From positions 1-47,567 of the IMG/VR virus record IMGVR_UViG_3300020156_000451: a stretch of 47,567 nt of DNA; one strand, written 5' to 3'. Below the pieces are notes generated by a model. It did not search any database. It was given only the letters and a program-made list of their open reading frames with translations, and was not told the origin of the DNA. Positions within the stretch are counted from its first letter, which is position 1, and each line of letters starts with the position of its first letter. Below, one piece after another: positions 1 to 47,567 of the stretch. The position numbers were made by a program, and so were the translations under genes. The DNA is from a virus.

Positions 1-174
1 GAGCCCGAGCCCGCACCGGCGCCCGAGCCCGAGCCCGCACCGGCGCCCGAGCCCGAGCCCGCACCGGCGCCCGAGCCCGAGCCGGAGCCCGCACCGGCGC
101 CCGAGCCCGAGCCGGCGCCCGAGCCCGAGCCCGAGCCGGAGCCGGAGCCCGAGCCCGATCCCGCACCCGAGCCG
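1..174 (+). repeat. Tandem Glu-Pro/Ala-Pro coding repeat
   Basis: Near-perfect 24-bp units encoding EPEPAPAP (1-24, 25-48, 49-72), then irregular 18-30 bp variants. The repeat is in frame with the CAP protein and forms its proline-rich tether. Such arrays expand and contract easily and may be misassembled. Confidence 0.9.
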
Positions 175-615
175 GTGCCCGCCCCTGAACCGGCACCTGA
201 GCCTGATCCGGCCCCGGCCCCCGCATCCGGCCTGACCGCCGCTGAGCAGCAGATGGTCAGTCTGGTAAACGCTGACCGCACGGCGGCGGGTTTGGCTCCC
301 CTTGAAGTCGACATGCGGCTCGTCGCTACCGCGAGGGTCAAGAGCCAGGACATGATCGCCCAGGGTTATTTCGACCACAACTCACCGACGCTCGGTTCCC
401 CGTTTGACCAGATGCGCGGCGCGGGCATCGCGTACCGTACGGCGGGCGAGAACCTGGCCGGCAACCAGACGGTGGATGCCGCCCACCAGGCCCTCATGAA
501 CAGCCCGGGGCACAAGGCGAACATCCTGAGCGGAAAGTTTACCAAAATCGGCATCGGCATCGTTCCCGGGGGGCGTTACGGCCTGATGGTGACGCAGCAA
601 TTCATCGGAGACTGA
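1..615 (+). CDS. CAP-domain (SCP/YkwD-like) secreted protein, 5' end outside window
   Basis: The frame is open from base 1, so the start lies upstream. The first ~75 codons are a low-complexity Glu-Pro/Ala-Pro tether, followed by a CAP domain: an LVNADR-like helix, an HNSP motif, a GENLA motif and a [11 protein letters not shown] motif carrying the conserved His/Glu residues of the family. CAP proteins of this type are exported in spore-formers and many are spore-coat or cortex associated; the role here is unknown. The tether would suit a wall- or coat-spanning protein. It is followed by a strong terminator and belongs to the host, not the phage. A GTG at 175 is in frame but lies inside the repeat and is unlikely to be the start. 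Confidence 0.85.
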
Positions 616-629
616 TCAGTCCGGGGCAT

Positions 630-662
630 GGCCTCTCGGGATTACGCCCGAGAGGCCTTTTC
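630..662 (+). terminator. Rho-independent terminator of the CAP gene
   Basis: Perfect 11-bp stem (GGCCTCTCGGG at 630-640, complement at 647-657) with a 6-nt loop and a following T-rich tract, 15 bases after the CAP stop codon. Confidence 0.9.
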
Positions 663-818
663 CGTTGGCACCTGCCGTTCACCCTCTACATATCATGACC
701 AGCAGGAGACGGAGATTTCCCGTCGCCTCGGTCCCCCAGTAGCGGTCCGCCACATACCTGCACTTAGCGGAGCCGCGGGAGGACCCCAAGCGTCGTTAAT
801 GGAAGGGGGAACCAGCAC

Positions 819-1075
819 GTGGCGGATCAGTGCACCCAGCTTCTGAAGCTGGATTGCCTGGTGTGCGAGAGCACCGGCGAGGCCTGCGTCGAGTCTCGTT
901 TCGTGCTGCCGCGCCGGGCGAAGAAAATCGCCGAGATTCAGGCCCGTGTTGTAGATCTCACGGCAGAAGTGATCGATTGCCAGGTGATGGTGAGCGGCAC
1001 TCTGCACAAGCAGGTCTTCTTCGTGGGCGAGGACCATCACGTACATCATGTTCCGGAGGGGATATGTTTTCCTCG
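819..1075 (+). pseudogene. SPOCS/DUF3794 domain protein, truncated by the prophage
   Basis: A GTG start at 819 follows a good ribosome site (GGAAGGGGG at 801-809). About 84 codons read as a SPOCS (DUF3794) domain: a VVDLTAEVID segment and the diagnostic GTLHKQVFFVGEDHHVHHVPE segment. The family continues with a PF-S/T-F-hydrophobic stretch, but from about 1070 the frame runs into the integrase gene and homology stops. SPOCS proteins act in spore morphogenesis. Inference: the phage attB site lies inside this gene and integration cut it. The 3' half is not elsewhere in the window. The exact end is approximate because an in-frame shadow ORF continues to 1244. Confidence 0.7.
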
Positions 1076-2659
1076 CGGTAAGGAGGCAGGATCATTCGGG
1101 ATCAGCTGGATCTGGCGCCCGGGTAGGATTAGGGCCCGCTCGACCATGATTCTCACAAGATGCTGCCGCTTCTCGGGCGGCAGTTCTGCCAGGGCCTTTC
1201 GGACCCGGCGCTCGTCTCCGTTCAGCCGTTCATGCACCTCGTAGAGGTTACGGCGGAACTGATCCGACACCTGCCGCTGGGCTGTCAAATTGCCGATCAA
1301 CTGCTCAGTGGTGGCGAGCTGAGCCTTCAGCGCCTCGATCCGGGCCGTCTGCTCCTTGAGCATCGAATCAGCGACACTTTGATGGGCCTGGCCCCGCATG
1401 ACCATCTGCAGGAGGTTCACGTGCTCGGTTTGCACCTCGGCCAGGGCCCTGCTAAGTTCGTCCCGCAATCTGGTCGTTTCAGCGAGCCGGCTGTCAGCGG
1501 GCCGGTCCTTTGCTTCTCGTTCCAGACGCCTGACAAGCTCGTCCGGCCGGGCGAGCCACTCGATCACCTCAGCCCAGGCCGTCGACTCCATGATGTGGGC
1601 CGCCACATAGGGGAGGCCGCACTTCTTGGGGACGTTGGCCAGATCCCGCCTCGGCGACCGGTGGTAGCAGCGCATGGAGTAGGTGCCGTTGCGCTCGCTA
1701 GTGTAATGGACGGGCCCGCCACACAGACCGCAGACCGCCAGGCCGCTCAGGAGACCGGCGCCCCGCTGGGCCTGGCGCTTGTTGGTGCGAAGCACGGCCT
1801 GGACGGCGGCGAACAGCTCGTCGCTGATGATGGCCGGCACGGGGACGGTTGTCCACTCTTCCGGCGGGCGTTGCTTGGGCGTCAGCTTGCGCAGCTCTTT
1901 GGGGAGCTGCCGCTGCTGTTTGTAGCCGGCCGTGTTCCACCGAAGGCAGCGCATCTTCCCGACGTACGTGGTGTTCCGCAACATCCCTTGAATGGTGGAG
2001 GAACGCCAGACCTTGCCACGCTTGGTAGGTACCCCGAGGGCGGCAAGGCGGTCCCGGATCTCCATCGGCTGCAGCCGCTCAGCCCGCCACTTGAAAATCT
2101 GCTCGACCCACACGGCCTCATCCGGCACGATCACCAGCGTATCGGTGGCCACGTCGTAGTCGTACCCGTACGGGTGGGTCCCGTTGGCGACCTGGCCCAC
2201 CTTGAGCTTTCGGCGCAGGCCGGTCTTGGTCCGGTCCAGGATCTTGGCCTTCTCAAACTGGCTAATTGCACCGCGGAGGGTATAAAAGAGCTTGCCCTCC
2301 GCGGTGTTCTCATAGTTGTGGTTGATGAAGACGAGCTGGGCGCCCACGCCCTCGATCTCCCGGGTGACCAGCAACTGGATAAACGTCTCGCGGCTGAACC
2401 GATCAGGATCCATGCAGACAAAATGAGTGGGCCGCTGCTCGCAGACGAACTCACGGAGTTCCGTTAGCTTGGGACGCTCCAGAATGTCGCCGCCACCGAT
2501 ATCTTCGATGATGACCGTTTCGTACGGCTGGCCGGCTGCCAGGTCCGCCACCTTCTTGAGGCACTGCTCCCGCTGCTCCGGGAGGCTGAACCCGCGCTTC
2601 CCTTGGTCCGCAGTCGACACCCGGAGGTAAACCAGAAACACCAGCAGAGCTGTCGTCAT
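1046..2659 (-). CDS. Large serine integrase
   Basis: A 537-residue large serine recombinase catalysing phage integration and excision. It opens with a resolvase domain (YLRVSTADQG, catalytic Ser about residue 15; later DPDRFSRE), then a Recombinase domain (NGTHPYGY, GMLRNTTYVG), a zinc ribbon around residue 310 (CGLCGGPVHY with a second Cys pair), and a long C-terminal coiled coil typical of integrases needing a directionality factor. The ATG at 2659 is chosen because AGGAGGA lies 11 bases upstream; a TTG eight codons further up would overlap that ribosome site. It is the last gene of the lysogeny arm and lies against the interrupted SPOCS gene. Confidence 0.95.
   Translation of the reverse strand: MTTALLVFLVYLRVSTADQGKRGFSLPEQREQCLKKVADLAAGQPYETVIIEDIGGGDILERPKLTELREFVCEQRPTHFVCMDPDRFSRETFIQLLVTREIEGVGAQLVFINHNYENTAEGKLFYTLRGAISQFEKAKILDRTKTGLRRKLKVGQVANGTHPYGYDYDVATDTLVIVPDEAVWVEQIFKWRAERLQPMEIRDRLAALGVPTKRGKVWRSSTIQGMLRNTTYVGKMRCLRWNTAGYKQQRQLPKELRKLTPKQRPPEEWTTVPVPAIISDELFAAVQAVLRTNKRQAQRGAGLLSGLAVCGLCGGPVHYTSERNGTYSMRCYHRSPRRDLANVPKKCGLPYVAAHIMESTAWAEVIEWLARPDELVRRLEREAKDRPADSRLAETTRLRDELSRALAEVQTEHVNLLQMVMRGQAHQSVADSMLKEQTARIEALKAQLATTEQLIGNLTAQRQVSDQFRRNLYEVHERLNGDERRVRKALAELPPEKRQHLVRIMVERALILPGRQIQLIPNDPASLPRGKHIPSGT
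1050..1080. other. Inferred left attachment junction (attL)
   Basis: SPOCS homology on the plus strand ends at about 1070, and the integrase stop codon on the minus strand is at 1046, so the phage/host junction must fall in this interval. Serine integrases use cores of only a few bases, so it cannot be fixed without the matching attR, which I do not find. Confidence 0.45.
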
Positions 2660-2732
2660 GTCGGCGTGTTTCCTCCTGTTCAAAAAGCCAGTCTAGGGCG
2701 TATTGTACCAGATCGGAATGCGGCCTGACCAT
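2451..2732 (-). CDS. Leader ORF overlapping the integrase start
   Basis: ATG at 2732 with ribosome site GGGGGTGA 7 bases upstream. Residues 6-19 (SDLVQYALDWLFEQ) are identical to part of the small gene at 5945, and all six nucleotide differences over those 42 bases are synonymous, which argues that this segment is translated. After residue ~20 the frame runs into the integrase gene in another phase and the sequence looks like a shadow. The functional unit may be a ~25-codon leader that couples translation into the integrase. Family unknown. Confidence 0.5.
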   Translation of the reverse strand: MVRPHSDLVQYALDWLFEQEETRRHDDSSAGVSGLPPGVDCGPREARVQPPGAAGAVPQEGGGPGSRPAVRNGHHRRYRWRRHSGASQANGTP

Positions 2733-2803
2733 GGAATCACCCCCGGCATCAGGTATATGCGGGGGGAGGGATGTCCTATCGGCGCTTGCGGTCGCTGGCG
2801 GGA

Positions 2804-2819
2804 ACGTAGCGCGAGCGAC
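2804..2819 (-). repeat. 16-bp dispersed element, copy 1 (one mismatch)
   Basis: On the minus strand reads GTCGCTCGCGCTACGT, one base off the consensus GTCGCTCGCGCTACAT. It sits one base beyond the stop codon of the ImmA-like gene, in the leader of the small ORF preceding the integrase. Confidence 0.85.
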
Positions 2820-2820
2820 A

Positions 2821-3341
2821 TTAACGGAACGCCGGGTGAATGTGGATGCCCAGGTCGGACAGGCGCCGGTACCAGGCTGACATCGAAACGCCGAAGGCCC
2901 GCCGGACTTCATAGTCCAGGTTGTGGATGCCCATCTGGACGAACTGCCGGGCCGCGCCCTCCGGCATGAGCAGCTCGGCGGCATACTCGGACGCTTCCCA
3001 CTCAAGAGTTGTGGTCTCCAGGACATCGCGGCTGCCGGCGGCCAGAACGGCTTGCCGGTGCAGGATATAATGGCCCAACTCGTGGGCGACGGTGAAGCGC
3101 CGGCGAAGGGGATCACGAAAACGGGTATTGACGATAATCCCGAACCGGCTCTTCCTCCGATGGTAGGCAGAAAACCGTCGACGTTACCGGCGATCTCCAT
3201 CTCGTGATACGCGAGGCCAGCCCTGCCTACAACCTGGTGGACATCGACGGGTGTGCTCAGCCTGAGGCGCTCTGCAGTCAACCGAGCAAGTCGAATCGGT
3301 CTGGGTAGGTCATGCGCTGCATCGAAGAGTGCTGCTATCAG
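2821..3341 (-). pseudogene. immA: ImmA/IrrE-type metallopeptidase with a one-base frameshift
   Basis: The C-terminal part has the family zinc motif (FTVAHELGHYILH, HExxH) and an ASEYAAELLMP segment. The N-terminal part (AYHEMEIAGNVDGF) is in another frame. Adding one T to the T4 run (A4 on the plus strand, 3171-3174) joins them into a continuous IrrE-like protein of about 173 residues. ImmA proteases cleave phage or ICE repressors to trigger induction; the CI-like repressor lies in the same arm. The proposed start is a CTG at 3341, because AAGGAGG lies 8 bases upstream and no ATG/GTG/TTG fits. Either a sequencing error or an inactivated gene that locks the lysogen. Confidence 0.7.
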
Positions 3342-3360
3342 AGAAAACGCCTCCTTGACA

Positions 3361-3374
3361 CGAACTAATGTTCG
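3361..3374. promoter_or_regulatory. LexA/DinR-type SOS box upstream of immA
   Basis: CGAACTAATGTTCG is a perfect 14-bp inverted repeat matching the Firmicute SOS core GAAC-N4-GTTC. It lies 4 bases upstream of the ribosome site of the ImmA-like gene. A TTGACA hexamer on the minus strand (3419-3424) could be a -35, but I see no convincing -10. Inference: LexA control of the anti-repressor protease. Confidence 0.55.
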
Positions 3375-3427
3375 CAAGAAGGCGGCGCAACCCTGCATCA
3401 GTAAATTGGGACAATGCTTGTCAATTT

Positions 3428-4909
3428 CTAGTCTGCTACAATCGCCGTGACCGTTGCGACAAGTATCAAGATTATCGGGAGCACCGCACAGCCGGCGCTT
3501 GGTTTCTTCTTTGAGGCCGGCTTGACTTCCACGGTGATGGTGCGCGAGCTTTGGCTCTCCCTGCCTACGACATATTCGTTCCCGTTGTTGGTTTTCTTCC
3601 GCCTCACGGCGACCGCAACATCCTTGCCGTCCTGCCAGTCGGTGACGTATTCCCAATCCTTGTGAGTTTTTGGGTTTATCACATCAGGGATTGCCTCTAC
3701 CCGTCGAAGCACATCGTCGAGTTGCAGAGCCGGGCAGAGTTGGTATGCCTCCAGGCTGCGCGATATCTCATGAATGATGTGGCCTTTGTTAACCTGGAAT
3801 GCCCCCGTTCGGTTCATGGTGCCGTACCCTTTCAGTCCTTCCCAACCTGCAAGGTTGATCCTGCACTGCCGACATCCGAAGTCATTATCGTTATAGTCTG
3901 AGGCATCATCTTGCCCGAAGCAGTATCTGTCTGGCCTATACGAGCGTGCTCGTTCCCCGAAGCAGTGCATGACGGACATCACCTTGCTGATCGGGTAGAC
4001 CTCACCGTCGACCAACACGGAAGTGGTCTTCCAGGAGCTTACCATCGTGAGAAGGTCCCGCGCAGAACTGATATCGGTCAGCCAATAGGTTGCGCGGTGG
4101 AGGACGTTCTTCCCTTCCCCTACTTCGTCAAACGTAGGGGCTTTTTTGGCTAGTTCAAGTGCCTCCAAGTACTTGGCAGAAGTGGACCTGCCAAACTGAA
4201 CAGTCAGCGTACGGTGCTTGGGTTGCACAGTGCTACCCTCCGCTCCAGTGGTAGTGCTCTGACCGGCGGCCAGGCCTTTGGCCGCAGCCGTCTGGGACGC
4301 AGCGAGTAACGTCTCTCTTCTACCGGCGACCAGTTCACGAAAGTAAGGGAGGCCGTCTTCATCTGGCCGTGCCAGGAGGGTCAGCGCTGCACGGGCGTCA
4401 GCTAGCGCTCTGTGTGCTTTTTCTGGCGTTACCCCGTGGTCCTGAAGTAGATTCTGCAGCCCTTTGGACTGAAAGCCTCGTGAGCGCCAATCAACCCCAT
4501 TCATTGAGCAAAGCCAGGGCATTGCAGCAGTCTGGGGGAGTAGATGACCGAGGAAAGGACCGTCAAATCGGGCATTATGTGCAACCAAGAACTCGGCCCG
4601 TTGGAAAAGACCGTTGATTCGAGTGAAGTCCAGTTGCTTACCTCTTAGCATTTGCTTGGTAAGGCCGTGCACGTCCGAGGCCGCTTTGGGAATCGGGCAT
4701 GTCGGTTCTCGTTGGCCCTCGTACTCATCGACTACTCCAAGGACTTGACCCGTGGAACGGTCATACGCGAACAAGATCAGCCCAAGCTCCACAATCTCAT
4801 CTTTCCCGGCCTTGAACCCTGTGGTCTCGGTATCAACAAAACAGGCTAGTCCGATCGTGGCCGTCATCATCGCGTCCGATGAAAAGCGCGGCAAATAGGT
4901 AGGCTGCAT
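3428..4909 (-). CDS. DEDDh 3'-5' exonuclease (DnaQ-like) with C-terminal membrane anchor
   Basis: 493 residues. Residues ~20-190 form a DEDDh exonuclease domain: ExoI FVDTETTG (D26/E28), ExoII AHNARFDG, ExoIII HRALADA. A ~250-residue middle region of unknown family carries four cysteines in two pairs (ending GCRQC), possibly binding zinc. The last ~20 residues (VLPIILILVATVTAIVAD) are a hydrophobic segment resembling a tail anchor. ATG at 4909 follows AAAGGGAG. It lies between the repressor and immA and so is probably expressed in the lysogen, which fits a role in host benefit or superinfection exclusion rather than phage replication; that role is inference. Confidence 0.75.
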   Translation of the reverse strand: MQPTYLPRFSSDAMMTATIGLACFVDTETTGFKAGKDEIVELGLILFAYDRSTGQVLGVVDEYEGQREPTCPIPKAASDVHGLTKQMLRGKQLDFTRINGLFQRAEFLVAHNARFDGPFLGHLLPQTAAMPWLCSMNGVDWRSRGFQSKGLQNLLQDHGVTPEKAHRALADARAALTLLARPDEDGLPYFRELVAGRRETLLAASQTAAAKGLAAGQSTTTGAEGSTVQPKHRTLTVQFGRSTSAKYLEALELAKKAPTFDEVGEGKNVLHRATYWLTDISSARDLLTMVSSWKTTSVLVDGEVYPISKVMSVMHCFGERARSYRPDRYCFGQDDASDYNDNDFGCRQCRINLAGWEGLKGYGTMNRTGAFQVNKGHIIHEISRSLEAYQLCPALQLDDVLRRVEAIPDVINPKTHKDWEYVTDWQDGKDVAVAVRRKKTNNGNEYVVGRESQSSRTITVEVKPASKKKPSAGCAVLPIILILVATVTAIVAD

Positions 4910-4951
4910 TAGATATTGCTCCCTTTGCTTGTATAAGCAGGAAGGCCAGCC

Positions 4952-5350
4952 CTAAGGCTGGCCTTTTGTCGCTTCATCGTCATCCCCTTCAAGCAGGGCC
5001 TTTATAGCTTTGCGCTCCTTGGGCGTGAGTTTTCCAGCCTTCGCCCTGAATAGAACGATCAGTTCATCATCGTAATCCGGAGACGGCTCGGCGACGCGTT
5101 CGGCCACCTTGGACACCGACGTGCGCCCAGATTTGTTATCAGTGCGACCGAGAAGGTAGTCTACCGAAACCTGGAAATGGTCAGCTATGATCGAGAGCGT
5201 CCTCACGTCGTCGGGAATTCGGCCCTTCAAGTAGCGACTGACCGTCGCCTCAGTGACGTTGAGGAGGCGGGCCAAATCGACTTGCTTTTCATCTGCTGCG
5301 TCCAGGAGATCCTTTAGCCGCTGTGCGAACACTTTACTCATGTCGTGCAT
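4952..5350 (-). CDS. CI-like XRE-family phage repressor
   Basis: 132 residues. An N-terminal HTH_3 domain (residues ~8-65, KQVDLARLLNVTEATVSRYL as the helix-turn-helix, then DYLLGRT) is followed by an acidic/lysine-rich tail with no LexA-type protease domain. That is the architecture of repressors cleaved in trans by ImmA-type proteases. The ATG at 5350 has GGAGG 7 bases upstream; the frame is open further up but without a ribosome site. It is transcribed away from the operator cluster at 5440-5560 and is probably autoregulated. Confidence 0.9.
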   Translation of the reverse strand: MHDMSKVFAQRLKDLLDAADEKQVDLARLLNVTEATVSRYLKGRIPDDVRTLSIIADHFQVSVDYLLGRTDNKSGRTSVSKVAERVAEPSPDYDDELIVLFRAKAGKLTPKERKAIKALLEGDDDEATKGQP

Positions 5351-5439
5351 ATTCTCACCTCCAGCAGACATCAACGCAAGCGATTGGCCCCGTGGTCTAC
5401 GCGCACCACTCGTAATGTGATAACGCAAGATCTGACCAA

Positions 5440-5445
5440 ATTGTA
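5440..5445 (-). promoter_or_regulatory. Candidate repressor promoter -10
   Basis: TACAAT on the minus strand, ~90 bases upstream of the repressor ATG and overlapping the leftmost operator. No good -35 is present, as expected for an autoregulated maintenance promoter. Confidence 0.4.
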
Positions 5446-5459
5446 CCGCCCCGGTAACT
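5441..5459. promoter_or_regulatory. Operator, variant copy
   Basis: TACCG-CCC-CGGTA with degenerate outer bases: a weaker relative of the consensus CTTACCG-N3-CGGTAAG, overlapping the repressor -10. Confidence 0.6.
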
Positions 5460-5473
5460 TATCCGGAAAAAAT

Positions 5474-5490
5474 CTTACCGACGCGTCAAC
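5474..5490. promoter_or_regulatory. Operator, half-conserved copy
   Basis: One perfect arm (CTTACCG) followed at the correct spacing by a degenerate arm (CGTCAAC). Centre 32 bp from the variant operator to its left. Confidence 0.5.
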
Positions 5491-5496
5491 TCACCC

Positions 5497-5525
5497 TTGA
5501 CACTTACCGCAACGGTAAGTAGAAT
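5497..5525 (+). promoter_or_regulatory. Early rightward promoter (PR-like)
   Basis: TTGACA (5497-5502), 17-bp spacer, TAGAAT (5520-5525). The spacer is filled by a perfect operator, so repressor binding must occlude RNA polymerase. It drives the Cro-like gene and the early lytic genes. Confidence 0.9.
5502..5520. promoter_or_regulatory. Operator, perfect palindrome (between -35 and -10)
   Basis: ACTTACCG-CAA-CGGTAAGT, perfect 8-bp arms with 3-bp centre, exactly in the PR spacer. Confidence 0.9.
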
Positions 5526-5538
5526 GGGAGCCACAGAG

Positions 5539-5557
5539 ACTTACCGGAACGGTAAGT
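5539..5557. promoter_or_regulatory. Operator, perfect palindrome (downstream of PR)
   Basis: ACTTACCG-GAA-CGGTAAGT, centred 37 bp downstream of the previous operator and ahead of the cro ribosome site; would block initiation or early elongation. Confidence 0.9.
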
Positions 5558-5576
5558 GTGAACAGGGGGTGCCAAC

Positions 5577-5822
5577 ATGGCGCAGCGCAAGTCTCTGGCT
5601 GACCTGCGAAAAGCGAAAGGGCTGACTCAAGAGGACGTCGCAAAGGTCCTCGGTAAGTCTGCCGCAGCATATTGCAGGAAAGAGAACGGTGTCCGCCCGC
5701 TATTCGCCTTGGAACTGCAGAAACTGGCTGATCTGTTTGGGGTCCCCCTGGATGAGATCGATTTTTTTGCCCAGGATCTTACCGACACGGTAAGTGTGGA
5801 GTCAAAGGCCTCGAATTCCTAA
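5577..5822 (+). CDS. Cro-like XRE-family regulator
   Basis: 81 residues with one HTH_3 domain (residues ~6-60; LTQEDVAKVLGKSAAAYCRK as the recognition unit, then ADLFGVPLDEIDFF). The ATG at 5577 follows AGGGGGTG. Divergent from the repressor and first gene of the lytic transcript. Its 3' end overlaps a further operator. Role as Cro (favouring lytic growth) is inferred from position and family. Confidence 0.9.
   Translation: MAQRKSLADLRKAKGLTQEDVAKVLGKSAAAYCRKENGVRPLFALELQKLADLFGVPLDEIDFFAQDLTDTVSVESKASNS
5778..5794. promoter_or_regulatory. Operator inside the 3' end of the cro-like gene
   Basis: CTTACCG-ACA-CGGTAAG, perfect 7-bp arms, ~230 bp from the main cluster. It encodes part of the Cro C-terminus (residues ~68-73). 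A distal operator at this distance would allow DNA looping or a roadblock. Confidence 0.8.
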
Positions 5823-5828
5823 CCGTTT

Positions 5829-5858
5829 CCCCGGCACCCCGTGCCGGGGGCCCCTTTT
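5829..5858 (+). terminator. Terminator after the cro-like gene
   Basis: 9-bp stem (CCCCGGCAC / GTGCCGGGG), 3-nt loop, followed by GCCCCTTTT. Early transcription must read through it or be attenuated here. Confidence 0.75.
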
Positions 5859-5873
5859 ACCCAATTGCTACAA

Positions 5874-5894
5874 GTATGCGCCTATCACGCATAC
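5874..5894. promoter_or_regulatory. Inverted repeat ahead of the early operon
   Basis: GTATGCG-CCTATCA-CGCATAC, 7-bp perfect arms, between the cro terminator and the next gene. Could be an antiterminator recognition site or an operator for another regulator; function unknown. Confidence 0.4.
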
Positions 5895-5944
5895 CAACCG
5901 TTTAACCCGATTACGGTCGCCTGTGAGGAGAGGTGCCGATCGTC

Positions 5945-6127
5945 ATGAAGCAGCGGGTCGCACAGAAATCGGCGACGATTGTCCCTTCTGCCCGTCCCTC
6001 GTCCGATCTGGTCCAGTACGCGCTCGACTGGCTCTTTGAGCAGCCCGAGATCACGGCGTACGACCGGCGGCAAGGACTGCTGAAGACAGCTACCGAACGG
6101 GCCGCAGCCAGCAGGCAGGAAGAGTGA
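5945..6127 (+). CDS. Small early protein sharing a motif with the integrase leader
   Basis: 60 residues from ATG 5945 (GAGGAGAGG upstream; a GTG at 5933 is an alternative). Contains SDLVQYALDWLFEQ, identical to the leader ORF before the integrase although the DNA differs at six third positions. First gene after the cro terminator. No family recognised. Its early position, small size and sequence tie to the integrase region make a regulatory or recombination-directionality role possible, but this is speculation. Confidence 0.65.
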   Translation: MKQRVAQKSATIVPSARPSSDLVQYALDWLFEQPEITAYDRRQGLLKTATERAAASRQEE

Positions 6128-6570
6128 AAAGTGGGCGTGCAACGGCGGCCGCCGCTGCGGTTCGCCGTACCCAAACCGTTCGTGTTACTCACGGTGGGCA
6201 GGTGGTAAATGTGCGATCCCGCGGGATCTCAGGGCCCCGGCCTATCACGGGCAGTCGCAGCATCATTGCATCTGCCCCACGGTTACCCGCATTCGTGATC
6301 AAGGCAGCCGACAAGCTCGCCCGGCAGAACGCCAAGTCGCCGGCCAATCCGATCCAACCCACCGAGGCCGCTGATTCGCCCCGTGCAAAACTCCTGGCGG
6401 CATTACTGACTGCCGACAGGCAGGGCCTCCTACAAGAGGAGCAGATCCGCACGGCGGCGGCCCGGATTGGGCTCGCTGTCAAATGGGGTGATCCGGTCCC
6501 TCCGGACGAGCTGGCCGTGGTGGCAGCCGTGGTCCCTTGTATTCGGGAGCTGATGATGCTGGTTTCGTGA
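6124..6570 (+). CDS. Hypothetical early protein
   Basis: 148 residues; GTG start overlapping the previous stop by 4 bases (GTGA). The N-terminal half is basic and Ala/Arg/Ser-rich and probably disordered; the C-terminal half (from ~80) is a predicted helical domain (PRAKLLAALLTADRQGLL...). No family recognised. Part of a tightly packed early operon. Confidence 0.6.
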   Translation: MKSGRATAAAAAVRRTQTVRVTHGGQVVNVRSRGISGPRPITGSRSIIASAPRLPAFVIKAADKLARQNAKSPANPIQPTEAADSPRAKLLAALLTADRQGLLQEEQIRTAAARIGLAVKWGDPVPPDELAVVAAVVPCIRELMMLVS

Positions 6571-6571
6571 G

Positions 6572-6946
6572 GTGATGACTTTGGCACAGGTCTGGGACCC
6601 CAACCGGCGGGAGTTCGTCGACCGCCCCGGAGCAAAGATCGGCACAGCGTTCTCGGCCGTAGTGGGCGATTTCGTGGAGATCGACACCAGCCGCCGCCGG
6701 ACTGCGGAGCAGCTGCGCCGGGGTGACAACCACATGGAAGACCTGATCGCCGACGAGCACCTGACTCTGCGCCAGGTCGCTGAGATCGTCGGGCTCCACA
6801 ACAGCAACGTCTACCGCAGGTTGGCCGGGCGACTCGGCCGCCGACACCGTGAGGTGGTGCTGGTGTGGATCGCCAACAAGGCGGCCAGCCTGGAACGGGC
6901 CAACGCCGCCCGACGGTTGAATTGGGGCGGTGGTAACCGTGCGTGA
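6572..6946 (+). CDS. HTH-containing early protein
   Basis: Up to 124 residues. A helix-turn-helix is visible at about residues 64-90 (LTLRQVAEIVGLHNSNVYRR), followed by a basic region, so it is probably a DNA-binding regulator. The start is ambiguous: GTG 6572 and ATG 6575 lack a spaced ribosome site, whereas TTG 6581 has GAGGTGA five bases upstream and may be correct. Overlaps the next gene by 17 bases. Confidence 0.65.
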   Translation: MMTLAQVWDPNRREFVDRPGAKIGTAFSAVVGDFVEIDTSRRRTAEQLRRGDNHMEDLIADEHLTLRQVAEIVGLHNSNVYRRLAGRLGRRHREVVLVWIANKAASLERANAARRLNWGGGNRA

Positions 6947-7379
6947 GTCCTCAGTTCGGCTAAAGCGCACGCCCCTGAGGCGGACGAGCCGACTGCAGGC
7001 CCGGACCGAATTGAAGCGCCGGACCCTTCTGGCCCGTGAGGGCCGCCGGGCAAAGCGGATCCGCCAGGAGGACCGGAAGGAGGAGGCGGCCAGCCACATC
7101 CTTCCTTGCGTCTGCGGGTGCGGGGCTCAGCGCGGTGAGGTGGCTCGGGCTCACCTGATTAGGAGATCGGCAACCGACACCCGCAACCTGGCCGCGTTCA
7201 ACCTGCCGGCATGTGCTGCCCTATCGGACTGGTTGGACCACACGCCGGGCGGAGTACAGGCGAAACGGGTTCTCAGGGAAATGGCCGTGGAGAAAGGGGA
7301 ACGGCTGACGTACCAGGAGTTTTGGCCGGTCGGCAACGCCTACGGCTACTACGAGTGGCGTACCCGTTCCGGATGGTGA
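6930..7379 (+). CDS. NinG/HNH-like recombination protein
   Basis: 149 residues from GTG 6930 (GTG 6939 also possible). A strongly basic N-terminal third (RLKRTPLRRTSRLQAR) precedes a zinc/HNH-like core (CVCGCG ... RAHLIRRSATDTRNL). This resembles the phage NinG/Rap and HNH group that processes branched DNA. Position in the early replication region agrees. Assignment from motif resemblance only. Confidence 0.55.
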   Translation: MVTVRESSVRLKRTPLRRTSRLQARTELKRRTLLAREGRRAKRIRQEDRKEEAASHILPCVCGCGAQRGEVARAHLIRRSATDTRNLAAFNLPACAALSDWLDHTPGGVQAKRVLREMAVEKGERLTYQEFWPVGNAYGYYEWRTRSGW

Positions 7380-7395
7380 CACGGGAGGGATTAGC

Positions 7396-7650
7396 GTGCA
7401 GAAGTTCAGGTTGACGAACGCCGAGGTTCACCCGGTCATTTGTGAGACGCTCGACCGGCTCCTGAAAGACGGTCTGACAGTGGAGCAGATTGTCGCCTTG
7501 GCCGACATCATGCATCAGCGGTCCCGCTGGACGGGCTCTTACGGACCCGGCATCAGCGAGGCCGAGTACCTCCAGGCCATGGGCATCATGCGCAAGGCAA
7601 AGGAGCATGTGGGTTTCTTGGAAGAGTGGCACGCCAGACGCGGGTACTAA
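7396..7650 (+). CDS. Hypothetical protein
   Basis: 84 residues, GTG start with GGGAGG upstream. Acidic and helical, with no recognised family. Sits between the NinG-like gene and the DnaA-box cluster, so may belong with replication. Confidence 0.55.
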   Translation: MQKFRLTNAEVHPVICETLDRLLKDGLTVEQIVALADIMHQRSRWTGSYGPGISEAEYLQAMGIMRKAKEHVGFLEEWHARRGY

Positions 7651-7657
7651 CTCCAGG

Positions 7658-7712
7658 TTATCCACAACGATATGCACGGTTTATCAACAGAATCCACAGG
7701 TTCTTGGGATAA
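7658..7712. other. Candidate phage replication origin (DnaA-box cluster)
   Basis: A perfect DnaA box TTATCCACA at 7658-7666, TTATCAACA at 7681-7689 (one mismatch), a weaker GAATCCACA at 7690-7698, and TTGGGATAA at 7704-7712 (two mismatches, opposite strand). The interval is noticeably richer in A/T than its surroundings and lies ~320 bases upstream of the replication-initiator gene. No direct evidence of unwinding or start sites. Confidence 0.55.
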
Positions 7713-7741
7713 CAACACAACCCACAGGAGGTGCATTCAAA

Positions 7742-7894
7742 GTGACGTTCCAGCAGGTAGTTCAGGTGTATTTCGGGTCCACTCGGCCGGTGAGCGATGA
7801 CGAGGTGGCCGCCCTCAAGCTCAGCATGTCGGGAGACGAGTGGAAGGGCTTCGTGTCCCAGGTGCGTGCGGCCATGAAGACCACGGCGGCGTAG
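7742..7894 (+). CDS. Small hypothetical protein
   Basis: 50 residues from GTG 7742, which follows AGGAGG with normal spacing. No recognised family. Directly follows the DnaA-box cluster; its leader is the candidate origin. Confidence 0.55.
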   Translation: MTFQQVVQVYFGSTRPVSDDEVAALKLSMSGDEWKGFVSQVRAAMKTTAA

Positions 7895-8031
7895 CCCGCC
7901 CCCTCTGCCCTGATGAGGGTGAGCGCCGGAGGTGGCACCCCGGCGAATCGCTCCGGAGATCCGGAGCGACGGCAGAAGCCCCGCTGGCCTGGCCGGCGGA
8001 TACATGGATGGCCCGTGCGGGGGTGCACCCG

Positions 8032-8763
8032 ATGCCAGACTTCCCAGTAGGTATCCGCAACGGCCTCATATCGGGCGAGCACCGGCGCCGGATGGGCATG
8101 GCCATCTGGGAATTCATGTGGTTGGTTGACCACGTGACGGAGGAGTACCAGACGGCCGACGGCGAGATCCGGGGCAGGGTTCTGGGCGGCACAGTTGTGA
8201 AGGCTGACCGGATTGCCGAGGAGATGGGAATCAGCGAGAACACGGCCCAGGACAGCCTGAAGAAGCTGCGCCTGGCCGGTTACATCGACTACCGAAAGGC
8301 GGCCTACGGCTACCGAATCGAGGTCAGGAACTCGAAGAAATGGACCCGGGCCCCCACAGGGGCGACTGATTACGGTGATGAGAGAAATGGAGAACAGGAG
8401 AACAGGAGAACAGGAGAAACCTCCGACTCTCCTGGACTCCATGACTCCCGTTCTCCTGCGCCATTGGACATAGCAGTAAGAGATGACATCTCAGAAGTCA
8501 ATGTCCATGACCAAGAAGATGCCGCCGCAATCTGGGCCGGCGTGGTCGGGGTCGTCGAGCGGCAGTCGACGCCGAGGGCAGCGGAAGCAGCACGGGCATG
8601 CCGGCCATCGGCAGTTGACAGTAAAGAGATTACGGTCATTCTGCCCCGAGAGCCCGAAGCGAGGGAGGCCCTCAGCCGGAACGCGGCCGTGATCCGACAG
8701 GCGGTTCGCGATGTCTCAGGGAGATCCCTTTTCGTGAAGTTCCTAGATCCGCCCGTTGGATGA
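8032..8763 (+). CDS. Replication initiator: winged-helix N-terminus with DnaA-domain-I-like C-terminus
   Basis: 243 residues; ATG 8032 chosen because GGGGGTG precedes it. Residues ~10-105 are a winged helix (DRIAEEMGISENTAQDSLKKLRLAGYIDYR). Residues ~105-160 are a variable polar linker whose DNA holds an 8-bp tandem repeat. Residues ~162-240 resemble DnaA domain I: AAIWAGVV, then a TVILPREPEAREAL strand-helix and a FVKFLDPP end. In DnaA this domain recruits the replicative helicase, so this protein probably binds the phage origin and loads the host helicase, like lambda O in layout. The DnaA-I assignment is by eye. Confidence 0.65.
   Translation: MPDFPVGIRNGLISGEHRRRMGMAIWEFMWLVDHVTEEYQTADGEIRGRVLGGTVVKADRIAEEMGISENTAQDSLKKLRLAGYIDYRKAAYGYRIEVRNSKKWTRAPTGATDYGDERNGEQENRRTGETSDSPGLHDSRSPAPLDIAVRDDISEVNVHDQEDAAAIWAGVVGVVERQSTPRAAEAARACRPSAVDSKEITVILPREPEAREALSRNAAVIRQAVRDVSGRSLFVKFLDPPVG
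8389..8420 (+). repeat. Iteron-like array inside the initiator gene
   Basis: Three perfect tandem copies of GGAGAACA plus a variant fourth; an inverted copy (GTTCTCC) lies at 8450-8456. The 8-bp unit is out of phase with codons, so the repeat is conserved at DNA rather than protein level. Lambda-type phages place origin iterons in the same spot within gene O. Confidence 0.6.
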
Positions 8764-8781
8764 TGGGAGGTGACGACGGAG

Positions 8782-9021
8782 ATGCCGATGTTGCTAAGGG
8801 TTCATGCAGAGTGGTGCGGCTACCGGATTGGCAAGCCGTGCAACTGCAAACCGCAGGAGTTCACGGATCACGCTGAGGCCCAGGCCGCCCACGCTGGAGA
8901 CACGCTCCGACTGCAGATCGTCAGCGTCGACCGTCCGCCGGTCAACTGGGACCTGGAGCTGCCGCCCGTGCCGCACTACCGTAGCCAGGCCCGCCGCCAC
9001 CTCCGCCCGATCAGCGACTGA
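8782..9021 (+). CDS. Small hypothetical protein
   Basis: 80 residues from ATG 8782 (GGGAGG 11 bases upstream; GTG 8770 would overlap that site). Three cysteines near the N-terminus (WCGYRIGKPCNC) may bind metal. No family recognised. Confidence 0.55.
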   Translation: MPMLLRVHAEWCGYRIGKPCNCKPQEFTDHAEAQAAHAGDTLRLQIVSVDRPPVNWDLELPPVPHYRSQARRHLRPISD

Positions 9022-9026
9022 CCGCC

Positions 9027-9401
9027 ATGGCCAAGCGAAAACAGGCGCCGGTCGAGCCGGCCGAGCCCGCAAAGGACGATGACAGGCGGATCGTGCACCG
9101 GTGGGTGGAAGGCGAAGCGGAATGGGGCATCCAGGCCAACGGGCACTACAGGGCACTTCGCTACGGCAAGATCGAGCCCGGGTCAACAGTGCGGCCCAAG
9201 TACGGAGACACACGAAAGCGGGGCGTGGTGATGGCCATGCTGTCAGGCTATGGCTACCCGCTACGGGTGCAGTGTGTTGTGAACTGGGGGCCGCCGGCCA
9301 CACCGCCCGGGTGGGTCCCGGACCCGAGGAGCAAAATCGACGGGCCGCTGCCGGTGATCCGGTGGTGGCCTGCAGATGAACTGGAGGCGGTGAACAGATG
9401 A
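9027..9401 (+). CDS. Hypothetical protein
   Basis: 124 residues, ATG start five bases after the previous stop. Tryptophan-rich with a charged N-terminus; no recognised domain. Overlaps the next gene by 4 bases (ATGA). Confidence 0.6.
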   Translation: MAKRKQAPVEPAEPAKDDDRRIVHRWVEGEAEWGIQANGHYRALRYGKIEPGSTVRPKYGDTRKRGVVMAMLSGYGYPLRVQCVVNWGPPATPPGWVPDPRSKIDGPLPVIRWWPADELEAVNR

Positions 9402-9658
9402 CGGCCGGCGAGCGGAATTTGAGGCGACGGCTCCGGGCGGACACGTACCGGCCGACGGTGAGCGTGGCGGAGTTGGTCTGGGTGGTTGTGGCGATTGTGC
9501 TGACTGTCGGCGTGGGAATCGTGATGCCGATCTACACGGCGGTCGTCATCCGCCAGGTGAACCCGGGGGAGGCCCGGCAGTTGCTGACCCTGGCCGGTAT
9601 CGGCTGGTGTATCTTCGGTCTCGCCATGATCCACCAGCGAAACGCTAGGGGGCGATGA
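9398..9658 (+). CDS. Small membrane protein
   Basis: 86 residues with a basic N-terminus (~25 residues) and two predicted transmembrane helices (~25-50 and ~60-80). Overlaps both neighbours by 4 bases, so it is translationally coupled in the early operon. Function unknown. Confidence 0.65.
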   Translation: MTAGERNLRRRLRADTYRPTVSVAELVWVVVAIVLTVGVGIVMPIYTAVVIRQVNPGEARQLLTLAGIGWCIFGLAMIHQRNARGR

Positions 9659-9915
9659 CGATGGCGAAACCGTACGTCCAGGCCGACGCGTTTTTCCTCG
9701 GCGTCGTGACCAAGGTGGTATTGACAGAACGGCGAGGCAACGACCTGATTCAACTGGCTATCGAGATTCCGCTCCAGGAGTGGGTCAACGACAGGGAACT
9801 CAACGCCCTGCGGGGCCAGATCTGTACGTTCCGGACGGAAACGGTGCGCATGGAAGACGTGAAGGACGCGGATCTCCGCAAGGGGAAGGGGCCCCGGCCT
9901 CCGATTCAGCAGTGA
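9655..9915 (+). CDS. Hypothetical protein preceding the ParB-like gene
   Basis: 86 residues, beta-rich middle (FFLGVVTKVVLTERRGNDLI) and basic C-terminus. It resembles a small OB-like barrel but this is only an impression. Directly upstream of the ubiquitin-like cassette and may belong to it. Confidence 0.55.
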   Translation: MTMAKPYVQADAFFLGVVTKVVLTERRGNDLIQLAIEIPLQEWVNDRELNALRGQICTFRTETVRMEDVKDADLRKGKGPRPPIQQ

Positions 9916-9930
9916 CGGGAGGGAGACAGG

Positions 9931-11826
9931 TTGATTACGTACCGCCTGGCCACAGGCAACCGGGGGTTCTTCGAGTACCTCGAGCAGCACCCCCAAAAGG
10001 GTAACGACTGGGTGGCGCCGGCTGAGTATGACGACGGGGTCGATTCGTCCACGGTGGTCATCAGGACCCCAGAAGGCGCCGATCTGGTTACGGTCCAGAT
10101 GAGCCCGAGGGCGCTGACGGATATCAAGTCCAAGATCGAGATGGACATGATCAAGCGCCGGCGGCCGTCGTCCCCGGCACCGGCACCTGCACAGCAGGGC
10201 CAAGGGCCAGGGATGGGAGAGCCGAAGCATGGCCGGCAGACGTTCAAGGCGACGACCGGCGACGAGCTGATCGCCAGCGTGTTCAAGTCGGTTCAAACGG
10301 AGCGGTGGATACTTGACGTGGTCCACGTGGCCGGCTGCGACGGCGGCTTCCTCCAACTGCTGGATGCGGGCGGCGCGAAGATCGTCAAGAACGTGCCGTG
10401 CACCCCCAGGGGCAACCTCAAGCAGCGGGTGACCGATGCGCTGAACGCCTACATCGACGGGAAGGCCGAACCGAACCAGCCGGCATCAGTGACGCCGCCG
10501 GCGCCGGCCGCCACAACGCAGGCGAGTCAAGCCAGGCCGGTAGATCCCGCCGAGAGGCCGGCTGACGTCCAGGTCCGGTACCTCGCCATCGAGGACATCC
10601 TGACGGGCGACAACGTTCGGACCGAAATGGGCGACCTGGAAGAGCTGGCGGCAGACATCAAGCGCCGCGGAGTCAAGCAGCCTCTGACCGTGCGGGAGGC
10701 GGGCGGGAAGTTCAAGCTGGTCGCCGGCGAGCGCCGCCTGCGGGCGGCCAGACTGGCCGGACTGCGATGGGTCCCCTGCCTAGTCGACGAGGATGACGAG
10801 GCCCGGGCCATCGAGTGGATGCTGTCGGAAAACGAGCACCGCAAGGCGCTCAGCCCGATCGAAGAGGCCCGGGGCTATCAACGGCTCATGGCAATCCTGG
10901 GGACCCAGGAGGCCGTGGCGCAGGCGGTGAGCAAGAGCCGGGTCCACGTGACCGAGTACCTCCAACTGCTCAGCCTGCCCGACGAGCTTCAGCAGCAGGT
11001 GGCCACCGGTTACACGCCGGTGAAGACCGCTCTGGAGTACCTCAGGCGGACGCGGGACGACTCCGCAGACGTCCGCCGCCAGGTGGCAGCCGGCCTTGCG
11101 CAGGAGAAGACCAGCACTCGGCAGGCGGGCGACACCGTCGAGCGGCTTCGCCAGGAAGCAGGAGCAGCCCCGGCACCACGGCGGGAGACTCCGCCGCCAA
11201 CCCCGCCCGCCAGTTCTCCGGCTCCGCCGCCCGCACCAGCGCCGCAGTCCGCTCCGGCCCCTGCCCCTGCGCCGACACCCGCGGCCCCGCCCGCTCCGCC
11301 ATCGCAGAATGTAGCGCGAGCGACAAACCTGCACAGGGTCGGGGAACGGATCTGGGATCAGCGCCTTTCCGGCCAGGCGAAGCACGAGCGGCTAGCAGCC
11401 CGCTACACGTGCCTCCCGTTGGCGGACGTGAAAGCGCACTGGGCCCGGCGGGCAGAACTCGGGGCGGCAATGATGCCGGCCACCACCGGCCGGAGCATCG
11501 TAGACATCCCAGAGCAGCGAGTGTGGTTCGGTGACACGCTCCAGCTTGAGCAGAACCAGGCGTCGGTAGAAGTCTGGGACGGCGACATCGCCATCACCCT
11601 GCCCCAGGGGTGTGTGCGGGCGGCCTACGATGGGAGCCCGGTGTACTACCGGGTGGAGTTGATCCGGACGGGCGATGTGACCATCGGCATGCTGCAGCAA
11701 CTGGTCATTCAGGAGGGCGACCGCCACATCGTGGTGACGGGGGCGGCCGCAGCGGCGATTGAGTACAAGCAGGTTGAGGCCTGGCGGAAGATGATCGCAG
11801 AACTTCCGTGCATGCCTGCGGTTTAG
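9931..11826 (+). CDS. ParB-like protein of a PRTRC-like cassette
   Basis: 631 residues from TTG 9931 (GGGAGGGAGA upstream). Layout: unknown N-terminal region (1-190, with an internal FKATTGDELI domain); ParB/Srx domain (~205-300: LEELAADIKRRGVKQPL, GERRLRAARLAGL near 267); an HTH region (~300-385); a long Pro/Ala linker (~405-460); and a unique C-terminal domain (~465-631). No ParA partner is nearby. A ParB homologue next to a ThiF homologue, a JAMM protein and a small ubiquitin-like protein is the defining set of PRTRC cassettes, so it probably belongs to that system. The linker DNA contains a copy of the 16-bp dispersed element encoding NVARAT. Confidence 0.8.
   Translation: MITYRLATGNRGFFEYLEQHPQKGNDWVAPAEYDDGVDSSTVVIRTPEGADLVTVQMSPRALTDIKSKIEMDMIKRRRPSSPAPAPAQQGQGPGMGEPKHGRQTFKATTGDELIASVFKSVQTERWILDVVHVAGCDGGFLQLLDAGGAKIVKNVPCTPRGNLKQRVTDALNAYIDGKAEPNQPASVTPPAPAATTQASQARPVDPAERPADVQVRYLAIEDILTGDNVRTEMGDLEELAADIKRRGVKQPLTVREAGGKFKLVAGERRLRAARLAGLRWVPCLVDEDDEARAIEWMLSENEHRKALSPIEEARGYQRLMAILGTQEAVAQAVSKSRVHVTEYLQLLSLPDELQQQVATGYTPVKTALEYLRRTRDDSADVRRQVAAGLAQEKTSTRQAGDTVERLRQEAGAAPAPRRETPPPTPPASSPAPPPAPAPQSAPAPAPAPTPAAPPAPPSQNVARATNLHRVGERIWDQRLSGQAKHERLAARYTCLPLADVKAHWARRAELGAAMMPATTGRSIVDIPEQRVWFGDTLQLEQNQASVEVWDGDIAITLPQGCVRAAYDGSPVYYRVELIRTGDVTIGMLQQLVIQEGDRHIVVTGAAAAAIEYKQVEAWRKMIAELPCMPAV
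11309..11324 (-). repeat. 16-bp dispersed element, copy 2 (perfect, inside ParB-like gene)
   Basis: ATGTAGCGCGAGCGAC on the plus strand, exact complement of the consensus. Lies at codons ~460-465, at the junction between the Pro/Ala linker and the C-terminal domain. Confidence 0.9.
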
Positions 11827-11840
11827 AGACCACGTAGGAG

Positions 11841-11866
11841 GGGCGGGGCCTCTGGGCGCCCCGCCC
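11841..11866 (+). other. GC-rich hairpin between ParB-like and ubiquitin-like genes
   Basis: GGGCGGGGC and GCCCCGCCC pair around an 8-base loop. No T-run follows, so it is more likely an mRNA-stability or attenuation element than a full terminator. Confidence 0.5.
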
Positions 11867-11901
11867 GGGTGGATCGCAAGAAGTGAGGAGGCAGATGAAA
11901 G

Positions 11902-12402
11902 ATGTCCGAGGAGAAGCAGACGAGCTTGTTTGATGGCGACGGCGACGGCGAGGCCGAGGAGCAGGAGCTAGAAGAGCAGCAGCTCGACGACGAGCACGAG
12001 CAGGACGGGGCTGATGACGGCGAGGACGATGAGTGCGGGTGCGATGACGAGAACCAGGGCGACGGGGGCAAGAAGCCTCGGGCGAAGAAGGCCAACGCCA
12101 AGACCGCCAATCAGCCGACGACGGAGCCGGTGAAGCCGGCCGCCCAGACGACGGCCAAGGCGACAGCGCCGGCGGCGCCGGCCTACACCTACCCCTTTGT
12201 GGTCCGCTATGCGGGCACGTTCCTCGACCTTCTTGGATTCAACGAGGGCCAGGCATACACGGTGGCACAGATCAAGGAGCTGCTGGTTCAGAACGGCTAC
12301 ACGGAGTTCCGGGAGATGGAGATCGATCTCCACCCGACGGAAGACAAGACGGTTCTCGCCATCACGATCCGGGGCAGCCGGAAGGGTGTCCGACATGGTT
12401 AA
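11902..12402 (+). CDS. Ubiquitin-like protein with acidic N-terminal extension (PRTRC-C-like)
   Basis: 166 residues; ATG 11902 ten bases after GAGGAGG. Residues 12-55 are extremely acidic, 55-92 are Lys/Ala/Pro/Thr-rich, and 96-166 form a compact alpha/beta domain with ubiquitin-like order (FVVRYAGTFLDL, a helix at VAQIKELLVQNGY, a last strand KTVLAITIRG). The chain ends KGVRHG, with a terminal Gly, as required for adenylation by an E1/ThiF enzyme. It overlaps the JAMM gene by 8 bases. Family assignment rests on neighbours plus fold pattern; sequence similarity to PRTRC-C is weak. Confidence 0.6.
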   Translation: MSEEKQTSLFDGDGDGEAEEQELEEQQLDDEHEQDGADDGEDDECGCDDENQGDGGKKPRAKKANAKTANQPTTEPVKPAAQTTAKATAPAAPAYTYPFVVRYAGTFLDLLGFNEGQAYTVAQIKELLVQNGYTEFREMEIDLHPTEDKTVLAITIRGSRKGVRHG

Positions 12403-12802
12403 GGTGCCGGCGTCGACGCTTCGGGTAATCGAAGACATCTTTTTCGCCGCCTACCTGCTCATGGGGACGGAAGAGCGAGTGATGATCTATGTCGATCAAT
12501 CCGGGCAGATCCTCCTAAGAAGGCCTCCTGGTGATCGGGGGCGGGCCCACGTCGACTGCGACCTGGAGCTGACGATAGAAGCTCAGGGGCGGCAGTGGGA
12601 TCTGGCCTACGACTTCCATTCTCACCATGTGATGGGGTGTGGATTCTCGGGGGTTGACGACGCCAACGAGCGCATCCGGGGTGTCACCTTCGGGGTGTTC
12701 TCGTGGGCAGGCGGGTTGCGGAGGTGGAAGTTCCGCCGATGGGGCGGCCCGGCCGACGGGTTCGAGGGCCTGCCTATCGAGGAGGTCGTCGTCGATGGGT
12801 AA
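12395..12802 (+). CDS. JAMM/MPN metallopeptidase (deubiquitinase-like; PRTRC-A-like)
   Basis: 135 residues with a complete JAMM motif: HSH at 75-77, seven residues, Ser85, two residues, Asp88, and Glu26 or Glu27 (GTEERVM) as candidate upstream acid. JAMM enzymes cleave isopeptide or peptide bonds after the Gly tail of ubiquitin-like proteins. Its start overlaps the end of the ubiquitin-like gene and its stop overlaps the ThiF gene, so the three are translationally coupled. Expected role: release or maturation of the upstream ubiquitin-like protein. Confidence 0.8.
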   Translation: MVKVPASTLRVIEDIFFAAYLLMGTEERVMIYVDQSGQILLRRPPGDRGRAHVDCDLELTIEAQGRQWDLAYDFHSHHVMGCGFSGVDDANERIRGVTFGVFSWAGGLRRWKFRRWGGPADGFEGLPIEEVVVDG

Positions 12803-13529
12803 CGGCGTGGCAGTGATCATCGTCGGCGCTGGAGGGATCGGCTCGGCCTTGTTCCAGGACCTTTGCCGGTTTCTGCCGCTTACGATGGACATCCACCTGG
12901 TGGACGGCGACGTCGTCGAGGGCAAGAACGTGCAGCGGCAGATGTTCAGCAAGCGGCACCTGAGGAGAAACAAGGCCGAATGCCTCGCGGAAACGGCGAC
13001 GATCGCTCTTGAGCAGGCTCGAATTTACTACCACCCGCAGTACCTGACGGAGCCTGGGCAGCTTGACCAAATCGCCGGGAACTACAAGAAGGGCATCGTG
13101 CTTGTGGGAGCGGTTGATAATCACCCGGCCCGCCGGGTGATGGAGATCTTCGCCCGTGGGTGGGTAAAGCGAGACGGTTGCCTGTACTACCTGGACTGTG
13201 CCAACGAAAAGGACCGTGGTGAAGTGGTTGCCGTGCACGTCGACGACGTCACGGGCATCACAGGAGACTTCCGGAGCGAAATAGACCCTGCAGTGCTCAC
13301 CGACAACACTGGCGATCCGACGACGGCGAGCTGTACTCAGCAGTTGGACGCAGGCAACATTCAGACGCTGTTCACCAACAGGAAGGCGGCCATCATCGCC
13401 CTAGAGCTGATCAGCTACCACCTCAACGGAGACACCCGGTATGGGATTGTGTATTTCAGTGACGTGCACACCGACCGGCTGAAGGGGGTGGACGTCAGTG
13501 GATCTCCGCAAGTGGTTCCTGCTTCATGA
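12795..13529 (+). CDS. ThiF/E1-like adenylyltransferase
   Basis: 244 residues. Rossmann nucleotide-binding loop GAGGIG at 11-16, a VDGDVVEGKNVQRQMFS segment at 37-52 typical of E1/ThiF/MoeB enzymes, downstream Arg/Lys (HLRRNKAE), and a candidate catalytic cysteine C180 (TTASCTQQ). These enzymes adenylate the C-terminal Gly of a ubiquitin-like partner and, in E1-type members, form a thioester. The obvious partner is the Gly-ended protein two genes upstream. Overlaps both neighbours. Confidence 0.9.
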   Translation: MGNGVAVIIVGAGGIGSALFQDLCRFLPLTMDIHLVDGDVVEGKNVQRQMFSKRHLRRNKAECLAETATIALEQARIYYHPQYLTEPGQLDQIAGNYKKGIVLVGAVDNHPARRVMEIFARGWVKRDGCLYYLDCANEKDRGEVVAVHVDDVTGITGDFRSEIDPAVLTDNTGDPTTASCTQQLDAGNIQTLFTNRKAAIIALELISYHLNGDTRYGIVYFSDVHTDRLKGVDVSGSPQVVPAS

Positions 13530-14157
13530 TGGTCCGGATCTTGAAAAGCAACTGAATAAGGCCATTCACCATTTCCCCTGCAGTGAGTTCCGGTGCCCCG
13601 CAGTGCTCGAGGTGTTCATCGCCGGGTTCGGATGTGGGTTCAAATTGACCGACAAGGATGGGCAGCCGACTGAAGCACTGCGGGTCATGGTGAAGCACAT
13701 GAAGGGCGCAGAACTGGTGACGGCTGATCAGCTCAGCAAGCAGGACCGGACCCACCTGACCGACGTCCCAAAAGGCACGCTCATGGACGTGTTGATTAAG
13801 CGCTGGTACATTCGTGGGATCTCGGAACGGCTGTACTTCGACGGCGCAGCCACCGGTAACTACGGCTGGGCCTGGCACATGTTCAGGAGCGTGAGGGGAA
13901 AACAGGGCCTGCGGTTCAAGCGGCTCACCGACGTGGTCGACGGCGTCAAGACCCGGCGGATGCGCTACCTGGCGGAATGCGTACCTGATTGGGAGCTGAG
14001 TGACAGTGTCTACGAAGGAATCTGGAAATACACCTACTCCCATCACGCCAAGCTGTGGAATGCTTACGGCTATCTTGCAGGCCGTGGATCCACTCAGCCG
14101 GGAGGAAGTGCTGGAACGGGAGTTCGACAACCTGAAACGGCAGGTGCCTCTGCGTGA
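13498..14157 (+). CDS. Unknown protein of the ubiquitin-like cassette
   Basis: 219 residues from GTG 13498, overlapping the ThiF gene by 32 bases. N-terminal part has an FPCSEFRCPAVLEVF stretch with two Cys; the body is basic and aromatic. No family recognised. Position between E1-like and E2-like genes suggests a cassette component. Its last ~50 codons overlap the next gene in another frame. Confidence 0.6.
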   Translation: MDLRKWFLLHDGPDLEKQLNKAIHHFPCSEFRCPAVLEVFIAGFGCGFKLTDKDGQPTEALRVMVKHMKGAELVTADQLSKQDRTHLTDVPKGTLMDVLIKRWYIRGISERLYFDGAATGNYGWAWHMFRSVRGKQGLRFKRLTDVVDGVKTRRMRYLAECVPDWELSDSVYEGIWKYTYSHHAKLWNAYGYLAGRGSTQPGGSAGTGVRQPETAGASA

Positions 14158-14416
14158 GCACAGCTACCGGTGGCTGTCATCGGTGCTTAACACAGCCCAG
14201 CAGAAGAAGCGCACGCTGCAGGATGTGGTGACCGACCTTCTCTCACGGTGCGGCACCGATCCAGAGGCGGCACTGCTGCTGCGTGACCTATGGGAAGTGG
14301 CGAAGGTCGCAAGGTCGAGGAGCGCCAACCGGAGCGTGCCTTTGTATTACGAGGTCTTCCGGCTGATCCGCGGTGTTGAAGACAAGCCCTTTGGTGGAGA
14401 GGGGGTCATGATTTGA
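14000..14416 (+). CDS. Unknown helical protein of the ubiquitin-like cassette
   Basis: 138 residues from GTG 14000 (GGGAG just upstream), or 118 from ATG 14060. Predicted all-helical and charged (LSREEVLEREFDNLKRQV...). The longer form overlaps the preceding gene by 158 bases out of phase. No family recognised. Overlaps the E2-like gene by 4 bases. Confidence 0.6.
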   Translation: MTVSTKESGNTPTPITPSCGMLTAILQAVDPLSREEVLEREFDNLKRQVPLREHSYRWLSSVLNTAQQKKRTLQDVVTDLLSRCGTDPEAALLLRDLWEVAKVARSRSANRSVPLYYEVFRLIRGVEDKPFGGEGVMI

Positions 14417-15054
14417 CAGCCGTCATCCTGGAACTGGACGAAGAGCAGATCAGGACCGGCTACGCCACGGTTACGAAGGTGGACGACAAGGGGCGCCGCA
14501 AGGGAAAGGTGTCGCTCTCAGACGTCGCTGATGTGCTCCGGGAGGTGTTCCGGCTTGATGCCGAGGGCCGGCAGGTCCGCATGGTCAGCCGGTTCGCGAA
14601 AAACGGCTACCTCGCTTATGGACAGAACGGCCCGAAGTGGGCGGCTGTGAAGGAACTCCCACCCGACGACTATGTGCTCGTCGCTGGCCAGGCATACAAA
14701 GTCACTTTGCCCCGGCTGGTCGCCGTGGTGAGCAACTACAGCTACAACGGCCCGCGTATCTTCTGGACGCCCGATGACGAGCTGACGCCGGGCAGCAAGA
14801 TCTACCCGTTGATGATCGGCAACATCGACTCCCATGGCAGCGTGTGCCTGGGCAACACCGGGCTGCACTGCAAAACGCCGGAGGACATGGAGAAGTATGT
14901 GCGCCAGGTGGTCGAGGCACCGGCCAACGGCCACTATCTCTCCGCCAAGACGAACGTGGACAAGCTCTATCGGGCCCTGACCAAACAGTGGGCGCCCGGG
15001 ATCGGCCGGAAGCACGGCACCACTCTCGGGAAGTTGCTGGCAGAAACGGTGTAG
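14413..15054 (+). CDS. PRTRC-B/E2-like protein
   Basis: 213 residues from TTG 14413 (GAGGGGG upstream). The C-terminal half matches the pattern I know for PRTRC system protein B: LPRLVAVVSNYSYNGPRIFW, then PLMIGNID and a Cys in GSVCLGN (C145), the position of the E2-like conjugating cysteine; a second Cys follows at 153. E2 proteins accept a ubiquitin-like protein from E1 and transfer it to targets. With Gly-ended modifier, JAMM and ThiF in the same operon this completes a conjugation set. E2 activity is inferred. Confidence 0.65.
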   Translation: MTAVILELDEEQIRTGYATVTKVDDKGRRKGKVSLSDVADVLREVFRLDAEGRQVRMVSRFAKNGYLAYGQNGPKWAAVKELPPDDYVLVAGQAYKVTLPRLVAVVSNYSYNGPRIFWTPDDELTPGSKIYPLMIGNIDSHGSVCLGNTGLHCKTPEDMEKYVRQVVEAPANGHYLSAKTNVDKLYRALTKQWAPGIGRKHGTTLGKLLAETV

Positions 15055-15073
15055 AGGGGAGGCGTGGCGCCAG

Positions 15074-15490
15074 ATGGCAAGACCGAAGGGCAGAGCGGGC
15101 GTGCAGTGGCGCCACCAGTCGGTACCTGAGGAATGGGCCCTACAGCATGAGCTGAGAACGCTGGCCATCAAGGTCAAGGTGGCGGCGGCCGTCTCGGCCC
15201 GGCAAGGACACCGGTGCTGTTTCCCGGACTGCGAGCATCCGATCATCAGCTATCCTCACGGGATCCGGTGGGATCAGGGTGGAGTGGACGACGAGATCAA
15301 CCGGGCCGGGGTGTGTGCGAGCCACCAGCTGCTGATGAGAGGCAGCCGGGAGTCTGACGACGAGGCCCGGGCCTACCTGCAGGGATGGCTGCAGAGGTAC
15401 TACCAGGAAACGGCCGGCCTGGCCCCGGAGGTCTGGGAACTGATCGCCCGGGGCCGGCCGCCGGCGGATCTGGAGGTAACGGGGACATGA
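15074..15490 (+). CDS. HNH-like zinc protein
   Basis: 138 residues, ATG 15074 after GGGGAGGCG. Motifs RCCFPDCEHP and, after a spacer, GVCASHQLLM resemble the Cys/His framework of HNH nucleases, although a complete catalytic His-Asn-His is not obvious. The last gene before the sigma-like factor. Confidence 0.5.
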   Translation: MARPKGRAGVQWRHQSVPEEWALQHELRTLAIKVKVAAAVSARQGHRCCFPDCEHPIISYPHGIRWDQGGVDDEINRAGVCASHQLLMRGSRESDDEARAYLQGWLQRYYQETAGLAPEVWELIARGRPPADLEVTGT

Positions 15491-16254
15491 GCACGGCCGA
15501 CTACGCACTGATGAACCGCCTGGCCCCGCTGGCCCAGGACGGGGACAAGCTCGCCGAGGAGCGCCTGCTGAAGGTGGCCCGTGAGTGGGCAGCCATGGTG
15601 GTCTACGGCCAGGGCTGGCACCTTCCGAGCGGTGGAGACCAGCAGGATCTGATACAGGTGGCCGTGATCGGAGTGGCGGAGGCATTGCGCACGTGGGATC
15701 CCGGCAAGCACGCCGTGTTCACGAAGTGGGCGGAGCGGGTGATGCTCTGCGACATCATCCAGGAAGTCAAGAACGCCAACAGGCAGATGCGGCAGGGCCA
15801 GAACAACGCCACGTCGCTGGACGAGCCGGTCTACGCAAATGAACGTCGCAAGCCGGATGACACGTACCTGGCGCGAATGGACTTTCCTGACGGCAGCGGG
15901 CTCGGTAGGGACCCGGCCGACGCGGTGAGCGGCGAGGCGGATGATCTCCTGGCGGCGATGATCGCTCCCCTCAGCGACCTGGAGCGGCTGATTTTCACCC
16001 GGGTGATCCTGGGTGAGGAGCCATACCGGAACGTCAGTGATGACTACGGGTACCGTTGGAAGACCATCGACAACGCCTGCCAGCGGGCCCGGCGGAAGTG
16101 CACGAAGGTAGCGCAGCAGTTGGCCGTGGACGGGCCGGTGTCTGACGACCTGAGGGCGGCGGTGCGCCGGGCCGTGGAGAACTACCTGGCCGGCGTGAGG
16201 GCGCCCGGGGGTAAGTCCCGGTCCCGAAATCGGCGGGAGACGGCAACAGCATAG
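15487..16254 (+). CDS. SigH-like RNA polymerase sigma factor
   Basis: 255 residues. Region 2 is clear: DLIQVAVIGVAEALRTWDP, then KWAERVMLCDIIQEVKNANR and SLDEPV, as in sporulation SigH and other group-3/4 factors. Region 4 is at ~165-210 (LSDLERLIFTRVILGEEPYRN, then IDNACQRARRKC). It probably redirects RNA polymerase to phage middle or late promoters. ATG 15487 overlaps the preceding stop by 4 bases. Confidence 0.75.
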   Translation: MSTADYALMNRLAPLAQDGDKLAEERLLKVAREWAAMVVYGQGWHLPSGGDQQDLIQVAVIGVAEALRTWDPGKHAVFTKWAERVMLCDIIQEVKNANRQMRQGQNNATSLDEPVYANERRKPDDTYLARMDFPDGSGLGRDPADAVSGEADDLLAAMIAPLSDLERLIFTRVILGEEPYRNVSDDYGYRWKTIDNACQRARRKCTKVAQQLAVDGPVSDDLRAAVRRAVENYLAGVRAPGGKSRSRNRRETATA

Positions 16255-16288
16255 CGGGCGCCGGTGCGCGCCCAGAAGGGAGACAAGC

Positions 16289-16630
16289 ATGGAACCTAAC
16301 GATGAGGCGCCCGAGGCTGAGGCCAAGGTCGATCAGGACCCGGCCGTCGATGCGGCCAGCATGTTCGAGAACGGCGTGGGCGCCTGGGACATGGACGATA
16401 TGTACGTGGTGGCCGCCCGCAGCGAGGAAGAGGCAATCGCCTTTTTCAAAGGTGAGACGGCCGGCGCCGAAATCCCGGAGGGCTATCCGATTCAGATCGC
16501 CGACCTGGACGTTCACAACGTCGCCCTGATGGACGAAAACGAGAAGCCGACCGGAGAGGTCATCACCTTCCGGGAGGCGATCCGGGCCCAGCACAAGGTC
16601 CCCGATTTCCTTTGCCAGTCGGACTGCTAG
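16289..16630 (+). CDS. Hypothetical acidic protein
   Basis: 113 residues, ATG after AGAAGGGAG. Acidic N-terminus (to ~25), then a compact alpha/beta segment (MYVVAARSEEEAIAFFKGE). No family recognised. Followed by a strong GC hairpin. Confidence 0.6.
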   Translation: MEPNDEAPEAEAKVDQDPAVDAASMFENGVGAWDMDDMYVVAARSEEEAIAFFKGETAGAEIPEGYPIQIADLDVHNVALMDENEKPTGEVITFREAIRAQHKVPDFLCQSDC

Positions 16631-16643
16631 CAAGCAACGCGGA

Positions 16644-16676
16644 GGGGCGCCCTGGGTAGGTGGCCCAGGGCGCCCC
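16644..16676 (+). terminator. GC-rich hairpin after the early operon
   Basis: 13-bp perfect stem (GGGGCGCCCTGGG and its complement) with a 7-base loop, 14 bases after a stop codon and next to a convergent minus-strand gene. No T-run, so its efficiency as an intrinsic terminator is uncertain. Confidence 0.6.
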
Positions 16677-16689
16677 GCGAAGGCAACGG

Positions 16690-16857
16690 TCACATGTGTA
16701 TGTTCTTGTAAGTAGTCGGGGCGATTTGTTGGAGGATGGTGTTGTAGATCTCAGCAATCGCCTTTGCCGACTCGACACCAGTACCGGCCAGGGTTTTCTT
16801 CTCGGCCACTTTCAGCGCCAATTCAAGGGCGATCTCTGCCATGCTCTTGGCTTCCAC
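16690..16857 (-). CDS. Small helical protein on the opposite strand
   Basis: 55 residues from GTG 16857, with a strong ribosome site (AAAGGAGG, spacing ~9). Composition is that of a real protein: an amphipathic helix (EIALELALKVAEKKTLAG) then a second (AKAIAEIYNTILQQI). Convergent with the early operon and divergent from the gene at 16946, so it has its own promoter. Function unknown; a small regulator is possible. Confidence 0.65.
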   Translation of the reverse strand: MEAKSMAEIALELALKVAEKKTLAGTGVESAKAIAEIYNTILQQIAPTTYKNIHM

Positions 16858-16945
16858 CAATATCAAACCTCCTTTCTGTAGTCGAACAGTTCAACGATTT
16901 CAGCGTGAATCCTCTGTGATCCGCGAGAAAGGAGACGGAGGACAG

Positions 16946-17170
16946 ATGTTCGGACCCAAGCCTCTCGGGTTGACGGTGAAGGTGGCCGCGGTGAACCGCC
17001 GGGCAGCGGCTGCCGTGCTCATGGACATCGCCCGGGAACTGTTATCTGGCGACTTGACGACCTACGGAGTCCGGACGGACCCGAGTGCGGACGCAACCCA
17101 CAAGGTAGAGCACGGCGGATCCCTGACCGCGATCGGGGTCGAAGCGGAGAGGGAGCTGAGGCGGGCATGA
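16946..17170 (+). CDS. Small hypothetical protein
   Basis: 74 residues from ATG 16946 (GGAGACGGAGG upstream). Basic N-terminal half with an Ala-rich helix. No family recognised. Starts a new run of plus-strand genes. Confidence 0.6.
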   Translation: MFGPKPLGLTVKVAAVNRRAAAAVLMDIARELLSGDLTTYGVRTDPSADATHKVEHGGSLTAIGVEAERELRRA

Positions 17171-17508
17171 TCACGAAGGTGACCGTCAAGGCCAAGAAAG
17201 ACTGTAAGTGCAAGCTGTGCGGGGAGCCGATCCCTGCCGGCACGGAGTACGTCAAGGTGACGGTGCCGCCCTGGCTGTGCTGGGATTGCGACGGCGCCGA
17301 GAAGCGGTTCTGGCACTTCCACCATCATCCAGAGTGCGACCGGGTATGGATGGCCGTCGGGTCTGAGTGCGAGTGGATCTACCCGGACGATCCGGCCGAC
17401 TGGGCGGAGATCGTCGAAGCGTTCCATGCCGATGAGGCGATGCGGGAGGCTGTCAACAGCCCGAACCAGATGCGTCTTGATCTGGCGGGCGCCAGCGAGA
17501 GGAGCTGA
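17167..17508 (+). CDS. Zinc-finger protein (treble-clef-like)
   Basis: 113 residues, 4-base overlap with the previous gene. CKCKLCGEPIPAGTEY followed by WLCWDCDG, WHFHHHPEC: a CxxC ... C/HxxC arrangement resembling a PARP/treble-clef zinc finger. Possibly binds nucleic acid; role unknown. Confidence 0.6.
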   Translation: MITKVTVKAKKDCKCKLCGEPIPAGTEYVKVTVPPWLCWDCDGAEKRFWHFHHHPECDRVWMAVGSECEWIYPDDPADWAEIVEAFHADEAMREAVNSPNQMRLDLAGASERS

Positions 17509-17513
17509 ACCAG

Positions 17514-17687
17514 GTGGAACAGGGACGCGACAAGGCGAAGCGGCGGGCCCGCCTCCGGCGGATCCAGAACCCGACGCCCGAGAAGGAGCACGCGACGGGC
17601 GTGCGGTGCATGGAGGTTGTCAACCTCGTGACCCCGGTCGACCGTGCCGGCCCGCCGTGGCGAACCCCGCGGGCCGGCTGCCGGTAG
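17514..17687 (+). CDS. Small basic protein
   Basis: 57 residues from GTG 17514 with GAGGAG upstream; N-terminus very rich in Lys/Arg (DKAKRRARLRR). Fits the coupled gene order. No family recognised. Confidence 0.5.
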   Translation: MEQGRDKAKRRARLRRIQNPTPEKEHATGVRCMEVVNLVTPVDRAGPPWRTPRAGCR

Positions 17688-17700
17688 GAGGGCCAACAAA

Positions 17701-18192
17701 GTGGACGTACAGATCTGGCAGGACGAGCAGGGCCGGTGGCACACCCGGCCGCTGGGTGAGGAAGGCGAAGGAACCACCTGGGGGCGGCGCCGGCCTGGGA
17801 TCCGCCGGCTGGCGAAGACGTACAGGTCCTTTGTCCATCTCGAGGAGATCCGCTGCCCGGTCACCCAGCCGAGCCAGGCTGAACACAGGGTGATTATCTG
17901 GAACGATTCGCAGACGGGCGACATGTCGGAGGCCACGGGGATGCGGAACTCCGTCAGCCGTGTGTGGACAGCCCAGGTCATGCAGAACGGGAAGGGCGGG
18001 TTTACCTGGGGCGTGCTGTTCATGAACAAGGCCTACCACTCGCTGAACGTGTCCAGCATGGCGGCGACGCTGGCCGACGGCAAGCAGGCGGTGCAACAGA
18101 TCATCGACAAGTTTGCGATCTTCAAGGAGTTCTGGTACTGTGCCGGCGCCGCCCGAGTGTGCGAACCGAGGCAAGGGAGGGTGTTGAGGTAA
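17701..18192 (+). CDS. Hypothetical protein
   Basis: 163 residues from GTG 17701 (AGGAGGG, spacing ~8). A beta-rich middle and a helical C-terminus; no recognised family. Its stop overlaps the next start (TAATG). Confidence 0.6.
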   Translation: MDVQIWQDEQGRWHTRPLGEEGEGTTWGRRRPGIRRLAKTYRSFVHLEEIRCPVTQPSQAEHRVIIWNDSQTGDMSEATGMRNSVSRVWTAQVMQNGKGGFTWGVLFMNKAYHSLNVSSMAATLADGKQAVQQIIDKFAIFKEFWYCAGAARVCEPRQGRVLR

Positions 18193-18632
18193 TGGCTGAG
18201 GTAGACAACCTGCGCCCGGCGATGCCGCCGGCGGATGGGGTCCCGAACCATGCGGCGTTTGTGATGCTTCCGGACAAGGAAGGCACCGAGCACAAGTTCA
18301 TCGTGTCGGTGGTGCTCAGCATCGGTGGTCAGGCCTATGCGGTCCTGCAGCCGGTGGACCCGGCGGCGGTGGGCTGGGAGCGCCACGAGATCGCCGTCCA
18401 GACGCTGACGGGCTACGACAAGGTCGAGGACATCGAAGATGACGAGCTGTGGGAGAGGGTGGCCGCGGCGGCCGATGCGGTAATGAACGGCGGGGACTAC
18501 TGCCGGATCTGCGGGTGCACGGACATGCGGGGGTGCACTGAGGGCTGCCACTGGCACCGGCCGGGGCTGTGTAGCTCCTGTGTAGGGAAGGAGGGGGCAC
18601 CCGAGAAAGCAGAAGGCCCGGCCAGCCCATAG
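18192..18632 (+). CDS. Hypothetical protein with C-terminal zinc ribbon
   Basis: 146 residues. The N-terminal ~95 residues are acidic alpha/beta; residues ~100-128 carry a Cys/His cluster (CRICGCTDMRGC, EGCHWHRPG, CSSC) of a type common in phage DNA-binding accessory proteins. Coupled to the gene before it. Confidence 0.6.
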   Translation: MAEVDNLRPAMPPADGVPNHAAFVMLPDKEGTEHKFIVSVVLSIGGQAYAVLQPVDPAAVGWERHEIAVQTLTGYDKVEDIEDDELWERVAAAADAVMNGGDYCRICGCTDMRGCTEGCHWHRPGLCSSCVGKEGAPEKAEGPASP

Positions 18633-18656
18633 CGGGCGGACCGGGCGGTTCAGAGC

Positions 18657-19016
18657 TTACTTGCTGGCGTCGAGGGGGTCCCATGTAGCGGCGTGCCGGA
18701 ACTCGTACGTGCCGTTCTCCTTCTCGAAGTAGTACAGGGCAATGACGGGGACGGCGTTGTTGCCGCTGGCACTCTTGACGATTCGGGTCTTGTCAGCATC
18801 GGCGACGGTCGGCGCCGTGGCGGCTCGGGCCGCCTTGACCTGCACGTACCATTTCTTCTGTCCCTTGACGGCGATGAGGTCGCTCGCCCCCTCGCTATTC
18901 GGCTTGTTGTAGTTAACGGTCCACCCAAACCCTTCGAGGATGGCCTTGATGCGGGCCTCGGCATACTCCCCGAACTTGTCGGCGGTAAGGTTCTTGACGT
19001 CATCCCAACGGCTCAT
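18657..19016 (-). CDS. PD-(D/E)XK-type nuclease, Holliday-junction-resolvase-like
   Basis: 119 residues on the minus strand, convergent with the preceding genes. The N-terminal GEYAEARIKAILEGFGW helix, ASDLIAVKG and WYVQVKAARA segments follow the PD-(D/E)XK core (E, D, then Q-x-K in place of E-x-K), as in Hjc-like resolvases. Probably trims or resolves phage DNA. The Q-for-E substitution occurs in some active members. Strand reversal in an otherwise plus-strand arm suggests separate acquisition. Confidence 0.65.
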   Translation of the reverse strand: MSRWDDVKNLTADKFGEYAEARIKAILEGFGWTVNYNKPNSEGASDLIAVKGQKKWYVQVKAARAATAPTVADADKTRIVKSASGNNAVPVIALYYFEKENGTYEFRHAATWDPLDASK

Positions 19017-19088
19017 ACTTGCAGCAGCCCCCTTCTATCTTGATGACTTTAGGACGAGCCGGAGGCGGCTGCAGGCCATGAGCAAGAC

Positions 19089-19108
19089 TTGTCATTATAG
19101 CCTGACAA
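19089..19108. promoter_or_regulatory. Inverted repeat in the divergent intergenic region
   Basis: TTGTCA-TTATAGCC-TGACAA, 6-bp perfect arms, between the divergent genes at 19016 and 19192. Candidate operator; no promoter hexamers are convincing. Confidence 0.4.
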
Positions 19109-19191
19109 CATTGATGTGCATCGGAAGTGCTACAACACAACCGATTGGTGCGGGACCGAGCAACCGGGCCCGGGGGAACGGAGGAACGGAC

Positions 19192-19956
19192 ATGAACCAG
19201 ATAGACCAACTGACGGCGAACATCGCACAGATTGGGGAACAGGCCCGAATCGCTGGCGAGCGTGTGAAGCGCATCGATGAGATGGATGCATGGCTGCGCA
19301 AGCGGGTCATGGAGCTGGACGGCGAACGCTGCCGAGTCACTGCCCAGCGCAACCAACTGGCCCGCCTGATGCAGGAAGCGGTCGACAACTGCGAGACCTG
19401 CCGTGACACAACGATGGGGCCGCACCGGTGCGCCAGGTGCCAGACCTTCGCCGAAGCCCTGGCGGCTCTCGAAGCGGAGAAGCCGGTACCCGCTCGGAAG
19501 TACCCGCCGATGGCCGGAGGTCAAGACAACCTGGAGGGCAAGTTCTGCCGGTTCTGTGGGTGCGCCGGCGGGGAGCTGCAGATGGTGCGGCGGACAGACG
19601 GGATGGCAGAGGAGTGGGAGCACCCGGGCTGCCGGCCCGGAGCCCGGAATTACCCGCCGATGGCGGGCGGCCAGGTAAGCGACTTCCCCCCGCAGTTCAC
19701 TACTGTGGTCCTGGAACCGGCCTATGTCTGCGTCAGTAATGGCTGCTACGCCGAGGCCTCCAGCACGCCCACCGGGGAGTGCCCCGAGTGCGGCGAGGAA
19801 CTGCGGCAGGTGAAGAGCCTGAACCGGTATCACTGCAACTGCGGCGGGTGGACCTGGGTGAACGCCGAGTGCGAGCACACGGAGCAGGAGGAAGGCACCT
19901 ACCCGGTGTGCTGCCCGGAATGCGGGGCCAAGACGGGCACTTATTCGCCGGCCTGA
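19192..19956 (+). CDS. Multi-zinc-ribbon protein
   Basis: 254 residues, ATG after GGAGG. N-terminal ~70 residues are a coiled-coil-like helix; then at least four Cys clusters (CETC/CARC; CRFCGC; CPECGEEL/CNCGGW; CCPECGAKTG) and a duplicated YPPMAGGQ motif. Probably a zinc-dependent nucleic-acid or protein-binding scaffold. No specific family recognised. Confidence 0.6.
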   Translation: MNQIDQLTANIAQIGEQARIAGERVKRIDEMDAWLRKRVMELDGERCRVTAQRNQLARLMQEAVDNCETCRDTTMGPHRCARCQTFAEALAALEAEKPVPARKYPPMAGGQDNLEGKFCRFCGCAGGELQMVRRTDGMAEEWEHPGCRPGARNYPPMAGGQVSDFPPQFTTVVLEPAYVCVSNGCYAEASSTPTGECPECGEELRQVKSLNRYHCNCGGWTWVNAECEHTEQEEGTYPVCCPECGAKTGTYSPA

Positions 19957-19980
19957 CCGGCGAGAAAGCGAGGGACAGGC

Positions 19981-20997
19981 ATGAAGGTCTACGTCGCAAG
20001 CAGCTGGCGGAACACGACTCAGCCTGAAGTGGTGGCGGCCCTGCGGGCGGCCGGCCATGAGGTCTACGACTTTCGGCACCCGGCGCCCGGCAACGAAGGC
20101 TTCCACTGGTCGGAGATCGATCCGGAGTGGAAGGGCTGGACGCCGGAGGATTTCATCGAACTGCTGGGCCATCCGGTGGCCGAACGGGGCTTCGGTTTCG
20201 ACATGGCAGCGCTGGACGGGGCGGATGCAACGGTGTGCGTCCTGCCGTGCGGGCGGAGCGTCCACCTGGAGGCCGGGTATACGGCCGGCCAGGGCAAGCC
20301 TGTGATCTTCCTCTTGCAGGGGCAGCTGGAGCCCGAGCTGATGTACAAGATGGGGCGGTGGTGTGTGACCACGATCGAGGGGGCCGTTGTGGCGCTGGCT
20401 GAGATTGAGGCTATGTGGGCCCCGGCATCACCGAGCTACGTTAGCGGCGTTGACATGGCGGCGCCCGAGCCCGCCGGGGGCGACAACGAGGTTTTGAAAG
20501 TCAGCCGGGCGTGCGCACTTACGCTGCTCGACAAGTGGAAGGCCAGCATGGACGACCCGGAGCATCAGCCGCCGATCGAGGTTCACCACATCGACCTGGC
20601 GGTACTGCGTTCGGCAATCGGCAACAAGGCCTGGCCGAAGCTCTTCACCGCGCAGGACCTGCAGGGCGCATTCTTCGCCTGGCTCGACCGGGGAGCACCG
20701 GGGACCACGAAGATCATCATCAACGACCGGAACGCGACGTGGGCGGCGCTGGCGGCCCAACTGGATGGGAAGGCGCCCGAGCCCGTGGCCACGATTAGGC
20801 CGCCGGCGAGTCTGGTGGCAGGTCTCCACGAGGTGCATGAGCAGATCGTGGCCGAGGTGGCGGCCGGGACAAGGCCGGCCTGCGATACCCGCCTGGAGAT
20901 CGGGCCCGAGGATTGCGAGCGCTGCCCGCATCGGCCGGAGGGCGAAGGCCTGTTTTGTGAGGGCCGCATCAACAAGACGGCGGCGCCCAGGTCATGA
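19981..20997 (+). CDS. Nucleoside 2-deoxyribosyltransferase-like protein with C-terminal extension
   Basis: 338 residues. Residues 1-145 match the NDT-like fold: MKVYVASSWRN start, a GHEVYDF strand, an ADATVCVLPCGRS segment and HLEAGYTAGQGKPVIFL. NDT-type enzymes exchange or cleave the base of deoxynucleosides and are used by phages in nucleotide metabolism; some relatives are defence NADases, so substrate cannot be stated. Residues 165-300 are unknown and the end has a Cys cluster (CERCPHRPEGEGLFC). Confidence 0.65.
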   Translation: MKVYVASSWRNTTQPEVVAALRAAGHEVYDFRHPAPGNEGFHWSEIDPEWKGWTPEDFIELLGHPVAERGFGFDMAALDGADATVCVLPCGRSVHLEAGYTAGQGKPVIFLLQGQLEPELMYKMGRWCVTTIEGAVVALAEIEAMWAPASPSYVSGVDMAAPEPAGGDNEVLKVSRACALTLLDKWKASMDDPEHQPPIEVHHIDLAVLRSAIGNKAWPKLFTAQDLQGAFFAWLDRGAPGTTKIIINDRNATWAALAAQLDGKAPEPVATIRPPASLVAGLHEVHEQIVAEVAAGTRPACDTRLEIGPEDCERCPHRPEGEGLFCEGRINKTAAPRS

Positions 20998-21347
20998 TCC
21001 CGGAGCAACTCCGGCTCTTCCCAGAGACGCCGGCAGAGAAGAAGCTCAAAGAGCACGCGAGCCCACACCAACCGCTAAGCGGCGGTCCGCCCGGGGCGAT
21101 CTGCGGCGGCTGCATGCATCTGCAGTGTCACAAGTGGTCAGGGACTCACTGGAAGTGCGAGATCCACACTGTAGGCTCTACGGTGAAGGACGGCTGGGGC
21201 GGCAAGCGGCGCAAGTCCGACCCGGCATGCACCAGGTACGACCCCAGCGAACCAGCCCCGGCCGGCACAGCCTCGAGGCGCCCGGAACCATGCGAGAGAA
21301 ACAACTGTGGTGCCGCACTTGCGACACCACAGGAGGATGCTACGTTC
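20994..21347 (+). CDS. Small Cys-rich phage protein, 3' end uncertain
   Basis: Begins at ATG 20994, overlapping the previous gene by 4 bases. ICGGCMHLQCHKW and later KCEIH and ACTRYDPSE form a zinc-binding pattern seen in small phage proteins. The frame stays open to 21749, but from ~21350 it lies antisense to a real minus-strand gene. I therefore give the end as the boundary of that gene; the true stop was probably lost when that gene inserted. Confidence 0.5.
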
Positions 21348-21352
21348 GAAAT

Positions 21353-22123
21353 TTATTCAATGCCAGTGACCCAGGACTGGAGCAGAGGCCACACGATGCG
21401 GAACGCAGGGCCGAGCACCTGGCGCCAGTTCTCCATCGCCTTGATTGTGTCGGCTGCCTTTTGCAGGTTACTGGGGCGGCGGTTTGCCTTAACGGCGTCG
21501 GCAATCGCCCTAAGCTCCTGGGTGAGGGCCGTGTCATGCTTTTGCAAACGAGTCGAGAGGAGCGAAATCAAGTCCTCGAGCACCTCCGGGTCGATGGCCA
21601 CTTGGTTGTTCGTCCCGATGACCAGGGTCCCGATGTTCATGCCTCTTGAGGTTTGGCCCTGCAGGAGACCAAGAGCAAACTCGTCCTCGATGATCTGGAT
21701 CTGGCGACCCAGCCAAACCTCAATCTCCGCCTGCTGCTCAAGAAGGTAAGGGGGGATCCGGTCAGTCAGCTTAATCAGATCAGCAATTTCATTCACCGAG
21801 GCTAGAGCCCACGCTGATTCTCTGGTGAGCAGCAGATGGAGGTCGTCTCGGAGTGATGGTGAGAGACCGCCCGGAATCTCCTTTTCGAGTTGCAGCCTAT
21901 GGCACAGCGTGCGCCTGACCGACGCCCAGAACTCCTCGCCCGTAACCTGCAACATCGGAGTTGATCTCAGTGTATTGCGACTGGCAAATTCCCGCTTCTT
22001 CTGTTGGATAACCTGCGAAACTCGCAGTCGTTCTTCAGCGAGCCAGTCCTCCACCCGGTTTCTGATGAGACTGCTCCTCGCGTCAGTCGTCCCGTTCCCG
22101 TTGGCCTCTGGAGCTTTCACCAT
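21353..22123 (-). CDS. Accessory helical protein of unknown function (moron)
   Basis: 256 residues from ATG 22123 (AAAGGGGG upstream). Mostly helical, no recognised domain; a hydrophobic stretch near the C-terminus (AFRIVWPLLQSWV). It has its own promoter and faces against the surrounding phage genes, base composition is lower in GC, and the gene before it appears cut. These are the marks of a moron expressed in the lysogen, possibly for immunity or fitness. Confidence 0.65.
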   Translation of the reverse strand: MVKAPEANGNGTTDARSSLIRNRVEDWLAEERLRVSQVIQQKKREFASRNTLRSTPMLQVTGEEFWASVRRTLCHRLQLEKEIPGGLSPSLRDDLHLLLTRESAWALASVNEIADLIKLTDRIPPYLLEQQAEIEVWLGRQIQIIEDEFALGLLQGQTSRGMNIGTLVIGTNNQVAIDPEVLEDLISLLSTRLQKHDTALTQELRAIADAVKANRRPSNLQKAADTIKAMENWRQVLGPAFRIVWPLLQSWVTGIE

Positions 22124-22150
22124 CTTCCAGACCCCCTTTCCACGGTATTG

Positions 22151-22179
22151 ATTCAACGTTCGGAATGTTTGACCTGCAA
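22151..22179 (-). promoter_or_regulatory. Promoter of the minus-strand accessory gene
   Basis: On the minus strand TTGCAG (22179-22174), 17-bp spacer, TTGAAT (22156-22151), 28 bases ahead of the ATG. A 16-bp dispersed element ends 4 bases upstream of the -35. Confidence 0.5.
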
Positions 22180-22182
22180 GAA

Positions 22183-22198
22183 GTCGCTCGCGCTACAT
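22183..22198 (+). repeat. 16-bp dispersed element, copy 3 (perfect)
   Basis: GTCGCTCGCGCTACAT, 16 bases ahead of the ATG of the next gene and between two divergent genes. Confidence 0.95.
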
Positions 22199-22214
22199 CT
22201 ACGGAGGTGGCCCC

Positions 22215-22454
22215 ATGCAGACGCTGGTCTACGCGAACGCAACAACGTCGTATGCAGGCTCCGCTTGGGATCTCGGCCCGTACGTTGCCCCTGACGTGCC
22301 GGTGACCGCCCTCGGGCCCGGGTGGCTGATGTGGCCGCCGGCCGCCGGGCGAATCGCCTCTCCAGTCACGTCGCTCTTCGCCGGACACAACGGTCACCGG
22401 CACCCGCCGAAGCAGGATCAGTATCACAGGCTGGCCAGAAGCCACCCGAAGTAG
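22215..22454 (+). CDS. Small hypothetical protein
   Basis: 79 residues from ATG 22215 (GGAGGTGG upstream, good spacing). No family or domain recognised. Flanked by two copies of the 16-bp element. Confidence 0.5.
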   Translation: MQTLVYANATTSYAGSAWDLGPYVAPDVPVTALGPGWLMWPPAAGRIASPVTSLFAGHNGHRHPPKQDQYHRLARSHPK

Positions 22455-22466
22455 CGTTGCTCGATT

Positions 22467-22482
22467 GTCGCTCGCGCTACAT
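22467..22482 (+). repeat. 16-bp dispersed element, copy 4 (perfect)
   Basis: GTCGCTCGCGCTACAT in the 54-base gap before the sigma-region-4 gene. Confidence 0.95.
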
Positions 22483-22508
22483 GACGCCGGACTGCCAGGG
22501 AGGAAGCC

Positions 22509-23039
22509 ATGATGCTCGACCAACGGCCTTTGGCCTCGACCGAGATAGCGGAAGGGTACGCCGAAACGGCCATTCTTGCGGAGCGGAGACGGCAGAAAGT
22601 TGCTGGGTTCGGGGATGTCATGGCAGCGGCGGCCTGGGCCAGTGTCGCCCGCTACTGCACCGATATGGCGAAGAGCAAGGCCATGGATGACGACCAATTC
22701 AAGTTCCAACGCGACCGGGACCGGCACCGCCGAGAGGTGCCGATGACTGCAGAAATGATGGATGTGGTTGGCATCAGGGCCGTGGCCGGGGCGGAGGGGA
22801 GTCTTCGGCCGTGGCAGGAAGCCTTGATCGAACTAGCGATGGGGTACCTGTCTCCGATGCAGCGGGTCTGCTTCGAGCTGGTGGTCGGTGGACTGCTCAC
22901 AGTCAAGGAGGTAGCGGAAGCGCTGGACATGGACGAGCGACAGGTCCGCCAGCATCTGGCCCGGGCGAAGGCGACCATGAAGCGCAGTGTCCAGCCTCGC
23001 ATCGCCCCGCTTATTGAGGAACGAAGAAAATATCGCTAA
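22509..23039 (+). CDS. Sigma-70-region-4-like late regulator (ArpU-type)
   Basis: 176 residues from ATG 22509 or 22512 (GGGAGGAA upstream). The C-terminal ~70 residues read as sigma region 4: LSPMQRVCFELVVGGLLTVKEVAEAL, then ERQVRQHLARAKATMKR. Such proteins precede the HNH-terminase block in many Firmicute phages and switch on late genes. Ends in a perfect intrinsic terminator. Confidence 0.7.
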   Translation: MMLDQRPLASTEIAEGYAETAILAERRRQKVAGFGDVMAAAAWASVARYCTDMAKSKAMDDDQFKFQRDRDRHRREVPMTAEMMDVVGIRAVAGAEGSLRPWQEALIELAMGYLSPMQRVCFELVVGGLLTVKEVAEALDMDERQVRQHLARAKATMKRSVQPRIAPLIEERRKYR

Positions 23040-23047
23040 ACAGTAGG

Positions 23048-23075
23048 AGCGCATACAAAACTGTATGCGCTTTTT
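23048..23075 (+). terminator. Rho-independent terminator
   Basis: Perfect 10-bp stem (AGCGCATACA / TGTATGCGCT), 4-base loop and a T5 run right after the regulator gene. Confidence 0.95.
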
Positions 23076-23091
23076 GCCTATAAGTGAGGGC

Positions 23092-23107
23092 GTCGCTCGC
23101 GCTACAT
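23092..23107 (+). repeat. 16-bp dispersed element, copy 5 (perfect)
   Basis: GTCGCTCGCGCTACAT between the terminator and the next ATG, 20 bases from it. Confidence 0.95.
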
Positions 23108-23127
23108 CGTGGTCGAGGTGGTTACTC

Positions 23128-23439
23128 ATGACCAAGAGTGATGAGTTGCTGGCTACTGCTGTCGCCATCGGACGCACCGCAGGAGGCCTGGCAGAGCAGG
23201 TGATTGCCGAAGGTGGCGACATGACTGCCCTGGCCGCAGACTTGCAGACGCTGCAGGCGGCAGCGGTGATCTGCCGGCGTGAAGCGGAGCGAATCGCTGC
23301 CCAGGACGCACGGGCTGAGGGGGCGGCGCCGCTCTGTCAGAGGTGCGATCACGTTCACGGCGAGGCGGCGTGCACCAAGGGATACGATCGTCGGCAAGCC
23401 TGCCTGCGCGGGCACTGCGATGGATACGACCCTCAGTAG
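23128..23439 (+). CDS. Small hypothetical protein with Cys-rich C-terminus
   Basis: 103 residues, ATG 23128 with GAGGTGG upstream. Helical N-terminal ~65 residues and a Cys/His tail (CQRCDHVHGEAACTKG, CLRGHCDG) likely binding zinc. Family unknown. Flanked on both sides by the 16-bp element. Confidence 0.6.
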   Translation: MTKSDELLATAVAIGRTAGGLAEQVIAEGGDMTALAADLQTLQAAAVICRREAERIAAQDARAEGAAPLCQRCDHVHGEAACTKGYDRRQACLRGHCDGYDPQ

Positions 23440-23440
23440 T

Positions 23441-23456
23441 GTCGCTCGCGCTACAT
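23441..23456 (+). repeat. 16-bp dispersed element, copy 6 (perfect)
   Basis: GTCGCTCGCGCTACAT, starting one base after the stop of the preceding gene. Confidence 0.95.
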
Positions 23457-23472
23457 CTGGCGATGGGGGGTA

Positions 23473-23577
23473 GTGACCTTGTCGACCAGTGCTAAGGCTG
23501 GACGGGGGGAGGCGCAGCGTTACTACGACAAGCGCAAGCGCAACTGGCCAGGTGACATTCGCTCTGCTCCACCTTAG
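23473..23577 (+). CDS. Very short basic ORF
   Basis: 34 residues from GTG 23473, preceded by a G-rich stretch. Composition KAGRGEAQRYYDKRKRN is protein-like and highly basic. It fills the gap between the 16-bp element and the HNH gene. Uncertain because of its size. Confidence 0.35.
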   Translation: MTLSTSAKAGRGEAQRYYDKRKRNWPGDIRSAPP

Positions 23578-23598
23578 GTATGGATCGGCGGTGAGACG

Positions 23599-23940
23599 AT
23601 GGCTAGGTTTCCGCAGGTGTACAGAAAAGCTGAATGGCAACAGGCTAGAGAGGTTGTCATTCTGCGTAGCGGAGGATTATGCGAGGCGTGCCTCAAACAG
23701 GGCCTCGTCGAGCCTGGCCTGGAGGTTGACCACATCATCGAGTTGACAGAGCACAACTGGCAGGAGTGGGGCATTGCCTACAACCCTGACAATCTCCAAA
23801 ACCTGTGCAAACCGTGTCACGACGCCAAGCATGGGCGCGTGAAAGAGACAGGGCTTGACCAGTTCGTGTCGCCGGTTGCCGCTGAAAAGCCGATAGGTGT
23901 CTCCCCCCCTGTCGAAAGGCGGGGGTGCAGCGGCGGATGA
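23599..23940 (+). CDS. HNH endonuclease of the packaging module
   Basis: 113 residues with the full HNH fold: LCEACLKQG, EVDHIIEL, NPDNLQNLCKPCHDAKHGR (two CxxC zinc pairs, catalytic His in DHI, Asn and final His). HNH proteins beside terminase are needed for cos cleavage in HK97-type phages. ATG 23599. Confidence 0.9.
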   Translation: MARFPQVYRKAEWQQAREVVILRSGGLCEACLKQGLVEPGLEVDHIIELTEHNWQEWGIAYNPDNLQNLCKPCHDAKHGRVKETGLDQFVSPVAAEKPIGVSPPVERRGCSGG

Positions 23941-24014
23941 CCGAGCAGGAAGGTTCCAATTTACTCGCGGGTCTCCGCACATAGGGGGGGCCTTTCGCAA
24001 AGGGGTGACAATTT

Positions 24015-24422
24015 GTGAAAAATTCGAGCGAATTGCCGCGAGACACGCGGATCAAGCGAGAGGTGAGCCGGCTTCGCCGGATTCTGAAGAAGGTGCCGGA
24101 AGTCAGACAGCAGCTGGCCATCGGCTTGGTTGAGCGTGCCGCTTTCCTGCGTGTCGAGTTGGAGGACCTGGAGGCCGACATCAACAAGAACGGCACCACC
24201 GAGGTTTATCAGCCGAGCGAGGATTCGCCACCCATAACGAGGATTCGGGCAGCCGCCCAGCAGTATGACAAGCTGGTCAAAAGCTACACGACCGTCTGCC
24301 GGCAGATTGACGACCTGGTACCGCAAGGTGGTAAGCCGGGCGAAAAAGTCACGGCTCCGTCTGATGCCCTCCAGAACCTGATTCAGAGTAGGGCCGAAGG
24401 TCGGATGCGGCGTGTCAAATAG
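24015..24422 (+). CDS. terS: Terminase small subunit (probable)
   Basis: 135 residues from GTG 24015. All-helical and charged, of the size and position of P27-type small terminases, immediately before and overlapping terL by 11 bases. Assigned chiefly by position; no diagnostic motif. Confidence 0.65.
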   Translation: MKNSSELPRDTRIKREVSRLRRILKKVPEVRQQLAIGLVERAAFLRVELEDLEADINKNGTTEVYQPSEDSPPITRIRAAAQQYDKLVKSYTTVCRQIDDLVPQGGKPGEKVTAPSDALQNLIQSRAEGRMRRVK

Positions 24423-26169
24423 ATCTGCTGCTATGCTGCCCGCACACATACGCGCCTGGCATGACTACGTCGAGCGGGAGCCGGAGAAGCACTGCTCAGA
24501 CGTCAAGCAGCTCAAGCGAATGATTGAGGAGCTGCTGGCCAGAGACGACGTCTGGTACGACGACACCGACGTAGAACTGTTCATCGGCTTCTGCCGGCTG
24601 TTCCGGCACAAGGATGGCCGCTGGGCCGGGCAATCGCTGGAACTGTCCATTGAACAGCGGTACATCGTTGCCTGCGTGTTCGGAATCAAGACCCACGATC
24701 CGGAGCTAGACATGACAGTTCGGTATTTTACCGAACTCGTTTTGTTTGTAGCGCGGAAATGGGGCAAGTCACTCTTCATTTCGGCCATTGCGGCTTTCAT
24801 GCTCATGCTGGACGGTGAGCATGGCGCTCAGGTCTGGTGCCTGGCAACGGTCAGGACTCAGGCTGCCATCGTCTACGACAATACCAAGGCACTGATGATG
24901 TCCAGCGAGGACATCACGCCACCCAACGATCCCCGGCGTCACTGGCGCACCAAGCGCGACCGGGATAACAGCGAAATGCTGATCTTCCCTGCCACCAACA
25001 GCTACATGAAGGCCGGTGGCAAGAACAGCGAAAACCAGGACGGTCTATCACCGCACTGCTTTGTTATTGACGAATGCCACGCCGTAAAGGACCGAAACAC
25101 CTATGACGTGTTCTCGTCGGCTACAGGGGCCAGAACCCAGCCACTAGGCGTGATCATTTCAACGTTCGGGTTCGTGCGGGAGGGGATTTTCGACAGCGTT
25201 CTTAAGCGGTGCGAGGACCGGCTTGCCGGCAAGAGTGACGAGCGACTATTCCCGATGATTTTTCGCATCGACACGGCCGATAAGCCCGAAGATCGCTCCT
25301 GCTGGATCAAGGCGAATCCAGGCATTCCAGAGGCGCGGCCCACGATGCGGTACCTCGAAGCTGAGTATCAAAAGGCCCAGCAGGATCCCGCTCAAATGCC
25401 CAGCGTCCTGGCCAAGCACTTCAACCGTGCATCCGGGACCAGTGTGGCCTATTTTGATCTGCACCAGGTTGATCCATGTGCTGCCGATATGTCCGTCGAT
25501 GTGCTCAGGAACCGGTATGCCGTTGGCGGTGTGGACCTCTCAGAGACCACCGACCTGTGCTGCGCCTCGGCGCTCGTTCCCCTAGATGGCAGCCTGCATC
25601 TGTTCCAGCGCTATTTTATCGCCCGCAATCGGATTGAGCAGAGTGCCAAGCGGGACCGGATGGCCTACGAGAGTTTCGTTAGCACCGGTGCGGCCGATCC
25701 GCTGCACGATAGCTTGTTGCACATCTGCGATGGCAGTTTCGTGAGCCGTAAGGATGTGGCGGATTGGTTCTCCATGCTGGCCCGTGACTATGGCGTCACG
25801 TTCTGGAAAATCGGCGCTGACCGGTGGCATTTGGCTGATTTCATCGAGGACATGGAGATTGCCGGGTTCCCACGAGAGGGGAAGGATGGGGTTGGGGTTG
25901 TCTTCGAGGTGGCCCAGGGGGCGAAGACACTCTCCGAGCCTATGAAAGAGACCCGGGTGATATTTAACGACCGCAAGATGGTATTCAGCCGCCACAACGG
26001 GCTGTTCCGCTGGTGTGTGACCAACACGGCGGCAAAGATCGACGAGAACGCCAACATCCAGCCGGACAAGCGGGCGTCACGGGCGCGTATCGACGGATAT
26101 TCGTCCTACCTGATGGCCTATGTGGCCTACAAGAAGGTGCAGGACGATTTTGCTGTCTATCAACCTTGA
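24412..26169 (+). CDS. terL: Terminase large subunit
   Basis: 585 residues. ATPase motor with variant Walker A (VARKWGKS, ~113-120) and Walker B with catalytic Glu (CFVIDE, ~216-221), a motor-coupling STFGF segment, and a C-terminal RNase-H-like nuclease starting at GGVDLSETTD (~365). Packages DNA into proheads and cuts concatemers. GTG 24412 overlaps terS; ATG 24433 is an alternative start. Confidence 0.95.
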   Translation: MSNRSAAMLPAHIRAWHDYVEREPEKHCSDVKQLKRMIEELLARDDVWYDDTDVELFIGFCRLFRHKDGRWAGQSLELSIEQRYIVACVFGIKTHDPELDMTVRYFTELVLFVARKWGKSLFISAIAAFMLMLDGEHGAQVWCLATVRTQAAIVYDNTKALMMSSEDITPPNDPRRHWRTKRDRDNSEMLIFPATNSYMKAGGKNSENQDGLSPHCFVIDECHAVKDRNTYDVFSSATGARTQPLGVIISTFGFVREGIFDSVLKRCEDRLAGKSDERLFPMIFRIDTADKPEDRSCWIKANPGIPEARPTMRYLEAEYQKAQQDPAQMPSVLAKHFNRASGTSVAYFDLHQVDPCAADMSVDVLRNRYAVGGVDLSETTDLCCASALVPLDGSLHLFQRYFIARNRIEQSAKRDRMAYESFVSTGAADPLHDSLLHICDGSFVSRKDVADWFSMLARDYGVTFWKIGADRWHLADFIEDMEIAGFPREGKDGVGVVFEVAQGAKTLSEPMKETRVIFNDRKMVFSRHNGLFRWCVTNTAAKIDENANIQPDKRASRARIDGYSSYLMAYVAYKKVQDDFAVYQP

Positions 26170-26188
26170 TGTCGGAGGGGGTGAGTGT

Positions 26189-27340
26189 TTGGGGTGGCTG
26201 CAGCGGGCATTCAATCGATATCGTGAACCGCCCACGGAGGTGAAAATGATCACCGAGTGGGGCGAAGCATTCCGGGCGTGGGATGGGTCGATCTACAAGA
26301 GCGACATCGTCAGGGCAGCAATCAGGCCCAAGGTGAAGGCGATTGGGAAGCTCATGGCCATGCATGTCCGTGAGGACGCAACTGGCCTCAAGATCAACCC
26401 TGAACCATACATGCGGGTCCTGCTGGAGGATCCCAATCCATACTCGGGCGGCCAGTTGTTTCGGGAACGCATGGCGACGCTCGTGGCAGTCAACAACAAC
26501 GCGTTTGCCCGAATCTACCGAGACCCGGACGGGTATCCGGTGCAGCTCTACCCGCTGCGGGCTACGAGCGCTGAGGCAATCCGCAAAGACAACGGGACGT
26601 TGTTCGTGCGGTTCCAGCTCGCCGGTGGCAAGCCACTAGAGCTGCCGTATACCGACGTGATTCACCTGCGGGATGATTACAACGATAACGACCTGTTCGG
26701 ATCGTCGAAAGCTGATTCACTGAAATCCATGCTTGATGTCATCGCAGCATCTGACCAGAGCATCGTGCAGGCGGTCAAGCGCTCATCTGTCATCCGGTGG
26801 CTAATGAAGTTCAAGGTCCAGCTCAAGCCAGAGGACCGCCGGCAGCAGGTCAAGGAGTTCTCCGAGCAGTTTCTATCGCTGGAGAACGAGACTGGCGTTG
26901 CGGCCTCTGACCCGGCCCGCTACGATCTGGATACGGTGAAGCACAACGATTACGTGCCGGCTTCGCCTCACCAGCAGCGGGCAATCGACCGCATCCAGGC
27001 CTTTTTTGGCGTCAACGACAAGATCGTTCAAGCCAAGTTCACTGAGGACGACTGGATCGCCTATTACGAGGCAGAAATCGAACCACTGGCGCAACAGATG
27101 AGCGAGGAGTTTACACGCAAGCTGTTTACCCGCCGGGAGCGCGGTTTTGGTAACCGGATCGTTTTCGGTGCGACCGATCTGTCCTATGCCAGCATGAGGA
27201 CGAAGCTGGAGCTACGCCAGTTGGTGGACCGGGGAGCTATGGTTCCCAACGAATGGCGGCGTGTACTCAACCTGCCGCCAATTGAGGGTGGCGACAAACC
27301 AGTCCGGCGCCTGGATACGGCCGAGGTTGGCAAGGAATGA
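26189..27340 (+). CDS. HK97-family portal protein
   Basis: 383 residues. TTG 26189 gives the usual MGWLQRAF start and has GGAGGGGG six bases upstream. Contains segments typical of the HK97 portal: NPEPYMRVLLEDPNPYSGG, NNNAFARIYRDPDGYP, DVIHLRDDYNDND. Forms the dodecameric DNA entry ring. Confidence 0.9.
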   Translation: MGWLQRAFNRYREPPTEVKMITEWGEAFRAWDGSIYKSDIVRAAIRPKVKAIGKLMAMHVREDATGLKINPEPYMRVLLEDPNPYSGGQLFRERMATLVAVNNNAFARIYRDPDGYPVQLYPLRATSAEAIRKDNGTLFVRFQLAGGKPLELPYTDVIHLRDDYNDNDLFGSSKADSLKSMLDVIAASDQSIVQAVKRSSVIRWLMKFKVQLKPEDRRQQVKEFSEQFLSLENETGVAASDPARYDLDTVKHNDYVPASPHQQRAIDRIQAFFGVNDKIVQAKFTEDDWIAYYEAEIEPLAQQMSEEFTRKLFTRRERGFGNRIVFGATDLSYASMRTKLELRQLVDRGAMVPNEWRRVLNLPPIEGGDKPVRRLDTAEVGKE

Positions 27341-27356
27341 AAGGTGGTGAACGAGG

Positions 27357-28112
27357 CTGAAAAAGTTTTGGAACTTCAAAAATGCGTCGGAGGAGAAGGT
27401 TGAGCTCCGCATCGACGGTGATATCGTCGATGATGACGATGTGTGGATCTACGAATGGTTTGGGGAAAAGTGCGCCAGCCCCAACGCATTCCGCCAGTCG
27501 CTGAAGGAGCATCGGGGCAAGGAAATCACGGTCTGGATTAACAGCCGTGGTGGCAACGTCTGGGCAGCCTCTGGCATTTACAACGCCCTGAAGGAGCATG
27601 ACGGGAAGGTAATCGTCAAGGTCGACGGCAAGGCGTTGTCGGCCGGCAGCATCATCGCCATGGCCGGTAATGAAGTGCTCATGGGCCCGGTTTCCATGAT
27701 GATGATTCACAATCCATGGTTCAGCGCAGCCGGCGATGCGAACGAACTTCGGCGCTCCGCCGATGTGCTCGACCAGGTCAAGGAAGCCATCGTAAACGCC
27801 TACGTTGCCAAGACAGGGCTGTCGCGGGATGAGCTGTGGAAGCTGATGGATGAGGAGACCTGGATGGGGGCTAACAAAGCCCTCGAACTAGGCTTTGCCG
27901 ACGGGATTCTTTATGCGGATGATCCCAGCTCCCAAGCGGCGCAGAACAGCCTGATGTTCAGCCGTATGGCCATCCAGAACAGTGCGACCGCCTCGCTGCG
28001 GCGCTTTTTTGATGTCGCAGCAACGATTCGCGGGCCGGCTCCGGCACCTGGTGTACCGCTGAGCATGCAGTTGGATCTGATCAAATTGAGGGAGGTAGCC
28101 GAGCGTGAATAG
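27357..28112 (+). CDS. ClpP-type prohead protease, CTG start
   Basis: 251 residues. From CTG 27357 the protein starts KKFWNFKNAS, the classic beginning of phage ClpP-like proteases, and AAGGTGGTGA lies upstream; the first GTG in frame is at 27441, inside the conserved region. Catalytic Ser98 (SAGSIIAMAG) and His118 (MMMIHNPW). Cleaves the delta domain from the capsid protein during prohead maturation. Confidence 0.85.
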   Translation: MKKFWNFKNASEEKVELRIDGDIVDDDDVWIYEWFGEKCASPNAFRQSLKEHRGKEITVWINSRGGNVWAASGIYNALKEHDGKVIVKVDGKALSAGSIIAMAGNEVLMGPVSMMMIHNPWFSAAGDANELRRSADVLDQVKEAIVNAYVAKTGLSRDELWKLMDEETWMGANKALELGFADGILYADDPSSQAAQNSLMFSRMAIQNSATASLRRFFDVAATIRGPAPAPGVPLSMQLDLIKLREVAERE

Positions 28113-29331
28113 GCAGGCGTATGTCGAGAAGCGGAAGGCCCTGGTCGCCGAGGCCGAGGCCTATGTGAACGAGGGAAACCGGGAGAAGTTCGAAGCCAAG
28201 AAGGCCGAGATCGAGGCGCTCGACAAGAGCTATGACGAAGAGGTGAAGGCGCGGGCCAACGCCCGGGCGATGCGCGACCAGCTGACCGACCTGTCCGGAC
28301 GGCAGCTCGGCGGCGATGATCAGCATCATGAAGACGACCAGGTTGTTGACCGCACCGGTACCGATGAGCCGTTCGGCGCTCGCCGGGGCCTCTGGGTGCC
28401 GTCCGCCACTCGCGGCAAGACCCTCAAGGCCATGAACGCGGTCCAGCTTACGTCGGAGGGCATCATCGTTCCGAAGCGGTACTCGGCCGAGCTGGAGCCC
28501 GCCTTCAACCAGGTTTCCGCTCTGGTCGACCGGGTTCGGCTGTTCCCGCGTCTGGGTGGCGAGTCCTTCGAGAAGTCCTATGTCAAGGGCTACGGAGAAG
28601 GCGCCGAGACGGCGGATGATGCGGACTACACTGCCACCGACACGACGTTCGGCGCCGCAGCGCTGGCCAAGGCCAAGATCACGGCCTACAGCGAAGAGGA
28701 CGAGGGTGTCCTCAAGCTCCCTGATGCCGACTACGATTCCGAGGTGGTCGCGGGAGTTCGCATCGCCTTGCGGAAGCGCCTCACCCGTCAGATCCTGATC
28801 GGCACAGGGGCCGCCAACCGCCTGACCGGCATTTTTGCCTCGACTTACGCTGGCGCCACGCCCACCAAGGGTGCGATTGATCCGGCGACTGACGTCGGCT
28901 TTGCGGAGATCGACGAGAACACCCTGGACGAGCTGATTTTCGGCTACGGTGGCGAGGAGGACGTCGAGGACGGTGCTGCCCTGATCCTCAACAAGCTGGA
29001 TTTGAAGGCATTTGCCCAGCTTCGCGACGCCAACGGCAACAAGGTCCACACCATCCGGGCGATGGGCAACACCGGCACGATTGATGGTGTCAGCTACATC
29101 ATCAACAGCGCGTGCAAGGCGATCTCCGCTGCCGGCACGGCAGCCGGTGACTACGCCATGGCCTACGGCCACCTGTCCAGCTACGGCCTGGCGATCTTCT
29201 CCGACATCGACATCCAGCGGAGCACGGACTACAAGTTCCGCTCCGGCCAGATCGCCCACCGCGGCAGCGTCTATGCCGGCGGCAACGTGATCCGTTGGAA
29301 CGGCTTCCTGCGGGCCAAGAAGGGCGCGTAG
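28105..29331 (+). CDS. HK97-type major capsid protein
   Basis: 408 residues from GTG 28105, overlapping the protease by 8 bases. Residues 1-~110 are a charged helical scaffolding (delta) domain; the remainder is the HK97 fold with GGESFEKSYVKGYGEGAE and a TRQILIGTGAANRLTGIFA segment. No separate scaffold gene is seen, in keeping with this. Confidence 0.95.
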   Translation: MNRQAYVEKRKALVAEAEAYVNEGNREKFEAKKAEIEALDKSYDEEVKARANARAMRDQLTDLSGRQLGGDDQHHEDDQVVDRTGTDEPFGARRGLWVPSATRGKTLKAMNAVQLTSEGIIVPKRYSAELEPAFNQVSALVDRVRLFPRLGGESFEKSYVKGYGEGAETADDADYTATDTTFGAAALAKAKITAYSEEDEGVLKLPDADYDSEVVAGVRIALRKRLTRQILIGTGAANRLTGIFASTYAGATPTKGAIDPATDVGFAEIDENTLDELIFGYGGEEDVEDGAALILNKLDLKAFAQLRDANGNKVHTIRAMGNTGTIDGVSYIINSACKAISAAGTAAGDYAMAYGHLSSYGLAIFSDIDIQRSTDYKFRSGQIAHRGSVYAGGNVIRWNGFLRAKKGA

Positions 29332-29407
29332 TTCCGGCTGACCAATCACGACGAGGGGGCGTACTGTTAGGTGCGCCCCCTCCCAGCAGAGAGGAGCTGC
29401 TCTTGAC

Positions 29408-30388
29408 GTGCGAATCGGATACAACCCCAAGGGCGGGCGCATCAAGACCGATGCCCGGGTTTCCGGCGTCCGGGTCTCCATCGACCAGGGCTTCATCGCA
29501 CACTTGACTGTGGCAGCGGCCGACGCGACGGCCGCAGAGACCGACGGTATCCACGCTGCCGTAGCCTGCTCGACCCCTGCGATACCGGCAGAGGCCGTGG
29601 TAAAGGCAGCATCCGCCGAGACTGACACTCTCACCACGACCGCACCGGCCGCGCTAGGGGACGCTGCGAATGCGCTCAGCGTGCTCCTGACCACCGCTGA
29701 AGATGACACCCTGGCGGTTGCTGCAGACGACGAGAACAGCACGATCAGCATCGCCCTGGCGGACACGACGGCCAACAAGAATGCCGCGGCAACCATCCAG
29801 GCTGCCATCAGGGCCCTGGAGACGGTGGGCGGAGTCGACGTGTCCGAGTTCACCTGCGCCGCCGGCGGCAACTGGGATACGGCGGCCATCGCAACCGGGG
29901 AGGCTGGTGCGGTACCGTTTGAGGGCGGTCAGACCGCAGCTGCCGACGTGGTGGCGACTCAGATCACTCAGCCCTCCGTACCTCGTAACATTACTGCGAC
30001 GGCTGGCGGCGTGGATGGCGATATCGGGGCCGTGCAGGTCGTTGTGACCGGCACCAACTACGCCGACGAAGAGATCGCGGAGACCCTGCCGGCGTTCACG
30101 GAGAACACTCCTGGCACCGTGACCGGCAACAAGGCGTTCAAGACGGTGACCAGCATTTCCATCCCCGCTCATGATGGCACCGGTGCGACGACGGCGATCG
30201 GGTTCGGCGAAAAGCTGGGCCTGCCGTATGAGCTGCCCCACAACACTGTTCTGGCCGCCTTCCTGGATAAAGCCCGGGAGGGCACTGACCCGACCGTGAC
30301 CACCAGTCCCACGGCACTGGAGTCCAACACCATCGACTTGAACAGCGCACTGGACGGCAAGGTTGTTGACGTGTACCTGATCGTCTAG
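29408..30388 (+). CDS. Structural (capsid decoration-like) protein
   Basis: 326 residues from GTG 29408 with GAGGAG upstream. Ala/Thr-rich, predicted beta, with at least two similar repeating segments of the VTVAAADATAAETDG type, and no recognised family. Between capsid and connector genes, the usual place for a head decoration or fibre protein. Confidence 0.55.
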   Translation: MRIGYNPKGGRIKTDARVSGVRVSIDQGFIAHLTVAAADATAAETDGIHAAVACSTPAIPAEAVVKAASAETDTLTTTAPAALGDAANALSVLLTTAEDDTLAVAADDENSTISIALADTTANKNAAATIQAAIRALETVGGVDVSEFTCAAGGNWDTAAIATGEAGAVPFEGGQTAAADVVATQITQPSVPRNITATAGGVDGDIGAVQVVVTGTNYADEEIAETLPAFTENTPGTVTGNKAFKTVTSISIPAHDGTGATTAIGFGEKLGLPYELPHNTVLAAFLDKAREGTDPTVTTSPTALESNTIDLNSALDGKVVDVYLIV

Positions 30389-30402
30389 CGAGGTGACCAC
30401 GC

Positions 30403-30687
30403 ATGCTGACAGCGGTCAAGACGGCCCTGCGGGTCGATGGAGACGAACTGGATACCGAGGTTCAGGATCTCATCGATGCCGCCCGGCTCGACTTGACCCT
30501 GTCGGGCGTGGCGGCAGCGAAGGCCAGTGACGACACGGACCCGCTGATCAAGCGGGCAATCATCACCTACTGCCGGGCAAACCACGACTACGCAGATAAG
30601 AGCTCGGAACGCCTTCAGCAATCCTACGACATGCTCAAGGCGCACCTGTCCATGGCGGAGGATTACAGGGCGGTGGTTGAGTCATGA
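30403..30687 (+). CDS. Head-tail connector (gp6-like)
   Basis: 94 residues of helices; VQDLIDAARLDLTLSG and DPLIKRAIITYCRANHDYAD match the gp6/QLRG head-tail adaptor pattern. Followed by a 4-base overlap with the next gene. Confidence 0.8.
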   Translation: MLTAVKTALRVDGDELDTEVQDLIDAARLDLTLSGVAAAKASDDTDPLIKRAIITYCRANHDYADKSSERLQQSYDMLKAHLSMAEDYRAVVES

Positions 30688-31007
30688 TCGCGGCTGCACA
30701 GCTCCGGCACCGGATCACCCTCCAGGAGAAACAGATCACCCAGGATACCTACGGTGCCGAGGTCGAGAACTGGGTCGACGTGGCCACCGTCTGGGCGGAG
30801 GTTTCTCCGATCAGTGGACGGGAGTACTTCGCGGCTCAACAGGTTAACGCCGAGGTGACGCATCGGATCAAGCTCCGGTACCGGGCCGGCGTCAACTCGA
30901 AAATGCAGGTCGTGTTTGGGACCCGTATTTTCGGGATCGAGTCGGTCATCAACGTGGGCGAACGCAACATCGAGATGCAGTTGATGGCTGTGGAGGTGGC
31001 GGCCTGA
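30684..31007 (+). CDS. Head closure / head-tail joining protein
   Basis: 107 residues. LRHRITLQE start, VWAEVSPISGREYFAAQQ and THRIKLRYRAGV are typical of the SPP1 gp16-like head-tail joining family. Confidence 0.85.
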   Translation: MIAAAQLRHRITLQEKQITQDTYGAEVENWVDVATVWAEVSPISGREYFAAQQVNAEVTHRIKLRYRAGVNSKMQVVFGTRIFGIESVINVGERNIEMQLMAVEVAA

Positions 31008-31459
31008 TGCGCGTCAAGGTCGACCTCAAGGGTGGAGACGAGATCCGGAAGCAACTGCAGCGGATGACCGTCGACACCGTTCAGTGCCACATCCGGGAAG
31101 CCGGCATGGCCGGCGCCGAGATCATCCGGGATGATGCGGCGGGGCGGGTGAACACGGGTCCGCACGCTGAGCATCTGAAGGATCACATCGTCATCGAAGA
31201 GGTTCGGGAGCGCGATTCTCGGGTCGACTTCGCAATTGGCCCTGATCGTGACCGCTGGTGGGGCCGCCTGGTCGAGTTCGGCCACCGCATCATACGGCTG
31301 AAGGGCTATTTTAGCAAAGGCGGGAAACGGCGGTATCGGATCCTGGAGGCGAAAGGCAGCGTGCCGGCTCACCCGTTCCTTCGGCCCGCGCTTGACAACA
31401 AGCGGCAGGATGCAAACGACAGGGTCGCGGACGTGCTGAAGAGGAGGCTGGGGCTGTGA
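31007..31459 (+). CDS. HK97 gp10-like tail component
   Basis: 150 residues. VDLKGGDEIRKQL start, a VNTGPHAEHLKDHI segment and a C-terminal AHPFLRPALDNKR match HK97 gp10/neck-type proteins. One-base overlap with the preceding gene. Confidence 0.85.
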   Translation: MRVKVDLKGGDEIRKQLQRMTVDTVQCHIREAGMAGAEIIRDDAAGRVNTGPHAEHLKDHIVIEEVRERDSRVDFAIGPDRDRWWGRLVEFGHRIIRLKGYFSKGGKRRYRILEAKGSVPAHPFLRPALDNKRQDANDRVADVLKRRLGL

Positions 31460-31857
31460 ACCTCAAAGGAGCGCTCTGTGCCTTCCTCCAGGCCAACGCT
31501 GGCGTGGCGAGCCGGGTGCACCCGCTGATCCTACCCCAGAAGCCGACCTATCCGGCCATTACGTACCAGGTGATTTCCGACGTTGCTGAGAGGAATCTCG
31601 GCGGCGTGGCACGGCGCCGGGCCCGGGTACAGTTGTCCTGCTGGGGCCGCTCGTACGCAGAAGCTACGCAGGTTGCCGGCAAGGTGAGCGCTGACCTTCA
31701 GGACTTCCAAGGGGTTATGGGCGGCGCTGGTGGCCCGTACATCATGGACTGTAACGCCCTGGATCAATCTGACCAGCACGAACCGCAAGTGGGCATCTAT
31801 CGCGTGCCGGTAGATGCCCTCATTCTCTACCGAGGAGGGGACCCGCCCAATGGGTGA
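31456..31857 (+). CDS. Tail completion protein (gp17-like, DUF3168)
   Basis: 133 residues. PLILPQKPTYPAITYQVIS and the RVQLSCWGRSYAEA segment are characteristic of DUF3168. Located as expected between gp10-like and tail-tube genes. Confidence 0.85.
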   Translation: MNLKGALCAFLQANAGVASRVHPLILPQKPTYPAITYQVISDVAERNLGGVARRRARVQLSCWGRSYAEATQVAGKVSADLQDFQGVMGGAGGPYIMDCNALDQSDQHEPQVGIYRVPVDALILYRGGDPPNG

Positions 31858-32272
31858 ACAGGTTGGTCTGAAGACCAAGTTCCAGAGGGAGACCGCCGTT
31901 CCGGGGACCTATGAGGATATCGCCCAGCTCGCCGGCGTCACCCCGCCCCAGTCGGAGCGGGATGTCGCCGAAGTCGAGGACCTGAACCCCACTGACGGCA
32001 TCAAGAAGAAGCTGCCCGGGCCGATCGACGCCGGCGAAGTGGCGCTCACGCTGAATTTCGATGCGGCGAACGCCGGCCACGATACCCTGCAGGACGACTT
32101 CTACGCCGGCACCGAGCACAATTACCGGATTGTGCTGCCGGACGGCTACACGTGGACTGTCAAGGGCTTCGTCTCTGGCTTTGCCCCGTCTGAGATTGCC
32201 GCCGGCGACGTGATCCAGGCCGAAGTCACCATCACAGTTACGGAGAAGCCGGTCCTTGCGGCCGGCGCATAA
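31850..32272 (+). CDS. Major tail tube protein
   Basis: 140 residues from ATG 31850 (GAGGAGGGG upstream). Beta-rich; a GPIDAGEVALTLNFD core and a final VTITVTEKP strand are typical of siphovirus tail tube proteins. Precedes the tail chaperone pair. Confidence 0.85.
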   Translation: MGEQVGLKTKFQRETAVPGTYEDIAQLAGVTPPQSERDVAEVEDLNPTDGIKKKLPGPIDAGEVALTLNFDAANAGHDTLQDDFYAGTEHNYRIVLPDGYTWTVKGFVSGFAPSEIAAGDVIQAEVTITVTEKPVLAAGA

Positions 32273-32289
32273 TGCGGGAGGATAACGCC

Positions 32290-32655
32290 ATGACCAAGAC
32301 TTACCTGACCCGTGATGCGATCCTGAAGGCTACGGACCTGCCAACCGAACCGGTCGACGTGCCCGAATGGGGCGGCACCGTCCTTGTCCGCGGCCTCAAC
32401 GGCGCCGAACGCGACGCCTACGAGGCATCCATGGTGAAGCAGGTCGGCAAAGAGGCAAAGATGAACATGGAGAACATGCGGGCCAAGCTCGTCGCCATGT
32501 GCATCGTCGACGGAGACGGCAAGCGGATTTTCACGCAGGCCGACGCCGAAGCGCTGGGCAAGAAGTCCGGCAACGTACTTCAGCGGGTGTTCCTGGTGGC
32601 GCAGCGGCTCTCCGGCCTCGCGACGGCTGATTTGGAGATTTCGGCAAAAAACTAG
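32290..32655 (+). CDS. Tail assembly chaperone, short product (gpG-like)
   Basis: 121 residues from ATG 32290. Begins like tail chaperones (LTRDAILKATDLP) and contains a WGGTVLVRGLNGAERDAYE strand-turn. Its last two sense codons form part of a slippery heptamer immediately before TAG, so a fraction of ribosomes should shift -1 and make a 235-residue fusion with the next frame. Confidence 0.9.
   Translation: MTKTYLTRDAILKATDLPTEPVDVPEWGGTVLVRGLNGAERDAYEASMVKQVGKEAKMNMENMRAKLVAMCIVDGDGKRIFTQADAEALGKKSGNVLQRVFLVAQRLSGLATADLEISAKN
32646..32652 (+). promoter_or_regulatory. Programmed -1 frameshift site
   Basis: A AAA AAC in the correct phase, directly followed by the TAG stop of the short chaperone. 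The -1 frame is open to 32996. A self-complementary GCCCGGCC block follows within 15 bases and may aid slippage. Confidence 0.9.
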
Positions 32656-32996
32656 CAGCCCGGCCGGAGCGGCGGTTTTACTTCCGCCTTGCTCTGGCAC
32701 TGGGCTGCACAGTTGCCGATCTTCTCACCCGGATCTCCTCCGCCGAGCTCACCGAGTGGATGGCCTACTACCGCATGGAGCCCTGGGGCACAGAAGTCGA
32801 CGACGCCCGGGCCGGCATCGTGGCGAGTACCATCGCCAACGCCAACCGTGACCCGAAGCGGCAGCGCCGGCCGTTCAGCATCCACGATTTCATGCTCAAA
32901 TGGGGCACTGCGGGCCAGCCGGAGGAGCAGAGCCCGGAGGAGCAGCTCCGGATCATCCAGCAGTGGCAGGCGGCGCTGTCCGCCAAGTTCAAATAG
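32652..32996 (+). CDS. Tail assembly chaperone, frameshift extension (gpT-like)
   Basis: No own ribosome site; read only after the -1 shift. About 114 residues (RRFYFRLALALGCTVADLL, then LTEWMAYYRMEPWG) matching the T domain of G/GT chaperones that engages the tape measure and recruits tail tube protein. An ATG at 32760 is internal and not needed. Confidence 0.9.
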   Translation, partial: LAARPERRFYFRLALALGCTVADLLTRISSAELTEWMAYYRMEPWGTEVDDARAGIVASTIANANRDPKRQRRPFSIHDFMLKWGTAGQPEEQSPEEQLRIIQQWQAALSAKFK

Positions 32997-33097
32997 GGCG
33001 GCCCGACTGGTTCGGGCCGCCTCTGCTTCGCACGAAACCTAGATCAACAGGGGCTACACGAAAAGTATCACGTTTCCCGGGAGAGGCGGTGGGGCCT

Positions 33098-36000
33098 GTG
33101 GGTGTCATCGGGTCGATGGTCGTCAAGCTGATTGCTGACGCCCAGCAGTTCGAAAAGCAGATGAACACAAGCATCCGGACCATGCGCGGCATGGAGCGGC
33201 AATTTGAGCGGTCGGCCCGCCGGCTGGAGGACATGGGCCGGAGCATGACCATGAGCATCACCGTGCCGATGGCGCTGATCGGCGGCTCCGCCATCAAAAT
33301 GGCGATGGATGCCGTCGAGGCGCAGAACCTCTTCTCAGTAACCATGGGTGATATGGCCGGGGCAGCTGAGCAGTTCTCCCAACGGCTCACGGAGCAGTTC
33401 GGCCTGGCCACTGATGCTGTGAACCAGCAGCAGGCGGCTTTCTACCGGCACTTCAAGCTATACCAAATTGGCAAGAACGAAGCCCTGAGCATGGCTCAGG
33501 GCCTTTCCATGCTAACGAACGATCTCGGGTCGTTCATCAACATGGACCCGTCGGAGGTACTCCAGCGGCTGCAGAGCGGCCTGCGCGGTGAGACGGACGC
33601 GGTTGAAGCCCTGGGAATCAGCCTGGCGGACTCCATCGTCAAGCAAACCGCCTATAAGAATGGCCTGGCCCGGCAGGGGCAGGAACTGACGGAGCAGCAG
33701 AAGCAGATGGCCAGGTACATGGCCATCATGCAGCAGACGGCGGACGCACAAGGCGACCTGGCCCGCACGATCGAGAGCCCGGCGAACCAAATGCGCATCA
33801 TGAAGCAAGAAATGGTCGAGGCGAATAAGGAGTTCGGCGAGGGGCTCCTGCCGTTTGTGCAGGAGGCGCTACCTGTCCTTCGGCAGATGGCCGGCGCGTT
33901 GAAATCGGCCGCGACCGCATTCCAGCAGCTGAGCCCCGGAGTGAAGGAGGCCGTCGTGTGGACGGGACTCATGGCCATGGCGGCCGGGCCGCTGGTGTAC
34001 ATGCTGGGCATGATCAACCGGGGGGCAGCCGGAGTAATGGGGGCCATCGGCGGGGTGGCCAGGTTCGCCCGGGACGCCGCCAAGCGTGTCGGGCAGCTGC
34101 AGGCCGGCACCAAGACCTTGGGCAACGTGATGGTGGCCATCGCCGGCGGCAAGCTGAAGCTGATCATGGCTGCGCTGGTCGGCGTGGCGCTGGTGGCCCT
34201 GCTGGTGATTACTCACTGGAAGCAGGTCGAGGCGGCCGCCGTCCGGATCTGGAACGGGATTTCCGCCGTGGTCCTCTATGCGGCCTCGCTGATTGTGCGT
34301 GGCGTGTCTGCGATCATGGGTGCGGTTGCCTGGATTGTTCCTGCCCTGCGTCCGGCCGTCGACGCCGTTCAGGGGTGGGCTGACTCCCTGAAGGGGGCGG
34401 CCGGCGCGGCTCTGACCGCCGCCCGGACAGCGCAGGCCGTTCAGGACAACGGGGAAGCGGCCAGGAAAGCGGCGGAAGGCGCTAAGAAGGCCGCTCAGAA
34501 TCAGCAGAAACTTGGCGAGTCCATGGACGAAACGGCGAAAGCAGCCGGCGACGGCCTGCAGTCGTTCGACCAGGTACATCAGGTTCAGGAGCAAATGGCC
34601 GAGTCGCCGGCAGCGACCATACCCGAACCGGCCACGCTCGGCATGGATATGTCGGGTATGCTGGGTGCGTTGGGGTTCGCTGATCTCGGGGAGCAGATGA
34701 CCGCCATCGGCGACTCCATCGCACAGGGCTGGGCGGCGGTGACCGCCTCCGTGGCTGCGTCCTGGGAGTCCATGAAGGCGAAGGCCGTGGAGACGTTCCC
34801 ATGGTTGCAGGGAGTGATTGACGGGCTCAGCACTGCCCTACAGTACTGCCGCGACAACTGGGCCACCATCGGCCCGGTTGTCGAATCGGTCACCGGTGTT
34901 CTGCTCCTGGCGGGCGCGGCGTTCCTGGTGGTCACCAGCCCCGTGTGGGCCGTGATCGCAGCAGTAGCTGCACTGGCCGTGGCGGCTGGGTGGATCATCG
35001 CAAACTGGGAGACCGTGGGGCCGTACCTTACCGGCATCTGGGAGTCGATTGTCGGATTTGCGGGCCCGATTTTTACCGCCCTGGGAACGGCGCTGGCCGA
35101 GATCTGGAACGGTATCGTCGATACAGCCGTGGTCGTCTGGGGATACCTGAAGGAATGGTGGGCCGGCTGGGGCGATACGGTCATGGCCGTGCTCACGGGG
35201 ATCTGGAACGCCATCCGGACCATCGTCGAGACCGCCATCAACCTGGTCAGGGAGATCATCGGGTTTGTGCTGGCGGTGATCCGTGGCGACTGGGCAGCGG
35301 CCTGGAACTATGTCAAGCAGATTGTCAAGACCCTCTGGGACTTCCTCGTGCGGATGTTCACCATCATTTGGGAGACCATCGTCGCCATCTGGAAATCCCT
35401 GCAGGATAACATCGCAGGGGTCTGGGATGCGATCAAGGCGAAAGCCGAGGAGATCTGGAATGCCCTAGTGGCATGGCTCAAGGGTATCTGGGACGGCATC
35501 AAAAACACGGTAATTGAGGTTTGGACCTCTATCCGTGATTCGATCAGCGAATGGTGGAACAACGTCAAGTCAGCGACAGAAGAGGTTTGGAACGCCCTGG
35601 TGGGCTGGCTCGGCGGCATCTGGGACGGCATCAAGAACACGGTTGTCAACGTGTGGACCGCCATCCGAGACTCGATCAGCGAGTGGTGGGGGAACGTCAA
35701 GACGGCTACGGAGGAGAAGTGGAACGCCCTCGTGGGCTGGCTATCCGGCATCTGGGAGGGCATCAAGGGCTCGGCGGCCTCCATTTGGGAGGGGATCACG
35801 GGAACGATCGGTGAGTGGGTCGACTCCGCCCAGGCCTCGATCGAACGTGTCTGGAACAGCATCGCCGGGACGCTGGAGTCCATCTGGAACGGGATCAAAT
35901 CGACGGCGGCGACCATCTGGGACGGCATAGTCAACGCCATCAAAACGCCGATCAACTGGGCCATCGGGCTCATTAACAAGTTCCTGGACGCTCTCTCGAA

Positions 36001-36409
36001 GATCAAAATCAAGATTCCCGAGATCAACATCCCGCTGGTGGGCAAGGTGGGTGGCGGGACGATCGGGATGCCGAATATCCCCCGGATCCCGATGCTGGCC
36101 GCGGGTGGCGACATCCTGCGGCCCGGCGCTGCCGTCGTCGGCGAGGCCGGTGCCGAACTGTTGGAGTTGCCGCGAGGCGCCCGGGTGACTCCGCTCAGCG
36201 GCGGGGGCGGCGACGATCTGGTGGCCGCCATCGCCCAGGCTGTGTTCGCAGCGGTGCGGCAGGCTATGCAGAGCTCCCAGCAGAACGCCGGTGAGCGTGA
36301 GCTGATCTTCGAGATTGATGGCCAGCGATTCGCCCGGATCATTCTGCCGGCGCTCACTCGTGAGGGCGGGCGCATCGGTTCGCCCGTACTTCGCATCCAG
36401 GAGGTGTAG
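33098..36409 (+). CDS. Tail tape measure protein
   Basis: 1103 residues from GTG 33098. N-terminal coiled coil (DAQQFEKQMNTSIRTMRGMER), a TMP conserved region (TEQFGLATDAVNQQQAAFYRHF, LTNDLGSFINMDPSEV), hydrophobic segments around 340-360 and 410-440 and again at ~620-650, then a Trp-rich C-terminal half of IWNGI/IWDGI repeats including a tandem 44-residue unit. Sets tail length (~150 nm by the usual rule of thumb, an inference). Confidence 0.95.
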   Translation: MGVIGSMVVKLIADAQQFEKQMNTSIRTMRGMERQFERSARRLEDMGRSMTMSITVPMALIGGSAIKMAMDAVEAQNLFSVTMGDMAGAAEQFSQRLTEQFGLATDAVNQQQAAFYRHFKLYQIGKNEALSMAQGLSMLTNDLGSFINMDPSEVLQRLQSGLRGETDAVEALGISLADSIVKQTAYKNGLARQGQELTEQQKQMARYMAIMQQTADAQGDLARTIESPANQMRIMKQEMVEANKEFGEGLLPFVQEALPVLRQMAGALKSAATAFQQLSPGVKEAVVWTGLMAMAAGPLVYMLGMINRGAAGVMGAIGGVARFARDAAKRVGQLQAGTKTLGNVMVAIAGGKLKLIMAALVGVALVALLVITHWKQVEAAAVRIWNGISAVVLYAASLIVRGVSAIMGAVAWIVPALRPAVDAVQGWADSLKGAAGAALTAARTAQAVQDNGEAARKAAEGAKKAAQNQQKLGESMDETAKAAGDGLQSFDQVHQVQEQMAESPAATIPEPATLGMDMSGMLGALGFADLGEQMTAIGDSIAQGWAAVTASVAASWESMKAKAVETFPWLQGVIDGLSTALQYCRDNWATIGPVVESVTGVLLLAGAAFLVVTSPVWAVIAAVAALAVAAGWIIANWETVGPYLTGIWESIVGFAGPIFTALGTALAEIWNGIVDTAVVVWGYLKEWWAGWGDTVMAVLTGIWNAIRTIVETAINLVREIIGFVLAVIRGDWAAAWNYVKQIVKTLWDFLVRMFTIIWETIVAIWKSLQDNIAGVWDAIKAKAEEIWNALVAWLKGIWDGIKNTVIEVWTSIRDSISEWWNNVKSATEEVWNALVGWLGGIWDGIKNTVVNVWTAIRDSISEWWGNVKTATEEKWNALVGWLSGIWEGIKGSAASIWEGITGTIGEWVDSAQASIERVWNSIAGTLESIWNGIKSTAATIWDGIVNAIKTPINWAIGLINKFLDALSKIKIKIPEINIPLVGKVGGGTIGMPNIPRIPMLAAGGDILRPGAAVVGEAGAELLELPRGARVTPLSGGGGDDLVAAIAQAVFAAVRQAMQSSQQNAGERELIFEIDGQRFARIILPALTREGGRIGSPVLRIQEV
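35459..35800 (+). repeat. Tandem 132-bp repeat in the tape measure gene
   Basis: The segment starting NALVAWLKGIWDGIKNT recurs at 35591 and 35723, exactly 132 bp (44 codons) apart; about 2.6 copies. Copies have diverged at silent sites, so the duplication is not recent. Confidence 0.85.
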
Positions 36410-36412
36410 GCC

Positions 36413-36769
36413 ATGGCCATGGTCACCCTGAACGGGGTGCAGCTGCCGAACCCCTCCAAGATCGAGGTGGGTAAGTTCAACCTGACGAAGGCCGGGCGCA
36501 GTGCGTCCGGCCTCATGACCATGGAGATTATCGCCCGCAAGCGGTCGGTCACTATCCAGTACACCCACCTGTCGGAGCCGGACCTGAAGGTGATTCTCGA
36601 CCAGCTCGACAGCCGGGTGTTCCATACACTGACCTACCCTGACCCGCAGGGTACGGCCGGCACCATCACCCTGACGGTCTACGCCGGCGACCTGGCCTAC
36701 AAGCCGTGGCACCGCGTTGACGGCGTTTGGTGGTGGCAGGAAATCAGCATACCCCTGATCGAGAGGTGA
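36413..36769 (+). CDS. Small tail protein
   Basis: 118 residues, ATG after GGAGGTG. Begins VTLNGVQLPNPSKIEVG and ends WWWQEISIPLIER: beta-rich, with the look of small distal-tail proteins that follow tape measures in Firmicute phages. Function inferred from position. Confidence 0.65.
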   Translation: MAMVTLNGVQLPNPSKIEVGKFNLTKAGRSASGLMTMEIIARKRSVTIQYTHLSEPDLKVILDQLDSRVFHTLTYPDPQGTAGTITLTVYAGDLAYKPWHRVDGVWWWQEISIPLIER

Positions 36770-36775
36770 GGAGCG

Positions 36776-39700
36776 GTGGAGGGAGTCACGAAGGCGTTCA
36801 TGGAGGCCATGCGGGCAGCTGAGCGGCAGGTGTCGGCCCGGGTCGTCATCGACTTCACTGATCCTACGCTCGATCAGAGCCTGAACGCCGAGACGTCCGA
36901 GGCGGGGCGGATCTCCTACCCGGCCCAGACAGCTGACGCCGTCGAGACGGTTCCCCACAAGTGGGCCAGCCTTGACGGCTCATGGGTGTTAGACGGGACC
37001 TACCACCTCATGCCCGATACGCCCGAAGACGCCAACCGGTATCAGGTTGGCTGGTGGGGGCTCACTCTCGCCGGGGCTGATGGGGCGTTCGCCGCTCCGT
37101 ACCCGGCCCTGACGGTTACCTTCCTGCCGCGGCCCGTGCATTCCCTGAAGGTAGTGGGGGACTCCGCCCGGGCTGAGTATCCGGTCGATTTCGCCATCCG
37201 GCTCTACGACGAGGCCGACACGCTTCTGCATGAAGAGCTAGTGACCGGCAACGCCGGCGTCACTTGGGGCATCCCCCTGGAGGCCTCGGTCAACAGCGTC
37301 ACCCGCATGGTCCTGGAGATCACCCGGTGGTCACACGCCGGCCGCCAGGTGAAGGTGACCGAGTTCTTCACCAGCGTCCAGCAGACGTATGCGGCCAGCG
37401 ACCTGCTGGAGATCAGCCTCCTCGAGGAGCGGGAGGTTTCGCAGGGCAGCCTGCCCGTTGGGACGATTTCGGCCAACGAGGTCACCATCAAGCTTGACAA
37501 CGGAGACCGGTGCTTCGACGCTGACAACGAGCAGAGCCCGCTCTACCAGCTGCTGAAACCGAACCGGCGAATCAGGGCGTGGATGGGGGTGGACGGCGGA
37601 GATCCGGCCGGCCAGGAGGTCTCCAAGCTGTGGGATACCCAGGCCGACTGGCTAGCGTGCAGTCTCCCTCCCCAGGTGGAGGCCACCATAGACGGTGATC
37701 TGCGGCTCTACCGGCCCGCGGTGAGCTTCAGCCGGAACAGTCTGGCCTATCTCCCTGATGGGACACAGATCGCTATCGCAGTCGCCCGGTACTGGTGGGG
37801 ACGGTGGCAGAACCAACTGTCAGCCAATCAGTCCACTATGGACGGTGGACTGGTAGACGGGAGAGTCTCAGGTTGGGGTGTCAACACGGGCTGCGCCATT
37901 TCGTCCTTCACTGAGGCGGACGGCAACAAATGCCTCCGCGTGGTCACTGCGGGCGGTGCCGCTCAGGAAGGCGTCTTGAACGCAGATCCCCTGTTCTACG
38001 GCACTCCAGGCCGCCGATACATCCTTTCGATAGAGGTTTGGGGAGAAGGCACCGTTCGGGTGCGGGCTGGCTCTCAATTCGGCGGGGCCGCATCAGCGCC
38101 TGTCAACCTGACGGGCGGCAAGCAGCGGATCTTTGTGGCGACTACGGTTCCGGCTAACCCGAATCAACCGTCGTACATGGTCGTTGAAACCTATCGCCAG
38201 GACAACGCCCCGCAGGCTGTGACGTTCTACATGGATAACGCTCAGATTGCAGAAGCCGTGGAGGGGCAAACCACACCTACCGACTGGCGCCCCGGTGGAG
38301 TTAAGGGCGCGGTCATGGTCGAAGAGGGGACCACGAACATAGCGGAGAACGCACTGTTCGCTAACCCGTCCGGGGGTGTACCGCAGAATTACGCCCCCTT
38401 CGTCAACGACGGTACAGGGGCACATGCGACCGCCAACGGAGAATATCAGGCGACGCTTTCGACTGCGGCAAACGGACAGGCGCGAGTTGGTATCTACGGA
38501 GCTTGGCGACCGGTCGCCGCTGGCGATGTGGTTTCTGCGCAAGTCAAGGCGCGGGTCGCCAACGGAACGTGTGTCGCCCGCCTACGGGTTCAGATTGCCG
38601 ATGCAACGCAGGCTAACATTTTGGCTACCTATGAGGCCATGGCAACCCTTACGGACAACACAGTCCTCAAGATTGAGAACAAAAGCGCCGTTGGGCAGGC
38701 GTATGTGCGGATTCTTACGGACGCCTTCGCGAACGGGAATGCAGCCAATTTGGGAGCTGTCGCCTTCAGTAAGCCGCAAATCGAAAAGAAGGCTTACTGC
38801 ACGTCCTGGCAGCCGGACGGCGTCACCCGGTCAGCCGAGGCTGTCTCCCTCTCCAAGAAGGCCATCAACCCGGCTAGGGGGACCGTCCGGTTCTGGTTCG
38901 AACCCCTGACCAGCCCGACAACCTGGGGGCGACTGCTGCACTTGGGGGCCTATAGCAGTCCACGCATCACCGACGAGCTTGGTATCTACTACGGCACAGG
39001 CTGGGGATGGAATCGGGTTCAGATCGCAATAGGCTCAACTGCGGGTGTGTACAACACTGCCAGTGCGACGATGCCGGGAATTTTCGTTGTTGGTCGCCGC
39101 TACTACTGCTGCATTCGATGGGAACTGCCGGGGCACATCCAAATCACCCTGTTTGACCCGTCTTCCGGGGTATCGGGAACGGCCTATAGTTCGCCGGTTC
39201 TACCCACAACGGCCGCACCGACGTTTGACGCATATTCAACGGCTTTCTTGGGCTGCTACAACGCCGCCGGGGGTGACTTGAGTAACGTCATCATCGACGA
39301 CTTCCTCGCCGAAGACGTCGAATGGAACGACGCTCAGGTCGTAGCCGATTACCAGCGCACGTCCCCCGCCGTCCCCACGGAGCACACCATTGCCCTGCTC
39401 CCCTTCGACGGCTCCCTGACGTCTGACTACCCCAGTCAGGCGACGGTGGTAACCGAACCGGTGGACTTGACCCCGGTGGGTGCGGCGGCTACCAGCGTGG
39501 TCACCTGGGCGGCCGACGCCCCGGCCGGCACTACCGTCGCCATCGAGGCCAGCGTGGACGGCGGCCAGACGTGGGAGGTCTGCCCGGTCGATGAGGGCGG
39601 GATACCGGTCATCCACGTGGGCGAAGAAATGACCGGCAAGTCCCTGCTGATTCGGGCGGTGCTGGCCGCCGATGACCCCGCAGCAACGCCGGTTCTGCAC

Positions 39701-40750
39701 AGCCTGGCCGCCCGGGTGCTCCCGAATGAATGGGTGGCGATGGGCACCTTCTGGTCAACCGAGTGGCAGGCCCACGATGACACGGTGGAAGCCCAGGTCA
39801 TCGCCCGGGACCGGCTGGAGCCGCTCCGCAAGACGACCTATCAGAGCAGTGTCGTGGTGGCGAACGCCACCCTGTACGACCTGGCCGTGGCCGTGTTCCA
39901 GGATGCCGGGCTGGAGGCCGGTGAGTACTATGTCGACCTGGCCCTGCAGGCCATTACCGTACCCTACGCCTGGTTCGAGCCGGTGAGCCACCGTGAGGCC
40001 CTGAGGCTAATCGCCGAGGCAGCATTCGCCCAGGTCTACTGTGACCGTGACGGCGTAATCCGTGTGGACGGGCCCGGTGCCGGGTTTGGGGCATCAATCG
40101 CCCTGGAGATCACGGCCGACGACTACGTCCGGCTGAATAACCCGATGCGGCCCGACCAGGTGGCAAACGAGATCCTGGTGGACACGCAGCCGCTCAAACC
40201 GGCCGCCGCCCCTGAGGAAGTCTACCGGAGCAACGAGCCTATTACCGTGCCACCTGGGCAGAGCCTCGTGGTCACGGTCCACTACTCCAAGACGCCGGTT
40301 ATCGACGGCGTGGCATCCCTGGAGGGGGCCGGCGTGGCCATCGACGCAGCCACCTACTACGGCTGGGGGGCGGAGATCACGCTCAGTAACGCCGGCGGCG
40401 TGCCGGTGGATGTCACGTTGGTTGTCACCGGCCGGCCTCTCTCCGTGCAGAGCAAGGAGCGGGCCGCCGCTCGCGCTACATCGAGCATCACGGAGAACGG
40501 CGTCCTGCGGTACAAGTTCCCTGACAATCCGCTGGTTCAGGCGTTGGCCGTGGCCCAGCAGATCGCAGATCAGATCCTGGCCAGCGCCAAAGACCCGAGG
40601 CGGGATCTCAGCATCGATTGGCGGGGCAACCCGGCCCTGGAGCTGGGGGACAGGGCAACGGTCAAGGCTCGCGACTACCACGTGATCCGTCAGCAGATCG
40701 ACTGGGCCGGGGCACTCTCGGCTACGACCACAGGGAGGAGGGCGACGTAG
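36776..40750 (+). CDS. Large tail protein with LamG/ConA-like insert
   Basis: 1324 residues from GTG 36776. Ends conserved in phage tail proteins (ISANEVTIKLDNGDRCFDADNE; LLKPNRRIRAWMG near 265; C-terminal DRLEPLRKTTYQSS and DQVANEILV). Between ~320 and ~870 is a lower-GC section with carbohydrate-binding-like and LamG/concanavalin-like folds (TVRFWFEPL ... IIDDFLAEDVEW). Probably the tail tip/receptor-binding protein, the insert contacting the host surface. A variant 16-bp element lies at codon ~1231. Confidence 0.75.
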   Translation: MEGVTKAFMEAMRAAERQVSARVVIDFTDPTLDQSLNAETSEAGRISYPAQTADAVETVPHKWASLDGSWVLDGTYHLMPDTPEDANRYQVGWWGLTLAGADGAFAAPYPALTVTFLPRPVHSLKVVGDSARAEYPVDFAIRLYDEADTLLHEELVTGNAGVTWGIPLEASVNSVTRMVLEITRWSHAGRQVKVTEFFTSVQQTYAASDLLEISLLEEREVSQGSLPVGTISANEVTIKLDNGDRCFDADNEQSPLYQLLKPNRRIRAWMGVDGGDPAGQEVSKLWDTQADWLACSLPPQVEATIDGDLRLYRPAVSFSRNSLAYLPDGTQIAIAVARYWWGRWQNQLSANQSTMDGGLVDGRVSGWGVNTGCAISSFTEADGNKCLRVVTAGGAAQEGVLNADPLFYGTPGRRYILSIEVWGEGTVRVRAGSQFGGAASAPVNLTGGKQRIFVATTVPANPNQPSYMVVETYRQDNAPQAVTFYMDNAQIAEAVEGQTTPTDWRPGGVKGAVMVEEGTTNIAENALFANPSGGVPQNYAPFVNDGTGAHATANGEYQATLSTAANGQARVGIYGAWRPVAAGDVVSAQVKARVANGTCVARLRVQIADATQANILATYEAMATLTDNTVLKIENKSAVGQAYVRILTDAFANGNAANLGAVAFSKPQIEKKAYCTSWQPDGVTRSAEAVSLSKKAINPARGTVRFWFEPLTSPTTWGRLLHLGAYSSPRITDELGIYYGTGWGWNRVQIAIGSTAGVYNTASATMPGIFVVGRRYYCCIRWELPGHIQITLFDPSSGVSGTAYSSPVLPTTAAPTFDAYSTAFLGCYNAAGGDLSNVIIDDFLAEDVEWNDAQVVADYQRTSPAVPTEHTIALLPFDGSLTSDYPSQATVVTEPVDLTPVGAAATSVVTWAADAPAGTTVAIEASVDGGQTWEVCPVDEGGIPVIHVGEEMTGKSLLIRAVLAADDPAATPVLHSLAARVLPNEWVAMGTFWSTEWQAHDDTVEAQVIARDRLEPLRKTTYQSSVVVANATLYDLAVAVFQDAGLEAGEYYVDLALQAITVPYAWFEPVSHREALRLIAEAAFAQVYCDRDGVIRVDGPGAGFGASIALEITADDYVRLNNPMRPDQVANEILVDTQPLKPAAAPEEVYRSNEPITVPPGQSLVVTVHYSKTPVIDGVASLEGAGVAIDAATYYGWGAEITLSNAGGVPVDVTLVVTGRPLSVQSKERAAARATSSITENGVLRYKFPDNPLVQALAVAQQIADQILASAKDPRRDLSIDWRGNPALELGDRATVKARDYHVIRQQIDWAGALSATTTGRRAT
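40466..40481 (+). repeat. 16-bp dispersed element, copy 7 (one mismatch)
   Basis: GCCGCTCGCGCTACAT inside the large tail gene (encoding AARAT). One base off the consensus. GC-rich coding context makes chance somewhat more likely than for the perfect copies. Confidence 0.65.
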
Positions 40751-40751
40751 C

Positions 40752-41630
40752 GTGAGCACCGAGCCTGTCGGCTATCAGAACCCGAAGACGAACTGGGGTG
40801 CACCTGACGCCCCCGGCCCGGCCGACTTCATCCGGATAGAGGGTAACATCCAGGCGATTGAGAGCGGGGTCCGGACGGTGGACCCCGCTCTCGCCGGCGC
40901 CGCCAATCAGGGTACCATCCGGCAGTTCCTGTCATGGATCGTGGGCAAGCTCGCGGCCATCATTGGCGCTGAATGGTTCTCGGCGCCGCCCACAACGCTT
41001 GTTGAGGCAAAGGCCCACCACGATGCAGAGGCCCCGCACACCGGCCACGAAACGCCGGCGGGAGCCCAAGCAAAGGTTGATGCGCATAAGAACCAGGCCG
41101 TTGACGCCCACGATGCAGCCGCCATCTCCTATGCTGGTGGTACAGGCATATCAGCGACTAACGTCGAGGCCGCGATTGACGAACTGGCCACGGAGAAGTC
41201 TAACGTGGGGCATGGCCATGCGGCGACGGAGATCTCATATGCCGGATCCGCGAATCTGTCTTCTACTAATGTGGAGGCCGCTCTTGACGAGTTGGACGCT
41301 GAGAAGGCGAGCAAAGCCCTAGCCAATAGTTGGACTGCGCGTCAGACCTTCCAAGGTGGAATTCAGGACGGAGACGGCAACCAAGACGTATCCCTCCTCC
41401 ACGCGCTGGGTCTACAGATCGATACTCGCACGCTCGAACTGACGCGCACGGGCGGGGTCCTAACCAGTGTGGTCGAGAAAGACGGGGCCGCTACCGTGAA
41501 AACGGTCACGCTGAACCGGACGGGCGGCGTATTAACCGGTGTCGTCACGGTTGCAGGGGGCAAGACTATTACACAGACACTGAATCGGACAGGTGGCGTC
41601 CTGACTAGCGTTACCAAAACCGTGGTATAG
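40752..41630 (+). CDS. Tail fibre protein
   Basis: 292 residues from GTG 40752. N-terminal adaptor region, then Ala-rich ISYAGGTGISATNVEAAIDEL repeats (twice) and a C-terminal set of RTGGVLTSV/RTGGVLTGV repeats (three or four), the pattern of trimeric fibres. Followed directly by a Kelch propeller. Confidence 0.75.
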   Translation: MSTEPVGYQNPKTNWGAPDAPGPADFIRIEGNIQAIESGVRTVDPALAGAANQGTIRQFLSWIVGKLAAIIGAEWFSAPPTTLVEAKAHHDAEAPHTGHETPAGAQAKVDAHKNQAVDAHDAAAISYAGGTGISATNVEAAIDELATEKSNVGHGHAATEISYAGSANLSSTNVEAALDELDAEKASKALANSWTARQTFQGGIQDGDGNQDVSLLHALGLQIDTRTLELTRTGGVLTSVVEKDGAATVKTVTLNRTGGVLTGVVTVAGGKTITQTLNRTGGVLTSVTKTVV

Positions 41631-41644
41631 GGAGGGGAACCTAC

Positions 41645-42631
41645 CTGGACGCCATATTGTACTCCCTTGCCGAAGAGGCCCTTAGAGGTTCATTTGATCG
41701 AGGGCCTTGGGTATCACGTGGGGACCGACCTACGGCAGCGGGCAACTATCGGCAGACCGCCGCCTGCGGAAGTGTGGTTGATGGTTGCCTGCACATCTGT
41801 GGGTCAAGGGATAGCGTTGACCATAGCGTCTACGACCCGGTAACGAACACCTGGACCAGCAAGGCGAACACTCCCCAAGCTAGGAATTATGCCGGAGCGG
41901 TGGAGTACAACGGGTTGATTTACCTCGTTGGCGGGTGGTACGGAAGCTCAGCCATCCTCAGCACATACTCCTGGAACCCAGGAAGTAACTTGTGGACCCA
42001 GTTGGCGGATCTGCCGACGGGTGGCAGGTCTCTCGCTGGTGTCGCAGCTGCTGCTGGGTTTGTATTCATGTTTTGTGGGCATACCGGAACTACCGTCAGT
42101 GGGCGCGTCAATACTACGCTCCGGTATAACATTTCATCGAATACTTGGACGAGCGATGGCGCGGTATTCCACACAGTCGGACTGCACGGCGTGTTTGCAG
42201 CCACAAGCCCTTATGACGGATTGGTGTATGTGGGCGGAGGTGACGACGGCAGCGATGAACTAGCCATTTGGAAAGCCTGCGATCCAGTGTCAAACACTAT
42301 GACAGCAAAAACTAGTTTCCCCGAGAGTGGTCGTGAAAGTGCGTTTATCGGAGCGTACAACCGTCTAATTGATGTGATAGGCGGTGCTGGTAGTGGTGCT
42401 GGTTCAACAAATGAACACTATCGTTTTGATGTGGGAACCAATACCTGGGTTATCCTGCCGGTAGCTAGTTCAAATGTGTCTGCAGGCCCTGGAGGGTACG
42501 TAAACGGATACATGATCTATTGCGAAGCTAGTGCTACGTTAGGTGAGAAAGCGACGTTTACCTATAAGATACAAACGGAGATGGAAGAGAAGCTTGCACT
42601 TCTCGCCGATCTCATCGCAGCCCTAACATAA
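41645..42631 (+). CDS. Kelch-repeat receptor-binding-like protein
   Basis: 328 residues if started at CTG 41645 (GGAGGGGAA seven bases upstream, giving LDAILYSLAEEA); TTG 41657 is the alternative. Five to six Kelch blades are visible, each with paired Gly and a spaced Tyr/Trp (DPVTNTWTSKANTP, IYLVGGWYGSS, NPGSNLWTQLADLP, VYVGGGDDG). Beta-propellers bind sugars or proteins. GC is clearly lower than in neighbours, so this is an exchanged host-range gene. Confidence 0.75.
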   Translation: MDAILYSLAEEALRGSFDRGPWVSRGDRPTAAGNYRQTAACGSVVDGCLHICGSRDSVDHSVYDPVTNTWTSKANTPQARNYAGAVEYNGLIYLVGGWYGSSAILSTYSWNPGSNLWTQLADLPTGGRSLAGVAAAAGFVFMFCGHTGTTVSGRVNTTLRYNISSNTWTSDGAVFHTVGLHGVFAATSPYDGLVYVGGGDDGSDELAIWKACDPVSNTMTAKTSFPESGRESAFIGAYNRLIDVIGGAGSGAGSTNEHYRFDVGTNTWVILPVASSNVSAGPGGYVNGYMIYCEASATLGEKATFTYKIQTEMEEKLALLADLIAALT

Positions 42632-42644
42632 GGGGGGGTTTCAA

Positions 42645-43052
42645 ATGTTGAATGCCTTGCATGTTCTGGAGCGGGCCCGGAATCTGGGCAGCCAGGCGAC
42701 ACTGACCACGGTTCAGGATGCGCTGGCCGCACAGGACTACGCCGCGAAGCGGACTGCCCATCGCACTCGCTACCGTGTGGAAGTCTGGGATCGTCTGACG
42801 CCCATCAACGGGGTATCAGCCGAAGCGATCCTGGCAACCCGGCGGGATATTCCGACCGAGGGTGTCGTCTATCTGGTCTACAAAGATGACGCACTCCTCT
42901 ACTTCCAGCCCCACCAGCCGGGGGTGGCGGGCATTATGCCCGTGACACTGGAGGCCCTGCCTTCGATCAGCGAGGGACACGTCCTGCAACTGGTCGAGGC
43001 GGACGTCGACGAAGAGGTCCTCACTGCCGTGCTGGAGGCGCTACTGCAGTAA
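42645..43052 (+). CDS. Hypothetical tail-region protein
   Basis: 135 residues, ATG after AGGGGGG. Mixed alpha/beta, no recognised family. Between the Kelch protein and the lysis genes, so possibly a fibre chaperone. Confidence 0.55.
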   Translation: MLNALHVLERARNLGSQATLTTVQDALAAQDYAAKRTAHRTRYRVEVWDRLTPINGVSAEAILATRRDIPTEGVVYLVYKDDALLYFQPHQPGVAGIMPVTLEALPSISEGHVLQLVEADVDEEVLTAVLEALLQ

Positions 43053-43108
43053 AGGGCAGGCGCCGGGATGCTCTCCGACGCCTGACGCATTGCAGGTCTG
43101 AACTAGTT

Positions 43109-43130
43109 GGGCACCCCGGCCGGGGTGCCC
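43109..43130 (+). other. Perfect 22-bp GC palindrome
   Basis: GGGCACCCCGG and its complement with no loop, between tail and lysis genes; no T-run. A hairpin with a tight loop or a protein-binding site. Confidence 0.45.
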
Positions 43131-43178
43131 TGCTGTATGTATGCGACGGGCCCTGGCGTAAAGACGGAGGTGGGTACC

Positions 43179-43442
43179 ATGTTGTTCGGCCTAGCAGAGA
43201 TCACCGGTTCTGAGCTGATGCAGTGGATCAACACCTCTTTCATGGCTGTGGCCATCGTCCTTTTCGCCCTTGGCTACATCGCATCGATGAAAGTGGTCCG
43301 CGACGAAATGCTGTCTCCCCTGCGGGCGGAGAACGCCCTGCTCCGGGAGCTGCTCAAGCAGGCCCTCGAAACCAGTGAACGGCATGCAGAACTCATCGGC
43401 CAGATGCTGGAGGAACGAGCCAAAGGAGGTGATAACCGGTGA
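43179..43442 (+). CDS. Single-TM holin-like protein
   Basis: 87 residues from ATG 43179 (GGAGGTGG upstream). One predicted transmembrane helix (SFMAVAIVLFALGYIA) followed by a cytoplasmic coiled coil (LRAENALLRELLKQALETSERH). Resembles haemolysin XhlA/holin-like proteins; overlaps the next gene by 4 bases. Confidence 0.65.
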   Translation: MLFGLAEITGSELMQWINTSFMAVAIVLFALGYIASMKVVRDEMLSPLRAENALLRELLKQALETSERHAELIGQMLEERAKGGDNR

Positions 43443-43627
43443 CCATCCTGCAGCCGCCCGCCATCACCAGCCCGCTTACCCCTGCCCCGAACAAGGCCGG
43501 ATCCACCAAAGCCTTCGAGCCAGACCCCGACCTGGTCGCCTTGCAGGTCCGGATGCAAACTCTGCAGGAACGCACAAAGCGGATGGCCGCCATGGTGTCC
43601 GAAACAACCCAGCGCCCGGCGTACTAA
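43439..43627 (+). CDS. Small hypothetical protein in the lysis module
   Basis: 62 residues from GTG 43439, coupled to the holin-like gene. Pro-rich N-terminus and a short C-terminal helix. No family recognised. Confidence 0.55.
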   Translation: MTILQPPAITSPLTPAPNKAGSTKAFEPDPDLVALQVRMQTLQERTKRMAAMVSETTQRPAY

Positions 43628-43659
43628 CGCCGGGCCATCTTGTTGGGAGGGATCCATGC

Positions 43660-44781
43660 ATGTCCCGAGTGCAATTGCTCCCCCATGTCTGTGAGGAAAA
43701 GCTCGTCTCTGTCCCCGCCGAGCTGCGCGGCGGCATCAGCCAGGGCATCCGCCTCATGGGTGCACCGGTCATGTGGGCCGCCGACTGGGACGGCCGGGGC
43801 GTTGCCGTCGGGGTGATCGATACCGGCATCGACGACGGCCACCCGGATCTCCGCGGCCAGGTCGTCGGCCGCCGCGACTACGTCAACGACGGTGAGCCTG
43901 CCGCCCTGTGGCACCCGCACGGTACCCACGTGGCCGGCATCATCGCAGCTGATGGTGAGCTGCAGGGTGTGGCCCCGGGCTGCAAGCTTCGCGACTATCG
44001 GGTGCTCGACAAGAACGGCTACGGCGAGTGGCCGGCGATTTGCCAGGCCGTTCGTGACGCGGTCACGGATGGCTGCCAGATCATCAACATGTCCCTCGGC
44101 GGCCCTGAGGATGACCCGGGCCTGCATGACGCCATTCGGGCGGCCGTGGCTGCCGGCGTCACCGTTGTGGTGGCCGTGGGTAACGACGGGGCCCAGCGGA
44201 TCAGCTACCCTGGGTACTACCCGGAGGTGATCGGCGCCGGCGCTGTGATGATCCGGCCCGACGGCCTAGTCATGCGGAGCTGGTTCTCCAACACGAACCC
44301 CGAGGTCGACGTCTGCGCCCCTGGTCAGGACGTAATCAGCTGCGCCGCCGGCGGCGGGTATCTGGCCATGTCAGGCACGTCGATGGCAAGCCCCCACGTT
44401 GCCGGCAAGGCTGCCCTCGAAGAGCAGCGTGGCCGGGCTCGCCTCGGCCGCCCGATGAGTGAGCCGGGCCGGTGGGAGGCCATTAAGGTCAACACCATCG
44501 ACGTGATGATGCCGGGCGTGGACACGTCGACCGGGGCCGGGTTCGTCTCCGCTCTCCCGGTGTTCCCGGTCCGCCGGCGGATTGAGCTGCAGAAGGGCAA
44601 CCGCGAAATGCTGGTTGACGGTGGGGCCGTCATGCTCGATGTGCCCGCGCAGATCATCAACGGGCGGTTCGTAGCCCCGTTCCGGGCGATGGCGGAGAAC
44701 GTCGGCGGCACAGTCGGCTTCGATGAGAAGACCATGGTAGGCTCGGCCGATTTCTGGCTCCTGCCTGGAATGGAGGTGTAG
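43660..44781 (+). CDS. Subtilisin-like serine protease with CuAO-N-like domain
   Basis: 373 residues from ATG 43660. Complete S8 triad: Asp54 (GVIDTGID), His87 (HGTHVAG), Ser241 (GTSMASPHVAG), plus oxyanion Asn175. No signal peptide or propeptide is visible. The last ~70 residues (MLVDGGAVMLDVPAQIINGR, FVAPFRAMAE) are the copper-amine-oxidase N-terminal-like stalk found in Firmicute wall proteins. Sits inside the lysis module and shares its stalk with the endolysin that follows; may assist lysis or release. Phage-encoded subtilases are uncommon. Confidence 0.85.
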   Translation: MSRVQLLPHVCEEKLVSVPAELRGGISQGIRLMGAPVMWAADWDGRGVAVGVIDTGIDDGHPDLRGQVVGRRDYVNDGEPAALWHPHGTHVAGIIAADGELQGVAPGCKLRDYRVLDKNGYGEWPAICQAVRDAVTDGCQIINMSLGGPEDDPGLHDAIRAAVAAGVTVVVAVGNDGAQRISYPGYYPEVIGAGAVMIRPDGLVMRSWFSNTNPEVDVCAPGQDVISCAAGGGYLAMSGTSMASPHVAGKAALEEQRGRARLGRPMSEPGRWEAIKVNTIDVMMPGVDTSTGAGFVSALPVFPVRRRIELQKGNREMLVDGGAVMLDVPAQIINGRFVAPFRAMAENVGGTVGFDEKTMVGSADFWLLPGMEV

Positions 44782-44784
44782 CCC

Positions 44785-45588
44785 ATGCGCGCTGTGGTAA
44801 ACGGCCAGGTCATGCCGGCACCGGAGATCAACGAGGGCGGCCGGGAGACCGGCTACGCCGACCTGTTCATGGTGATGCGGGCCTACGGAATTCCCCTCCG
44901 CATCGTGGAAGGGCAGCCCATGGTCGCCCTTCGTGCATTCGCTGAGGCCCTCGGGCAACCCGTCGAGTATGTGGCCGGCGAGGAGACGGTCTACATCGGC
45001 AATCGGCAGCCCGATCTCCCGTCGGATCCTGTCGGGGCTGACGTCGCCCCGTGGATCCCGGTGAACGCCCCGATCCGGAGTACCGATTCCGCCCGCTCGC
45101 CCGCCCGCCTCCAGCTGATCATCCGGCAGTTCCGGGTTGCACAGAACTACCGGTATCAGCGGAACCGCCAGGGCCAGGATGAGACCTACTGCAACATCTT
45201 CCTGTGGGACGTCACCCGGGCCATGAACGCCGAGATCCCGCACTGGGTCACTGCAGACGGCGAGCCGGCCGGGCCGGGCCAGGCGGGTGCCCGCGAGTTG
45301 GATGCCAACGCCGTGGTTCTGTGGCTCCGCCAGTATGGTCCGGCCCACGGCTGGCACCGCGGCTCCTATGGGGCAGCCATGGCCGGGGCCAACGCCGGCC
45401 GCCCGGCCGTCATGGTCTGGCATAACCCGGGCGGGATTGGACACGTCGCCGTGGTCCGGCCCGGCACCGGGCACGCCAAGAAGGGGATCCCGATCGCCCA
45501 AGCGGGCCTCACCAATTTCGATGATGGGTTCGAGTCCGACGGCTTCGGGGCCCACATGGCCGAGGCCGAATTCTACATCCACCCGTAG
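44785..45588 (+). CDS. Endolysin: CuAO-N-like plus cysteine peptidase/amidase domain
   Basis: 267 residues. Residues 1-75 repeat the stalk domain of the preceding protease (MRAVVNGQVM, MVALRAFAEALGQPV). The C-terminal half has a CHAP/NlpC-like catalytic pattern: Cys136 (ETYCNIFLWDVTR) and His220 (GGIGHVAVVRP). Predicted to cut peptidoglycan peptide bonds. ATG 44785, three bases after the previous stop. Confidence 0.7.
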   Translation: MRAVVNGQVMPAPEINEGGRETGYADLFMVMRAYGIPLRIVEGQPMVALRAFAEALGQPVEYVAGEETVYIGNRQPDLPSDPVGADVAPWIPVNAPIRSTDSARSPARLQLIIRQFRVAQNYRYQRNRQGQDETYCNIFLWDVTRAMNAEIPHWVTADGEPAGPGQAGARELDANAVVLWLRQYGPAHGWHRGSYGAAMAGANAGRPAVMVWHNPGGIGHVAVVRPGTGHAKKGIPIAQAGLTNFDDGFESDGFGAHMAEAEFYIHP

Positions 45589-45627
45589 ACGCCGGCGCAA
45601 GCCGGACACCTGAAAGGAGTAGTTCCT

Positions 45628-46302
45628 GTGGGACACGAGAATGTCTTGATCGAGTTCCTGAAGAGTACCCTGCCGGCCGTCTTGGTGACCAAGGCTCTCA
45701 CATTCGCTCCTGTGGTCGTCGCCGTCATCGGCCTGATCATGCAGTGGTTCTCGTGGGCTGAGGCGCGGAAACGCTGGCTTGCACCCCTGCTGGCAGCCGT
45801 ACTGGGCATGGCCGCCGGATTCCTGGCCGTGGGCATGGACACCAGCCAGCTGATGCTCGCCGCCGCCGTGGGCCTTCTGATCGCTCTGACGGCGATCGGT
45901 GGGTACTCTACTGGTAAGAACGTGACCCAGGCCGCAAAAATGTCGCTCGCGCTACATTCCGAAAAGAAGATTGCAGCCGCCGCGTTGGTGAGCGCCAGCA
46001 TCCCGAAAGTCCCGATGGGCACTCCCGTACTGTACAGACTTTTGAATGGGGAGCAACGCCCTGCCCTTGTGGTCAGATCGTGGAGCCCGGGCTGCGCCAA
46101 CTTGGTGGTCTTCCTGGATGGATCCAACGATACGGACCAGTGGCCGAACGGCCTGCCCGCAAGGACTCTCGAACGCTGGTGGGATCAGAAGGGCGAATCG
46201 CACGACAGCACGGCGGCGCCCCTCGTGGTATGGGCGACGTCCGCAGTCCAGGGCGACAAGCCGGGCCAGTGGAACTATCCGGAGCTGTCGGCCGCATCAT
46301 AG
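45628..46302 (+). CDS. Holin-like protein fused to a soluble C-terminal domain
   Basis: 224 residues from GTG 45628 (AAAGGAG upstream). Three predicted TM helices (~16-42, 50-69, 75-95) of holin type, then a soluble domain (~125-224, MGTPVLYRLLNGEQRPALVV ... VVFLDGSNDTDQW). A perfect 16-bp element (codons 105-110, MSLALH) falls exactly at the boundary. Ends in a good terminator. Probable holin with an unknown regulatory or partner domain. Confidence 0.65.
   Translation: MGHENVLIEFLKSTLPAVLVTKALTFAPVVVAVIGLIMQWFSWAEARKRWLAPLLAAVLGMAAGFLAVGMDTSQLMLAAAVGLLIALTAIGGYSTGKNVTQAAKMSLALHSEKKIAAAALVSASIPKVPMGTPVLYRLLNGEQRPALVVRSWSPGCANLVVFLDGSNDTDQWPNGLPARTLERWWDQKGESHDSTAAPLVVWATSAVQGDKPGQWNYPELSAAS
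45942..45957 (+). repeat. 16-bp dispersed element, copy 8 (perfect, inside holin-like gene)
   Basis: GTCGCTCGCGCTACAT, with preceding AT completing the 18-bp imperfect palindrome. Encodes the join between membrane and soluble domains. Confidence 0.95.
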
Positions 46303-46312
46303 CAGAACCACT

Positions 46313-46349
46313 ACCCCCGGTCGCCCTCTCGTGGGTGACCGGGGGTTTT
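46313..46349 (+). terminator. Rho-independent terminator, first copy
   Basis: Stem CCCCCGGTC / GACCGGGGG with loop GCCCTCTCGTGGGT and T4, after the holin-like gene. Ends the late transcript. Confidence 0.9.
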
Positions 46350-46469
46350 CCTTTTCCCCGGAGCCCCGTTCAGGGTTCGGGCTCGGCGCTGTGGACTCGG
46401 AACCTGCGTAGCACACAAAGGAATCGTTACAGGCCTAGAAGAATCCTTGACCTCGGAGGTGAAGGTGCA

Positions 46470-47186
46470 ATGCAATTCACATTTAAGGTACTACTAGACT
46501 TGTGGTCAGAGAATCCACTCGCTGCTACATCCGTATGTATTGCGATTTTGCTGGGGTTGTTCCAGATAACGAAACACTTTTATTGGGATCCCAGAATCCG
46601 TCGACATGCGACCGCCCGGGCCGAGGTCTATGGTCCTCTGTTGCCGGAGGTGCAAGAGGTGATCCGGTGCCTGAAGGGGCTTGAACCTGGTCCCAACAGT
46701 ACGTTCCAGCAACTGAGGAATTCCGGAAAACTTGATCTTGCGTGTTCAACCGCAAGGGATACGACCGCCAAGGCATACGCTGCCCTTGATGACTACAACC
46801 AGTGCCTTGCCCTCTGCAGGCAGGAATACGAAAGTTGCTTCAAAAGGATCCTGCAACCTCTACGGATTCCGCTTCCGATCGGTTCCTTGAACCCCGGAGG
46901 CGTCATATACGATCTACGTGACTTCATGATAGATCGTCCGGTTCCGAGAATCCCAAGTGAAAGCGAGGCCCTATTCCTCTCGCACTGGTACGGAGCTTGG
47001 GACGGATGGATTACACCCGCTGATCTGCGGCGAGCAGGAAAGACTGAGGAAGATATCATTACCCTCCTCGGCGCAGACATCAGGATCAGGCCTTCGTATC
47101 ATAATCTGCGGAGCAAGTTGGATTTGGCATCACTCAAGTTTGCCGCGCTAAATGACCATCTCAGACGAGAAACGGGCCAAATGTAG
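46470..47186 (+). CDS. Single-TM accessory protein of unknown function
   Basis: 238 residues from ATG 46470 (GGAGGTGAAGG upstream). One N-terminal TM helix (~18-36: AATSVCIAILLGLF) followed by a ~200-residue soluble helical region. No family recognised. Lower GC than the lysis genes, lies beyond the late terminator and between two copies of it: a moron probably expressed in the lysogen. Candidate superinfection-exclusion protein (inference only). Confidence 0.65.
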   Translation: MQFTFKVLLDLWSENPLAATSVCIAILLGLFQITKHFYWDPRIRRHATARAEVYGPLLPEVQEVIRCLKGLEPGPNSTFQQLRNSGKLDLACSTARDTTAKAYAALDDYNQCLALCRQEYESCFKRILQPLRIPLPIGSLNPGGVIYDLRDFMIDRPVPRIPSESEALFLSHWYGAWDGWITPADLRRAGKTEEDIITLLGADIRIRPSYHNLRSKLDLASLKFAALNDHLRRETGQM

Positions 47187-47192
47187 GAGAAG

Positions 47193-47229
47193 CCCTCGGC
47201 CGCCCTCTCGTGTTTGACCGGGGGTTTTT
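47193..47229 (+). terminator. Rho-independent terminator, second (diverged) copy
   Basis: CCCTCGGCC and GACCGGGGG around a loop starting with the same GCCCTCTCGTG as the first copy, then T5. One mismatch and one G-U pair weaken the stem. Confidence 0.75.
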
Positions 47230-47319
47230 CAATGGTGTGGGTCCCTGCGCCGCGCGCGGCACACCCGCCCGGGCAGGAAGGTGTCAACTTCCGGAGAATC
47301 TACGGGAGAGGTGGTGGCC

Positions 47320-47567
47320 GTGCCCCGGATCGTGAACAAACCGATAACGGTCACGCTCGAGGCCGGGATCCCGACGCGGTTCACCTCTATCTGCGGGAGA
47401 TCCACCTGGTGGAGGAGGTACTCGACACCTGGGTCGAGGCCGGCCGGTGGTGGGAGCAGGAGAACGAGACGCAGACCTGGCGGATCCGGACACGGAAGGG
47501 AGGCGTGTTTGAGATCATCCAGGACGTCGGTACGAAGCAGTGGAAGCTATACAAGGTTTACGCTTAA
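47320..47567 (+). pseudogene. DUF6504-like protein, frameshifted
   Basis: GTG 47320 after GGAGAGGTGG gives PRIVNKPITVTLEAGIPTRFT in one frame; the remainder of the family (HLVEEVLDTWVEAGRWWE ... KLYKVYA) is in another frame and ends at TAA 47567. A 2-base change near 47385 (CCTCTAT) would join them into ~81 residues. DUF6504 genes often lie near error-prone polymerase (ImuB) genes. I cannot tell whether this is host or phage, nor whether the shift is real. Confidence 0.55.

Follow-up and report, generated by a model that had tools for sequence, protein, structure and literature searches.

What would a bacterial virus do with a ubiquitin-like (Ubl) conjugation cassette of its own? To our knowledge, every bacterial Ubl conjugation system of known role serves anti-phage defence, and we know of no function assigned to the PRTRC/6d operons since 2006. 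The question is raised by IMG/VR record IMGVR_UViG_3300020156_000451, a contig of 47,567 bases that is considered here at its full length (hereafter, the window) and that carries the following features:

1046..2683, minus strand: integrase of serine-recombinase type, ~545 aa (phrog_95 integrase, E 4.6e-80; phrog_125 DNA invertase, E 1.1e-24)
7840..8763, plus strand: DnaD-like helicase loader, a replication-module marker (phrog_7498, E 2.8e-21)
9931..11826, plus strand: ParB-like protein, 631 aa, 5′ neighbour of the cassette (PF02195 and PF17762; ParB_N, HTH_ParB)
11902..12402, plus strand: predicted ubiquitin-like modifier, 166 aa, with N-terminal QTSLF (residues 6–10), acidic linker, Ubl domain at ~residues 93–162, invariant K161-G162 and tail VRHG
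11917..11931, plus strand: QTSLF within the modifier’s disordered N-terminus, matching the general beta-clamp-binding motif QxxLF
12395..12802, plus strand: stand-alone JAMM/JAB peptidase, 135 aa, predicted deconjugase (catalytic pentad and profile matches)
12795..13529, plus strand: ThiF-type E1, 244 aa, single adenylation domain (PF00899, E 4.7e-15), candidate thioester Cys180 at 13332–13334
13498..14157, plus strand: protein X, no known function, starting DLRKWF, with coding signal until ~14060
14060..14416, plus strand: protein Y, no known function, 118 aa, ending GVMI
14413..15054, plus strand: predicted E2 (UBC-like) conjugating enzyme, 213 aa, with N137 (14821–14823) and C145 (14845–14847)
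24412..29331, plus strand: terminase large subunit, portal, ClpP-type head protease and HK97-type major capsid protein (phrog_9, phrog_12, phrog_94, phrog_10)

The cassette consists of six overlapping genes on the plus strand (11902–15054), all in frame, that follow the order reported in the first-pass annotation: modifier, JAMM, E1, X, Y, E2. That annotation had also treated ParB as part of one coupled operon, a description that holds for the tightly overlapping genes from Ubl through E2 but not for ParB, which lies 75 bp from the Ubl gene and is not translationally coupled to it; its tie to the cassette is uncertain. The ParB-like protein scores 63.1 bits against TIGR03734 (PRTRC_parB; cut-off 278.6) and higher against the generic parB_part model. 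A terminator in the ParB–Ubl gap was considered and dropped, because the GC-rich hairpin found there folds no better than shuffled sequences (z −1.0) and has no T-run.

Placement of the cassette in an HK97-type prophage, within its early arm, was borne out by the PHROG matches to HK97-type head genes and an integrase: the genes from Ubl to E2 sit 3′ of the DnaD-like helicase loader, among replication genes. The source phage is of HK97 type and, since it has its own integrase at 1046..2683, temperate. The ‘Firmicute’ host proposed for it is not established, as the IMG/VR record names no host. Scanning genome contigs for the terminase yielded no host. Close capsid relatives of the phage share 48–96% identity across the aligned parts, on contigs that are short and do not extend to the early region.

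The sequence marks singled out in the first-pass annotation proved sound: a modifier chain ending in Gly, a complete JAMM motif, an E1 with GxGGxG and a candidate Cys180, two proteins of no assigned role, and an E2/PRTRC-B-like protein with Cys145. The encoded modifier finishes in GSRKGVRHG, with Gly as its final residue, and comprises one Ubl domain of ~70 residues behind a long, charged, low-complexity N-terminal stretch. Its KG is invariant in 13 of 13 aligned Ubls, and all 20 Ubls of a viral set likewise end in KG; in the JAMM-less Ubls examined, the chain stops exactly at this point. The idea that Ubls carry a C-terminal tail strictly when JAMM is present was dropped, as one JAMM-bearing PRTRC C protein also stops at KG. 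No family in Pfam, NCBIfam or PHROG matched the modifier. Its AlphaFold model (pLDDT 86) aligned best with ubiquitin and ISG15 in VIA, at modest Z scores (4.5–5.0) obtained by re-ranking the matches of Foldseek itself, among which chains of ubiquitin and E2 abound; Foldseek alone returned no significant match for this model or for that of the E2. The lack of a beta-grasp fold, which would have counted against the earlier reading, was thus not what the model indicated, and the modifier is, as modelled, a beta-grasp-like protein with a conserved C-terminal KG.

The JAMM gene starts at a corrected ATG (12395), overlapped by the TAA of the Ubl gene, and its protein begins directly at the JAMM domain, where relatives of other types run to 200–500 aa. 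The pentad E26, H75, H77, S85 and D88 is invariant across 12 relatives, and all seven PDB matches of the family profile are JAMM deubiquitinases (AMSH, AMSH-LP, BilC; best E 0.021). A scan for the JAMM motif gave no match. The E1 gene overlaps that of the JAMM and encodes a ThiF domain only, without rhodanese; its glycine motif reads GAGGIGS, and C180 is invariant in 8/8 and 6/6 aligned relatives, as are the adenylation residues. In the E2, P100, N137 and C145 are each invariant in all 25 relatives, and the Asn–Cys spacing (N-x7-C) matches HPN-x7-C. The E2 model (pLDDT 80) aligned best with UBC-type E2s, all 50 listed VIA alignments being to E2-fold proteins at modest Z (4.9–5.9), so absence of a UBC-like fold, the other outcome that would have told against the annotation, did not materialise either.

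Between E1 and E2, GC3 phasing places a change of coding frame near 14050, so that ATG 14060 is the most likely start of Y and the final ~33 codons of X are an over-run. The division into X and Y is real, since a sister locus is split likewise. X shares its DLRK start with the X proteins of related phages in alignment, and the GVMI ending of Y resembles the (E)V(I/L)x ending of single-gene X proteins; X and Y may be a divided form of what is one X gene in related phages. Comparison of X+Y with X of other phages by hhalign was not significant, so we claim no common origin for them, nor for X and PRTRC F.

That sister locus (L049), on a contig from a Chloroflexi metagenome-assembled genome, carries the identical six genes in the identical order. 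Identities between the two are 53% (Ubl), 44% (JAMM), 60% (E1), 32% (X), 33% (Y) and 47% (E2); dN is well under dS for JAMM, E1 and E2, with dS saturated, and the ratio is closer to 1 for X and Y. An E1 tree unites the window and L049 with support; the branch leading to this pair is long, and the tree does not settle its deeper position. A JAMM-less version (Ubl-E1-X-E2) occurs at 20 or more other loci of phages or prophages, flanked in related phages by RecT, SSB, RusA and helicase loaders and with no ParB beside it, while jumbo phages and plasmids carry an E2-JAMM-E1 arrangement. Single-protein scans of viral contigs with the window ThiF or E2 returned nothing, and nor did a tblastn search with the E2 against phages and plasmids. 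Conservation in L049 rules out a chance origin of the cassette. Phage carriage, which had looked new for an HK97-type prophage, is not unique to this locus but widespread: Bacillus phage KLEB27-3 has a related cassette, as do dozens of IMG/VR contigs. We found no description of such carriage in the literature searched.

How does the cassette compare with known systems? The label ‘PRTRC-like’ stood in part. Like PRTRC cassettes (NCBIfam TIGR03734–TIGR03742, from proteobacterial and Deinococcus plasmids and ICEs), the window has a ParB gene 5′ and a ThiF protein, together with candidate counterparts of C (a small Ubl-like protein with a KG motif), A (JAMM) and B (E2-like). The E2 matches seven PRTRC-annotated B proteins at full length (hhalign, E 3.1e-14 over ~209 columns, Cys included), the JAMM matches PRTRC_A over 61 columns surrounding the metal site (hhalign, E 5.4e-5), and PRTRC_ThiF (TIGR03736) is the top-scoring NCBIfam model for the E1. 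However, the E1 scores 63.8 bits where the cut-off is 144.75, JAMM and E2 have no NCBIfam match and every family cut-off is missed. Gene order also differs (ParB-E-C-F-B-A-ThiF in PRTRC; Ubl-JAMM-E1-X-Y-E2 here), the N-terminal domain is absent from the window JAMM, and E, F and D were not recognised, the actin-like D having no match among the subset of window proteins scanned. Ubl and PRTRC C each have the KG motif at the C-terminus, and the model of the window domain is ubiquitin-like, but hhalign detected no sequence similarity between Ubl and PRTRC C or between X and PRTRC F, and comparisons of X, X+Y and Ubl with PRTRC F or E were likewise not significant. Because its scores fall under the family cut-offs, the cassette is by these profiles not strictly PRTRC but PRTRC-related.

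It also resembles the type 6d operon (Iyer, Burroughs & Aravind, 2006; PMC1779556), with a small Ubl ending in Gly, adjacent JAMM and E1 without rhodanese, an E2-like protein with a conserved Cys, and an extra protein of no assigned function. The type 6d JAMM differs in having an N-terminal alpha+beta JAB-N domain, which the window JAMM lacks, and the window cassette differs in being phage-borne, within a replication module. X and Y hold the place of the mostly helical type 6d protein with conserved charged residues (hhalign not significant). Homologous E1, E2 and JAMM are found in Bacillus phage vB_BauM_KLEB27-3 (OM634661 gp194–196) and Bacillaceae plasmids, but in the order E2-JAMM-E1, with an N-terminal extension on the JAMM, and in large lytic phages or plasmids.

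A new observation is that sliding-clamp genes are direct neighbours of these cassettes, in several arrangements unrelated to one another. A DnaN-like gene lies immediately 5′ of Ubl in 7 of 11 loci; in the viral set this holds for 10 of 20 loci. The two sets overlap, loci of one clade are not independent, and adjacency does not by itself make the gene product a substrate. In more than 12 Oscillospiraceae elements, DnaN and the ThiF stop overlap directly, by 4 bp, and dnaN is also near the cassette in Bacillaceae plasmids and one PRTRC plasmid. The clamp-like family 5′ of Ubl matches DnaN in profile–profile comparison (P 1.5e-10), although a Pfam search did not recognise the clamp-like gene from JAMM-less phages. 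Prophages of Anaerorhabdus furcosa and Amedibacillus dolichus provide examples of a clamp-like gene together with Ubl-E1-X-E2. As no clamp gene was detected in the window, the clamp here would have to be that of the host.

The QTSLF of the modifier fits the beta-clamp-binding motif QxxLF (PMC12309361; PMC11139829), and a scan of the window proteins (14,013 aa) found two such motifs against 0.19 expected. The clamp motif prefers an aliphatic residue at position 2, and Trp at position 5 weakens known motifs (PMC11139829); QTSLF has Thr at position 2, and the L049 modifier has QLTLW near its N-terminus, with Trp at position 5. In Bacillaceae and Alicyclobacillus cassettes, QTDIF or QTTIF occurs at the N-terminus of the JAMM protein, and JAMM-less phages have a hydrophobic N-terminal motif without Gln. 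The modifier may be recruited to the clamp through QTSLF as a candidate motif.

We favour the reading, with a probability of roughly 0.55, that the cassette is a phage-encoded Ubl conjugation and deconjugation pathway acting on DNA-replication proteins. The conjugation chemistry has good support; the target is what we infer. The E1 would adenylate the C-terminal glycine of the modifier, carry the modifier on Cys180 and hand it to Cys145 of the E2, which would join it to lysines of targets. The JAMM peptidase would strip it off again and may also cut the VRHG tail back to KG. Of the six products, X and Y are least understood, perhaps acting as substrate adaptors or an E3-like helper. Since the cassettes lie in replication and recombination modules and recurrently neighbour clamp genes, they point to DNA metabolism: the pathway would work at the stage of phage DNA replication by modifying a replication-fork protein, the leading candidate being the sliding clamp or one of its bound partners; QTSLF would draw the modifier to the clamp. 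The nearest conceptual parallel would be ubiquitylation or SUMOylation of PCNA. More tentatively, and as a possibility that we would not bet on, phages and other mobile elements may tag the clamp or clamp-bound proteins at their own forks through a compact Ubl pathway—a prokaryotic counterpart of those PCNA modifications—with the tag, or the JAMM enzyme in JAMM-first versions, recruited by a clamp-binding peptide.

Prophage-borne defence, in which the modifier would be put on structural proteins of competing phages, has precedent in Bil (PMC11354881) and CBASS Cap2/Cap3 (PMC10097602), anti-phage systems with E1, E2 and JAMM. Bil, which is ISG15-like, shares with the window a single operon of Ubl, E1, E2 and JAMM peptidase, and BilC is among the few PDB matches of our JAMM family profile. 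We nevertheless consider defence unlikely: Bil has a tandem Ubl, an E1 that joins an inactive and an active adenylation domain to a Cys domain, and CEHH as its E2 motif (PMC11354881), whereas here modifier and E1 are single-domain and the E2 motif is N-x7-C, and PADLOC models match none of modifier, JAMM, X, Y or E2, with generic similarity to E1 only. The cassettes occupy replication and recombination modules beside clamp genes, not accessory defence islands, a setting that also gives no positional support to the earlier Bil-inspired idea of altered virions. As in PRTRC cassettes of proteobacteria, a ParB gene stands 5′ of the cassette here, so the ParB-like protein or a partition complex might be the target, in segregation control of an extrachromosomal prophage; yet related phages have no adjoining ParB, the 75 bp gap is uncoupled and the integrase makes this prophage probably an integrated one, and we regard this as improbable.

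Transfer of sulfur or another small-molecule pathway of ThiF/MoeB type, in place of protein conjugation, would suit a ThiF domain in a single-domain E1 and a modifier with a C-terminal glycine. It sits poorly with a UBC-like E2 bearing a conserved Cys in the same operon, with the lack of rhodanese or metabolic neighbours and with the long, charged linker of the modifier; we know of no place for JAMM plus E2 in sulfur transfer, and judge this very unlikely. That the genes are a decaying remnant without present activity seems least credible of all: X and Y do resemble two halves of the X gene that is single in other phages, but L049 keeps the split, every catalytic residue is intact and dN stays well under dS for JAMM, E1 and E2. 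A pathway acting on replication proteins remains the reading that we prefer.

A phage-borne family residing in replication modules, recurrently beside clamp genes, offers a concrete and testable role for the orphan PRTRC/6d operons. If true, it would mean ubiquitin-type control of the replication clamp in bacterial viruses and would bear on the origin of PCNA modification in eukaryotes.

The cassette occupies 11902-15054 on the plus strand, where its six genes overlap their neighbours by a few bases or more:

11902-12402, plus: ubiquitin-like modifier (Ubl), 166 aa
from ATG 12395, plus: JAMM protein, 135 aa
plus: ThiF-type E1, 244 aa
between the E1 and E2 genes, plus: X and Y, proteins without assigned function
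ending the cassette, plus: E2, 213 aa

GC3 phasing places the coding signal in X up to about 14050 and in Y from there on, which makes ATG 14060 the most likely start of Y. ParB is encoded 75 bp further upstream, uncoupled from the cassette; the intervening gap carries a GC-rich inverted repeat (GGGCGGGGC/GCCCCGCCC, 11835-11880) without a T-run.

The pathway chemistry predicted from these genes is strongly supported. The E1 matches PF00899 at 4.7e-15 and its top-scoring NCBIfam model is PRTRC_ThiF; C180 and the adenylation residues are invariant among aligned relatives, and PDB matches to the family profile include SUMO-, UFM1- and NEDD8-activating E1s as well as CBASS Cap2. JAMM residues E26, H75, H77, S85 and D88 are invariant in 12 relatives, and all seven PDB matches to the JAMM family, although weak (best E 0.021), are JAMM deubiquitinases. 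Eukaryotic E2s of the UBC family have an HPN...C active site with N-x7-C spacing; the same spacing occurs in the window E2 segment IGNIDSHGSVCLG, and P100, N137 and C145 are invariant in 25 relatives. The AlphaFold model of this E2 (pLDDT 80) matched UBC-fold E2 chains in 50 of the 50 VIA-align matches listed (Z 4.9-5.9, about 112 residues), and the C-terminal domain of the modifier (pLDDT 86) matched mostly ubiquitin, ISG15 and related chains among those listed (Z 4.5-5.0). Both sets of Z values are modest, and neither model had a significant match by Foldseek alone; the argument depends on how well the structural matches agree with the sequence motifs and with the operon.

Relatives were sorted by gene content and order into types W, P, B and C. 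Type W comprises the window and L049, a 10 kb contig from a Chloroflexi groundwater MAG with the same six genes in identical order (53, 44, 60, 32, 33 and 47% identity for Ubl, JAMM, E1, X, Y and E2, respectively). Between the two, dN is well below dS for JAMM, E1 and E2, with dS saturated, and the picture is less clear for X and Y; the L049 flanks hold no evidence deciding whether it is phage. Type P (Ubl-E1-X-E2, without JAMM) was found at 11 loci in a first scan and on 20 viral contigs in a second, the sets being partly the same, mostly in Erysipelotrichaceae where organisms are named; portal and capsid genes lie about 10 kb downstream of two such cassettes, and KG forms the very C-terminus of the type P Ubls listed. 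Type B (E2-JAMM-E1) is carried by jumbo phages, including KLEB27-3, and by plasmids. Type C (JAMM-E1-DnaN) occurs in Oscillospiraceae elements, in many of which an E2 lies several kb downstream. ThiF homologues with weak matches (E about 1e-16 to 1e-20) were also seen on marine Euryarchaeota/Poseidoniales MAG contigs (L078, L085, L090, L091, L094, L097, L099).

To the first-pass annotation, phage carriage of such a cassette had looked new. Given types P and B in phages, that was too strong for phage carriage as such; of the six-gene, JAMM-bearing phage form and of the type P prophage family, no description was found in the searchable literature.

The window is a complete IMG/VR virus record of 47,567 bases with these landmarks:

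close to one end: tRNA-Arg
1046-2683, minus: integrase, serine-recombinase type
7840-8763: DnaD-like helicase loader
24412-36409: terminase, portal, ClpP-type protease, HK97-type capsid and tape measure

To judge by its integrase, helicase loader and terminase-to-tape-measure genes, it is a temperate siphovirus-like phage. The Firmicute host proposed earlier is unproven, since a host search for this phage found none. Elsewhere, the window encodes a DnaQ-like exonuclease with an additional C-terminal region (3428-4909, minus), a protein with a nucleoside deoxyribosyltransferase domain (19981-20997; phrog_12607) and two sigma-factor-like proteins in the early region (15385-16254 and 22509-23039), one of them similar to the sporulation factor sigma H (TIGR02859, E 7e-18). 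A Holliday-junction-resolvase-like or restriction-endonuclease-like gene (18657-19016) lies on the minus strand of an otherwise plus-strand early region.

In the window, a DnaD-like loader and ParB lie upstream of the cassette; beside type P cassettes are RecT, SSB, RusA, DnaD-like loaders and antirepressors. A DnaN-like clamp gene lies immediately upstream of the type P cassette at 7 of 11 and 10 of 20 loci (overlapping sets), and in type C there is a 4-bp overlap between DnaN and the E1 stop at more than a dozen loci, although such loci are phylogenetically linked and so are not independent counts. The type P clamp-like family resembles DnaN by profile comparison (P 1.5e-10); Pfam does not recognise DnaN in it. 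Clamp genes also lie two to three genes from the cassette on Bacillaceae plasmids and just before PRTRC E on a Sulfuricystis plasmid, and the flanks of types P and C gave no further clamp match except one weak opposite-strand shadow in L014. Type C JAMM-ThiF-DnaN operons of Oscillospiraceae mobile elements, with DnaN overlapping or directly following ThiF, were recorded at L004, L058, L064, L067, L070, L073, L077, L079, L080, L082, L087, L088, L095, L098, L103 and L107.

The modifier N-terminus (MSEEKQTSLFDG) is disordered and includes QTSLF, which agrees with QxxLF, the general form of clamp-binding motifs (PMC12309361); the Hda clamp-binding motif likewise sits within a disordered N-terminus (PMC11139829). 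Two clamp-motif matches were seen in the window against 0.19 expected by chance. L049 has QLTLW at the equivalent place, and QTDIF and QTTIF occur at JAMM N-termini in Bacillaceae and Alicyclobacillus cassettes. Unfavourable to a clamp-motif reading are Thr at position 2 in the window and Trp at position 5 in L049; the type P motifs lack Gln. Short hydrophobic motifs (QTDIF, QTTIF, GLFDL, DDIFGML), followed by disordered linkers, were noted across JAMM N-termini (L003, L007, L062, L063, L066, L086) and type P Ubl N-termini. The N-terminal hydrophobic motif seems to belong to the Ubl in types W and P, but to the JAMM protein elsewhere among the types. It is from the replication and clamp context together with QTSLF that we infer the target of the cassette pathway.

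Among known systems, the cassette differs from Bil in its modifier and E1 architecture. Its proposed PRTRC-like identity survives in part: the E2 is homologous to PRTRC_B, but the cassette is not a member by NCBI cut-offs, has no recognisable E and F and follows another gene order. The most apt description is a phage variant of the bacterial ubiquitin-like systems of PRTRC/type-6d kind (Iyer, Burroughs & Aravind, 2006).
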